NCBI RefSeq assembly: GCF_020520425.1
Contig: NC_079490.1
Coordinates: forward strand, 60,522,517-60,586,516
DNA from: Spinacia oleracea
Taxonomy: Eukaryota; Streptophyta; Magnoliopsida; Caryophyllales; Amaranthaceae
Direction of reading: 5' to 3'
Length of the DNA: 64,000 nt
Under the pieces are notes generated by a model. That model saw nothing but the letters and a program-made list of their open reading frames with translations. It had not been told where the DNA came from and did not search any database. Made by a program: the position numbers and the translations under genes. Shown one piece after another: positions 1-64,000 of the stretch; the stretch's first letter is position 1, and each line of letters starts with the position of its first letter.

Positions 1-2339
1 AGCATGCAAAGTCTAAACATTTATCATGAGTAATAACTTGGAAATTAAAGTAATCATGCAATTTAAACAAGTCATTAGCATTTTATTCGAGTTTATTGTT
101 CCGGCAGGTGTGAATAAAATGAATCCAAGATCCTTAAATCATTGAAGAATTAAGCACATTATGTATTTAGACTCAATTCTAACATATTTTAGGTAAGCAA
201 ATCCTTTGCTAATAGTCCAAAAACACTCTTGGTTGATAGGCACGTCTAAGAACTTATTAGGTAAACCTATCTCATTTGCCACGACATAAAAGGACTCCTA
301 CTTATATCGTTGAGTTTCACCAAAACTAACATGTACTAACAATTATTTGTGTACCTTACCCCTTTAGGATCAATAAGTAACACCTCGTTATGGCGGAAAA
401 CTATTACTAAGATTGATGTAAAGGTTATCCAAGTAAGTGTTACTTTGGCATGGCACCTTTTAACTCAATTTTTAAAGTTTGGAACTTAAGGCTCTTACTA
501 TGTTGGTTAGATTTAAAGTGAACTAAAATCCTTAATCATGCAACATAATCAAGCCATAATCTCATGCATAATTAAGACATATTTAAAGCAATAAATAACA
601 TAAAGCATGCATAACATATAAATGTGATCTAGTATGGCCCGACTTCATCTTGAAGCTTCAACTTCAAACTCCGTCTTTGAAAATGGATTGGAAACTCCGT
701 CTTGAATTTCACCATGGAAGGCGCCATTTTCTTCAAATAGGATAAGCTATAATTTAAACTAATTACAATTATTTGATGGTACACAGACCATATTTAAATT
801 AAAAACTTTGGTGCATTAGACCAATTTTACATTCAAATTAATGGTACGTAGACCATATTTTCTATCCTATTTGGGCCATACTAGTCACTTTCCATAACCT
901 TCAAAACAGTACATTTACAATATACCATTCACCTAGTCATTTATCAATGAATGGCCCACATAGCTGGTTAGTAGAACATATTATGCATCACATGAATATT
1001 TGCAGCAATTAATCAAGGCTTCCAATAATCTACAAATTATTCAATCTTTATTAATTCTAATCGAGTTGTTTTAACTTTAAAGGAATGTAGACCTAATCAA
1101 GAGTTTATGACTAAAACGCTCTCACTAAAACCAAGAAATTTACATGCTTTACTAATTTTAAACATAAAATTGTATTTCCTAGTCCAACCGGAAACATACA
1201 AATTTAATTAAAATTTAAAGCTAATACAAATTTATTATTTAAATCCTTTAATTCATTTTCGTTGAATTAAATCAATTAATTTAAATTTAATCAAGGTTTT
1301 AATTTTAGTAAAATAATTAGTATAAATAAAATTTATAATAATTAAATTATTCAAAATTAAATTCCGAGAAAAAATTAAATTACGAATTTTATCGTTTTTC
1401 AACCGAAAATCAAAATTAAATTAAAACGAACAATCGGGTCAAGACGAGGCCATGGGCTTACGCCCATGCCCCGTCGAGTCCATGTAGCAGCCACGACCCA
1501 CTCGACTGATCGCATAGCAAGGCACGAGCAGCCACGCGTAGACGCAGTAAGCCGAGCCACGCCTACGCGCAACAGCAGCTCGCTCGCTGTGGCGATGCAG
1601 CGCTCGCTGGGCGAGGCATCCCTCGCTGCCCGCGCGCGCAGCCTGCTTGCTCGCTTGGTGCCTTGCCTCTCGCCCCATCCGCCCACTCGTCGCAGCACTC
1701 GACACAAGCTAGGCAGGGCTGCTGCCTTGCTCCTCGTGCCACGCCCTTGCTCGCTGCATTCGTACCTCATGGGCGACGAGCTCCCTTGCTCGTCATCGCA
1801 TGCCCGCACTATACAACACCCCTTAAGGGTAACACTTAGCGTCCATTGCTTTGTGCGTGCAAGATTCGTGAGCGGTTTTTATAAAAATCAAAACTTTATA
1901 ATTTAAATTTATAGAAGAATTAAAAAATCATATTAATTTCATAAATTTAGGGCAAAAAATCGAAAATTTATTATTCAAATTAATTTCCGGTCAAGTTTAT
2001 TTTCATGGAGTGGAGGAGATTGAATGAATATATGAATTATGGTGAATTAATGTTGAATGAGGAAGATGAAGTGGAAATGTGTTGAAGCTGTAAAGTACTT
2101 CATATCCCAAACCTTTAAAATACATGCAATTGGAGTACTATGCTTATAAATAGTCATATGAGTGACAAAAGCATGAAATTCACTATTCATAAGGAATGAA
2201 TTTGACAAACATTTCCTTTAAATACTCTATATTAATGTTGCAAGCATCTAAGGTTCAAGCCTCCTTACTTGCATTTTTTTCTTACTTCTTTCACTTTGCT
2301 TTTCTTTTTCTTATTTCCTTAATATTTTTTTGTCTGAAT
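1..2339 (-). mobile_element. copia-family leader, copy 1 (minus sense, non-coding)
   Basis: This stretch is nearly identical to 4201-6545. Up to about position 2000 it is also the reverse complement of 38262-40190, which lies directly upstream of a copia gag start. It is therefore the untranslated leader of that copia family in minus orientation, cut by the window edge. A GC-rich island (about 1440-1815) sits in otherwise AT-rich DNA. It is open in several frames on both strands because it lacks A/T-rich stops; I see no protein family in it. About 2010-2339 has no counterpart in the plus-sense copy and holds a plus-strand TATA-like motif (TATAAATA near 2145). Confidence 0.7.
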
Positions 2340-2904
2340 TGTTAGGTTATGATACATATAAAGCATATATATTTCATGCGGAAAAACCATAAAGCCAGGA
2401 ATCCAAATTAATTGCCACATAAAATTTAGCATAATTTAGGATACATACTTATGTAGCGTGCCCTCCCTAGCTGCTCCCTAACCGAACAAGAACAAGTTTA
2501 GGACTCCAAGTGTAGTCCCTCCGTAGATAGTCCACAGCACGTTCGGATCCGCTTTAGATTTAACTAGAATTCAACCTAAGGTTTTAAGTTATTCGAATAT
2601 AATTTGTGGCAAATTTTTAACTTTAGTTTTAACCTTAAAACTATATGAATACTTGAATTAGGTGATTATAAATTGTGAATGCCATCACCTATTTATAGGG
2701 TTGGAATAATGGGATTAGAAGCCTACTAGGTTTCAATTAATCTAATCCTATTAGAATTAGACATTAATTAAAACTAATAAGTTAATGTTTAATTCAACAA
2801 CTAACTCTAGTAACTTTAGGAAATTAATCTTTAATCTAATCCTAATCGCTTAAGGATTCGATGCATGCACGAACTGAACGCACACACGCACGCACAGCCC
2901 ACGA
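2340..2904 (-). mobile_element. copia LTR fragment, minus sense
   Basis: It starts (plus strand) with TGTTAGGTTATG, the reverse complement of the LTR 3' end seen at 32976, and matches 6546-6800 plus the start of 19502-19956. The match stops at about 2904 inside a GC-rich part of the LTR, so the 5' half of the LTR is missing. In the minus direction no primer-binding site follows the LTR end. A recombined copy, not an intact element boundary. Confidence 0.65.
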
Positions 2905-4200
2905 GGGGCGCTAGGACAATCTGAATCTTTGAACTAGCCAAACAGATTCAAACTTATATCAAATTTGAGTAAATAAACCTATATTCACTCAAGTCCATGT
3001 GAAATAATAAAGTCATAAAATCTTTCTTTAGCTTTGAACTCTATTGTCTAGGCGTTCTAACAATAGTTCATATCATTTGTTACTTTCAACAAGTAAGACT
3101 AACTTGTCTTGAATGATCTAGAAATCAATGAACTTTCAAAATTCCATCAAAATAGAGCTTTTGAATGTTAACTTGTTGACATGGTCTAAGCAACAATGCT
3201 AAAGGTTTGTGGAACTCAAATCAAGAGATTGATTTGAACCTAGTAAAGTTCTTATTGTTAAAGATTTGTTTGTTTTAATCAAGCATAACGACTGAACCCG
3301 TAAATGACCATTTCATTCAAATAAACAAACAAACAAACATTGTTTTTGTTCTTCTCAATGTGAGTCTTTCTGTGTTTGAAAACAGAAATTTAGGTATGCT
3401 GATTATGGAACGAAATAGCCATTAAGTTCCAGCCTTTGAAAGGACTTAAAACAAACTAGATGACCCTACAACTAATGTAGCATTGCCATGCTTCATTTCC
3501 TACATGTAGGTCATCAATGTATCCTAGCTTCCATTGTTTGAGTTATTGCCGCAGTCAGAACCTCAAGCGGTATATGATACCAAGGAAGTTTGATCGCTAG
3601 GTCACTTCTCTTTAAACATAAACTTTTAGGTAGAAATGGAATCGTAAATTCCTTTTAGTTGTTCCTTGTTTTCCTATTTCTTGTACCCTTTCTTATAGTC
3701 TTAAGAATTGAATTCTCTAGTATTGACTTTTATACTTTGTTAGACATGTCAAATGTCACTCCAACAAAGTTTTTACCATTTTATTTATGTTGAATATTCT
3801 TTTTCAACTAGACGATCTTACCAGAAGCTTCTAAAGTTCTCTAAGCATCGATCTATTCGAATGTCTAGGGACTAGACTCATTCGAGAATTAAATGGACAA
3901 AGATATTAGGTTGTTAACCATTGGTAAAGCTGAGCGTTTGAACTCAATGCTTTATGATCTCAAAACTACATTGTATTTTGAATTCACAAGCACCAATCGG
4001 TATGCCATTCGACTTTGATACTAAAAAACAACCATAAAAGTCGATATAAGAAACGTACATTTAAATTGCTCACTTTCTCCTATTTTCGTGAATCGTTCTT
4101 GGATTCACTACCAATCGAGGAAATTTACTATTACCCTTCTAAAAGGATTTATTGCAGTAAAATATATTTAATTATAAACAATAATTAAAACATACATTGA
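2905..4200. other. no gene recognised; probable non-coding copia-internal DNA
   Basis: About 1.3 kb of AT-rich sequence, frequently stopped in all frames on both strands, between a truncated copia LTR and the second leader copy. By position it should be internal sequence of the minus-sense copia family. No protein domain, RNA gene or tandem repeat was recognised. A short run of AAAC units lies near 3330. Confidence 0.4.
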
Positions 4201-6545
4201 AGCATGCAAAGTCTAAACATTTATCATGAGTAATAACTTGGAAATTAAAGCAATCATGCAATTTAAACAAGTCATTAGCATTTTATTCGAGTTTATTGTT
4301 CCGGCAGATGTGAATAAAATGAATCCAAGATCCTTAAATCATTGAAGAATTAAGCACATTATGTATTTAGACTCAATTCTAAATATTTTAGGTAAGCGAA
4401 TCCTTTGCTAATAGTCCAAAAACTACTCTTGGTTGATAGGCACGTCTAAGAACTTATTAGGTAAACCTATCTCATTTGCCACGACATAAAAGGACTCCTT
4501 ACTTATATCGTTGAGTTTCACCAAAACTAACATGTACTCACAATTATTTGTGTACCTTACCCCTTTAGGATCAATAAGTAACACCTCGCTATGGCGGAAA
4601 ACTATTACTAAGATTGATGTAAAGGTTATCCAAGTAAGTGTTACTTTGGCATGGCACCTTTTAACTCAATTTTTAAAGTTTGGAACTTAAGGCTCTTACT
4701 ATGTTGGTAAGATTTAAAGTGAACTAAAATCCTTAATCATGCAACATAATCAAGCCATAATCTCATGCATAATTAAGACATATTTAAAGCAATAAATAAC
4801 ATAAAGCATTCATAACATATAAATGTGATCTAGTATGGCCCGACTTCATCTTGAAGCTTCAACTTCAAACTCCGTCTTTGAAAATGGATTGAAAACTCCG
4901 TCTTGAATTTCACCATGGAAGGCGCCATTTTCTTCAAATAGGATAAGCTATAATTTAAACTAATTACAATTATTTGATGGTACGCAGACCATATTTAAAT
5001 TAAAAACTTTGGTGCATTAGACCAATTTTACATTCAAATTAATGGTACGCAGACCATATTTTCTATCCTGTTTGGGCCATACTAGTCACTCTCCATAACC
5101 TTCAAAACAGTACATTTACAATATACCATTCACCTAGTCATTTATCAATGAATGGCCCACATAGCTGGTTAGTAGAACATATTATGCATCACATGAATAT
5201 TTGCAGCAATTAATCAAGGCTTCCAATAATCTACAAATTATTCAATCCTTATTAATTCTAATCGAGTTGTTTTAACCTTAAAGGAATGTAGACCTAATCA
5301 AGAGTTTATGAGTAAAACGCTCTCACTAAAACCAAGAAATTTACATGCTTTACTAATTTTAAACATAAAATTGTATTTCCTAGTCCAACCGGAAACATAC
5401 AAATTTAATTAAAATTTAAAGCTCATACAAATTTATTATTTAAATCCTTTAATTTATTTTCGTTGGATTAAATCAATTAATTTAAATTTAATCAAGGTTT
5501 TAATTTTAGTAAAATAATTAGTATAAATAAAATTTATAATAATTAAATAATTCAAAATTAAATTCCGAGAAAAAATTAAATTACGAATTTTATCGTTTTT
5601 CAACCGAAAATCAAAATTAAATTAAAACGAACAATCGGGTCAAGACGAGGCCATAGGCTTACGCCCATGCCCCGTCGAGTCCACGTAGCAGCCACGCCCC
5701 ACTCGACTGATCGCATAGCAAGGCACGAGCAGCCACGCGTAGACGCAGCAAGCCGAGCCACGCCTACGCACAGCAGCAGCTCGCTCGCTGTGGCGATGCA
5801 ACGTACGCTCGCTGGGCGAGGCATCCCTCGCTGCCCGCGCGCACAGCCTGCTTGCTCGCTTGGTGCCTTGCCTCTCGCCCCATCCGCCCACTCGTCGCAG
5901 CACTCGACACAAGCTAGGCAGGGCTGCTGCCTTGCTCCTCGTGCCACGCCCTTGCTCGCTGCATTCGTACCGCATGGGCGACGAGCTCCCTTGCTCGTCG
6001 TCGCATGCCCGCCCTATACAACACCCCTTAAGGGTAACACTTAGCGTCCATTGCTTTGTGCGTGCAAGATTCGTGAGCGGTTTTTATAAAAATCATAACT
6101 TTATAATTTAAATTTATAGAAGAATTAAAAAATCATATTAATTTCATAAATTTAGGGCCAAAAATCGAAAATTTATTATTCAAATTAATTTCCGATCAAG
6201 TTTATTTTCATGGAGTGGAGGAGATTGAATGAATATATGAGTTATGGTGAATTAATGTTGAATGAGGAAGATGAAGTGGAAAATGTGTTGAAGCTGTAAA
6301 GTACTTCATATCCCAAACCTTTAAAATACATGCAATTGGAGTACTATGCTTATAAATAGTCATATGAGTGACAAAAGCATGAAATTCACTATTCATAAGG
6401 AATGAATTTGACAAACATTTCCTTTAAATACTCTATATTGATGTTGCAAGCATCTAAGGTTCAAGCCTCCTTACTTGCATTTTTTTCTTACTTCTTTCAC
6501 TTTGCTTTTCTTTTTCTTATTTCCTTAATATTTTTTTGTCTGAAT
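4201..6545 (-). mobile_element. copia-family leader, copy 2 (minus sense, non-coding)
   Basis: Second copy of 1-2339, differing by scattered substitutions and a few single-base indels. It begins exactly where the repeat restarts (AGCATGCAAAGTC at 4201 as at 1). A GC-rich island lies at about 5640-6015. The last ~330 bp (6215-6545) carry TATAAATA near 6352 and a pyrimidine-rich stretch. This block is absent from the plus-sense relative at 38262, so it was added or replaced before the tandem duplication. The LTR end at 6546 directly abuts it with no primer-binding site. Confidence 0.7.
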
Positions 6546-7156
6546 TGTTAGGTTATGATACATATAAAGCATATATATTTCATGCGGAAAAACCATAAAG
6601 CCAGGAATCCAAATTAATTGCCACATAAAATTTAGCATAATTTAGGATACATACTTATGTAGCGTGCCCTCCCTAGCTGCTCCCGAACCGAACAACAACA
6701 AATTTAAGACTCCAAGTGTAGTCCCTCCGTAGATAGTCCACAACACGTTCGGATCCGCCTTAGATTTAACTAGAATTCAACCTAAGGTTTTAAGTTATTC
6801 TGTAATACCTCGTATTTTTAGAATATTTATAAATATATTTTATTATATTTATAAAGCATTTTACGATTTATTATCGTTTAAATAATATTTAAATGCATTT
6901 TATTTAATGTATTTTAATTAATTAGAATATTTATTATTTTAATTAATTACGAAACGAATTTAATTCTTGAGTTGGGAAATTAAATGAGTTGCAAATGATT
7001 TTTAAAAGCTTCGGGTTTTAAATAAAAGTCCAGTTCGTTTTATTAATCAAGCCCAATCCAAACAGTTTCATTTAAATCCTAAGCTAGCCCAATTCATTTA
7101 ATTCCTAAGCCCAACTCAAATACCCTAAGCCTAGCCCATCAAGGGATTAGGGAGCC

Positions 7157-7164
7157 TATAAATA
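7157..7164 (+). promoter_or_regulatory. TATA box of the 5' LTR
   Basis: TATAAATA sits just upstream of a pyrimidine-rich transcript-leader-like segment. The identical motif is at 16889-16896 in the 3' LTR. The probable start of the genomic RNA lies about 30 bp downstream. Confidence 0.6.
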
Positions 7165-7371
7165 GGACTCCCATCATTAAATAAACCTCTAAAATTTCAT
7201 AAACCCCTTTTTGATTTCTTGCACCTCACTCCTCTCCCTCTCTCCTCTCGTCCGCACGCACGCAAACCCGTGCTCGTGCCCTTCGTGCGCTCGGCCTCAC
7301 GCCCCGCACACTGCTCGTGCTCTCGTGCCTTGGCCTCACGCCCCGCACACTCGCACGCCCCTCTCTCTCTT

Positions 7372-7470
7372 GCTCGCGCACCAGCGCCCCCCTTGCCCTC
7401 TCTTGCTCGCGCACCAGCGCGCCCCTTGCCCTCTCTTGCTCGCGCACCAGCGCGCCCCTGCTCTCTCTCC
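7372..7470 (+). repeat. 33-bp GC-rich tandem repeat in the LTR leader
   Basis: The word GCTCGCGCACCAGCGC recurs at 7372, 7405 and 7438, exactly 33 bp apart. Because 33 is a multiple of three and the DNA is poor in A and T, several overlapping frames stay open for about 150 codons on both strands. This is a composition effect, not evidence for a protein. The 3' LTR (about 17105-17200) has a diverged version. Confidence 0.75.
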
Positions 7471-8860
7471 CTCGCGTACGCAGCGCGCCCCTTGCTCCCT
7501 CCTCGCGCACATCAGCGCGCCCCTGCTGCCTCTCCCTCACGCAGCGCGCGCCTGTGCCTCGTCCCTCGTCGCTGCGCGCACACCCACACACGGTTGGTGC
7601 GTGTGTGTGTGTGTGTTGTTCGTGTTCGTCCTTGTTCAATTTTTCGCCCAATCACCCTAATTCGTGATTGTTCCGTGCTATAGGCCGGATTGGTATAATT
7701 CTCTTCTTCCTTACCTATTCTATTTAAATTCCGTATTTTAAATTATTATATTAATATTGTTTTGAGTAATTAAAATGCTGGGATCCGGTTATGAATACCG
7801 TGGTTTTGAGGATTTGTGTGTTGTGATTCATTAGGTTTGTTTTAATTATTAACGTATGAATTTTCAGATTTGTGTATTTAATAAAGCATTGATTTTTATG
7901 ATATTAAACTAGTGTTATTGGGATTTTCAAGTTAGGGTTTTAACCTAGACCTAATGAGTCAATTGATTAGCATAATTAGGTCATGATTTTAATTATGATA
8001 ATCAATTATATTTTCAGATTTGAATAAAGGTTTAAAGTGTTGATTTTTGTTGATTTTAAAGGCGGAAAAAGTATGTTTTGGTACTAGGGATTGATTTTGC
8101 AAATTGAGACGACTTTATTATTGAAAAACGATTGAATTCTAAAGTCTAAAGGAAGTTTTTAATTTTTATAAAGTTGCTGGAAATTTAATGAACATGGAAA
8201 TAATTTAAGTTTCATTATTTTGATGATAGGAGGTGATTTCTAGTTGAGTGCTCGTTATTGCAAAGTGGCCCCTACGCTTAGGTATTCAAGGTACGTACAA
8301 GTCTAGGGAGACCACACCTTTTTGTCAATGGCATTACATGATTGTTGATGTTGTGAATTACATTATGTGGAATCATGTCTATTTTGATGAACGAGCATGT
8401 GATTTGTGATGTTGGATTTGTTGGATTAATTGTTGAACAAGCATGTTGAAATTGTTATGAGTATGGATTTCATTGTCAATCATGTTGTTCAATATTTATG
8501 CATGTATGGTTCAATTCACATGCAAGGGATGGATTAATTATTTGTATGCTATTGTACGGGATGTCTAGCATACTTTGAGCCATTTATTTGTACCTCGTTG
8601 TACTATTTATTTTACCACATGTGAAGGGTTAGCTCACGTAAGCCACCGCACATGTAGGGTTCAGTTGGGAATGTTATGTATGAAATGAATTAGGATTTGT
8701 CGTGCAAGGGCACAACCCTCATGTTAATATGCATGATGTGGAATCTCACCTTTTTGTGAGAAGGAACTTGGTAGTAATTTCACTACGTCTGGATTTATTG
8801 ATCACAAGTCCTAAAGGATTAAAATGAGACTGTTTTGGTTGTTGTTTATTAAATGTATGT

Positions 8861-9169
8861 TTGTTTGAGTCTCGAGTTCGCCTTAATAAAATATTAATAA
8901 ACGTAAAGTGCAACCAGAACAAGCTTCAAAACTCTTGGAACGTATATACCTTGAGTATGAACAATGGGGGGAGACTTGCCGGAAAGCTTGATCTCCTACT
9001 AATGATACAAGACGTTGTTTCATTTAAATTATGCGCTGGAATTCCGTCGGTATGGCCCGACACTCGGCATGGTCCGATATTATTATTTATTATTTGGTGT
9101 TTGGTGGGCTCCCAACACCCTTCCTTTATGGAATATTCTTTTGGCCCGTTCGAAGCTTATTCTAATTAA
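8861..9169 (+). other. conserved LTR block with a 102-codon open frame
   Basis: This open frame is preserved at 18594-18902 in the 3' LTR and, with altered ends, at 47312-47668 in the diverged Tekay relative. The block is also among the best conserved DNA between the element and that relative. One compensated pair of indels in the 47.5-kb copy restores the frame. No family is recognised. The conservation could equally reflect a non-coding function in the U5 region, so I do not call it a gene. Confidence 0.35.
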
Positions 9170-9752
9170 ATTGTGAGTCAAGAGTCGAGTCAAGAGTGGA
9201 GTCTTGTATTCATGATTCGTTTGTTATTTATTAAATGGCTTTTGCATGTTGATTAGTACTTTAGCAAGTGATGCATGTCGATAGTTTTATTTCACTCCAG
9301 CCTTGTAAGTACTCAGCTTTTGCTGACTACGTGATTTGTGTCTTTTGGTCATGGCCTTCGCCTTAATGACCCTATGATGATCCACCATTTGCACTTGCAT
9401 TGTTGGGGAGTAGATTAATTTAGCAGGTTGGTAGATCAAAGTACGATCGAAATCATGTAGCTTGGGATGGTTGAGAGAGTTGCATTCTTTTGTGCTTTGA
9501 AACTATTTCAAATTATGTTTTGGAGTTTATGGATTTTTAATACGTTGGTTTTGGGCCGTTATGGTTCCAACTTGTAGGAGGCCTTAATAAATATTATTTA
9601 TAATGGTTTGAAAGTTAGTTAACATTAAATTCCGCTGCGTAATTCTGGTAATAGCCTTAACCGTTATCACGGTGGCGGTAATACTTTAGTAATTCCTTTA
9701 TTTTAAGTTGGAAAATGGTTTTATAAAAGCAAGGAATTATTAGGGTGTTACA

Positions 9753-10543
9753 AAGTGGTATTTGCAGAGCTCTAGTTTGAGAGCTGCTTTGCATTAATTA
9801 ATAGTGCAAAGTGGTAAATCCTTAATCTACGATTGCGGAACTTTGGGATTTTCGAAAATTATTTTCCTAAAGTCAAAACGTATTATTTTGAGTACTCAAT
9901 ATCTTAAAGGTCAAATACCAATTATTTTGGGTCGTTTGAAATAAGTTGAAAAGTTTGAATTATTATTTAATTTAATTAATTCTTACGATTTTTTTTTTTT
10001 ATTCGAAAAATTTCGAATTAAATTCGAATTATTTTCTTAATTTCGGAAATTATTCTATTTAATTATCCAATTTATTTTAATTATTTATTTATTTATTTAA
10101 TATTATTCGAATATTTTTTTCGAATTTATATTTAATTTTTTCGGATTTCTTTTATTTTATTTTTATTTTTTATCCGAAAATTATTCATTTATTTATTTAA
10201 TTAATCGATAATTTTTATTAATTTTCGATTTTAATTTAAATAATTTCTTAACTAATTTCGAAAATTAATATTATTTTCAAGTGAGAAATGGGTAGACTAA
10301 GAAGGGCATATTAGTCTAAGAATGCATATTATGTGACAATGTGATTATTAAGTGCCATATATGTTTTAACCATGTTTTATCTTGCTTCATGTGATTAATT
10401 GCATCATATTTCATGTTGAGCATATATTTGTGCATTGAAATTGTATGGCTCCACGAACTATTTATTGTATCCTTTTGGGGTTGGAAATTTCTATGGAAAC
10501 GCGTTAGTAAGACTTTTGAGTTGTGAATTTTCAGGAATTAAGG
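9753..10543 (+). other. Tekay leader: primer-binding site, hairpin, AT-rich spacer
   Basis: Two bases after the LTR end comes TGGTATTTGCAGAGC, close to the TGGTATCAGAGC expected for an initiator-Met tRNA primer site but with extra bases inside. A hairpin (about 9786-9810, CTTTGCATTA paired with TAGTGCAAAG) follows. The rest is AT-rich with a T run near 9990 and no open frame of note. It ends in a splice-acceptor-like GTGAATTTTCAG (AG at 10533-10534), 9 bp before the ATG of the extra ORF. Confidence 0.55.
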
Positions 10544-11230
10544 ATGCTACCTTCTAAGTTCACCAGTTTAGGATACTTAGAGAAGATGGATAATGAGACT
10601 CCTCGCACGTATGTTCAGAAGATCGTTTTTGCTTGTGACTATTTGGCTTCGACCAAGAACATGCCCCACCTTAGGCACAAAGATATGATGGCTAGTATGA
10701 TTATACATTGTTTACCCCATAAGAACCCCTACATAGACCTCAAGAATAGGTTCAGTGACATGCATTATAGTGATGGTACCCCTAATAGGTACAAATATGG
10801 GACTAGTGATGGTAGGTGGAAGTATGATTCTGAGGTTCTTGCTACTATCCTAGAGGTTGCGGAAAATAGCTATGAGGATGGAAAGTATTCTGCGGGTCTA
10901 GGTATGGGCTATGGAGGAATAGAAAGTGATGGTGAGGATGATATGATCCATGATGAGCAAGCTAGTGATGTTGAGGAGGATAGTGATGATGATGTGGTAG
11001 AGATTGAGAATCCTAACCCTATAGTTCCTGAACCAACCATTGAGATATCCAGTGGATCTGAAGATGAGCTTGAAGAGAATAATGTGGTTGATAGTGAGCC
11101 ACAGCAAAATGATGAGGCTATGGATGAAGACTCGGATCCGGAAGAAGACTTGGATGATCCTAATGATCAAGACTTTACTCCAGAGCAATACAAGGAAAGA
11201 AATGATCGTCGTGAGGACGTTAGTCTCTAG
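10544..11230 (+). CDS. extra acidic ORF upstream of gag (Tekay ORF1), function unknown
   Basis: A 228-residue intact frame starting at ATG 10544; the in-frame GTG further up is not a plausible plant start. The N-terminal half (about residues 1-115, MLPSKF...) looks globular, with repeated aromatic and basic residues. The C-terminal half is strongly acidic (DDDVVEIEN, SSGSEDELEE, DSDPEEDLDD), so probably disordered. I recognise no domain. A second copy at 49131-49814 in a diverged element is about 85% identical at protein level and also uninterrupted. In a 26-codon stretch (10693-10770 against 49283-49360) I count 7 synonymous and 3 non-synonymous differences, which argues for selection on the protein. 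It lies between the leader and gag, preceded by an acceptor-like sequence, so expression from a spliced RNA is possible (inference). Remarkably, it is intact while the element's gag-pol is broken. Homology to known extra ORFs of plant gypsy elements was not testable here. Confidence 0.75.
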   Translation: MLPSKFTSLGYLEKMDNETPRTYVQKIVFACDYLASTKNMPHLRHKDMMASMIIHCLPHKNPYIDLKNRFSDMHYSDGTPNRYKYGTSDGRWKYDSEVLATILEVAENSYEDGKYSAGLGMGYGGIESDGEDDMIHDEQASDVEEDSDDDVVEIENPNPIVPEPTIEISSGSEDELEENNVVDSEPQQNDEAMDEDSDPEEDLDDPNDQDFTPEQYKERNDRREDVSL

Positions 11231-11680
11231 AGAAATGTAATCCTTAGTTTTATTTTTCGTTGATTAATAAAGTGGCAAAGCTACTACTTATGGTTTTAGT
11301 TTATCATAGTTGGAGAATAAAGGTTATGGCATTAGTGGATGTAAGACTTATTCATTGGAGTTTTAATAAAAGAATAGAATTTCCTTTTTCGTTATCCTTT
11401 AAGTTTAATTCTCAATTCTAAGTCGTGTGGGTATCGCAAAGGGGTTATTTGTTATTTCTTCAATGAAATTTTATGTGCAAGGTGGTTTAGTAGCAACCAT
11501 CTAAATTTACTTGCATCGAATAGTGGGGTGAGAAGGCCCGAAAGTGGCGCCAACTCTTCCCCTAGGTGGCGCCTAAGTGTGTTATTATTGTGAGTAGGTT
11601 CGTTGTAGAACCAGTACCTTAGTAATGTCGTGTCCAACCAATATTAAAGTTAGCCTTTTTATTTATTCAGGAGAAGGGAT
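11231..11680 (+). other. spacer between ORF1 and gag
   Basis: About 450 bp with no convincing gene. It contains GGCGCCAACT and GTGGCGCC near 11540-11573, and ends with TTTATTTATTCAG (AG at 11669-11670), a good splice-acceptor-like sequence 10 bp before the gag ATG. ORF1 and gag thus share the same upstream arrangement. The homologous spacer at 49815-50150 was interrupted by another element. Confidence 0.45.
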
Positions 11681-12250
11681 ATGGCTAGCCAATAGATTTC
11701 TGAAGTGGTTAGACAATTAGCTGAGGTAGTTCGTGACCTAGCTCAAACCAGAGAAAACCCAATGCATGACCCGACTGAGGAAATGTTTAAGAAAATAGCT
11801 CAAAGCAAGCCTCCACTCTATAGCGGAGAGATTGAACCAAGTGTGTTGGAGAACTGGTTGAGAGAGTTTGATAAACTCATTGTAGCTGTGAATTGCCCCG
11901 AAAACCTTAGGGTGAATATTGCTGTGTACTACCTGAGAGGTGAAGCTGATTTGTGGTGGCAACGATGTGAAAATACCCTTAGAGCCACACCTAACTTTGG
12001 ATGGGAAGCATTCAGAACTACACCAAGGAACAAGTTTTACACACCCTACCTGAAGAAGCAAAAGGCGCAGGAGTTCATTGAACTCAAAATGGGAAGTTTG
12101 TCTGTGACGGAATACTATTCTAAGTTTATAGAGCTGTCTAGGTTTGCACCTAAAGTGGTGGCAACGGAAGAGCTCAGGGCTCAAAGATTTGAGAATGGTT
12201 TGACCATGGACTTACAGCTGTTTTGTCTGGAGAGACCTTTACCTCATTAG
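11681..12250 (+). pseudogene. gag: gag, N-terminal part (broken)
   Basis: Capsid region of a chromovirus Gag, the structural protein that packages the element RNA. The natural start is ATG 11681 (MASQ), but codon 5 is TAG (11693-11695), most simply from CAG. The open frame resumes and shows typical Gag capsid features: NWLREFDK, YLRGEADLWWQR, the KAQEFIELKMGSLSVTEYYS region and ELSRFAP. Near 12222 the frame shifts, and the rest of Gag is read in the frame starting around 12223. Both lesions inactivate it. The stop and frameshift are directly visible; the family assignment rests on motif recognition. Confidence 0.85.
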
Positions 12251-14856
12251 ACACCCTGTACGGAAAAGCTGCTCACCTGTATGGGTTACAGCAAAGGAAG
12301 AATGGTAGTGCTGAAAAGAGAAAGGATGGTGGAAACTCAAATCAAGGAAATAACCATCAGAATCAGGGAAATTTTAAGAAGCACAAAGGAAATGGGAATT
12401 TCCAGTTTAGGGCTAACAATGGTGGTAATCGCAATAACCAAGGTGGTGGAAATCAGTCTGGAAGGAATGGAGTACGGGCCTACGAATGTTGGCGCTGTAA
12501 CATGAATCACCCTGGAAAAGATTGTGATGGGAATTTGGTGACTTGTAGATTCTATCAGAAGTTAGGCCATAGGGAGTATGAATGCTATTCTAAGAATGGA
12601 AAGCCTAACCAAGGTAACCACCAAGGCAATAACCGGAATAATCAGAACCGGAATGGGGGAAATGGAGGTGGAAATCAAAGGAACTACCAAGGTGGTAACA
12701 ATGGCAATAGCAATGGCAATCACCAGAACCATGGAAAGCCTGGAGGGAACCAACAGCAGAATGGGAATCGAAACAACAATGGGAACACCAATGGAGGTGG
12801 CTATAACAAAGGAGTTGCCCAAGGAAAGTTGAATGTGATATCTAGGCAAGAAGCGGAGACTTCCTCTGACGTCATAGCGGGTACTTTTTCTATTAATTCC
12901 GTTTCAGTTAAAGTTCTATTTGATTCCGGTGCGACTTATTCTTTTATATCCGTAGATGCTTTGGGGAAATTATGGTTGAAAGAGCCTGAATCGATTGAAG
13001 TGCCTATAGTCATACCTACTGGTAGTATAGTGAAGTGTACCAAAATCCATAGAGATGTGCCTATGACCATAGCCAAGACCGTATTTTTATCTAACCTAAT
13101 CGAATTCGAGTTAGGAGAGCTAGATGTAATTCTAGGGATGGATTGGTTGGCCAAGTTCAAAGCCAAAATAGATTGTGAAAAGCAGATGGTTCACTTGAGG
13201 TCTAGCCTAGGCAAAGTAGTGTCATATCGTCGTTTTGGTAAGCCTAAGAACATAAGAATCATCACGGCAATGGAACTCGTGAAGCTAGTCAGTAAAGGGA
13301 ACCCAACCTTCTTATGTAATGTGAGGAACCTAGAGCATGTGATCAAGGATCAGCCTGAGGATATTGCAGTAGTCAATGAATTCCTTGATGTATTCCCAGA
13401 AGAGATCCCGGGGATGCCTCCCAATCGACCTATTGACTTTACCATAGATTTAGTGCCTGGAACCGCCCCTATTTCAAAAGCACCTTATAGAATGGCTCCA
13501 GCAGAAATGAATGAGTTAAAAGGCCAACTAGAGGATCTATTGGAGAAAGGTTATATTAGGCCATGTGCATCGCCTTGGGGAGCACCAGTGTTGTTTGTGA
13601 AGAAAAAGGATGGAAGTATGAGGCTCTGTATAGACTACAGGGAGCTCAATAAGGTCACAATCAAGAACAAATATCCATTACCTAGGATAGAAGACCTATT
13701 TGACCAACTAAAAGGAGCAGGAATCTTTTCGGAGATCGATTTGCGTTCGGGTTATCATCAATTGAGAATCGCTGACCATGACATACCAACGACTGCATTC
13801 AGAACTAGATACAGACATTATGAGTTCACTTTTATGCCTTTTGGGTTAACCAATGCCCCTGCAATATTTATGGACTTAATGAACCGTGTATTCCATGCCT
13901 ATTTGGACAAGTTTGTAGTGGTTTTCATAGATGACATCCTAGTGTATTCGGAGAGTGAAGAAGATCATGCGGAACACTTGAGATCGGTGTTGAGTACCTT
14001 GAGAGATAACCAGTTATATGCCAAATTCTCAAAGTGTGAGTTTTGGTTAGAAAGAGTTGCATTTTTGGGACATTTTGTGTCAAAAGAAGGAGTGGCAGTC
14101 GACCCTGCTAAGATCAAAGCTGTCAGTGAATGGCCTACACCCAAGAGTGTGACTGACATTCGTAGTTTTCTGGGATTAGCTGGCTACTATAGACGCTTTG
14201 TGCAAGACTTCTCTAGGATAGCCAAGCCCATGACTACCTTGATGAAGAAGGAAACCAAGTTTGAATGGAGTGACCAGTGTGAGGAAGCATTCCAAGCCTT
14301 AAAGACGGGATTGACAACCGCGCCAGTGTTAACCTTACCAGATGAGAGTGGCGCATACGATGTGTATAGTGACGCCTCTAAGAATGGTTTAGGGTGTGTA
14401 TTGATGCAAAACGGGAAGGTTATTGCGTATGCGTCAAGGTAATTGAAGCCATATGAATCCAATTACCCTACCCATGATTTAGAGCTAGCAGCTATAGTAT
14501 TTGCATTGAAGATATGGAGACATTATCTGTATGGTGTGAAGTGTAGGATATTTACGGACCACAAGAGTTTGAAGTACATCTTCACACAAAAGGATTTGAA
14601 TATGCGCCGACGAAGGTGGTTGGAGTTAATTAAGGACTATGATTTGGATATCCAGTACCATGAGGGAAAATCCAATGTAGTTGCGGATGCCTTGAGTAGG
14701 AAATCAAGTCATAGTGTTAGTGCGTTAGTAGTTGCTAACGAGCTGTGTAAGGACATGCAGCGTTTGAACCTTGAAATAGTAAGTGGTGAAAGCCTTGTGG
14801 GAATAATGAATTCCTTAACCATCCAACCGTCAATATTTGATGAATCAAGCTGGTGA
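12223..14856 (+). pseudogene. pol: gag C-terminus, protease, reverse transcriptase, RNase H (broken)
   Basis: Counting from 12223, an Asn/Gly-rich tail with a degenerate double zinc-knuckle region comes first (about residues 89-120). The second knuckle has Tyr in place of a Cys (CRFYQKLGH). The aspartic protease motif DSGAT is at about residue 234. Reverse transcriptase follows, with [22 protein letters not shown] and catalytic FIDD at about residue 568, then RNase H from about residue 710 (SDASKNGLG). A TAA at 14440-14442 (from CAA, restoring RQLKPYE) cuts RNase H; the frame then continues through [17 protein letters not shown] and VADALSRK to a TGA at 14854. All catalytic motifs of the reverse transcriptase are intact. 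The order protease-RT-RNase H-integrase is that of Ty3/gypsy. Confidence 0.9.
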
Positions 14857-16260
14857 TGTAAAGTTGGAGCGAATCAAGGAAAAGATTTCGCAAGGGAAGG
14901 AGTTAGAATTCTGAATCCATGATGATGGAAGCTTAAGGTACAAAGGCAGGTGGTGCGTGCCTCAAAAGTGTGGAGAATTGAAAGAGAGATTGATGAAAGA
15001 AGGGCATAATACGCCATATTATGTGCAGCCAGGGGGTGACAAGTTGTATAAGGACTTGAAAAAGGTCTATTGGTGGCCAAGGATGAAGAACGAAGTGGCT
15101 GAATTTGTGGCTAGATGTCTGACTTGTCAGAAGGTTAAAATTGAGCATAGGAGACCTCAAGGGAAGGTCCAACCTTTAGAGATTCCAAGCTGGAAATGAG
15201 ACTGTATTTCTATGGACTTTGTCACTTGTTTACCTAAGTCAAAGACTGGGAATGATACAATTTGGGTTGTGGTAGATAGGTTGACCAAGTCAGAGTGTTT
15301 ATACCAATGAAGGAAACCTGGAAAATGGAACAACTTGCTAAAGCCTACATTAAGAATGTTTTGAGGTTACATGGAGTTCCTAATGATATCGTATCAGATA
15401 GAGATTCAAGGTTTCTTTCGAATTTCTGGAAAAGTGTGCAGAAGAGCTTTGGTACAACATTGAAAATGAGTACAGCCTTCCACCCAGCCACGGATGGCCA
15501 AACTGAAAGGACTATCCAAACCCTGGAGGACATGCTTCGGGCATGCGTTATTGATTTCCATGGAAGTTGGGAAGATAGCCTAGATTTGATAGAGTTTTCC
15601 TATAACAATAACTATCATGCTAGCATTGGAATGGCACCATTTGAGGCTTTGTATGGACGAAAGTGTAGAAGTCCACTTTGTTGGAACGATATTAGTGAAA
15701 CCGTAGTGTTGGGACCTCAAATGATAGAGGACACCATGAACCAAATCTGAACCATCCAATCAAAGATTCAAGCGGCGCAGGATCGCCAAAAGAGTTATGC
15801 AGACTTGAAACGTAGGGATGAAGAGTTCAACATAGGTGATAAAGTGTTGCTCAAAGTGTCACCAATGAAAGGTGTCATGAGATTTGGGAAGAAAGGGAAG
15901 TTAAGCCCTAAATACATAGGCCCATATGAGTTCTTAGAAAGAATCGGAAAGGTAGCTTATAGACTAGCCTTGCCTATGGACTTGCATAGAGTGCATAATG
16001 TGTTCCACATATCTCAGTTAAGGAAATATATCCCGGATAAATCGCATGTGTTGCAACCGGAGACCATAGAATTAGACCAAAGTCTAACCTTTGAGGAAAG
16101 ACCTGTCAAAATCCTTGATAGCAAAGTGCGTAGTACGCGTACTAAAGATGTGAAAATTGTCAAAGTGTTGTGGTCTAATTAAGAATCTGAGGAAGCCACT
16201 TGGGAATCGGAGGACGAAATGAGAAAGAAATATCCCGAGCTTTTTCCCGAGGTTAGTTGA
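14857..16260 (+). pseudogene. int: integrase with chromodomain-like tail (broken)
   Basis: Integrase inserts the cDNA copy into the genome. Visible in order: the zinc-binding N-terminus (EGHNTPYYVQPGG ... CLTCQ; the second His of HHCC is replaced by Gln), the core with the three acidic residues (MDFVT, SDRDSRF, DGQTERT), and a GKKGKLSPKYIGPYEFLERIG tail ending in HNVFHISQLRKY. A degenerate chromodomain-like end (EEATWE, KYPELFPE) stops at TGA 16258. In-frame stops lie at 14912 (TGA, probably CGA), 15197 (TGA, from TGG), 15748 (TGA, probably CGA) and 16180 (TAA, from CAA). Frameshifts lie near 14856 and 15290. Too damaged to function. Confidence 0.88.
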
Positions 16261-16285
16261 GTTACGGGGTCGTAACTCGTGTCTT

Positions 16286-16530
16286 TTAAGGGGGGTAGAG
16301 TGCGGTAGAATTTTGCGCTTTTTACCTTGTTTTCCCCTATTTTATGCTTAATTTAGTGCTTTCTATTGAATTTGCACTTATTATTGTCCTGTTTAATCAT
16401 GTAAAGAGTACAGCAACTTAAAACTTTTGTAAATGAACGTATTGAAAAGTCTCAGAAAGTCTCAAGTTGAGTTGAATTTTTGGATTTCCGAACCCAAGTT
16501 TCGGGACGAAACTTCTTTTAAGGAGGGTAG
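16286..16530 (+). promoter_or_regulatory. two polypurine-tract-like sites before the 3' LTR
   Basis: CTTTTAAGGAGGGTAGA (16514-16530) directly abuts the 3' LTR and is the expected plus-strand primer. A near copy, CTTTTAAGGGGGGTAGA, lies about 230 bp upstream (16283-16299). The sequence between is AT-rich and non-coding. Confidence 0.6.
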
Positions 16531-16532
16531 AC

Positions 16533-19496
16533 TGTAATACCTCGTGCTTTTATAATATTTATAAATATATTTTATTATATTTATAAAGCATTTTACGATT
16601 TATTATCGTTTAAATAATATTTAAATGCATTTTATTTAATGTATTTTAATTAATTAGAATATTTATTATTTTAATTAATTACGAAACGAATTTAATTCTT
16701 GAGTCGGGAAATTAAATGAGTTTCAAATGATTTTTAAAAGCTTCGGGTTTTAAATAAAAGTCCAGTTCGTTTTATTAATCAAGCCCAATCCAAACAGTTT
16801 CATTTAAATCCTAAGCTAGCCCAATTCATTTAATTCCTAAGCCCAACTCAAATATCCTAAGCCTAGCCCATCAAGGGATTAGGGAGCCTATAAATAGGAC
16901 TCTCCATCATTAAATAAACCCCTAAAATTTCATAAACCCCTTTTTGATTTCTTGCACCTCACTCCTCTCCCTCTCTCCTCTCGTCCGCACGCACGCACAC
17001 CCGTGCTCGTGCCCTTCGTGCGCTCGGCCTCACGCCCCGCACACTGCTCGTGCTCTCGTTCCTCGGCCTCACGCCCCGCACACTCGCACGCCCCTCTCTC
17101 TCTTGCTTGCGAACCAGCGCGCCCCTTGCCGTCTCTTGCGCGCGCACCAGCGCGCCCCTTGTCCTCTCTTGCTCGCGCACCAGCGTGCCCATGCTCTCTC
17201 TCCCTCGTGTACGCAGCGCGCCCCTTGCTCCCTCCTCGCGCACATCAGCGCGCCCCTGCTGCCTCTCCCTCGCGCAGCGCGCGCCTGTGCCACGTCCCTC
17301 GTCGCTGCGCGCACACCCACACACGGTTGGTGCGTGTGTGTGTGTGTGTTGTTCGTGTTCGTCCTTGTTCAATTTTTCGCCCAATCACCCTAATTCGTGA
17401 TTGTTCCGTGCTATAGGCCGGATTGGTATAATTCTCTTCTTCCTTACCTATTCTATTTAAATTCCGTATTTTAAATTATTATATTAATATTGTTTTGAGT
17501 AATTAAAATGCTGGGAACCGGTTATGAATACCGTGGTTTTGAGGATTTGTGTGTTGTGATTCATTAGGTTTGTTTTAATTATTAAAGTATGAATTTTTAG
17601 ATTTGTTTATTTAATAAAGCATTGATTTTTATGATATTAAACTAGTGTTATTGGGATTTTCAAGTTAGGGTTTTAACCTAGACCTAATGAGTCAATTGAT
17701 TAGCATAATTAGGTGATGATTTTAATTATGATAATCAATTATATTTTCAGATTTGAATAAAGGTTTAAAGTGTTGATTTTTGTTGATTTTAAAGGCGGAA
17801 AAAGTATGTTTTTGTACTAGGGATTGATTTTGCAAATTGAGACGACTTTATTATTGAAAAACGATTGAATTCTAAAGTCTAAAGGAAGTTTTTAATTTTT
17901 ATAAAGTTGCTGGAAATTTAATGAACATGCAAATAATTTAAGTTTCATTATTTTGATGATAGGAGGTGATTTCTAGTTGAGTTCTCGTTATTGCAAAGTG
18001 GCCCCTACGCTTAGGTATTCAAGGTACGTACAAGTCTAGGGCGACCACACCTTTTTGTCAATGGCATTACATGATTGTTGATGTTGTGAATTACATTATG
18101 TGGAATCATGTCTATTTTGATGAACGAGCATGTGATTTGTGATGTTGGATTTGTTGGATTAATTGTTGAACAAGCATGTTGAAATTGTTATGAGTATGGA
18201 TTTCATTGTCAATCATGTTGTTCAATATTTATGCATGTATGGTTCAATTCACATGCAAGGGATGGATTAATTATTTGTATGCTATTGTACGGGATGTCTA
18301 GCATACTTTGAGCCATTTATTTGTACCTCGTTGTACTATTTATTTTACCACATGTGAAGGGTTAGCTCACGTAAGCCACCGCACATGTAGGGTTCAGTTG
18401 GGAATGTTATGTATGAAATGAATTAGGATTTGTCGTGCAAGGGCAAAACCCTCATGTTAATATGCATGATGTGGAATCTCACCTTTTTGTGAGAAGGAAC
18501 TTGGTAGTAATTTCACTACGTCTGGATTTATTGATCACAAGTCCTAAAGGATTAAAATGAGACTGTTTTGGTTGTTGTTTATTAAATGTATGTTTGTTTG
18601 AGTCTCGAGTTCGCCTTAATAAAATATTACTAAACGTAAAGTGCAACCAGAACAAGCTTCAAAACTCTTGGAACGTATATACCTTGAGTATGAACAATGG
18701 GGGGAGACTTGCCGGAAAGCTTGATCTCCTACTAATGATACAAGACATTGTTTCATTTAAATTATGCGCTGGAATTCCGTCGATATGGCCCGACACTCGG
18801 TATGGTCCGATATTATTATTTATTATTTGGTGTTTGGTGGGCTCCCAACACCCTTCCTTTATGGAATATTCTTTTGGCCCGTTCGAAGCTTATTCTAATT
18901 AAATTGTGAGTCAAGAGTCGAGTCAAGAGTCGATTCTTGTATTCATGATTCGTTTGTTATTTATTAAATGGCTTTTGCATGTTGATTAGTACTTTAGCGA
19001 GTGATGCATGTCGATAGTTTTATTTCAGTCCAGCCTTGTAAGTACTCAGCTTTTGCTGACTACGTGCTTTGTGTTTTTTGGTCATGGCCTTCGCCTTAAT
19101 GACCCTATGATGATCCACCATTTGCACTTGCATTGTTGGGGAGTAGATTAATTTAGCAGGTTGGTAGATCAAAGTACGATCGAAACCATGTAGCTTGGGA
19201 TGGTTGAGAGAGTTGCATTCTTTTGTGCTTTGAAACTATTTCAAATTATACTTTAATTATGTTTTGGAGTTTATGGATGTTTAATACTTTGGTGTTGGTT
19301 CGTTATGGTTCCAACTTGTAGGAGGCCTCAATAAATATTATTTATAATGGTTTGAAAGTTAGTTAACATTAAATTTCGCTGCGTAATTCTGGTAATAGCC
19401 TTAACCGTTATCACGGTGGCGGTAATACTTTAGTAATTCCTTTATTTTAAGTTGAAAAATGGTTTTATAAAAGCAAGGAATTATTAGGGTGTTACA
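16533..19496 (+). repeat. 3' LTR of the Tekay-type element
   Basis: 2,964 bp, TGTAATACC to GTGTTACA, followed by the second TATTC target copy at 19497-19501. The TATA box is at 16889-16896. The GC-rich leader repeat and the open frame at 18594-18902 are retained with a few substitutions relative to the 5' LTR. Confidence 0.9.
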
Positions 19497-20989
19497 TATT
19501 CGAATATAATTTGTGGCAAATTATTAACTTTAGTTTTAACCTTAAAACTATATGAATACTTGAATTGGGTGATGATAAATTGTGAATGCCATCACCTATT
19601 TATAGGGTTGGAATAATGGGATTAAAAGCCTACTAGGTTTCAATTAATCTAATCATATTAGAATTAGACATTAATTAAAACTAATAAGTTAATGTTTAAT
19701 TCAACAACTAACTCTAGTAACTTTAGAAAATTAATCTTTAATCTAATCCTAATCGCTTAAGGATTCGATGCATGCACGCACTCAACGCACACACGCACGC
19801 ACAACCCACGAAGCTCGGCCCACAACACTGCAGCCCACGAGTGGGCGCGCCAGCCTTGCCTTGCTCGCTGGGCCTGGCCTTGCGTGCTGCTTGGCTGGGC
19901 CTGCATGCCTTGGCGGGCTGCTGTGCTGCCTTGCGCGCATTGGCTTGCTAGGCACATGTAACACCCCCAAATTTCTCTCTTTTTTAAAACCAACATTTAT
20001 TTGAATAAAAACCAACATGGAGAGAAACTTAGGAGTATTACCGCTATGTGATTACGTTAAAGGCTAATTAACTCAACTAATGCAGCGGAATAACTCAAAT
20101 ACTTTTCTTTATTGAATAATAATAATCGAAATAATAATAATGTATATTCAATAAACCCTTGAAATTAAAATACTAAAATCTGAACTCACAAATGAAACCA
20201 ACTTAGAAAAATAAATCCTAACTAGTGAACTCTCCATTAATCCCGTATGCAAGCATGTCACATCATCACATCAAGTTCCTGAAAACTGCTCACCAAAAGG
20301 TGAACAGGGCCAAGCCAAAACAAATAGGAAATACGGGTTAGCAAAAGCTAAGTACGAATATATGCAAGACATGTAAAACATTTATATATATTTGAACATA
20401 CTTTCACAAACCATTTAATTCAAACTTGCTTAATTGAAATCGTAGAATATTCATTTTCCAAAATTAGAAACTTTCCATAAATAGTAACTTTTCAAAAGTA
20501 TAAACATTTCAAGAATTAAGATTTCCAAATTAGAAACTTTCCAAAAATAGAAACATTCCACGAAAAGAAATATTCCCAATATGTAAACTTTCCAAATATA
20601 ACAATATTCCAAAAGTAGAAGCTTTCCAAAAACAGATTCCAATTAGAACATGAAAATCAAACACCTCTTCTTATCTCCCCTTCCTTCCTAAATGTGCACA
20701 CCCCCAAGCTAGTATTCCATCACAAATCTATACATTGGGGTACTAACCAAATAATAGTCAACAAGTGACCCTCGACTTACACAACAAGTGATGCGTATGA
20801 ACATAAAAGTTCCATGAAATCCATTCCACCTTGAGACTTTATAAAAGTATAATAATATCATGAAAGACCATCCAGTTCCAACCATATGATAAACCAACAA
20901 TCCTCCTTTAATTTAATCAAACGTATTTTTAAAGAAAACAACGTATTTTGAAATAAAGATTTATAACTTATCAAAACCAAACAAACACT

Positions 20990-21290
20990 AGTGGAAAAAG
21001 GGTCATTTGCATCGCACTTTTAAGCACATTTGCGTCGCACATCGTGCGTGGCAAAAGCTCTCGACGCAAATGACTAAAAGTCATTTGCGTCGCACAAATG
21101 AACCTTATTTGCGTCGCACATTTAGCAAATGTGCGTTGCAAATGACTTTTCAGCACCATGCCTGAAAAGTCATTTGCAACGCACATTAGCTAAATGTGCG
21201 ACGCAAATGACTTTTCAGCACCATGCCTGAAAAGTCATTTGCAACGCACATTAGCTAAATGTGCGACGCAAATGACTTTTAGGCGAAAAA
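20990..21290. repeat. left subterminal repeats of the CACTA element
   Basis: Roughly eight or more copies of a 12-14-bp word, CATTTGCGTCGCAC or close variants, in both orientations. Some are arranged as a perfect longer repeat (the block GCACCATGCCTGAAAAGTC occurs twice, 21151 and 21219). In CACTA elements such arrays bind the transposase. Confidence 0.75.
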
Positions 21291-21394
21291 AAATTCGTTT
21301 TTTAATATTTTAGTTACAACCCAATAAAAGGCAAATTCACCATAGATCACCCAACATGTTGATAACCTAACTACACTTTTAACATAAAAGTTTA

Positions 21395-21930
21395 AGTGAA
21401 CCATAAACGAATGAGGCCCAAGATATCATTCAAGCAGATGAAAAAGAAAGTGGAGATGGAAACAATAGCCATGAGATGAGTAACTTGAATATGGAGCTGA
21501 GTAAAAACAGCAACAATCTCTAGGAAGTTGATGACCAAGTTGCAAAGACAGAGAAACTTGGACTGCAACAGACTGCAGCCATAAAGTTAGTACAAGAAGC
21601 ACTTAATGCAAATATGATGCAGAGTCATTTCATCAACAGCCAAATCCAGTCCAAGAAATGGCTAATAGTTCTGTCAGAGAGAGAATTTCAACTCCTACAA
21701 CCTCCATCGAAGAAAATTGCAGCTAAGGTGGTGAAATAGATGGAAAAGTGACTGGTAGATCAGCAGAAAAGCAACAGCAAACAGGTAAAAGATCCTACAA
21801 AAAGAACCAGATGAACATAAGAGTTCATGAAAACAAATGTCCAAGAGTTTCAGCAAGCTCAAAAAATTGTTTGTGCGTGCAAAATTCATCAAGGCGATGG
21901 AAAAACTGAAGAAAATAAACCCACGCAAAC
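21395..21930 (+). pseudogene. captured fragment, plant calmodulin-binding-domain protein
   Basis: A frame with stops reads NEAQDIIQADEKESGDGNN ... and is followed, after a frame change, by FSKLKKLFVRAKFIKAMEK and LKKINPRKPQYLS (about 21840-21935). That last block matches the conserved C-terminal plant calmodulin-binding domain, where a basic amphipathic helix is followed by NPRKP-like residues and a -YLP/-YLS end. In-frame stops and at least one frame change make it a dead fragment. It lies in the left arm of the CACTA element, so it was most likely captured. Identification is from motif memory; a protein search would settle it. Confidence 0.5.
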
Positions 21931-22349
21931 CACAATACTTATCTGCTGTACAAACTCATAATTCTAGTTTACAAACTTTTAATAAACTTCGCCCGTATTA
22001 CATTGGAGTTGTAAGCTCCTACAACAGTTGAAGCAATAGAAACTCACCGAAAGACACCTTAAAACATTCTTCATGATAGCCATAGTACAACCTACGCAAC
22101 CTGCTCTCTGTTTCATTAGAATAAACAACTTCCCAACTGATCATCACAAACCTCAGGACACTTGCAAGTTTCATTAATAATAAAACAACCATAGCAAGCA
22201 GGCATATATACACTTCCCAACTGATCATCACAAAGACTACCAACCAGAAACAACCAAAAATAAAGGTTATCCAACATCCAAGTTAGATATGGTTACATAT
22301 GAAGCACCCATAATAACCAAGGTTATCCTACGTCTTCCTGACAGTCACA
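21931..22349. other. CACTA left arm, no gene recognised
   Basis: About 400 bp of unassigned sequence. The word TTCCCAACTGATCATCACAAA occurs twice (near 22131 and 22211), a short local duplication. One minus-strand frame of 74 codons has no recognisable family. The block ends at the target duplication ACA of the nested element. Confidence 0.3.
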
Positions 22350-22879
22350 CACTACTACAAAACGGCCTCTTTGAAGACGCTTGAGCCTCGACGCCAAGGG
22401 GGTGGAGTTGGGGGCCAAAAATATTTCCGTGTTTCCACGACGACTTTTGGCGTCGCGAATTTTGCCGACAGCTTATTGTCGACGCCATTAGGCGTCGAAA
22501 TATCTCGCTACGCATTTTGGCGTCGACAAAACATGTGCCTTGCACGTGTTTCCAATATCAAACATTATACACGCTTCAAATTTTAGTGAAAATTGAACTT
22601 AAGCGCTTTTAATTTTTTTTTTTTTTTCTATGAGCCTATGAGCGCTAAAACTAAAAACTGTTCACGACTTCACGTACTCTATCTCTCGCTAACCCTAATT
22701 AGCTGAAACACCAAAAGAACCGCATCGTACCTCTCCTCTCTACAAATTCGAAACCGTTCTGCTCTCTGCCAATCTGCCATTGATATTCATCAAGGTTTGT
22801 CTTTAATTTTAAACTTGAGCCTTTTTCATCTTCAACCTTCTCAATTTAAACTTCTTTTTCCCCCGAAAATCTCTCAAAT

Positions 22880-24284
22880 ATGGTGGTAATCGAACAATGA
22901 AACGACGAACCTGCTGCAGCACCAGAGATCAACCACAAGAAACTCAATTTAGAACCTGAAACGAGTTCCGTCAACAACAAAGAAGAAACGGATGGTTTCG
23001 AAACGGCTAGCGAAGGCGATCATTCTGATAGAGGTACCGACTTTGGCGACGACGAACAACAACAACAAGAAAAATTTGCGCCATTGACGGCTGTTAAGGA
23101 TGATTCTTATGAAGATGCTCTTGATGATGATCAATTGAAACAGGTGCTCTTTCTCTCTCTCTCTCTCCTCTCTCTTATGATTATTGAATTGTATTATTTA
23201 AGCGAAATTGTAACCTAATATTGATTTCATTATTTGTAGTTATTTGGCAATTGAAGTTGAATTTGAAAAAAAAAATCTAGTGAGTTTGATTTTTCTTCCA
23301 TTGATTGAGCTTCTCGCTTAATTTAGGGTTTTTTTCCTGCTACTATGCGTTTGATTTTTCTGTTGTATAGAGAAATGCGTACTTCTTAATTCGTATTTGT
23401 TACTTAGACATACAATTTGAGGACGATATTTGGTTGTTTATGAAACGTAGTCGTTTCAACTTCTTTCGTTTTGTTTGGTGTTTTGATACTGTTGGTTTAT
23501 GTCATTGGAAGGATTGCTGAAAATGAAACCATTTCAGATTTCAGATTTCCAATTTCCAATTTCTGATCCGGTCTTTTAGAAAAGGGTTAATATAGATAGC
23601 TGATAGGTTCTGCTGGAGAGCCAGATGTCTCTAATATCTTCCATACAGAGAGGGAGGGGGGGATGGGTAGCTTTCTTTCTTATTCTGGGTTAACACTGTC
23701 CGGGCATTAGATACAAGGACTTAGAATTTGGTCATCCATCTCTCTTGAACACATAACTCCCCTCCCCACTCCAATATGTTGTATCTATGTGTTTCTACAT
23801 GTTTGCTTCCTTTAAGAACTCTAGTGTTCTTTCGGAGAAGGCAGTCTCCTCCTCTGATTGTCGCTTTTAGCTGTTTAATTAGATTCTTTTGCATATTGCT
23901 CTTTCAGGGAAAGTATGATGAGACAGTCAAGGAATGTTCAAAAGCTATAGAACTAAATCCAGCATATGTCAAAGCTCTTCTCAGGAGAGGAGAGGCTTAT
24001 GAAAAGCTTGAACGATATGAAGAGGCCATCTCTGGTGAGTTGCGAATTTGTTATGAGACTTTTTTTACTAAAGTGATTATATTTTTGTAATGTCTAAAAA
24101 CAGATTTTGCATACTGTGATATACTTGTGCATCTATACCGTTATGGTGGTTAAATTTGGATACCTTGCAGATATGAAAAAAATATTGGAAGTGGAAGCTT
24201 CAAATGAGCAGGCTAGGAGGAACATTGTTCGAATGGAGCCATTAGCCCGAGAAAAGGCGGAAAAGATGAAGGAAGAAATGATTG
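22880..24284 (+). pseudogene. captured TTC1-like tetratricopeptide protein gene (exons missing)
   Basis: Exon 1 (22880-23143) starts MVVIEQ, has a TGA as codon 7, then an acidic region with GFETASEGD and ends DDDQLKQ before a GT donor. A later exon (23908-24034) encodes a TPR unit, GKYDETVKECSKAIELNP ... ALLRRGEAYEKL. The next (24171-24284) reads MKKILEVEASNEQARRNI and EPLAREKAEKMKEEMIG. This is the pattern of plant TTC1-like co-chaperone-type TPR proteins. The exons encoding the first TPR units, between 23144 and 23907, are absent, and the C-terminus is missing. About 200 bp upstream resemble a 5' UTR. The stop and missing exons make it a dead copy; splice sites are well preserved. Confidence 0.75.
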
Positions 24285-24719
24285 GTAACCTTTTTCTTCT
24301 TCACACTTCCGCTGATCCTCTCCTGTATCTTCACTCTCCTTTGTGATTAGTTTCTCACTGTGTAGTCTTGCGCGTTGGTATTATGCTTCTTCCCTTTTTA
24401 AATGGCTTGCTTTATGGATGTTGATTTATACTGTACATGATTTTGTCTATACTGAGGTTTGTGTGCAAAACAAGTCAGATGCTAAATTTGTTCTGAAATT
24501 TCCCCCTTATTTAAAGTTAAAGCCAAATTTTGACTTTCATTATGGCCAGCAGCTGAATGTGAAGTTTGGAATGCTGTAGGAAATTAAATTGATAATAATG
24601 TTCATGGAAAATAAACATGTGTTGGTCAACCAAGACTAAGCTTGGCATGACAGTTGTAGTTGTGAGTTAAGGAATAAGGATGCTTATCATGAAAAGCTTC
24701 AAATTTGATGATGATGAAG

Positions 24720-24890
24720 CACTACTACAAAATACACCATTTGTCGACACCAAGTCCTCGACGCTGAGGGAGAACCGTTAGCATTAAATTGTTGTTTGCA
24801 TGTTTTCTCGACGCCTTCCTGCGTCTTCCTATTTTCCCGTCTACTATAGGTGTCGAGATACTACTAGGAAAGCACATGCCCCGCACGTGG
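24720..24890 (+). repeat. second CACTA-like 5' terminus inside the nested element
   Basis: CACTACTACAAAA at 24720 is followed by a subterminal region (CTCGACGC words) and a GCACATGCC...GCACGTGG segment. It closely parallels the order at 22350-22560 (ACATGTGCC...GCACGTG). No separate 3' end with its own target duplication was found, so it either shares the end at 27647 or lost its own. Confidence 0.6.
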
Positions 24891-25102
24891 TCATATTTAG
24901 GTGCCCGTTTTCTTTTTCTGTGAGAGCAGCCCCATTCCCCGTCCCCGTTCTCCTCAACCCTAACCTCATAACCTTCTCTTTCTCTATCACTTTGAAAATT
25001 CCAGATCTACATTTCTAAGCCCCTTACAATCAATTTCCTTCTTTCTTTTGATTTAGTTGACGGATCTCATAGTTGAACAAGCTTTCAGAGATTGATTCTC
25101 CC

Positions 25103-25803
25103 ATGGCGGAGCTTTCCATTTCCGTCTTTCATCATGGTCTCATGGTGGTCAGGTTTATCCATTTCCAGCATGTTCTTTTAGTGCTAAAATTTTGCCTGGA
25201 GCATGTTTTTATAGACAGATTTCTCTAAACCAAATAGATTTAGGATCTGATATATGTTGCGATAAGAAACTAAATCCAAGCTAATTGTTGAATAATGGCT
25301 TAGCAACTTGAAAAAGGAAGAGCATGCAACTCCTTTAGCCTATGAATTTCCTGTTTTTGAAGCGAATACTTCTGTCTGGCATATTTTCTGTTCATTGGTG
25401 TGGCAGTAATCTTTTTGTTCATGTGATTCATTGGTGATGTGACGTTTTCTGTATTTTTCTGTTGTTACTCTTGAAATTCGGAGGTGGTTTCTTTTTTGAA
25501 TTGGAATAACTTGTAGTTCGTGGTGTGGTGATGTGATATACTTCGTAATAATCTAGCTGGATTTGGTACTTTTGCTGATATTCAAAGTTTAAGTGAGTTA
25601 GACATGACACTCTTTTATCACCGTCAACATTTTCTAAATTAAACCAACTTGATTTGGTATTGTTTTGTCTGAGTTTAATATCAACTCGTGTTCATTTTTT
25701 ACTAAATGTTAATGTTGAATTTTAGTAATATGGAAGCTTTGTTTTGTATTTGTTGTTGCTAAGTGCTAACTAAACTGTTAATTGCAGGACATTGGTGATG
25801 GAG
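25103..25803 (+). pseudogene. possible captured 5' exon and intron of an unidentified gene
   Basis: A pyrimidine-rich 5'-UTR-like stretch leads to ATG 25103, which reads MAELSISVFHHGLMVVR and then meets a GT splice donor near 25153. About 640 bp of intron-like sequence follow, with an acceptor at 25787 and a short frame (DIGDGVYILIEKVARKSTG). I do not recognise it. It may be the 5' end of the gene whose phosphatase exon lies at 25974, but that is inference. Confidence 0.3.
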
Positions 25804-25973
25804 TTTATATTCTAATAGAAAAAGTCGCTAGAAAGAGTACTGGACTGGCCCTTCCCTGACCCTATCCTTTCTGTTTACCGATATTTTTCTCAATTTGAAA
25901 GTGAAAGGAGTATTTCTCGTTGCTGATACTGAAAGTAGATAAAATACTATGAGTTATTTCTTTTGTGGTGCAG

Positions 25974-26119
25974 TGTGATAATAATTCTTACTTATCTGAT
26001 CAAGAAGCGCTGCATGACTATATCTCAAGCTCTTGAATACGTGAGAAGCAAAAGATCGCAGGCATCCCCTGATTCTGGCTTAATAAAGCAGCTCCGACAG
26101 TATGAACAATCACTAGGAG
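25974..26119 (+). pseudogene. captured exon, dual-specificity protein phosphatase
   Basis: Between a CAG acceptor and a GT donor, one exon reads VIIILTYLIKKRCMTISQALEYVRSKRSQASPDSGL and IKQLRQYEQSL (split here). This is the block immediately after the catalytic loop of dual-specificity phosphatases, with the helices formed by LSQAL-, RSKRP-, NSGF- and QL-type residues. The catalytic HC-X5-R loop itself is not present. One exon only, so no activity is possible. The frame is open throughout. Confidence 0.7.
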
Positions 26120-26392
26120 GTGTGAAGTTCTTACTGAATTTTATGTTTCCTCAAATAACTATTATCTCTGCTGTATTTGTCTTTCCTTTGCCATTTAATC
26201 ATTTTCTTGTATTCTTCTTTGGACTTCCTTTCTTTCCGTCTAGATCATCTCTTTTGCTTCGCTTATCAGATACAAAGACACAAGGATCAACCAGTCAGGT
26301 TGGTTATCTGACTATACAGTAACAAAACTAAGTGCAATTTTGAGACAATAGCATAACATTCCTGCTCATGGCATCGTTGCCACCAAATACAG

Positions 26393-26682
26393 GGTATGTA
26401 TTTCAGGCTGTGAGAAATGTAGGTGTAAAAGTCGTTGTCTCAAACTTCGATACTCGATTAAGACCTCTGTTGAGGGTTCTGAATTGTGAACATTGGTTTG
26501 ATGTTATGATCGTTTCAGCAAAACTAACTGGCTATCAGTCGGATTTTACTTGGAAATGTCTGTACATTATTGAGTTTGAACTGGATTTCTCTAACGGGTT
26601 GCTGCTGAGAAGCCAAATCCAACAATATTTCTGAAGGCGTGTGATCTTCTGGGTGTAAAGCCAGTGGATGATGTTCATGTTG
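26393..26682 (+). pseudogene. captured exons, HAD-superfamily hydrolase (HDHD3-like)
   Basis: The exon at about 26393-26515 encodes VFQAVRNVGVKVVVSNFDTR and LRPLLRVLNCEHWFDVMIVSA. A second exon (about 26598-26682) encodes VAAEKPNPTIFLKACDLLGV followed by KPVDDVHVG, before a GT donor. SNFD, with its surrounding residues, is HAD motif II; the Lys of AEKP is motif III. The nucleophile motif I (DxD) and the final Asp motif are absent. This is the arrangement in plant HDHD3-like HAD hydrolases. Truncated on both sides and therefore dead. Retained intron signals again indicate DNA-level capture. Confidence 0.7.
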
Positions 26683-27179
26683 GTGAGATCGTAGAAACGA
26701 TGTATGGGGCGCAAGGGTTACAGGCTTCATGTAAATAAGTTTATTTTAACCGTTTCTAAATTGAACAAGTGATGTTTGTTAGTTATGACTTGGACTGATT
26801 TAACCCGTCTTTTCTTTCCAAGGTTATTTAGCGTGTGACAAGGATGATATGCGGCAACTCCAGATTTGCAAATAGAGAGAGTGCTAGAATCTGCAAATTT
26901 AGATGTTTTAATGCAATATGTGGCTTATTTGCCTTTCTATTTAATTTATTATTTATTTTAGCAGCCAATAATGGTCAATATGTCAATATTGAAACAAACG
27001 TTGTAAGTTATGTAGCACGTTCTCATACATTGTAACATACACCATATATAAATATATGATTTCACTTTTTAAAACCTCGTTTGTCTAATTTTAGCACTGA
27101 TTATTATCTTAATTTTAATTGTTTTTCTCGTATGATATCTATAGATCCTAAATAAGGGGGGGAAAAGTGCACGGTTAAA

Positions 27180-27640
27180 AGTCTAGTATTTACAACAGGT
27201 CGACGCAAAAAGGGGTCGGCAAAATTCGGAACATGGCGGGTTATTAATAGGGACCCAGGAAGGTGTCGGCAAACAATTTTGATCCACGCCTAACACACAT
27301 CTTAAGACGCAGTAAGGCGTCGAGGACCTCGACGCCTTGTTATTTTATGGACAGCATATGACGTCATAATTTTCGACGCATAAAGAAAAAGACGACGCTG
27401 TAAGGCGTCGCTATTCTCGACGCCCCAAAGACTTCGTGGACAGCGTAAGGAGTCCCAAATCTCGACGCCCCAAAGACTTCCTGGACAGCGTCAGGCGTCC
27501 CAAATCTCGACGCTTAAAGGCGTCGAGAATTCTCGACTAAGTTTTCCTCGACGATAATTGCAGGCGTCGAGGGAAATTTTCTCGACGCCTATTAGCGTCG
27601 CTAATTAGCCAAAAACGCGTCGCCAAAACACGGAAATTGT
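27180..27640. repeat. right subterminal repeats of the nested CACTA-like element
   Basis: A 460-bp block packed with CTCGACGCC, GGCGTCGAG and GTCGGCAAA-type words in both orientations. Two near-identical sub-blocks (CTCGACGCCCCAAAGACTTC) begin at about 27417 and 27463, 46 bp apart. This end is much longer than the left one at 22370-22530. Confidence 0.7.
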
Positions 27641-27824
27641 TGTAGTGACAATATATAAAAGGAAAGATATGCCAATACAATCAAAGGGCCCAGGAAATTC
27701 ATTGTGAATGAAAAAAAGAGAGCAAGCTCTAGATAATTAGTGGATGCAAGATTCCAATTTAATTTATGCAAGAAAAATACAGAACTGTAAAAATCAAAAA
27801 AAGAAAAGAAAATGAATGCAGGAC

Positions 27825-29260
27825 CTTGCGAAAGGCATTGTTCACGGCGAGCATCAAGCTTACACTGGTTCAATTTCTCCGGCATATTCGCCTGTTACAT
27901 AAAAAAACTCCATTGTCAGACCAAAATCAAACAAATTACAATATGAAATAAAAATAAAAATTTGAACCGAGAAAAAAAAAGCCGAGAAATTAAAATTGAA
28001 GCACACTAAATTATGAATTTACAGCGTTCGTGCGACACTAAGCCACAAATCTGTCCTAACTGATGTTCTAGGCTTTTTACTATAACTTTAAGCAAGTTCG
28101 TTCTGGAGTCTGGAACGACCAGTCTATGGTCAAATTGGTCGCCATTAACTGATACTATTAAGAGGACATTGTATATCACTGCACCTTATTCCCCTTCCTC
28201 ATGACACATTTCTAGTCTACTTCAGAAATTAAACCAAAAATTCTCAACTTTCCAACAAAACTCTAAATTCAATAACCAACCATTATTCTCAACTATAACA
28301 CTAACTAACCAATCCAAATCAATAAAAACATCTATGAAATCAACAAGAAATATACCAGGAAATTAAGGGGGGAAAGAGTAAAAAAATCTAGCAAAGAAAT
28401 CACAATATATCACAACAATCAATCATTCTAAAACAAACAATGCAAATTTCGGATGAAAACTAAAATTAAGAAGAAGAAAAAAAGGAAACAAAGAGAGTTA
28501 TTCAAAGTCAGTAAGTAAAGAAGAAAGATACAAACTTCTATCTGAATTCATACAACTTCAAGCTGATTAACATTTGCAAGCCAAAATGTATAGCTTAATC
28601 AAGAACAAACAACAATAATTCAAAGTCTTACTATAGTCTCATACATTTTGGAAACATGAGGAATGAAACTTACCATCGGAGTAAATCTTCTTACTCCCAA
28701 ACGAGACTCAATTCAGCCAAACCACTGCAACAGAACATTCAAATGAACACAATGTCAGAACAAAAAAAATCTGCGCAAAATTAACAAAAACAAATTCATA
28801 ATCCCTAGCAAAATATTACGCACACTCACCCCCTCATTGTTCTAAATTATTGGAAATTAGTGACCTAATTCACGTAATTTCTCACCAAATCCCAAACCCA
28901 AAAAAAGAAACCCTAAATCTTTCAAATTAAACAAAAAAGTAACCACAAAATTCAATGAAAGTGTACCTGATTGAGTAAATAAGGGAATCAATTGAAGAAT
29001 TAGGGTGAAGAAGATGGAAATTGAGGGTAAGTAAGTGTACCTGATGGAGACAGGGATCGATTCCTATTCAGTGGGCATTCTCCAATGGAGGCGGCGGCGG
29101 CGGCGGCTGTGGCCTACGGTTCCAGCGAAACTCTCTCTAAATGTAGCTGCGCCTGGTGTAGGGTGAAGAAGATCGATGGAGGATGAGGGTGAAGAAGATC
29201 GAAGATCGATGGAGGATGAGGGTGAAGTCGTGAAGGTAGCTGCGCCTGTTTGTTTTGTTC
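27825..29260 (-). pseudogene. captured 5' end of an unidentified gene, minus strand
   Basis: Reading the minus strand: a UTR-like region with a GCC repeat (about 29080-29130) ends at a GT donor (29040). A 51-bp exon (28674-28724) with an acceptor and GTAAG donor follows. A coding exon (27825-27891) then has an acceptor CAG and begins MPEKLNQCKLDARREQCLSQ before a GT donor. Three consecutive exons with correct splice borders look like a captured gene start. I cannot name the protein. It faces the calmodulin-binding fragment of the left arm, which lies on the other strand of the same element. Confidence 0.45.
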
Positions 29261-29324
29261 TTCGACAAATTAGGGTGCAGTACGCGTGGGTGAGGAATAA
29301 TTAAAAACTTCCGAATTTTTTTTA

Positions 29325-29610
29325 CCTCCTCTGCGTCGCAGAATTACTAATCTGCGACGCAGGTGACTTAAAGAGTCATTTGCGTCGCAGATTAGTAATT
29401 CTGCGACGCAAAGGAGGTAATATTTTGCGTCGCATTATTACTAATCTGCGACGCAAATGACTCTGAGAACATTTTAGAGTCATTTGCGTCGCAGATTAAT
29501 AATTCTGCGACGCAAATGACTAATTTTAAAGCTTAGAACTGTCAATTGCGTCACATGTTTAAATGTGCGAGGCAAATGTGGTGATGCAAATGATTGTTTT
29601 TCCACTAGTG
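29325..29610. repeat. right subterminal repeats of the CACTA element
   Basis: Inverted and direct copies of TGCGTCGCAGATTAGTAATT-like words, CATTTGCGTCGCA and their complements, ending in the terminal repeat TTTTTCCACTAGTG. The core TTTGCGTCGCA is shared with the left end, but the spacer words differ. Confidence 0.75.
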
Positions 29611-30910
29611 AAACTATTTCAAACACAACTTGAACAAATCCATCATCATATTAAAATCAAGAAAAATATTTAACCTTTCAAAAATCCTCAAACAATTTTC
29701 ACAAATCCAGAAACAATTCAAAATCACTAATTCACAATTTTCAATTTGAAAACAATTAATAATTCGAAGTTAATAGCAAACCATACATAGATTTCAATCT
29801 ATAACAATCTAGCCACATGCACGTACCTTGATTAAATAACACCTCACACAAATATTATCTTGATCCTGCTACGGATCACTCACGAGTTCCTAACAATTAA
29901 TAAATAAAACCCTAATTAATTCTAGATTAAACAATTAAATTAATAAAAATAAATCTAATGGACTTAAATTTAATTCATGAGTTATGAATGCATAATAATA
30001 GTATTATAAATCAAAATTTCGAACTATGGTTTAAAAATAAACTTTTAAAAATTATGGCATTAATTTAGAAGATTTTAAATAGTAAAAACTGACCGTAAAA
30101 GAGAAGGCTTTGAAAACAATTGGGGTGTGGAAGTCACGACACCAAAAGGTAGACGTCGGCGGCAAGGAGTACACGACGGGGGTGTCGTAGTGGTGGTATA
30201 AGGGTTTTAGGTAAGAAGGTTTAGAGCCAAAGAGGGAGAAGAAGTTTAAGAGCGGGCTTGGGAAAACTCTCAACTTTTGGTGTGAGGAATTATGAATGAA
30301 GTAGGGGGTATTTATAGGTGTAGGATTAGGGTTAGGGTTATAATGGAACCTAAGGGGTATGGCCGTGGTTGGTGTTCAAGTTGTGATAGGATTATGAATC
30401 TAGTCATGATTTTGGTGATATTCGATTTAGAGTAAAATCGTTTAAAATAGAAATACAAAAGATAAAATCACGAAATTTTAAACAGAGGCTTGAATAATTA
30501 ATTAAGATTTATCTCAAAGAATTCGCATTTTTAGGGAATTTTGAATTGGTAAAACTCTTTAAATCCAATTTTAAATATAATTATCTTATTTTTCCAAAAC
30601 AAATTCCGAAATATATTCTCATAAATATCATATAATATAAAACTGATTTTATAAAATACTAAACATAATTTTCGGATTTATAAAATAATTTTAAGTTGAT
30701 TAGAACTCTTTTTCTCCAAAATTGTTTCCTAATAGAATTAGGAATTAATAAAGTCAAAAAATAATAATTTAAATTTAGTTTTGAAAATAATATTCCCTCC
30801 AAAATATTTGAATATTTTTCCCTCCAAAATAATTTAATATCAAATATATATTAAAAAAAATGCATTAAATGATTAAAAAAATGCCTAAAAATATGGGGTA
30901 TTACAGCGCA

Positions 30911-32290
30911 GGTCTGGCTTCGTGCTGGGCCTTGCGTCTGATGTTTATTTCGTACGACGTGCTTCCGATTAATTTTTCGATTCCGGAATTCATTTCCGAT
31001 TCGAACAATATTTAATATTTCCGATTTCGGAATTAATTTCCGTTTCGAACAAATATTTAATATTTTCGATTCCTGAATTATTTTCAGATTCCGATAATAT
31101 TTCCGATTCCGACAATATTTCCGTTTCCGGCAATATTTCCGATTCCGGCAATATTTCCATTTCCAATAATATTTTCCGATATGTACCATGTTTCCGTTTT
31201 CGGCAACATCTACGACTTGGATAATAATTATATTTCCGATACGATCCATATTCGTTTCCGGCAATATCATCGTTTCCGTAGTATTCATAATTTGCCTTTT
31301 GACGATTTCAGCGCCCACTGGAACCGAGATCCGTCGTTTCCGAATATCCATAAATGGAGTATTTAATTCACTTAAATACTTGATCCGTTCACGTACTATT
31401 TGTGTGACCCTACGGGTTCAGTCAAGAGTAAGTTGTGGATTAATATTATTAATTCCACTTGAACTGAAGCGGCCTCTAGCTAGGCATTCAGCTCACTTGA
31501 TCTCACTGAATTATTAACTTGTATAATTAACTAATACTGAACCGCATTTATTAAACTTAATATTGAATGCATACTTGGACCAAGGGCATTATTTCCTTCA
31601 TGATAATGCCCTTGGTCCAAGTATGCATTCAATGCTAAGTTTAATAAATGCGGTTCAATATTAGTTAATTATACAAGTTAATAATTCAGTGAGATCAAGT
31701 GAACTGAATGCCTAGCTAGACGCCGCTTCAGTTCAAGTGGAATTAATAATATTAATCCACAGCTTACTCTTAATTGAACCCGTAGGGTCACACAAATAGT
31801 ACGTGAACGAATCAAGTATTTAAGTGAAATAAATACTCCATTTACGAATATTCGGAATTGTCGGATCTCGGTTCCAGTGGGAGCTGAAATCGTCAAAGGG
31901 CAAATTATGAATACTCCGGAAACGATGATATTACCGGGAACGGAAATATGGATCGTATCGGAAATATAAATATTATCCAAGTCGTAGATGTTGCCGGAAA
32001 CATAAACATGGTACGTATCGGAAAATATTATTGGAAATGGAAATATAACCAGAATCGGAAATATTGCCGAAAACGGAAATATTGCCGGAATCGGAAAAAT
32101 TATCGGAATCGGAAATAAATTCCGGAATCGGAAATATTAAATATTTGTTCGAAACGGATATTTATTCCGAACTCGGAAATATTAAATATTGTTCGAATCG
32201 GAAATGAATTCTGGAATCGAAAAACGAACCGGAAGCGCGACGTACGAAATAATCATCGGTCGAGCTTGTTAGACGCAAGGCCCAACACGA
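30911..32290. repeat. large palindrome: two copia LTRs head to head
   Basis: Arms 30911-31600 and 31601-32290 are inverted copies with almost no spacer. The central 26 bp on each side pair perfectly, and in the next 70 bp I count three differences. It is formed by the 5' parts of a minus-sense and a plus-sense LTR of one copia family meeting at their TG ends (minus TGAAGGAAAT at 31600, plus TGATAATGCC at 31601). No target duplication separates them. Confidence 0.85.
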
Positions 32291-32976
32291 AGCTAGGCCC
32301 GCGCCTAGCGAAGCCCGCGCAAGCGCAGCAAGCGAGCAACAGCAGCCCAGCCAAGCAAGCAGGCCCAGCCGAGCACGAAGCAAGGCCAGGCCCAGCGAGC
32401 AAGGCAAGGTAGGCTGGCAGCAGCGCCCAAGCAATGGGCCGCGTGACTGCAACCGCTGCTAGGCTGTTTGTGTGTGTGTGTGTTCGTGCAACGCTACGAA
32501 TCCTCAGACGCCTAGGATTGTCTGATTAATTGTTTTCCTAAATCCACTAGAGTTAGTTGTTTGATTAAACACTAAAAATCAAAGGATTAATTTAAGTAGA
32601 ATTCTAATCGAATTAGTAAATTGAATCCTAGTGGAATAAGTCCGATATTTCCTCCCTAAATAGGTGATACATAATCACAATTTATAATCTTAATCATTTG
32701 CCAATATAATTAAGTTTTGAATAGCATGAAACCTTAGACTATATTCTAGTTAATTGAATCTAAGGCGGATCCGGACGTGCTGTGGACTATCTACGGAGGG
32801 ACGACACTTGGAGTCCTAAACTTGTTCTTGTTCGGTTCGGAAGCAGCTAGGGAAGGCACGCGTCACATGTATGTATCCTAAATTATGCTAATTGACTATG
32901 TGGCAATTAATTTGGATTCCTGACTTTATGGTTTTTCCGCATGAAATATATGTTTTACATTTGTCATAACCTAACA
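31601..32976 (+). repeat. 5' LTR of the plus-sense copia element
   Basis: 1,376 bp from TGATAATGCC to CATAACCTAACA. It contains a tandemly organised GGAAATATTGCCGGAA-type region (about 32010-32160), a GC-rich segment (about 32280-32460) and a GT run near 32470. Compared with the minus copy, the first bases lack 6 bp (AGGAAA), so the TG end may be damaged. Its 3' partner is not in the window. Confidence 0.75.
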
Positions 32977-32992
32977 GTGGTATCACAAGCCT
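32977..32992 (+). promoter_or_regulatory. copia primer-binding site
   Basis: GTGGTATCACAAGCC directly follows the LTR end and matches the initiator-Met tRNA complement (TGGTATCAGAGC...) with one substitution and a small change. This fixes the orientation and the 3' border of the LTR. Confidence 0.7.
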
Positions 32993-33283
32993 CTAATTAA
33001 TTCCATAATCAATTATAGTTAACATGGTTAGATTTTATAAATTTTCAATGAATTAAATGGGTGATTAATTTCGTTGTATGTAATTAATTGCAAATTCGTG
33101 CGATTATTTAATTATATGTTCGTAGAATTTTCGACAGTTTAGTCAATAATGGTCGAAATCGTATAATTTTATAGTGAATGTCGCATGTAAACGACGTTTA
33201 TAAAATTTGACTAAAATCAAAGATTTGACGCCAAACCCAGTATTCTTAAATTCGAAGGCCAACTATGACTTTTCGGAGGTTTT
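32993..33283 (+). other. copia leader, first part
   Basis: AT-rich non-coding sequence between the primer-binding site and the insertion at 33284. It continues at 37946. No gene seen. Confidence 0.5.
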
Positions 33284-34758
33284 TGTAACCGCCCGCTCTT
33301 TCGAGCTTTTAATAATCAACACTTAACCATTAATGATCACAATTAACCTTTAACACGCAGCGAAAAAATAATAACCTTAATCTGAAACTCGATCCTGGAC
33401 CTGTGGGTTATGGGCCCACAAAATAACCTTAAATAACTAAAATGAATAATCCTTGAATAAATAATAAACCTTTAACTCACAATCACACTTACAATAATTC
33501 ATAAACTAATCTCACAAATAGATACAACCTTAATATAAAACACATAATTTACAATTCCTTAAGATCCATTTCGCTCCACTAAATTCAACACGAGATCTAA
33601 CAATACCTGGAGAAAAATACAAAACAAATAAAAATTCCAAAATGAGTGGAAAACCCGTAACCTTTACTTCAGCCCGTAAAAACGTTTTATTTCCAAAACA
33701 ATTTGATCAAAAGAGTTTTCAAAACACAACTTGGCAATTGTTCGGAAATAGACTTTGATAACTTTGAAAACGTATAGCTGACATTAATCATTCCCTTCAC
33801 AAATCAGTGGTAAGGACAGGCTTTGGATACAAAGTATCTTAATTATCATAGAACAAAAACTCATCACGTATATTCGACCATTCCGGTCTTGCATTAATTT
33901 CAAACACAACGCATTCCATTCCGGTATTAACTTAATTTTTTTGGATATTTCCTCCGCCTGTACCTTGCCCACTTTTCCATATCCGTTCATAATCCAATGC
34001 CAGCAAAACAAATACGAATCACATTTTTATTTACAATATCATTTCGAAATATATTTTAATAGACAAATTATTTCCGAACAATACCATAAACAATTTCACA
34101 ATATCAGTCAAATTAATTAACAATCCAATATAAATGCAATTCATGATATTCATGGCCATGAATATATAATCGTATAAACTAAAGAATAAATTTCAAACAC
34201 ACATGGACACAAAGTAATTTTACTGAACATAAAAGTTACCTTGATCGCTTACTGCCGAACATTTTATACTCCAAAATTTATCCTTCATTAATATGATTCG
34301 CCATTTTCCCAAGCTTACCGATCCAGAATTAAATAATAAAGCAATAATTAGAGATCATCCATATACAAATAAGGACTAAAATACTTGAGTCTTCCTCCAT
34401 ATTATCATATAGGAAACTATAACTCCATAGTGATTCTTAACCCAATTCCTACTTCAAAGTAAAATATTCGATCCAATCACTCCATATAAGTACTAAGATT
34501 CCACAATATGTAACCATTTATAATAACCAAGTAAAGATACTCTTAAGATTAATAAATATCTTTTGGTGAATAAAAATTTCTCTGAAGAATGAAAATACAA
34601 TTTTTGTTTAGAACCTTACGTAAATTGAAAGTCCTACTAGTAGGATCTTTTATCATTTTGGGCTTTAATTTAGTAAAGATAATAAACAAATAAATGGGCT
34701 TGAGATACACTTTCACCTTCTAAACTTGAGAAGAAAGCAATTGCTAACTGCTGTACCC

Positions 34759-36399
34759 GGGTACAGCCAGCTCTGGCTGTACCCCAAAACGACGCGCTCA
34801 TATTGTTTGTTCATTCTTGTCGACTGTTTGTTCTTTTTTATTGTACTGTTTGTTCATTCTTATTGTATTGTTTGTTCTTTCTTGTTGTACTGTTTGTTCT
34901 TTCTTGTTGTACTGTTTGTTCTTTCTTGTTGTATTGTTTGTTCTTTCATGTTGTTTTTTAAATTCATCATCAAATTTTCATAATTGTTGTATTTTTTGTT
35001 CTTTTTTCTGGAATTTTATGTTCTTTTTATATTGTTTGTTCTTTCTTGTTTATTTGTTTGTTTATAATAATCATATGGTTAATGTTCATAATTAAACTCT
35101 TCATTAATCTTTTATTCTTTCTTTTTGTATTGTTTGTTCTTTCTTGTTGTACTATTTGTTCTTTCTTGTTGTTTTTTAAATTCATTCATCAAACTTATTG
35201 TTGTATTGTTTGTTCTTTCATGTTGGCTTTAAAATTCATCATAAAATTGTTCATAATTGTTATATTGTTTGTTCTTTTTTCTGGTACTTTATGTTCTTTT
35301 TTATATTGTTTGTTCTTTTTTGTTGAATTATTTGTTCTTTCTTGTTTATTTGTTTGTTCATGATAATTATCTGCTTTATTGTTTGTTTTTTCTTGTTGTA
35401 TTGTTTGTTCTTTCATGTTGGCTTTAAAATTCATCATAAAATTATTCATAATTGTTATATTGTTTGTTCTTTTTCTGGAATTTTATGTTCTTTTTTATAT
35501 TGTTTGTTCTTTTTTGTTGAATTATTTGTTCTTTTTTGTTTATTTGTTTGTTCACAATAAATATATGGTTAATGTTCATAATGAAATTGTTCACTTCATT
35601 GGTCTTTTATGTTTTTACAAGCGCCTATATTGTTTATTTCCAAATAAATCAATAAATGTACATTTTCAAAATAGTAAAAGTTCATTCCAAATAAATAAAT
35701 AAATGTTCATTTCCGAAATAGTAAATGTTCATTTTTGTAGTTTATTTCCAAATAAATAAATAAATATTTATTTCTAAAATAGTAAATGTTCATTCCAAAT
35801 AAATGAATAAATGTTCATTTCTGAAATAGTAAATGTTCATTTTTGTACTAGTATTTGTTCTTTCTTGTTGTATTGTTTGTTCTTTCATGTTGGCTTTAAA
35901 ATTCATCATAAAATTGTTCATAATTGTTGTATTGTTTGTTCTTTTTTCTGGAATTTTTTGTTCTTTTTTATATTGTTTGTTCTTTTTTGTTGAATTATTT
36001 GTTCTTTCTTGTTTATTTGTTTGTTCACAACAAATATATGGTTAATGTTCATAATGAAATTGTTCACTTCATTGGTCTTTTATGTTTATACAAGCGCCTA
36101 TATTGTTTATTTCCAAATAAATAAATAAATGTTCATTTCCAAAATAATAAATGTTCATTCCAAATAAATAAATAAATGTTCATTTCCGAAATAGTAAATG
36201 TTCATTTTTGTAGTTTATTTCCAAATAAATAAATAAATGTTCATTTCCAAAATAGTAAATGTTCATTTCAAATAAATAAATAAATGTTCATTTCTGAAAT
36301 AGTAAATGTTCATTTTTGTACCAGTATATTAATGTTCATTTTAAACAACACAAAACGACATCGTTTTGGATGGGGGTACAGCCAGCTTTGGCTGTACCC
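34759..36399. mobile_element. hairpin-ended element filled with minisatellite repeats
   Basis: Each end is a 26-nt palindrome with an 11-bp stem, GGGTACAGCCA/TGGCTGTACCC (34759-34784 and 36374-36399), followed or preceded inside by CAAAACGAC. GCTGTACCCGG occurs at both outer borders, but the palindrome makes the target duplication ambiguous. The interior is about 1.5 kb of TGTTCTTTCTTGTTGTAT-type tandem repeats, then TTCATTTCC(A)AAATAAATAAA-type repeats. A block of about 450 bp (35400-35860) is repeated at about 35870-36320. Long hydrophobic open frames in the first part are by-products of the repeat. I do not know the superfamily. Confidence 0.6.
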
Positions 36400-36926
36400 G
36401 GATATAGCCAAAAATTTGCGAGAAGCAAGATCAACAATCAATAGCAACAAAGACATTGAAGCGGTAGAGTAAACAAGAACAAAGAAAGCAGAGGACAACA
36501 GCTCCAACACCTTGACGGTGGACTGTGGAGCAGGGGAAGCCGATATGTGTAGCTGAGTAGTGGTGGCACAACACCGGAAGAAAGTGGTGACGGGTTGACG
36601 GAGGTTAGTTGGAGTTGCTTATCATCTTTGAGGAAATCAAAAATAAAGGAGCCGAGTAAGATAGCTTTTAATTGAGATCAAAATATTGAAAATCCCAATT
36701 TGGGTGCTGATAATTTGATAATGTGTTGGAGGTTGATTGTTTTGACAGCAAAATATTGGCTACCTCAAATACATGCCACGTACACAAGGAGATAGAAGAG
36801 ACATGTTTCTTTTTATTATTGGGTGTTGCTCCGGGTTTTACTTTTAGTCGGGTTTACGTTTTCGAAAAATGTGCCCAATTTTTAAAAGATTGTATACATT
36901 TATATGTGAAAATATGACAAACATTG

Positions 36927-37117
36927 TAGCTAGTTGAGATGGTAGAGTATGAAACTTTTAATCCATAAGGTTTGATGTTCGATCCTTGCTACATGTTTTT
37001 TTGGTTGTCAATAACATACCATGATGCTTATTAGTGGTGACATGGCGTAATACGGAGGGAGTCTACGTGACACATATACGTTTTCACAAACGCCTTTTAA
37101 TATATTAGTATAGATAA
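36927..37117 (+). mobile_element. SINE-like element with tRNA-Lys-like head, copy 1
   Basis: TAGCTAGTTGAGATGGTAGAG (box A-like, 36927) and GTTCGATCC (box B, 36977-36985) are spaced as in a tRNA. The intervening GAAACTTTTAATCC resembles the anticodon arm of tRNA-Lys. The non-tRNA tail ends ATATTAGTATAGAT. The tail and end are shared with copy 2 at 37588. It is degenerate and not a functional tRNA gene. Confidence 0.5.
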
Positions 37118-37587
37118 TATAACTAGTGTGTGGCCTGGACGATGCCCCGATCGCTACATTGAATAGAAGAGACATGTTTCTTCTTATTTTAGATTTTTCT
37201 TGAACTCAATATTTGACGAATGCATGTATATCTTAAAGTGAAAAACATCAATTAAGTTTGTCAACTACACAGACACACTACGTCAATTATCATGCCAAAT
37301 AATTTTTCAATTAGATCATCTTATAATTGTATAATTTGATTTCTAGTGGAACTAAGTGCTTCAAATTAATAACACCAAATTAGATATAACCAACCATGCA
37401 CGGTATTTCTATAGTTGATGCTTATGAGATTCATGACATCATGTTTCTTCATAGTTGTCCTAATTATTTATTTTTATTTTTTTTTCAAAATATTCCATAG
37501 AAAATAAAAAATCAAAAAAATTTAGTTGGTTTAGACTTCATGTTAACATTTATTTATAAATTAATGTGAAGAAATAAACCACAATTG

Positions 37588-37780
37588 GTGGTTGGTTAAG
37601 ATGATAATGAGAATTATCATTCAGACATGAGGTCTAGAGTTCGAACCTCGTTGTATTTATTTTTGGTTATCCATGACATGACATACCACTTGGTGATTGA
37701 ATAATGTGGCGCAAAGGGAAGAGTACTACGTGACACATAGACGTTTTCCAAAATGCCCTTTCATATATTAGTATAGATTA
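37588..37780 (+). mobile_element. SINE-like element, copy 2
   Basis: A diverged tRNA-like head (GGTTGGTTAAGATG box A, GTTCGAACC box B at about 37639) is followed by the same tail as copy 1: ...GACATGACATACCA..., CTACGTGACACATA, and the end ATATTAGTATAGAT. The intervening segment before it also shares AGAAGAGACATGTTTCTT with the region before copy 1. Confidence 0.5.
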
Positions 37781-37945
37781 TTATTTTTTAAAAGCAAAAA
37801 GGGTAATTTCACATTAATGAGGGTAAAATCAATGTATCTTTAATTATATGAAAACAACATTGTAAATGAAAATATGATAATGGAGCTAATAAAACATTAT
37901 TAGTCTTTTGTAAACACGTTTTAAAAACAGGGCTATTACAGTTTT

Positions 37946-40285
37946 AGTGTTTCGAACGCAAAATTTATAATTTTGTTGATGTTAAATTAAATATTTGCGA
38001 ATCTTGTATGTAAATCTGGAATCCATGATTGACCTACTGTATATGTTTAACAATTTTAATGCCTAAACTAGTTAATTATACAACCTAATTTGTAATTGTA
38101 ATTAATATGTTGAAATTCGAATAATTTAGAATTTGATTTGATTTTCATAATTAATTAGCAATTTAATTAGGATCCTATGATTAAAAACACCATAAGATTT
38201 GTTGAAATTTAAAATTTTTAAAATTTTATGACCTAGATTTGAATCCATGAAAATAAAAGTAATTGGAAATCAATTTGAATAATAAATTTTAGATTTTTCG
38301 CCTAAATTTATGAAATTAGTATGAATTATTAATTTGTCAATAAATTTAAATTATAAATTTTTTAATTTTTATGAAATTCGTTCACGAATCTTGCACGCAC
38401 GAAGCAATGAAAGCTAAGTGTTACCCTTAAGGGGTGTTGTATAGTGCGGGCATGCGACGACGAGCAAGGGAGCTCGTCGCCCATGTGGTACGATGCAGCG
38501 AGCAAGGCATGGCACATGCGCGCGGGGGGCAGCCCTGCTGTGCGCTATGTGCTATGTGCACGTGGGCGATAGGCGAGAGCAAGGCAGCGACGAGCTACGA
38601 GGCCGCACGCGGGCAGTGAGCGGTGGCTCGCCCAGCGAGCATTGCCCCGCCCCCTGCCACATCGAGGGAGCTGCTGCGCGTAGGCATGGCTTGCTCGGCT
38701 TGTTGCGTCTACACGTGGCTGCTCGTGCTTGCGGTACGACCATTGCGAGTGGCAGCCCATGGGCGCTGCTACTAGAGACCTCGACGAGGCATGGGCGCAA
38801 GCCTATGGCCTTGTCTTGGGCCGATTGGTTCGTTTTAATTTTAATTTTTCGGTTGAAAACGATTTTAATTAAATTTAAATTCGTAATTTAATTTTTTCTC
38901 GTAATTTAATTTTAAATAATTTAATTATTATAAATTTATTTATACTAATTATTTTACTAAAATTAAAACCTTGATAAAATTTAAATTAATTAATTTAATC
39001 AACTGAAAATAAAATAAAGGATTTAAATAATATTTTATATGAGCTTTAAATTTTAATTAAATTTGTAAGTTTCCGGTTGGACTAGGAAATACAATTTTAT
39101 GTTTAAAATTCGTAAAGCATGTAAATTTCTTGATTTTAGTGGGAGCCTTTAGTCATAAACTCTTGATTAGGTCTACATTCCTTTAAGGTTAAAACAACTG
39201 GATTAGAATTAATAAGGATTGAATAATTTGTAGATTATTGGAAGCCTTGATTAATTGCTGCAAATATTTATGTGATGCATAATATGTTCAACTAACTTGC
39301 TATGTGGGCCATTCATTGATAAATGAATGGGTTAATGATATATTGTAAATGTACTGTTTTGCAGGTTATGAAAGTGAATAGTATGGCCCAAATAGGATAG
39401 AAAATATGGTATGCTTACCATTAATTTGAATGTAAAATTGGTCTAATGCACCAAAGCTTTTAATTTTAAATATGGTCTGCGTACCATCAAATAGTTGTAA
39501 TTAGTTTCAATTATAGCATATCCTATTTGAAGAGAATGGCGCCTCCCATGGTGAAATTCAAGACGGAGTTTCCAATCCATTTTCAAGACGGAGTTTGAAG
39601 TTGAAGCTTCAAGATAAAGTCGGGCCATACTATATCACAGTTATATCTTATGCATGCTTTAAGTTATTTATTGCCTGAAATATGTCTTAATTATGCATCA
39701 GATTGTGGCTTCATTATGTTGCATGATTAAGGATCTTAGTTCACTTAAAATCTAACCAACATAGTAAGAGCCTTAAGTTTCAAACTTTAAAAATTGAGTT
39801 AAAAGGTGCCATGCCAAAATACCACTTACTTGGATAACCTTTACATCAGTCTTAGTAATAGTTTTCCGCCATAGCGAGGTGTTACTTATTGATCCTAAAG
39901 GGATAAGGTACACAAATAATTGTGAGTACATGTTAGTTTTGGTAAAACTCAACGATATAAGGAGTCCTTTTATGTCGTGGCAAAACAGATAGGTTTACCT
40001 AATAAGACCTTAGACGTACCTATCAACCAAGAGTAGTTTCTAGACTATTAGCAAAGGATTTGCTTACCTAAAATATTTTAGAATTGAGTCTAAATACATA
40101 TTGTGCTTAATTCTTCAATGATTTAAGGGTCTTGGAATCGTTTTATTCACACCTGCCGGAACACATAACTTGAATAAAATGCTTGATAAATATTGAATTA
40201 TGCATGCATGCTAGAATTTAAGTTTATTAAGAGAAACTGTGAATGGTTATTTATTTGTTTATTCTTTTCAATTGTAGTTTTAATT
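37946..40285 (+). other. copia leader, second part, with GC-rich island
   Basis: 2.3 kb of non-coding leader directly before the gag ATG. From 38262 on it is the inverted relative of 1-2000 and 4201-6200, which shows that those minus-sense blocks are leaders of the same family. A GC-rich island (about 38440-38825) interrupts AT-rich DNA; frames through it differ between the three copies, so it is not coding. The CTTTAAGTTATT...GGTGTTACTTATTG segments are conserved. Confidence 0.6.
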
Positions 40286-42388
40286 ATGGCAAACAACAAT
40301 CAAAACATCATCATGGGTTCTGAGCTTATGATCAAGCTGAACCTAACAAATTTTCTTGAATGGGAAGCTAAGCGGGTTGAAGTAGTGAGACTCAATGGAT
40401 TTGAGTATGTACTGTTCAATCCCATGCCAAGCTACTATGCCAGAGACATGACCTCTGAAAGACATGCCGCCTGCGATGCGGATCTCAAGAAGGTTATGAG
40501 TCTCATGCTGAACAACATCCCTGATGATTGGGTTAGGATGTTTGTAGCTTACGAACCTTTTATGCTCATCAAGAATCTGAGGGATATCTGTCGTGGAAAC
40601 ACGGAGGACAGAGACCTAAATGTCCATGAGTTGATCGAATCAATGTCAGGCTTGAAGGTTAGTTCTCATAACAGATGTTTTAGGATGGAAGTCCAAAAAA
40701 CAAATGTTCGCACTAAACAAAGGGTTGGTGTTCCACTAAGGTTTCATGTAGACCTTATGCTTTCATTATATGATCGCGTAAGTCTACTAGGATCACCAAT
40801 AAGCGAAAAGATGGCAGTCTCAATCTTACTCAATTTACTCCACATTGGGTTTGGTCGCTTTAAGCAACTATACATGAGTGAACCAAGAGAAGAAACAGTT
40901 GAAGAGTCGTTTGTTCACTTGGTCAAAAAGGCTGAGATAATACTCGGCTGTGAAGCCAAGGATTTACTCAAGGCTAAAGGGAGACCCTTCAAGAAAGGTG
41001 GAAAGTTCAAGGGAAATGCTGAGTCAGTTCCCAGAAAGAAGAAAAAGCAAGACAAGTCCACATCAAGCTGTCTTTATTGTGATGGAATTGGCCATTACAA
41101 GAGAGAATGTCCAAAGCTTAAGGAAGATCAGAAGAACGCAACGGCCGTTCTATCTTCAGGTATTTTCGTTATAGACTGTATAATTGCTAATTCAACTTCT
41201 TGGGTATTAGATACAGGTTGTGGCTCACACTTATGTTCCAATTCACAGGGACTAAGAAGAAGTAGAAGATTAAGTAAGGGTGAAGTCGACCTACGAGTGG
41301 GAAATGGAGCACGGATTGCTGCATTAGCTGTAGGAACTTATTATTTGTCGTTTCCCTCTAGGCTAGTTTTGGAACTGGAAGAATGTTTCCATGTTCCAAG
41401 TCTTGCTAAAAACATCATTTCTGTTTTTTGCTTAGATGCTAAGGGATTTTCTTTTTTAATAAAAGACAATAGTTGCTCGTTTTATTTTAAAGAGATGTTT
41501 TATGGATCTTCTAGATTAGTCAATGGACTTTATTTATTAGATCACGACAAACAAGTTTATAACATAAATACCAAAAAGGCCAAAAAGAATGATTCAGATC
41601 TCACATATCTGTGGCATTGTCGATTAGGCCATATTAACATGATGCGCATAGAAAGACTTCAAAAGGAAGGAATTCTAGAACCATTTGACTTAGAGGATTA
41701 TGGTAAGTGCGAATCATGTTTACTTGGCAAATTGACAAAGCAACCTTTCTCTAAAGTTGGAGAAAGAGCAACTGAACTATTTGGTTTAATCCATACAGAT
41801 GTATGTGGACCAATGAGTACAAATGCTAGAGGTAGTTTCAGCTACTTTATCACTTTCACTGATGACTTCATTAGATATGGTTATGTCTACCTAATAAAGC
41901 ATAAGTCTGAATCCTTTGACAAATTCAAGGAATTTCAGAGTGAAGTAGAGAATCAGTTAGGCAAGAAGATTAAGGCACTGCGGTCTGATAGAGGCGGTGA
42001 ATATCTGAGCTATGAATTTGATGACCATCTGAAAGAATGTGGAATTCTATCAGAATTGACTCCTCCCGGAACACCTCAATGGAACGATGTGTCAGAACGG
42101 AGGAATAGAACCTTGCTAGACATGGTTAGATCAATAATGGGTCAGGACGAACTTCCAATAGAATTTTGGGGACATGCACTAAATACAACTGCACTCACAC
42201 TAAATAGCGCTCCGTCTAAAGCTGTCGAAAAGACTCCATATGAGTTATGGTTTCGAAAGCCTCCAAATGTGTCTTTTCTTAAGATTTGGGGTTATGAAGT
42301 ATACGCCAAACGATTAATTTCAGACAAACTTCAACCAAAATCTGAAAAATGTATTCTTGTGGGCTATCCAAAGGAAACAAAGGGGTAT
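40286..42388 (+). CDS. gag-pol: copia Gag-Pol, N-terminal two-thirds (truncated by insertion)
   Basis: The start is ATG 40286 (MANNNQNIIMGSEL); upstream in-frame codons read leader. In order: gag (EWEAKRVEVVRLNGFEYVLF), a CCHC zinc knuckle (CLYCDGIGHYKREC, about 41070), an aspartic protease motif written DTGCGSH (about 41209), the integrase zinc domain (LWHCRLGHINM ... CESCLLGK) and the integrase core with HTDVCGPM, SDRGGEY and NDVSERRNRTLLDMV. About 700 residues are open without a stop. The conserved Gly of the NGVSERR-type motif is Asp here. The frame is cut at 42388, before reverse transcriptase and RNase H, by the Tat-lineage LTR; TSD GGTAT is on the left only. Integrase before RT is the copia order; the sequence resembles the Angela/Tork lineage (tentative). 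Confidence 0.88.
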
Positions 42389-42825
42389 TGTACGGGAAGC
42401 CCTACCGGCAAGCCAGTAGGACATCCCATAACAGCTCCTACGAATACATAGTCACCAAGGAGAGACCAAGACTGCAGTCGGTATCCAAGGTATACTACTC
42501 GCAGTCGGCCTTTCTTTGTCAGTATCCACCAGTCAGACCCAAAGGGGGGGATCCGGGACCAAAGGGTAATAACCCGGATCCTCCGTACAAATAACCCGTC
42601 TATAAATACGGACCCCCCATCAATGCCAAAGGTACACAATTCAACCCCAATCATTCTTGCAAGCATTTATTACAGAGGTATCATCGTAATCTGACTTAAG
42701 CATCGGAGGGGTAATTCTCGGATCACCCCCGAGGCTAGTTAACGGTTTCACTGTGCAGGATACAGTCAGCATTTAGTATCGGAGACAAGTCAACCCTTTC
42801 CTGTTCCAAGTCCGCAACCGGAACA
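42389..42825 (+). repeat. 5' LTR of a Tat-lineage gypsy element
   Basis: It starts TGTACGGGAAGCCC inside the copia gene. The end is probably CCGGAACA at 42825, whose inverse TGTTCCGG resembles the start; an alternative end is GGATACA at 42764. A TATA box, TATAAATA, lies at 42601-42608. TTGCCGCTAGAAGGAGGGG follows, resembling the TGGCGCTAGAAGGAGG-type primer site of Tat elements. Confidence 0.6.
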
Positions 42826-42925
42826 ATTGCCGCTAGAAGGAGGGGAACCCCCACCTACAAATAGACCCTACAACTATTAAAAAAAAACAACACACAACCC
42901 AAACCAGCAAAAATCAACAAAAGAA

Positions 42926-45241
42926 ATGGAGAGTACATAGTCGGATTCGTATACGAAAAGCAAGAAACACGCCTCGAAAACAACCCCACATAGTACACAG
43001 ACGGCAAAAGCAACAACACCCCTGAAACCTACACAGTCAGCAGCAGAACCAATTATAACACCCGTCGAAACCCAACCCACCCTCAACCAAGGAAGCCAGC
43101 CGGTAGTCAGCAAAACTACGACAGCGGCAAACAACAAAGACAACGAAACACCCCTACATATTCTGGGATACTCACTGGAGGACAACGACTCTAAAGAAGA
43201 ACCTGAAAGCCCAACAAGAAATATCACTCAAATACCGTCATAACTCACTAGCCAATTTTCAGAAGAACAACTTGCCATGACGCAAGCGGTGATGACCGCG
43301 CTGTCAGCTTTGAAATCCAGAAGAAAAACAAACAAAGAACCCGCAGCCCCAATGATGGAAATCGTAAGCCAAGCAACAGAAACCCCAGTCGGCGAAAAGA
43401 GGAAGAGATTACCTATAAGAAACGTGTTCGGAGGACAAGGCATAAAACAACAAGAGCCCCGCCCCAATACACATCAAGTGATTTCTCTGCGCAATCAACC
43501 TGAAAACATGGTCATAGAGGAAGCAAGAGAGGCACCTCAGAGGTACGCGCCGCGCCGCTATACCATCCAACCCGCGAACTCACCCCTGTGTGTAGACATT
43601 CTAGAAGAACCCATGGAAAAATAAAAGTTCCCACTCTACAAGTACGACGGATCAACCGACCCGGAGGTCCATTGCAACATGTTCGAGTAGCATATGATGC
43701 TGTATACAGACTCCGATGCCATGTGGTGCAACGTGTTCCCCTCTAAACTCCTGGGAGTAGCATCGTGTTGGTACAAGGGATTACTAAAAGGATCAATATA
43801 CAATTACCGACAATTGGAGGCAGAGTTCATGCTCCGGTTTATCAGCCGGCAGCAAAGAAAGAAAACGTCAGGAGAACTAATGGAAATCACACAAAGGAAC
43901 GGAGAATCCTTGAGAGATTACCTCACCAGGTTCAACAACGAGTCTACAAGCATACCAAACTTGCAGCAAGAAATAACTGTTGTGGCCCTGATGAGAGGAA
44001 TGAACAAATGCGAGTTCAAGAAATATTTGGGAAGGAAATGTTTTACGGACCTAGGGAGCGCGCTGGTAAAAGCCCATGAATACATCGAAAGCGATGAACT
44101 GATGACAATCCCAAACCATTTCTAGTCGGCACTGGCAAAAAATGCCACACCCAGGCCTATTCAGCAAGCACAACATCAGCAAAACAGAGGATGCATGAGA
44201 GACAGTCAGAGAAGAGAATACCAAGGGAGAGATCACCAAAAACAAACAAACCATACCTACCCCGCATTCCATGAATACACTCCATTGAATGCCCCAAGAG
44301 CTGCCATCTACAACATCAACAAGAATGAGAACTGGAAAAGACCACCTCCAATGAGTAACAAACCCAGACCACAAACGAAGTACTGTGCTTTCCACGAGGA
44401 CTGTGGACACTACACGGAAGAATGCAGAGATTTGAAAGATAACATCGAGGATATGATCAGGAGAGGCTACCTGACACAGTATAGAGCCCGGCAAGACATC
44501 AACAATCAACAAAATCACAGCCAGCAAAACCACAACCCAAATAACAGATTGCCAGCAACCCAAACACCACTCAGAATAAAACAAAAGGCACCAGAAACCA
44601 GCCGTAATGCAGAAGCTAGAAATACCGGCCAGAAGAGGCCGACAGTATGGGTCATATCCGGCGGGCCATGCCACGGAGGAACAATTAGTGGAGCAGACAG
44701 GAGCCTAGAGGAGCACCGCCACCTCATAAACTACCACAGCACCAGAAAGTGGCCATCACCCCCAGTCATCCCAGGAATCTCATTCTCCCCGGCAGACTAC
44801 CGCAGAATCATATATCCCCATGATGACCCATTGGTTTTTGGCCTCGAAGTAGCAAACTTTCCGGTAAAAAGAATACTGGTAGACGGCGGAAGTTCAGCCA
44901 ACATAATATTCTGGGAAGCCTTCACTCAACTCCAAATAGATGAGAAGGAACTCACGAGAGTCAATTACCCGGTAATAGGATTCTCCAGGGCCACCGTCTT
45001 TCCAGAGGGAAGCATCAGGCTGCCGGTACAGATCGGAGAAGGTAGTGCCACAAGGGACCTGATGGTGGACTTCTTAGTAATAAAAGTGCCGGCTGCGTAC
45101 AACATCATCATAGGCCGACCATTCATCCTTGACGCACAAGCAGTGGTATCAACGTACCACCTAACCATGATATACATTTCTAACTTCGAGAAAGCAGAGA
45201 GAATCCAGGTAGTCAAGAATCAGCAAGATCATGCTACTTGA
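42926..45241 (+). pseudogene. gag: Tat-lineage gag and protease (five in-frame stops)
   Basis: One continuous frame from ATG 42926, interrupted by TAG 42938, TAA near 43243, TAA 43622, TAG 43688 and TAG 44123. All but possibly the last fit CAG or CAA to TAG or TAA. Gag features: FPLYKYDGSTDPE, the WYKGLLKGSIYNY / FISRQQRKKTSGELM region, SLRDYLTRFN and a single Cys/His knuckle (CAFHEDCGHYTEEC, about 44386). The protease motif is VDGGSSANI (about 44880) with IIGRPF near 45111, typical of Tat elements, where Asp-Gly-Gly replaces Asp-Ser/Thr-Gly. The element is in the same orientation as the interrupted copia gene. Non-functional. Confidence 0.85.
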
Positions 45242-45434
45242 CGGCATTGAAAACACCAGGTCGATTAGCTCCATCTATGATCATAACAAGAGAAGCGGTA
45301 GTGAAAAGACCTGCAATAAACCAGAGCTCGAAATCAGAGGGTGAACAATCTTTGTTGCCAAAAAAAGAGAAAAGACAGAAACATGAAACATCGAAAATCA
45401 AAAGCCTTGAGGAAAGGCTGCTGGGCCCAGGTTA

Positions 45435-46978
45435 GAGGCAGGAGGAGAAGTTGAGGAAATTGAGCTGGTGGAAGGAGAGCCACACAGAACAGTCAAGATA
45501 GGAACTGACATTAACCCAGTACTGCGGGTAAACATGATCGACCTGCTACGAGAACACGCTGACGTGTTCTCATTTTCAACCGACGAAATATTGGGTATTA
45601 GCCCGGAGGTAATCGAGCACCGACTGAACGTCGATAGATCAATAAGGCCGGTAAAACAAAAGAAAAGAAATTTCTCAACTGAAAAAATTCAATCAATACA
45701 GGAAGAGGTAGAAAAGTTGCTGGCGGCAGGATTCATTGAGCCATGTGATTACCCGGAATGGTTAGCCAACGTCGTAATGGTAAAAAAAGTCCAACGGCTC
45801 CTGGAGAATGTGTGTGGATTTCACAAACCTGAATAGAGCATACCCAAAAGATTGCTACCCACTTCCGAGAATCGACAGGCTAGTCGACTCAACATCCGGG
45901 CTCGCGCTGCTTAGCTTCCTAGATGCATTTTCCGGATACCATCAAATCAGCCTTGCGAAGGCCGACAGGAAAAAAGCCGCGTTCATCACCGAGGGGGGAG
46001 TATTCAGTTATAAAGCCATGCCATTTGGGCTCAAGAATGCCGGAGTGATGTACCAAAAGTTGGTCGACAGAGTTTTTTCGTAGCAGAAAGGCCGCAATAT
46101 CGAGGTGTATGTGGATGTCTATAGTGAAAAGAAGAGTAGAGAGCGACCATGTGCATGACCTCAGGGAAACATTCGAAACTCTGCGCCGATACCAAATGAA
46201 ACTGAACCCCAAGAAATGTGTGTTCGGAGTGAAATCGGGGAAATTCATAGGCTTCCTAGTCAGCGAGAGGGGCATCGACGCGAACCCAGACAAGGTAGAG
46301 GCAATACTCAATCTGCCTCAACCAAAGAGCATCAAGGATGTACAAAGGCTGACAAGAAGAATGGCAGCGCTGACAAGGTTTGTTAGCAAATCAGCAGACA
46401 GGTCGATCCCATTCTTCAATACTCTGAAACAGAACAGAAAATTTCAATGGAGAGAGATCGAAGAAAGAGCTTTTGAGAAGATCAAAGATCACCTTCGAAC
46501 CCTGCCAACAATAGCCAGGCCGGAAGAAGGCGACAAGCTACAATTATATGTATCCGCCTCACCTCTAGCCGGTGCTGCCGTCCTAATCATCGACAAAGAA
46601 AAGATCCAACAGCCGGTATATTTTGTTAGCCATGTTCTGAACCCGGCAGAAACAAGATACTCACTGATAGAAAATCTAGCCTACGCAGTATTAATAGCAG
46701 CCAGAAAGCTCAGACCATACTTTGATGCACACACCATAGAAGTCCTGACAAACTTCCCATTGGAAAAGGCTTTGCAGAAAATGGACAAAGCCCGCAGACT
46801 ATTACGATGGGCCATAGAGTTGTCAGAATACGATATGGAGTTCCACCCATGCAATGCAATATAAGCCCAGGCCTTAGCCGACTTCGTAGTCGAAGCATCC
46901 TACCAGGAGGATGATACCAAAATAGAATCCTGGGAGATTTCAGTGGACGGTCAGCAGCGCAGTCAGGTGCGGGAGCCG
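45435..46978 (+). pseudogene. pol: Tat-lineage reverse transcriptase, RNase H and start of second RNase H
   Basis: The reverse transcriptase begins near 45435 (EEIELVEGEP), with HRLNVDRSIRPVKQKKRNFS and GFIEPCDYPEWLANVVMVKK. A frameshift near 45820 moves to CVDFTNLNRAYPKD and FLDAFSGYHQI. The catalytic YVDD is lost by an indel at about 46107-46120 (reads YVDV), beside a TAG at 46081. RNase H follows (LYVSASPLAGAAVLI, SLIENLAYAVLIAARKL), ending at TAA 46861. Downstream, ALADFVVEASYQ and ISVDG then, after a one-base shift, SAAQSGAGAGM mark the start of the second, archaeal-type RNase H that defines the Tat lineage. The sequence ends abruptly at 46978. Integrase and 3' LTR are missing. Confidence 0.85.
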
Positions 46979-48263
46979 GCATGCATGTATGGTTTGTTTC
47001 ACATGCAAGGGATGGATTATTATTGTTATGCTATTGTACGGGATGTCTAGCATACTTTTGAGCCAATTATTCGTACCTCGTTGTACTATTTAATTTACCA
47101 CATGTGAAGGGTTAGCTCACGTAAGCCACCGCACATGTAGGGTTCAGTTGGGAATATTTTATATGAAATGAATTAGGATTTGCCGTGCAAGGGCACAACC
47201 CTCATGTTAATAGGCATGATGTGGAATCTCACCTTTTGTGAGAAGGAACTTGGTAGTAATTTCAAGACGTCTTGATTTATTGATCACAAGTCCTAAAGGA
47301 TTAAAATAAGATTGTTTTGGTTGTCGTTTATTAATTGTATGTATGTATGTATGTATGTGTGTTCGAGTCTCAAGTTCACCATTAATAAAATATTAATAAA
47401 CATAAAGTGCAACCAGAACAAGCTTCAAAACTCTTGGAACGTATATACCTTGAGTATGAACAATGGGGGGAGACTTGCCGGAAAGCTCGTTCTCCTACTA
47501 ATGATACAAGACGTTGTTTCATTTAATTTATGCGCTGGAATTCCGTCGGTATGGCCCGACACTCGGTATGGTCCGATATTTTATTATTTATTATGGTGTT
47601 TGGTGGGCTCCCAACACCCTTCCTTTATGGAATATTCTTTTGGCCCGTTCGAAGCTTATTCTAATTAAATAGTGAGTCAAGAGTCGAGTCAAGAGTCGAG
47701 TCTTGTATTCATGATTTGCTTGTTATTTATTAAATAGCTTTTGCATGTTGATTAGTACTTTAGCAAGTGATGCATGTTTATAGTTTTATTTCACTCTAGC
47801 CTTGTAAGTACTCAGCTTTTGCTGACTACGTGCTTTGTGTCTTTTGGTCATGGCCTTTGCCTCAATGACCCTATGATGATCCATCATTTGCACTTGCATT
47901 GTTGGGGAGTAGATTAATTTAGCAGGTTGGTAGATCAAAGTACGATCGAAATCATGTAGCTTAGGATGGTTGAGAGAATTGCATTCTTTTGTAATTTGAA
48001 ACTAATTTTAAAATTATACTTTATTCATATTTTGGGTTGTTGGATTTTTAATACTTTGGTTTTGCACCGTTATGGTTCCAACTTGTAGGAGGCCTCAATA
48101 ATTATTATTTATGTTGGTTTGAAAGTTAATTGACATTAATTTCCGCTGCGTGATTCTGGTATTAGCCTTAACCGTTATCACGGTGGCGGTAATACTTTAG
48201 TAATTCCTTTATTTTAAGTTGGAAAATGGTTTTATAAAAGCAAGGAATTTTTAGGGTGTTACA
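46979..48263 (+). repeat. truncated Tekay-type LTR (3' part only)
   Basis: It aligns with 8500-9752 of the Tekay 5' LTR and ends GTGTTACA at 48263; the first 1.7 kb of the LTR are missing. The left border follows the Tat element directly, with GCATG shared by both sides. A GTAT microsatellite (about 47336-47360) replaces the GTTT run of the relative. Divergence from the 6.8-kb element is clearly higher than between that element's own LTRs, so it is an older or different subfamily. Confidence 0.85.
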
Positions 48264-49130
48264 AGGTGGTATTCAGGAGCTTAAGGCGACTTTGTAGTAA
48301 GTAATACTACAAAGTGGTATACTAGAGCTTAGTTTCATTCCTTCTTTGTAGTAAGCAATACTACAAAGTGGTAATCGGAGACTAATGCTTCTTTGTAGTA
48401 ATTCATACTATAAAGTGGTATTTACGGAACTTTAGAATTTTTAAATATTATTTTCCTAAAGTCAAAACGTATTATTATTTTGAGTACTCAATATTTAAGG
48501 GTCAAATACCAATTATTTTGAGTTGTTTGAAATAAGTTGAAAAGTTGGATTATTATTTAATTTAATTAATATTTCCGAAATTTTTATTTATTCGAAATTT
48601 TCGAATTAAATTCGAAATATTTTAATTATTTTCGGATTTTCTTTTATTTAAATATCCGAATTTATTTATTTATTTATTTATTCGATTATTTTTTTCGAGT
48701 TATTTTTTTTTAAAATTTTTGGATTTATTTATTTATTTATTAAATATCCGAAATTAATTAATTTAATTAATTGATAATTCTTATTAATTTTCGATTTTAA
48801 TTTTTAATAATTTCAACTAAGTTAGGAGTTATTTCTTAATTAATTTCGAAAATTAATATTACTTTCAAGTGAGGAATGGGTAGATTAAGAAGGGCATATT
48901 AGTTTAAGTATGCATTTTATGTGATTATGTGATTTATTAAGTGCCACGTATGTGTTTTGACCATGTTTTATCTTGCTTTGTGTGATTATTTGCATCATAA
49001 TTCATGTTGAGCATATATTTGTGTATTGAGATTGTATGGCTCCACGAACTATTTATTGTATCCTTTTTGGTTGGAATTTCTTTGGGAACGCGTTAGTAAG
49101 ACTTTTTAGTGTGAATTTTCAGGATCTAAG
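48264..49130 (+). other. Tekay leader with a triplicated hairpin
   Basis: GGTGGTATTCAGGAGC right after the LTR is the primer-binding site (initiator-Met type, imperfect). Three copies of a hairpin CTTTGTAGTA-loop-TACTACAAAG lie at 48290-48314, 48344-48368 and 48391-48415, each followed by TGGTA; the complete element has a single diverged copy. The rest is AT-rich. It ends with the acceptor-like GTGAATTTTCAG (AG at 49121-49122), 8 bp before the ORF1 ATG. Confidence 0.6.
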
Positions 49131-49814
49131 ATGCTACCTTCTAAGTTCTCAAGTCTAGGATACCTAGAGAAACTGGATAACGAGACTCCTCAAATGTATG
49201 TCCAGAAGAGTGTGTTTCCTTGCTACTATTTTGCTTCAACCAAGGATATGCCACATCTTAGGCAAAAGGATATGATGGCTAGTATGGTTATTCATTGCTT
49301 GCCCCATAAGAACCCTTACATAGACCTTAAGAACAAGTTCAGTGACATGCACTATAATGATGGTACCCCTACTTGGTACAAGTATGGGACTGGAGATGGT
49401 AGGTGGAAGTATGATACTGAAGTTCTCACTACAATCTTAGAGGTTGCGGAGAATAGTTATGAGGATGGAAAATACTCTGCGGGTCTAGGTATGGGCTATG
49501 GAGGAGAAGAAAGTGATGGTGAAGATGGCATGATACATGATGAGCAAGCTAATGATGTTGACGAGGATGATGATGATGTAGTTGAGATTGAAAATCCTAA
49601 TTCTGTAGTTCCTGAACCAACAATTGAGATATCTAGTGGATCTGAGGATGAGCTTGAAGAGGACAATGTGGTTGATAGTGAGCTACAACAGGATGATGAG
49701 GCTATGGATGAAGATTTTGATCCGGAAGAAGACTCGGATGATCCTAATGATCAAGACTTTACTCCAGAGCAATACAAAGAAAGAGATGATCGTCGTGACG
49801 ACATTAGTCTTTAG
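49131..49814 (+). CDS. extra acidic ORF of the second Tekay element (ORF1 homologue)
   Basis: A 227-residue intact frame, MLPSKFSSLGYLEKLDNETP..., collinear with 10544-11230 and about 85% identical, ending KERDDRRDDISL against KERNDRREDVSL. Differences concentrate at third codon positions in the stretch examined. The globular N-terminal part and the acidic tail (DEDDDDVVEIEN, SSGSEDELEEDN, DFDPEEDSDDPNDQDF) are both kept, with short in-frame indels only. The element around it is otherwise reduced: the LTR is truncated, and after 50150 another element begins, so gag-pol is not visible. Retention of the frame in a decayed element means it was intact until recently or is under selection at family level. 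Function unknown. Confidence 0.7.
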   Translation: MLPSKFSSLGYLEKLDNETPQMYVQKSVFPCYYFASTKDMPHLRQKDMMASMVIHCLPHKNPYIDLKNKFSDMHYNDGTPTWYKYGTGDGRWKYDTEVLTTILEVAENSYEDGKYSAGLGMGYGGEESDGEDGMIHDEQANDVDEDDDDVVEIENPNSVVPEPTIEISSGSEDELEEDNVVDSELQQDDEAMDEDFDPEEDSDDPNDQDFTPEQYKERDDRRDDISL

Positions 49815-50150
49815 AAAAATGTAATCCTTAGTTATTTATTTCGTTGAGTAATAAAGTGGCAAAGCTACTATTTATGGTTATTAGTTCAATTATGGTTTGG
49901 AAAATAAAAGTAATGTTATTGATGGATGTAAGACTTTATCATTGAAGTATTAATAAAAGAATCGAATTTCCTTTTTTTTTATCTCTTAAGTTCAATTTTC
50001 GATTATAAGTTTTGCGAGTATCGGAAAGGGATTAATTGTTATTTCTTCAATGAAATTTTATGTGCAAGGTGGTCAATTTAGCAACCATCTAAATTACATG
50101 CATCGAATAAGTGGGAGAGAAGGCCCTAAAGTGGCGCCAACTTCCCTAGG
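49815..50150 (+). other. Tekay ORF1-gag spacer, interrupted
   Basis: Collinear with 11231-11570, including GGCGCCAACT near 50132. The match stops at CCCTAGG (50150), where TGTAGGGGG begins an unrelated element. No gene. Confidence 0.6.
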
Positions 50151-50721
50151 TGTAGGGGGTTTTTTTGTGCAAAACTTGTTTCTCGTTCTACAAGAGGGCG
50201 GTTCTTTAGAAAACCATAGAATTTTTGTACCTCGAAGGAGTCGCCACCAAACATTATTTAAAGTCTCGTTTGGAAAGACCGCAAGTGACTCTATTTTGGA
50301 TAAGGCTTTGAATCCTCAAACGGATGGGTGACATCCGGGCACGGGAACAAAAATGCTTATTCCGCGAGCTTTAGAAATATTCAAGTACGTTGGCACAACA
50401 TTTTCTCGAAAATATACCCTAGATTAGACTGTGTGGGTTTGAATTTAGAGCAAATAGAATCTCTAATTGTATGGTGGTCACTTTGCTTTAAAGATTGATT
50501 TAAGGAACCTAAGGCCGGTTTGTCCAAAAAAATATCTTTGTTAAGCGTGATGTAACCTTTGTACTTTGTTGTATTTAGCATGTGCGGTGATGAAAGCAAT
50601 AAAGCAAATAAAGCAACATCACAATACTAAATAAAGTGCGGAATTAGTAAATACAAGACCCCCTAGAAAATGACTAGGGAGTAGGTCCACATTGCCTAGA
50701 AATGGACTAGGCAAGTAAAGA

Positions 50722-50880
50722 TGCGGAATTGAAAGTGCGAAATTGAAATTGCGGTATTGAAATTGCGGTATTGAAATTGCGGTATTGAAAGTGCGGTATT
50801 GAAAGTGCGATATTGAAATTGCGGTATTGAAAGATGCGATATTGAAATTGAAATATTGAAAGGTGCATAATTGAAATTTG
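50722..50880 (+). repeat. 15-bp minisatellite
   Basis: About ten head-to-tail copies of ATTGAAATTGCGGTA and close variants (AGTGCGGTATTGAA, AGTGCGATATTG). The open minus-strand frames over it are repeat artefacts. Confidence 0.8.
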
Positions 50881-52827
50881 TACTTGGGCACATGAGATTC
50901 GAATGCCAAGCGGCTCCTTAAAAATAAGTGCGCCCGACACGAATTCAAAGCCAACAATCTCAACTTGGGAGAGGTTGCTCAACCCAAATATCCTAGATTT
51001 TGCATGTTAAATCTGAACTTGAAAGCTTGAATATTGAAGTTTTTAACTTGAAATAATTTAAAATTTGAACTTGAAAGGATCCTAGTTTAGGAAAGTAACC
51101 ATGAACAACCCTAAACATGGTGGGATCTTGAAAATTGAAAACTTGAACTTGTAGATTGAAAAAATGGGGTTTTGAATCTCAAAAGACTAAACCTTTAAGT
51201 GTTAAAAGGTGTCATCTTTGATTACCCCATGTTTGAAGGTGATTCTAGTCCAAGAGGTGATTGTAAACAACTTGGACATCCTTGAATCTTGAAAGTTTGC
51301 ATTTTGTATTTTGAAAAAGTTTGTATTTTTGGAAAACATGTATGATTGTTGCAAGTGGTGTTTTTAATGATTAAAAAAAACACCAACTTGCTAATCATTT
51401 AGAAATCAAAGCAACATAGTTGATTAGAATGGGATTCGGTTTTACCTAGTTAGGTTTAGGCAAGAGCTCCCAATTGCTTTTGAATTTAGAAATTTTGTAT
51501 GTGTTTTTGAGGAGATTTTGAGTTGTATTTTGAGGAGTATTTGAGTTGTATTTTGAGGCGTAATGTCAAAATTACGACGTTGTATTATTGTTCTCCTCCT
51601 CATTATGCTGAAAATGAGGGGTATTTATAGGGGGAATGGGTGCAAGGCGCCAGCACACGCCAGCGCAGGGCGCTGGACCAGCGCAGTGCGCCGCTGACGT
51701 GGCTTGAATGCCGCCAAAGCAAGGACGCGGGCTCCGTCCTTGTTTCGTCTTGTAGTGTTGTACCTGTTATACGAATAGTACTAGGTTTGGCGTTTTATAT
51801 TTTCTTGGAGGTTAAGGCATCATTTAGCGTCTAAAAATAAGCCTTTCTCGGGTTTTGAATTCCGGTTTTACGGGACGGGGCCCGGCATGCTCGGTTTTGT
51901 GGGTCGGCGCCCGAATTTGACTTTCCTTATATGATTTTGAGTGGAAAAGGCCTAGTAAAACCAATGGGATGGTCTACTAGATGAGATTGTACTTGAATTT
52001 TTAAATTGGATTTGGAAAGTTGTATTTTGTACCGAGAATCCGAAAGGGGGACGGTCTTGGGGGTTGGATTTTGGATCTTGAATTTTGGAAGTATTCTTAG
52101 CAATTGGGATTTCCGCCTGGAGTTATTCCAATCACCTAATAAGGATAATGGTATCGTCAGCATCCCGAAGGGGAGACACAAATTAGGTGTCTACAGAAGC
52201 CCCCACTTTGACTGAGCGTTCAGTTAGGAAAGCGCAAGTCAAAGTATTTCGAAAGGGACGGAGAATGATCAAGATGTTCTGCAATCGAGACCACTCTTTG
52301 TACGCCAGTACCTGCATAAAACAGGCATTAGAGAAAAGGATAGAGTCTACCTCGGTGCGGTTGGTGATGACTCCGGTTTGTACTTGTATTTTTCCGCCTT
52401 CAGTTCAGGACGGAGCTTGGCATCGAAAATTTTGAATCTTGAATTTTTTTGAATCTTAAATTTTTGAATACCCGGAGTTAATCCGTTGGGGATGTGCTTT
52501 GCTGGGGATAAGAGATTTTTACTGGCCCTTAAAATTTTGAAGTTTCGACTGACTTTCCCGGAGCTTGGGTCCGTTGGGAGTTGAACGCCTGAGTCGTTGT
52601 ATTTTTTGGACTTTGTATTCTTGAAATATGCATCTTTTTGTACTTGGAGATACATGTGTATACCCGTATTTTCGATGGATGGCCTGATGCAATGTTTGAC
52701 GCTTGGTGCGGAAGACCGTAGCAGCAAACGACGTGTAATCAGCATGGGAGACTGCGCGTGCTGAAGATTCGCGAATGCAGGGGGGGCAGCGCTGGGCGCT
52801 GGGGAGGCGTATGGCGTGGGGCTGCAC

Positions 52828-52834
52828 TATATAA
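52828..52834 (+). promoter_or_regulatory. TATA box of the plant-mobile-domain gene
   Basis: TATATAA, followed 30-60 bp later by a CT-rich leader (CTTGCTCTCTTTCTCTCTC). A splice donor follows at 52941 (CCAT|GTAAGT), giving a 5'-UTR intron 52941-53486 that ends TTTAG one base before the ATG. Confidence 0.55.
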
Positions 52835-52859
52835 GTGCCCCTTGCCGTGCCATTTTGAG

Positions 52860-55169
52860 GAGCAACATCTTGCTTTCTTGCTCTCTTTCTCTCTCAAAGG
52901 TCGAATTGTCTTCCCTTGGTCTTGTTCTTGCCTTATCCATGTAAGTATTTCATGTTTTTCTTATGAAATAACTCTAGGATTGCATGTAGTTTTGATTTTC
53001 TCGTACTTTGAAATGATGCTTGTATGCTTAAGCTTCTTGAATCTTATAGAAGACTGTTTGATAGCCACTTGAACTTGAACTGTTGGAACTTGTAGTTTTG
53101 AATTTTTTTTAAAGTTTTCTTGAATGTATATTTTTGTATCGGCTTCGGCATAGATAGCCTCGGCGTTGATGTGGAACTTGTATACCTGCTTTGGCATGGA
53201 TAGCCTAGGCGTTGGTGTTTGAACTTGTATACCTGCTTTGGCGTGGGTAGCCTAGGCGTTGGTGTTGAACTTGTATACCTGCTTTGGCGTGGGTAGCCTA
53301 GGCGTTGGTGTTGAACTTGTATACCTGCTTTGGCGTAGGTAGCCTAGGCATTGGTGTTTGAACTTGTACCTTGAACTAGAGGTCCACTGGGGATTTGTCT
53401 TGAAATTTTTTTTTTGACTTTGTTTAGGCTAGTGTAGGATAGGCCCCAGTTTAGAATTTTGACACCTTGTACTCCACTTGATTTAGTATGCCTCGTCACA
53501 CTCGAAGGAAGCTCGCCGAATCGTCGGTAGTTCGAGCTGCTGAGGAGGACGCTTCGGATGACGAAGCGGCTGCAATAAACGCGCCAGACGGGGGTATGGT
53601 TCCCCGAGATGCGCCTACTTTTGCTGGTACTGGTTGGAGCCCTTCCGACCTGGTGTTTCGTCTAGAGTGGCACTTGTCTCAGCGGCCTCGCGCTGGCATG
53701 GTGAGTCTTGTACTGCATTTTGGAATTTGTATCTTGTATTTGTATAGGTTTGGGGTTAACTCGTTCACCTGTAGGCCGATGGAAAGCCGTTTCGTACTTT
53801 CTGGTCCTTGGTGGAGGTTCAGAGGGCTTTTAAAGCTCTTCGTGCTAATGAGGAGGCCATGGAGATTTGGTCGCAGACGGGCCTGACCGACTTCTGGCGT
53901 ACCATGGGAGGCACTTCGAGGAGAACGGGGATCAAGCCCCGACTGTGGGCTTTGTTGGAGCGGTGGTGGGATACCACCAACACCTTCCACATGGCATAAG
54001 GGGATATCACCATTACCCCATTTGAGTTTGCTATGATCACGGGTCTTCCTTTTTCTGAGAGGAACGTGACCTTTGCTCCGGAGCTGACGTGGCGCTCTGC
54101 CGCTGCCAGGGACTTGCTTGGCCCTGTTGTTGACTTGTCAAATGACGATGCCCATGCTTCTGTGACGGTGATCGTGGAGGCTATTTGCGGTTTCCGCGGA
54201 GCAGAGGGTTAGGCTCTTCCTCCTAGCCTTGGTGAGCAGAGTGATGGTCCCGAGTAGGAACAGTCGGGTGCACATCCGGTTCCTGTCTGTTCTAAGGGAC
54301 TTGAGAGCTGTTTCGAGCTATAACTGGGGTGGCTTGGCATGTAGCAACCTTTTGTATGAGATGAAGCGGGCTTCCCGGACTGCGGTGGGGAGTGACCCGA
54401 GCATGGCTGCTTTGTGGAGTGTGCTGGAGGTATTTAAGACTCCTTGTACCTTGTACTTTGTACTTGTATGCTTGTATTTGAACTTGAGTGATGTTTTGCT
54501 TGCTTCTTAAAAGATTTGGATATATGAGCACTTTTCGACTTTGGCGCCGGATCATACTAGAGATGCGGCTTACCCGTATGCTGCCTCTTGGATAGGAGCG
54601 GTGCGCAGGAGTGTGCCTCTGCCGGCCTCTCGCAAAGCTTGGAGAGTCCTACCTGCTAACGAGGTAATATTCTTGTACGGTTGTGCCCTCTTTGTATTTG
54701 TATTTGTGTTGTTGCCTGAGTTGTCTGTTTTGCAGGTGGTATGGCGTCCTTTTGCCAACGCGCTTATACCTGCCTCGGCTGCTCGTGCCCATTTCCTGTC
54801 TGGGCGGCGGGTTTTGCTTCCAGGTGTGTACCACCATATGTGGTACCAAGGGGAGAGAGTGTCCCCTCAGCACAATTCGGGGGAGAGATTTATCCCCAAG
54901 GACCCACCGGGGTCCATGCTGGCGTTGGATGAAGAGCTGGCCCGGCTCTATGTGGAGGCTAGGGGCGATGCTGTTTGCCGCTCTTGGAGGGATTTTGTAC
55001 ACAGGAAGGGGAGCTATGACGACTTCCTTAGGAGGCTGGCTCCACCAGTACACTTCGTACTGCCGGTGAGCTTTGAACCTTGTATCTTGTATTATTGTAT
55101 TCTAGTATTCTTGTATTCTTGGATGATTGTATGATTGTATATAGGAGGAGGAGGTTGATCATGAGGACA
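52860..55169 (+). pseudogene. plant mobile domain (PMD, aminotransferase-like) gene, broken
   Basis: A spliced gene model: UTR exon to 52940; exon 2 53487-53700 (ATG 53488, MPRHTRRKL); introns 53701-53774, 54430-54513, 54664-54735 and 55066-55144, all GT...AG. Joined exons show the PMD signature: LLERWWDTTNTFHMA-stop-GDITITPFEFAMITGLPF, then VPSRNSRVHIRFLSVLRDL, SSYNWGGLACSNLLYEMKR, IWIYEHFSTLAP and VVWRPFANALIPA. PMD proteins are thought to act in silencing, and related domains are carried by plant transposons. Lesions: TAA at 53997 (a Tyr or similar codon lost), a frameshift near 54205, and a CACTA insertion at 55170 in the next exon. Not functional. It could be a host-gene copy, but its neighbours and unusual introns suggest a TE-borne gene. 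Confidence 0.7.
53137..53372 (+). repeat. 46-47-bp minisatellite in the 5'-UTR intron
   Basis: About five copies of a unit containing ACCTGCTTTGGCGT and GGTAGCCTAGGCGTTGGT. ACCTGC occurs at 53184, 53231, 53277 and 53323. It lies wholly within the predicted first intron of the plant-mobile-domain gene. Confidence 0.8.
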
Positions 55170-56049
55170 CACTAGTGGAAAAAATACCTGTTGAGGGGGG
55201 CATTTTGGGCTTATTGAGGCGAACAAGGCCCGCTTCGACAGACGTGGCTTCAACAGCTCACATAGCTGTTGAGGCGGGCTTTGTTCGCCTCAACAGGTAG
55301 TCTATTGTGGGGGGCTTTCAAAAGCCCGCCTCAACAGGCCAAAACCAAAGCGAAAAATAAGGACCTGTTGTGGGGGGCTTTACAAAAGCCCGCCTCAACA
55401 GACACCTGTGTTGAGGCTCACTTCTTAAATACCCCCTCAACAGACCTGTATTTTTGCGCCAATACCTGTACATTGGCGCCATAAATTCATATGTTGTGAA
55501 GGCGTACATTAAATGCCCCCTTCAACAACATTTTTTTTTTCCAAATTCTTTTAAAATATAAAATAGGTGGCAATAACCAAATCTATATATATACACCATT
55601 GAGCATTGAAACCTGTACACGCACCAATCAACACCAGAATAACAAAGGTATGGATCTTCTTATTTTTGATTAATAAATCATTAAATTAACTTCATTTATA
55701 TTAACCCAATAGAGAAAAGCGTATAGTACATCCGTAACGTTTACAATTTTTAAACACCTAGCTAGCTAGTCGAACAAATTAAAACTAATATTAACAAATA
55801 AAGACAAAAGGCTAGAGAGCTAGTCTAACAAATTTCTCTAATCCGGCCACTTAGCTACCTTTAGATCATGCATTACAAACCTTAATTAATTAAGGCCGTG
55901 TTGACGTACTTTCTAATTCCAATAGATTCGATCCCTGCAAGATGGAAGGAAAATATATGAGCTATAGAGTACCAAAGTTCACACTCACGATATTATCTTT
56001 ACATTCCATTGAAGCATAAAAAGATATAGTTGCAGACTATAGAGATAAT

Positions 56050-59000
56050 TAAGTTGTTAAAAATATGACCTATAATGACTCAATGAGCCTTAAATATGCA
56101 TAAATAGATTCGAATGAGTTTTAGAAAGTTAAAACTATGTATATTAGTCATGTAATAAGAATCAAATGAGTCTTTAGGTTCTTTAGTTCAAAGTTGGGAG
56201 CGGAAATGTCATTTTAGCTCTAAATATGACCTATAACGACCCAATGAGCTTTAAATGTGCACACGTAGATTGGAATGAGTTTTAGAAAGTTAAAACTATG
56301 CATATTAATCATGTAATAAGAATCAAATGAATCCTTAGGTTCTTTAGTTCAAAATTGGGTGAGGAAATGTCATTTTAGCTCTAAACATGACCTATAACGA
56401 CCTAATGAGCCTTAAATGTGCATAAATAGATTCGAATGAGTTTTAGAAAGTTAAAAATATGTATATTAGTCATGTAATAAGAATCAAATGAGTCCTTAGG
56501 TTCTGTAGTTCAAAGTTGGGAGCGAAAATGTTATTTTAGCTCTAAATATGACATATAACGACCTAATGAGCCTTAAATGTGCATAAATAGATTCGAATGA
56601 GTTTTAGAAAGTTAAAACTATAATATTAGTCATGTAATCAGATTCAAATGAGTCCTTAGGTTCTTTAGTTCAAAGTTGGGAGCGGAAATGTCATTTTAGC
56701 TCTAAACATGACCTATAACGACCCAATGAGCCTTAAATGTGCATACGTAGATTGGAATGAGTTTTAGAAAGTTAAAACTATGCATATTAATCATGTAATA
56801 AGAATTAAATGAGTCATTAGGTTCTTTAGTTCAAAGTTGGGAGCGGAAATGTCATTTTAGCTCTAAACATGACCTATAACGACCTAATGAGCCTTAAATG
56901 TGCATACGTAGATTGAAATGAGTTTTAGAAAGTTAAAACTATGCATATTAATCATGTAATAAGAATCAAATGAATCCTTAGGTTCTTTAGTTCAAAGTTG
57001 GGAGCGGAAATGTCATTTTAGCTCTAAACATGACCTATAACGACCCAATGAGCCTTAAATGTACATACGTAGATTGGAGTGAGTTTTAGAAAGTTAAAAC
57101 TATGCATATTAATCATGTAATAAGAATTAAATGAGTCATTAGGTTCTTTAGTTAAAAGTTGGGAGCGGAAATGTCATTTTAGCTCTAAACATGACCTATA
57201 ACGACCCAATGAGCCTTAAATGTGCATACGTAGATTGGAATTAGTTTTAGAAAGTTAAAACTATGCATATTAATCATATAATAAGAATCAAATGAGTCCT
57301 TAGGTTCTTTAGTTCAAAGTTGGGAGCGGAAATGTCATTTTAGCTCTAAACATGACCTATAACGACCTAATGAGCCTTAAATGTGCATAAATAGATTCGA
57401 ATGAGTTTTAGAAAGTTAAAACTATGTATATTAGTCATGTAATAAGAATCAAATGAGTTCTTAGTTTCTTTAGTTCAAAGTTGGGAGCGAAAATGTTATT
57501 TTAGCTCTAAATATGACCTATAACGACCCAATGACCCTTAAATGTGCATACGTAGATTGGAATGAGTTTTAGAAAGTTAAAACTATGCATATTAATCATG
57601 TAATAAGAATCAAATGAATCCTTAGGTTCTTTAGTTCAAAGTTGGGAGCGGAAATGTCATTTTAGCTCTAAACATGACCTATAACGACCCAATGAGCCTT
57701 AAATGTACATACGTAGATTGGAGTGAGTTTTAGAAAGTTAAAACTATGCATATTAATCATGTAATAAGAATTAAATGAGTCATTAGGTTCTCTTGTTAAA
57801 AGTTGGGAGCGGAAATGTCATTTTACCTCTAAACATGACCTATAACGACCCAATGAGCCTTAAATGTGCATACGTAGATTGGAATTAGTTTTAGAAAGTT
57901 AAAACTATGCATATTAATCATATAATAAGAATCAAATGTGTCCTTAGGTTCTTTAGTTCAAAGTTGGGAGCGGAAATGTCATTTTAGCTCTAAACATGAC
58001 CTATAACGACCTAATGAGCCTTAAATGTGCACAAATAGATTCGAATGAGTTTTAGAAAGTTAAAACTATGCATATTAATCATATAATAAGAATCAAATGA
58101 GTCCTTAGTTTCTTTAGTTCAAAGTTGGGTGCGGAAATGTCATTTTAGCTCTGAACATGACCTATAACGACCTAATGAGCCTTAAATGTTTATAAATAGA
58201 TTCGAATGAGTTTTAGAAAGTTAAAAATATGTATATTAGTCATGTAATAAGAATCAAATGAGTCCTTAGGTTCTTTAGTTTAAAGTTGGGAGCGAAAATG
58301 TTATTTTAGCTCTAAATATGACCTATAACGACCTAATGAGCCTTAAATGTGCATAAATAGATTCGAATGAGTTTTAGAAAGTTAAAACTATATATATTAG
58401 TCATGTAATCAGATTCAAATGAGTCCTTAGGTTCTTTAGTTCAAAGTTGGGAGCGGAAATGTCATTTTAGCTCTAAACATGACCTATAACGACCCAATGA
58501 GCCTTAAATGTGCATACGTAGATTGGAATGAGTTTTAGAAAGTTAAAACTATGCATATTAATCATGTAATAAGAATTAAATGAGTCATTAGGTTCTTTAG
58601 TTCAAAGTTGGGAGCGGAAATGTCATTTTAGCTCTAAACATGACCTATAACGACCTAATGAGCCTTAAATGTGCATACGTAGATTGGAATGAGTTTTAGA
58701 AAGTTAAAACTATGCATATTAATCATGTAATAAGAATCAAATGAGTCCTTAGGTTCTTTAGTTCAAAGTTGGGAGCGGAAATGTCATTTTAGCTCTAAAC
58801 ATGACCTATAACGACCCAATGAGCCTTAAATGTGCAAACGTAGATTGGAGTGAGTTTTAGAAAGTTAAAACTATGCATATTAATCATGTAATAAGAATCA
58901 AATGAGTCCTTAGGTTCTTTAGTTCAAAGTTGGGAGCGAAAATGTCATTTTAGCTCTAAACATGACCTATAACGACCCAATGAGCCTTAAATGTGCATAC

Positions 59001-62000
59001 GTAGATTGGAATTAGTTTTAGAAAGTTAAAACTATGCATATTAATCATATAATAAGAATCAAATGAGTCCTTAGGTTCTTTAGTTCAAAGTTGGGAGCGG
59101 AAATGTCATTTTAGCTCTAAACATGACCTTTAACGACCTAATGAGCCTTAAATGTGCATAAATAGAATCGAATGAGTTTTAGAAAGTTAAAACTATGTAT
59201 ATTAGTCATGTAATAAGAATCAAATGAGTCCTTAGTTTCTTTAGTTCAAAGTTGGGAGCGAAAATGTTATTTTAGCTCTAAATATGAGCTATAACGACCC
59301 AATGACCCTTAAATGTGCATACGTAGATTGGAATGAGTTTTAGAAAGTTAAAACTATGCATATTAATCATGTAATAAGAATCAAATGAATCCTTAGGTTC
59401 TTTAGTTCAAAGTTGGGAGCGGAAATGTCATTTTAGCTCTAAACATGACCTATAACGACCTAATGAGCCTTAAATGTGCATAAATAGATTCGAATGAGTT
59501 TTAGAAAGTTAAAAAAATGTATATTAGTCATGTAATAAGAATCAAATGAGTCCTTAGGTTCTTTAGTTCAAAGTTGGGAGCGAAAATGTTATTTTAGCTC
59601 TAAATATGACCTATAATGACCTAATGAGCCTTAAATGTGCATAAATAGATTCGAATGAGTTTTAGAAAGTTAAAACTATATATATTAGTCATGTAATCAG
59701 ATTCAAATGAGTCCTTAGGTTCTTTAGTTCAAAGTTGGGAGGGGAAATGTCATTTTAGCTCTAAACATGACCTATAACGACCCAATGAGCCTTAAATGTG
59801 CATACGTAGATTCGAATGAGTTTTAGAAAGTTAAAACTATATATATTAGTTATGTAATCAGATTCAAATGAGTCCTTAGGTTCTTTAGTTCAAAGTTGGG
59901 AGCGGAAATGTCATTTTAGCTCTAAACATGACCTATAACGACCTAATGAGCCTTAAATGTGCATAAATAGATTCGAATGAGTTTTAGAAAGTTAAAACTA
60001 TGTATATTAGTCATGTAATAAGAATCAAATGAGTCCTTAGTTTCTTTAGTTCAAAGTTGGGAGCGGAAATGTCATTTTAGCTCTAAACATGACCTATAAC
60101 GACCCAATGAGCCTTAAATGTGCATACGTAGATTGGAATTAGTTTTAGAAAGTTAAAACTATGCATATTAATCATATAATAAGAATCAAATGAGTCCTTA
60201 GGTTCTTTAGTTCAAAGTTGGGAGCGGAAATGTCATTTTAGCTCTAAACATAACCTATAACGACCTAATGAGCCTTAAATGTGCATAAATAGATTCGAAT
60301 GAGTTTTAGAAAGTTAAAACTATGTATATTAGTCATGTAATAAGAATCAAATGAGTTCTTAGTTTCTTTAGTTCAAAGTTGGGAGCGAAAATGTTATTTT
60401 AGCTCTAAATATGACCTATAACGACCCAATGACCCTTAAATGTGCATACGTAGATTGGAATGAGTTTTAGAAAGTTAAAACTATGCATATTAATCATGTA
60501 ATAAGAATCAAATGAATCCTTAGGTTCTTTAGTTCAAAGTTGGGAGCGGAAATGTCATTTTAGCTCTAAACATGACCTATAACGACCCAATGAGCCTTAA
60601 ATGTACATACGTAGATTGGAGTGAGTTTTAGAAAGTTAAAACTATGCATATTAATCATGTAATAAGAATTAAATGAGTCATTAGGTTCTCTTGTTAAAAG
60701 TTGGGAGCGGAAATGTCATTTTACCTCTAAACATGACCTATAACGACCCAATGAGCCTTAAATGTGCATACGTAGATTGGAATTAGTTTTAGAAAGTTAA
60801 AACTATGCATATTAATCATATAATAAGAATCAAATGTGTCCTTAGGTTCTTTAGTTCAAAGTTGGGAGCGGAAATGTCATTTTAGCTCTAAACATGACCT
60901 ATAACGACCTAATGAGCCTTAAATGTGCACAAATAGATTCGAATGAGTTTTAGAAAGTTAAAACTATGCATATTAATCATATAATAAGAATCAAATGAGT
61001 CCTTAGTTTCTTTAGTTCAAAGTTGGGTGCGGAAATGTCATTTTAGCTCTAAACATGACCTATAACGACCTAATGAGCCTTAAATGTGCATAAATAGATT
61101 CGAATGAGTTTTAGAAAGTTAAAAAAATGTATATTAGTCATGTAATAAGAATCAAATGAGTCCTTAGGTTCTTTAGTTCAAAGTTGGGAGCGAAAATGTT
61201 ATTTTAGCTCTAAATATGACCTATAATGACCTAATGAGCCTTAAATGTGCATAAATAGATTCGAATGAGTTTTAGAAAGTTAAAACTATATATATTAGTC
61301 ATGTAATCAGATTCAAATGAGTCCTTAGGTTCTTTAGTTCAAAGTTGGGAGCGGAAATGTCATTTTAGCTCTAAACATGACCTATAACGACCCAATGAGC
61401 CTTAAATGTGCATACGTAGATTCGAATGAGTTTTAGAAAGTTAAAACTATATATATTAGTCATGTAATCAGATTCAAATGAGTCCTTAGGTTCTTTAGTT
61501 CAAAGTTGGGAGCGGAAATGTCATTTTAGCTCTAAACATGACCTATAACGACCTAATGAGCCTTAAATGTGCATAAATAGATTCGAATGAGTTTTAGAAA
61601 GTTAAAACTATGTATATTAGTCATGTAATAAGAATCAAATGAGTCCTTAGTTTCTTTAGTTCAAAGTTGGGAGCGAAAATGTTATTTTTGCTCTAAATAT
61701 GACCTATAACGACCCAATGACCCTTAAATGTGCATACGTAGATTGGAATGAGTTTTAGAAAGTTAAAACTATGCATATTAATCATGTAATAAGAATCAAA
61801 TGAGTCCTTAGGTTCTTTAGTTCAAAGTTGGGAGCGGAAATGTCATTTTAGCTCTAAACATGACCTATAACGACCTAATGAGCCTTAAATGTGCATAAAT
61901 AGATTCGAATGAGTTTTAGAAAGTTAAAACTATGCATATTAGTCATGTAATAAGATTAAAATGAGTCCTTAGGTTCTTTAGTTCAAAGTTGGGAGCGGAA

Positions 62001-62297
62001 ATGTCATTTTAGCTCTAAACATTACCTATAACGACCCAATGAGCCTTAAATGTGCATACGTAGATTGGAATGAGTTTTAGAAAGTTAAAAATATGCATAT
62101 TAATCATGTAATAAGAATCAAATGAGTCCTTAGGTTCTTTAGTTCAAAGTTGGGAGCGGAAATGTCATTTTAGCTCTAAACATGACCTATAACGACCTAA
62201 TGAGCCTTAAATGTGCATAAATAGATTCGAATGAGTTTTAGAAAGTTAAAACTATGTATATTAGTCATGTAATAAGAATCAAATGAGTCCTTAGGTT
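56050..62297 (+). repeat. 161-bp satellite array, about 39 copies
   Basis: Head-to-tail units of 160-161 bp (TCATTTTAGCTCTAAA recurs at about 56210, 56371, 56532 and 56692). Two main variants alternate irregularly: one with GCATACGTAGATTGGAATGAG and one with GCATAAATAGATTCGAATGAG. Higher-order copies are visible. The rare word GGTTCTCTTG is at 57786 and 60684, 18 units apart; the rare AAAAAAATG variant is at 59511 and 61121, 10 units apart. There are no coding frames. The array starts inside the CACTA left arm and ends at GTCCTTAGGTTATT (about 62297). Confidence 0.92.
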
Positions 62298-62330
62298 ATT
62301 CTTATAAGCTAATAATCAAAAAACATTTTC

Positions 62331-62464
62331 CTGAATCATCATACCATTGTTTGTTGAGCATAAATGTGATCCTAGTTTCACCCATGCTGAATCCAAGCCA
62401 ATCATTCAAGTGCTCACAGATTGCATAGGTGTAGAAACCAGATGAACCGCGCAACATTATAAAC
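62331..62464 (-). pseudogene. exon of a rhamnogalacturonate lyase-like gene
   Basis: On the minus strand, after an acceptor TTTTCAG (62465-62471), the frame reads FIMLRGSSGFYTYAICEHLN, then DWLGFSMGETRITFMLNKQW and YDDS. The RGSSGFYTYAI block, the acidic/Trp stretch and the ETRI.F.L segment match the N-terminal domain of plant rhamnogalacturonate lyases, which cleave pectin rhamnogalacturonan I. About 45 residues, one exon. The 3' border is not a clear GT donor. No neighbouring exons were recognised, so it is a fragment, perhaps captured by the CACTA element or the edge of a resident relic gene. Confidence 0.65.
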
Positions 62465-62635
62465 CTGAAAACAATTTAATCATTTATCATGAATCAGTTG
62501 GGATTTGGGAAACATCAGACATCAGTGTTGCAACATACTACCTCTAGTTGTCTTAAATCAGAAAACATCAGACATCAACCTCTAGTTTTAGTTGTCAGAA
62601 ATCAGAAAACAACAAACATCAACCTCTAGTTTTAG

Positions 62636-62657
62636 TGTGTGTGTGTGTGTGTGTGTT
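62636..62657 (+). repeat. GT microsatellite
   Basis: Eleven GT units, just after a duplicated phrase (ACATCAACCTCTAGTTTTAGT at about 62573 and 62617). The 66-codon frame spanning it is not convincing as a gene. Confidence 0.85.
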
Positions 62658-62813
62658 GGTTTACACCACTGCAGTGCTGATGAAGCTATCAGCACCAGCA
62701 ATGCAGCCAAGCAAGATCACAGCAGCAACTTCACTGAACCCTTGCTCAGTTCCAACTCAGTTCTAGAACCAAGCTCAACTGATTTCCCTTGAAATCAGGA
62801 GGTTGTTAGAAGT

Positions 62814-63029
62814 TGTTAGAATGTCATTATTTATGATTGTTGTAATATCCTAGCTGTATTAGTTGAGGTTTACAAACAATACGATTGGTTTCAATACATC
62901 ACTCTAGCTTGTATAAATACACTAAACACTGTAATTCAGATTAACATTCAATAATACAAAGATCATTTTCTTCAAATTCTCTCAGTTTTTCTCTCAACTG
63001 AATTCACCCTAGAGGGAGAATTCTCACAT
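62814..63029 (+). mobile_element. candidate short copia-type LTR
   Basis: TGTTAGAATGTC ... TATAAATA (near 62915) ... ACATTCAATAATACAAAGATC ... GAATTCTCACA. The layout (TATA box, polyadenylation-like AATAA region, CT-rich end, TG/CA termini) is that of small copia LTRs. No matching 5-bp flanks were found and no internal region follows, so it is a remnant at best. Confidence 0.4.
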
Positions 63030-64000
63030 TATAATAAAGAAAGATGCCATCTTGAAGCCTGTTCAATAAAACTCAGAGCAATCACGAGACCTCAGCAAAA
63101 CTCATATTTGAGCCTAGGCAGGAAGGAGATCAAACAGTTATGGCAAACAGTATTCTGGAATCGAACCAAATCACATACGAGTAAATATCCTGCAGTGTCA
63201 AATATACAACCTGGAGAAAAATGTACAAAATTTGCTGCAAAATGACACTGTTGTCACAACTTAAAAAACCCTATTCGCTCTTCAGGGTTACCCCACCCCT
63301 AGGAAGAAATGGCATAGTGTTTGCAACCCATATATTTGATTTGATACAATTAAGGTATCAATTCATAGTGTTTGCAACCCATTCAACCAATACCAAAACA
63401 CCAGAATTTTATCACAAAATCACAGGAATGAATATTCTTCTAATCTCAAATATATTAACTAATACTACATATACCTCTTAACTCTAAATAAGTTTCAAAA
63501 AAATTTAACTAAAACACACAGAAAAAATATAATGCATATATATGTATATCATTACATATACCTCTTAACTCTAAATAAGTTTCAAAAAAAATTAGCAAAC
63601 GTGCTCATTTCTTCTCCATCAGGTTAAATGGCTAGAAAATTCTAAATTTTCTTGTACTTATAACTGTATCAGATATACTAATCCAGTTACTTAACTGCGT
63701 ATGTGATCACGCGCTACTAAATCACCATACAACAGTAAAAAATCTAGGTAAAATTTTCGGTACTTCTAGATCAGTTAAAGGGTTCTAGTGGTCAGAATAT
63801 GCGGAAGCAAATTTTGAAGCTACATGTATACAGTCTAAGTTAACTTGGTTTCTGCTTCAATGTTTCACGACCACACACATGAACTGAACTGCTTTATACA
63901 ATATATATTCAGGTTATTTGTTCAGTTGCTGCTTCTTTTCTTTCTTTAGTAACTTCAAGACCAAATCATTAATTGGTGAACAACTCAGGAAAGCAAACTA
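63030..64000. other. no gene recognised
   Basis: AT-rich sequence with small local duplications (TAGTGTTTGCAACCCAT at about 63317 and 63367; ACATATACCTCTTAACTC at about 63467 and 63553). No domain, RNA gene or transposon end was identified. It could be intron of the lyase relic or interior of the third CACTA element. Confidence 0.35.

What the first reader, a model, noticed from the sequence alone, without database searches (positions are those of the whole stretch)
10544..11230. Conserved extra acidic ORF upstream of gag in Tekay-type elements
Both Tekay copies in the window (10544-11230 and 49131-49814) carry an intact 227-228-codon frame between leader and gag that matches no family I know. 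The proteins are about 85% identical, and indels are in frame. In 26 aligned codons I counted 7 synonymous and 3 non-synonymous differences. In the complete element this frame is intact while gag-pol has many lesions. My recollection is that extra upstream ORFs in chromoviruses have been reported mainly from grasses, so a protein of this type in what looks like a eudicot may be undescribed. The ordered N-terminal half and acidic C-terminal half suggest a chromatin- or nucleic-acid-binding adaptor, which is speculation.
Basis: partly seen in the sequence, partly recalled or inferred. Interest (0 to 1): 0.85.

Follow-up and report, generated by a model that had tools for sequence, protein, structure and literature searches.

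The report
Conserved extra protein of plant retrotransposon
A very abundant jumping element of a plant genome (probably spinach) carries an extra gene ahead of its usual ones; natural selection has kept the protein working, and its best-kept stretch looks like a pair of docking sites for the host's SUMO tag, although no binding has been shown.

Summary
Window 10544-11230 is an intact 228-codon frame between leader and gag of a complete Ty3/gypsy element (LTRs 97.9% alike, TSD TATTC); 49131-49814 is a second copy, 84% identical. Relatives of 57-91% identity, which I sort into six groups, lie in the same 894-Mb genome; the first look gave about 3,500 candidate places. Selection is clear. Window copies: 47.5 synonymous, 34.5 non-synonymous differences, dN/dS 0.13-0.21. 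In a sample chosen by a non-coding neighbour, private variants are near neutral (0.85), widely shared ones constrained (0.11). Gag between A and B copies: 0.12-0.24. No significant match in Pfam or PDB; gag ancestry not supported. New here: the tightest 27-codon window of the protein (147-173, dN/dS 0.15) lies in the acidic arm, beside a linker at 0.63. It reads SDDDVVEIENPNPIVPEPTIEISSGSE: two SUMO-interacting-motif-like strands, then Ser/acid. I propose a SUMO-docking adaptor; untested. A 5' extra ORF in a eudicot Tekay group is already published (sunflower, 2024), so the kind is known; the open-access searches listed did not show me this protein.

The parts
6796..6800 (.). 5-bp target site duplication TATTC, left
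   Evidence: TATTC directly before the 5' LTR (TGTAATACC...); repeated directly after the 3' LTR
6801..9752 (+). 5' LTR of the complete element
   Evidence: blastn against the 3' LTR, 97.9% over 2965 columns, 50 mismatches
9753..10543 (+). leader, very AT-rich in the middle (88% AT at 9960-10260), ending GTTAGTAAGACTTTTGAGTTGTGAATTTTCAGGAATTAAGG before the ATG
   Evidence: composition and motif count; a similar end in most of the 20 loci
10544..11230 (+). extra ORF (5' aORF), 228 aa, intact
10544..10879 (+). N-terminal domain, residues 1-112; predicted helix-helix-helix-hairpin-helix, low confidence
   Evidence: dN/dS by segment 0.19-0.29 between groups; AF2 pLDDT 52.6
10880..10981 (+). variable acidic linker, residues 113-146
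   Evidence: dN/dS 0.63, length varies between groups
10982..11062 (+). most constrained block, residues 147-173, with SIM-like VVEI (10994-11005) and TIEI (11036-11047) followed by SSGSE
   Evidence: dN/dS 0.15; lowest pN/pS of all 27-codon windows
11114..11227 (+). acidic C-terminal tail, residues 191-228, predicted end helix; replaced in group F
11231..11680 (+). non-coding spacer between extra ORF and gag, ending TTTATTTATTCAGGAGAAGGGAT
11681..12247 (+). gag (capsid region), broken by a stop at codon 5
   Evidence: PF03732 E 1.3e-13 on 11705-12247; stop
12223..14442 (+). protease-RT-RNase H part of pol
   Evidence: PF08284, PF00078, PF17919
15295..16182 (+). integrase pieces with SH3_Tf2-1 domain
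   Evidence: PF24626 E 5.9e-27; PF00665 only weak, E 0.032, below its cut-off
16533..19496 (+). 3' LTR, followed by TSD TATTC at 19497-19501
49131..49814 (+). second copy of the extra ORF, 227 aa, intact

Best explanation
The frame is a real gene of a Tekay-type chromovirus family: a 5' additional ORF kept by selection while the element is transposing and decaying almost neutrally once a copy has landed (shown by the substitution patterns; I put this layer alone at 0.95). How it works is inferred: the protein has a small folded N-terminal domain that binds something of the element or chromatin, tethered to a disordered acidic arm whose conserved core is a pair of SUMO-interacting motifs, VVEI and TIEI-SSxSE, the second with a Ser/acid extension of the sort that strengthens SIMs when phosphorylated. 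It would act as a nuclear adaptor or decoy that docks the element, or its silencing machinery, on SUMO or SUMO-modified chromatin proteins, to help integration or to blunt silencing. The SUMO step is untested and carries the doubt in the figure given for the statement as a whole.
For: Window pair dN/dS 0.13-0.21, shifted frames 1.08 and 2.48. Spacer-chosen sample, variants by how many of 38 copies share them: omega 0.85 (one), 0.41 (two to three), 0.11 (four or more). Six groups, 13 of the 16 members of A3, 69 between-group pairs (not independent of each other): whole ORF 0.31, N domain 0.19-0.29, linker 0.63, block 147-173 0.15; 147-173 ranks first of all 27-codon windows. VVEI/VVEV and TIEI/TIEL cores are present in 16 of 16 members of A3 and in 7 of 8 further copies, one with VVEF (the eighth, L126, leaves the frame before the block); in 118 open frames a VVEI-type core was matched in 100 and a TIEI-type core (one TIDI) in 95, the misses being partly interrupted frames and partly errors of my pattern (my sums). 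gag A-B 0.12-0.24 in the 12 of 29 loci that gave a usable match, so the ORF is constrained about like gag at that distance. SIM description: typically four hydrophobics as a beta strand, SXS extension that can be phosphorylated (PMC8064691, passages); the plant MOM1 SIM is VVCLS and binds SUMO in yeast two-hybrid (PMC6084981, passages).
Against: No binding, expression or localisation data. SIMs are short and degenerate; the second core (TIEI) has only two aliphatic residues. Conservation shows a functional linear motif, not that SUMO is its partner. I saw no basic nuclear localisation signal in the ORF (by eye, no program run). AF2 models are poor (pLDDT 42 and 53). The SIM of MOM1 is dispensable for silencing, and the paper's test in Arabidopsis did not support a MOM1-SUMO2 interaction there as far as the passages show, so SUMO docking need not matter for silencing. 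At larger distance the ORF (0.30-0.35) is less constrained than gag (0.09-0.12) against group F.
Confidence: 0.4

Rival explanations
1. Selected 5' aORF whose acidic arm works by charge alone (histone or nucleic-acid mimic, condensate former or Gag partner), with the conserved block serving some partner other than SUMO.
For: Net charge -38 over residues 113-228; acidic runs change length in frame, so charge and not exact sequence is kept there.
Against: The 147-173 block is kept far more exactly than the rest of the arm, which pure charge does not explain.
Confidence: 0.35
2. Silencing suppressor of the element, acting on RNA silencing or DNA methylation through the N-terminal domain, in the way proposed for other aORF proteins.
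For: Precedent only: PMC11728184 suggests RNA-silencing modulation, from weak fold matches of grass Tekay aORFs (abstract and section 2.5). The conserved basic-aromatic hairpin YKYGTxDGRWxYD could touch nucleic acid (inference).
Against: No significant fold or sequence match here.
Confidence: 0.17
3. A diverged duplicate of the Gag capsid C-terminal domain that modulates particle assembly.
For: Helix order and a YVxKI/CLP pattern look loosely gag-like to me; one capsid (PNMA2, E 5.5) appears among the noise of the fold search.
Against: Profile comparison with the element's own gag (an alignment of two sequences) gives probability 0.3% and with the copia frame of the window 0.04%; no Pfam gag hit in any of 16 members.
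Confidence: 0.05
4. A passenger fragment without function that happens to be open.
For: 19 of 40 spacer-chosen copies are not intact.
Against: Constraint in shared variants, frame specificity, in-frame indels, retention in six groups at dS about 0.7-1.2 from the window copy for groups C-F.
Confidence: 0.03

Closest known systems
Sunflower Tekay group 2 5' aORF protein (Tekay 13-2; PMC11728184)
   Same: Eudicot Tekay, ORF between LTR and gag, conserved in most copies (500 of 523), no Pfam match, largely disordered
Poaceae Tekay 5' aORF proteins (Retrosat-2, RIRE3, RIRE8, Sb7, maize Tekay)
   Same: Same position in the same clade; biased composition (as told in PMC11728184)
   Different: According to PMC11728184 no amino-acid similarity to the sunflower one; partial histone H3 similarity in some is recalled from Steinbauerova et al. 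2011 (not read); not compared by sequence here
Bongo1-3, Tekay-clade elements of Beta vulgaris (PMC3605345)
   Same: Tekay clade, in a plant family that the paper compares with spinach
   Different: The passages I read describe one gag-pol ORF and differing UTR lengths, no upstream ORF
SIM-bearing nuclear proteins (MOM1 VVCLS, PIAS/SIZ1; PML, SP100, Daxx recalled)
   Same: Aliphatic core flanked by acid and Ser, second core followed by SxS/acid
   Different: No homology claimed; a retrotransposon protein; binding not shown

Membership tests
5' additional ORF of a plant Ty3/gypsy element | Sense ORF between 5' LTR and gag, in many copies of a family | tested here: met
   Position; six groups; gag reading on downstream in 4 of 5 group F copies looked at (L122-L125; the fifth, L117, breaks off), in L118 and L119, and split by an insertion in L116/L121
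5' additional ORF of a plant Ty3/gypsy element | Maintained by selection | tested here: met
5' additional ORF of a plant Ty3/gypsy element | Transcribed and translated | not testable with these tools
   No transcript or protein data
Tekay clade | Ty3/gypsy domain order gag-PR-RT-RH-INT | tested here: met
   Pfam matches in order; the integrase core itself only weakly (E 0.032), its SH3 end strongly
Tekay clade | Chromodomain at the integrase end | tested here: inconclusive
   No PF00385 hit in the open piece 15805-16179, which ends at a stop where I would expect the domain by eye
Tekay clade | RT phylogeny | not tested
SIM-containing protein | Aliphatic core of about four residues with neighbouring acid/Ser | tested here: inconclusive
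   VVEI fits; TIEI-SSGSE only partly, two aliphatic residues; no SIM predictor was run
SIM-containing protein | Binds SUMO through that core | not testable with these tools
   Needs a binding assay
Gag capsid paralogue | Profile similarity to Gag | tested here: not met
   hhalign probability 0.3%
Sunflower or grass Tekay aORF homologue | Sequence similarity | not tested

The most novel reading that the evidence does not exclude
An LTR retrotransposon family encodes its own reader or decoy of SUMO, with a tandem SIM as the most conserved part of the protein, and uses it to couple integration or silencing escape to host SUMO-marked chromatin; 5' aORFs of other Tekay groups would then be unrelated proteins that arrived at the same docking job.
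Probability: 0.25. Interest if true: 0.8.

Novelty: new variant of a known kind. Interest (0 to 1): 0.52.

Why it matters
Extra ORFs of plant LTR retrotransposons are common and mostly without known function (PMC7264820 abstract; PMC11728184 passages). Here the many copies in one genome serve as a natural mutation experiment: they indicate that the protein is needed while the element moves and point to a 27-residue stretch as the part that matters most. That turns 'unknown acidic ORF' into one cheap test (does this peptide bind plant SUMO?). If yes, it links a mobile element directly to a host chromatin mark; if no, the same peptide is still the bait to find the real partner.

Tried and rejected
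Gag origin: tested by profile comparison and Pfam, not supported. Splicing of the leader or of the whole ORF to express gag: the ORF and gag each sit 9-10 nt after a T-rich CAG, and a GTAAGA lies 37 nt before the ATG (GTAAGA plus YAGG in 51 of 60 loci), but a genome search for the GTAAGA-to-gag junction, up to 3 mismatches, found nothing; of 60 loci 54 had a recognisable LTR end, 53 of these with an unshortened leader (732-918 nt), and the one short leader (L052, 242 nt) is a deletion between two GGATT repeats without a GT donor, so it is not a spliced copy. A non-autonomous group that kept only the ORF: L117 and L116 looked so, but L117 is one rearranged copy, L116 has an insertion in gag, and L122-L125 have gag. 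Fold: two AF2 models of low confidence; Foldseek has no match below E 1, with winged-helix repressors and a capsid among the noise, which I do not interpret. Relatives outside this genome: none in IMG/VR or in GTDB contigs; I had no other plant genome to search. Chance-level listings that I do not interpret: PDB sequences at E 0.69 and above, single Pfam families at E 0.24 and above in 1 of 18 and a few of 16 members. A first variant count included non-homologous stretches of rearranged copies; I replaced it, which leaves out the recombinant L078 and masks unaligned parts. A motif count (second half) read gag instead of the ORF in long loci; replaced.

Full report
What is there. The window lies at G000:C4:60522517-60586516 of an assembly of 894 Mb in 242 contigs, contigs C1-C6 being 115-189 Mb, which fits spinach (six chromosome pairs; recalled, no call names it). 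The first element spans 6801-19496 with LTRs of about 2.95 kb, 97.9% identical (50 mismatches and 12 gaps in 2965 columns) and a 5-bp TSD TATTC on both sides. Between leader and gag sits an intact 228-codon frame, 10544-11230. The second copy, 49131-49814, is 84% identical with one single-residue gap; tblastn finds no third copy in the window. Gag-pol of the first element is broken: TAG at codon 5 of gag and several further breaks.

Is it more than chance? Search of the own genome with the proteins gave 3495 and 3596 first-look candidates, of which only the best 150 are scored; all 150 for the window copy cover residues 1-228, and by my count 16 of them list an internal stop. That list is chosen by protein score and is not fit for a dN/dS test. 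I therefore took the 40 best-scored places for the non-coding spacer 11231-11680 (40 of 1231 candidates; L061-L095 with L002, L007, L010, L014 and the window itself). 21 of 40 have a frame of at least 225 codons. Counting variants against the window copy in 38 of them (the window is the reference, the recombinant L078 is left out, unaligned parts are masked) with the mutation spectrum of the spacer in L002-L030, omega is 0.85 for variants in one copy (106 N, 42 S, 4 stops), 0.41 for two to three copies (16 N, 13 S, 1 stop) and 0.11 for four or more (5 N, 15 S). Reading the same bases in the two other frames gives 1.14, 0.75, 1.59 and 1.20, 1.78, 6.57. Pseudo-frames of the spacer in L002-L030 give 1.37, 1.67, 0.58; 1.33, 0.76, 0.82; 0.73, 0.46, 0.99, so single classes scatter, but none falls as low as 0.11. 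The pattern is what a gene needed during transposition looks like: near-neutral decay after landing, constraint in the lineages that spread. The 29 protein-chosen copies L002-L030 give 0.35, 0.10 and 0.20 for the ORF, the first two lowered by their selection, and 0.62, 0.31 and 0.56 for gag 11705-12247.

Deeper relatives. One spacer-chosen copy (L078) is a recombinant whose first 60 codons come from another group. Using them as query led to L096-L115, and a second query to more of the same; eight more were read. The alignment A3 holds 16 members, 57-91% identical to the window protein. I sorted them by eye into groups A-F; in a tree of the N domain A, C and F are clades, D is a single copy, B and E are grades. 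dS from the window copy to groups C-F is 0.71-1.24, so the ORF is old relative to the LTR divergence of the window element; I do not convert this to years. Over 69 between-group pairs of 13 members (not independent) dN/dS is 0.31 for the whole ORF: residues 1-20 0.19, 21-60 0.22, 61-94 0.29, 95-112 0.28, linker 113-146 0.63, 147-173 0.15, 174-190 0.34, 191-205 0.33, 206-220 0.53. Of all 27-codon windows in the protein the lowest pN/pS is at 147-173 (0.23), closely followed by windows at 7-33 in the N domain (0.25). Gag between the window and B-type copies gives 0.12-0.24 (12 of 29 loci with a usable match) and between the window and F 0.09-0.12 (4 copies); the ORF gives 0.17 (window pair) and 0.30-0.35 (5 copies). 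So it is constrained like gag at short range but evolves faster over the long run, most in the linker and tail.

What the protein looks like. Residues 1-112 are near neutral in charge, 113-228 carry a net charge of -38. Both AF2 runs, of low confidence, draw helices at about 20-37, 45-56 and 63-71, a short hairpin at 84-94 (the conserved YKYGTxDGRWxYD) and a helix at 96-110. Foldseek finds nothing significant. Pfam, PDB by sequence and by profile, and gag profiles give no significant match. The tail after residue 205 is replaced in group F.

The conserved block. In SDDDVVEIENPNPIVPEPTIEISSGSE the two cores are kept in all 16 members of A3 with only V/I/L exchanges at the five aliphatic positions, while the linker before it changes sequence and length; of eight further copies seven keep them, one of these with Phe in the first core, and one leaves the frame earlier. 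In 118 open frames read from the loci a VVEI-type core is matched in 100 and a TIEI-type core in 95; the misses are partly interrupted frames and partly errors of my pattern, and 5 loci were not scored. A stretch kept this tightly inside an arm that is predicted without structure is the signature of a linear motif. Two aliphatic cores with acid before and Ser/acid after resemble SIMs: a beta strand of typically four hydrophobics, with an SXS extension whose phosphorylation strengthens binding (PMC8064691, passages). A plant SIM shown by yeast two-hybrid is VVCLS of MOM1 (PMC6084981, passages). Likeness to PML, SP100 and Daxx SIMs is from memory. Two cores with ten residues between them could suit SUMO chains (inference). 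None of this is proof; the same paper shows that the MOM1 SIM is not needed for silencing.

How gag is expressed behind a 228-codon ORF is open. Both start codons follow a T-rich CAG by 9-10 nt, which suggested alternative 3' splice sites, but I found no spliced copy in the genome and rejected the one candidate as a microhomology deletion. Lack of spliced copies does not exclude splicing.

Literature. Searches of the open-access library listed no paper whose title, start of abstract or passages that I read describe this protein. The spinach repeat survey (PMC6337768, passages) counts Tekay/Del as common and, in the passages shown, mentions no extra ORF. Beta Tekay elements are described with one gag-pol ORF (PMC3605345, passages). 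Sunflower Tekay group 2 has a 5' aORF in 500 of 523 elements, unlike the grass ones in sequence (PMC11728184); the same paper cites 5' aORFs of Tekay-clade elements from earlier work. PMC6317226 counts extra ORFs of at least 250 codons (passages), so a 228-codon ORF would escape that count. Steinbauerova et al. 2011 was not read. Searches for SUMO-interacting motifs with plant or LTR retrotransposons listed no such element protein in titles and starts of abstracts. Subscription papers are mostly not covered.

Verdict. Observation confirmed and widened; interpretation partly supported. A known kind of feature (5' aORF of Tekay), a protein for which I found no relative outside this genome, and a concrete, untested mechanism. 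Interest 0.52.

Noticed in passing
9787-9816; 48280-48430; leaders of L002-L060: Right behind the primer-binding site the leader has one to three units of a 10-bp-stem hairpin (CTTTGCATTA/TAGTGCAAAG in group A, CTTTGTAGTA/TACTACAAAG in B-type copies, with paired changes between them) followed directly by TGGTA, the core of the tRNA-Met PBS (recalled). At least one unit in 47 of the 50 leaders that could be cut out, of 60 tried (where overlapping matches are counted twice). Could be a packaging, dimerisation or priming signal.
   Followed up: partly
10507-10534 and 11655-11670: GTAAGA plus T-rich CAG before the extra ORF, and T-rich CAG before gag, are kept in many copies (51 of 60; 39 of 60 exact for the gag motif). 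Possible splice signals; no spliced genomic copy found.
   Followed up: partly
L078 (G000:C3:32360319-32361081): Recombinant copy: the first about 60 codons belong to another group, the rest to group A, suggesting template switching within this ORF.
   Followed up: partly
L096 151-897: Copy of group C with a long (ER)n run near the C-terminus of the extra ORF, probably a simple-repeat expansion.
   Followed up: no
L117 513-2213: Group F copy whose gag breaks off after about 45 codons into unrelated sequence that looks, by eye, like the 5' end of a host gene; four other F copies keep gag.
   Followed up: partly
40193-42451: Copia-type frame of 752 codons in the window, with zinc knuckle and integrase-like sequence by eye.
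   Followed up: no
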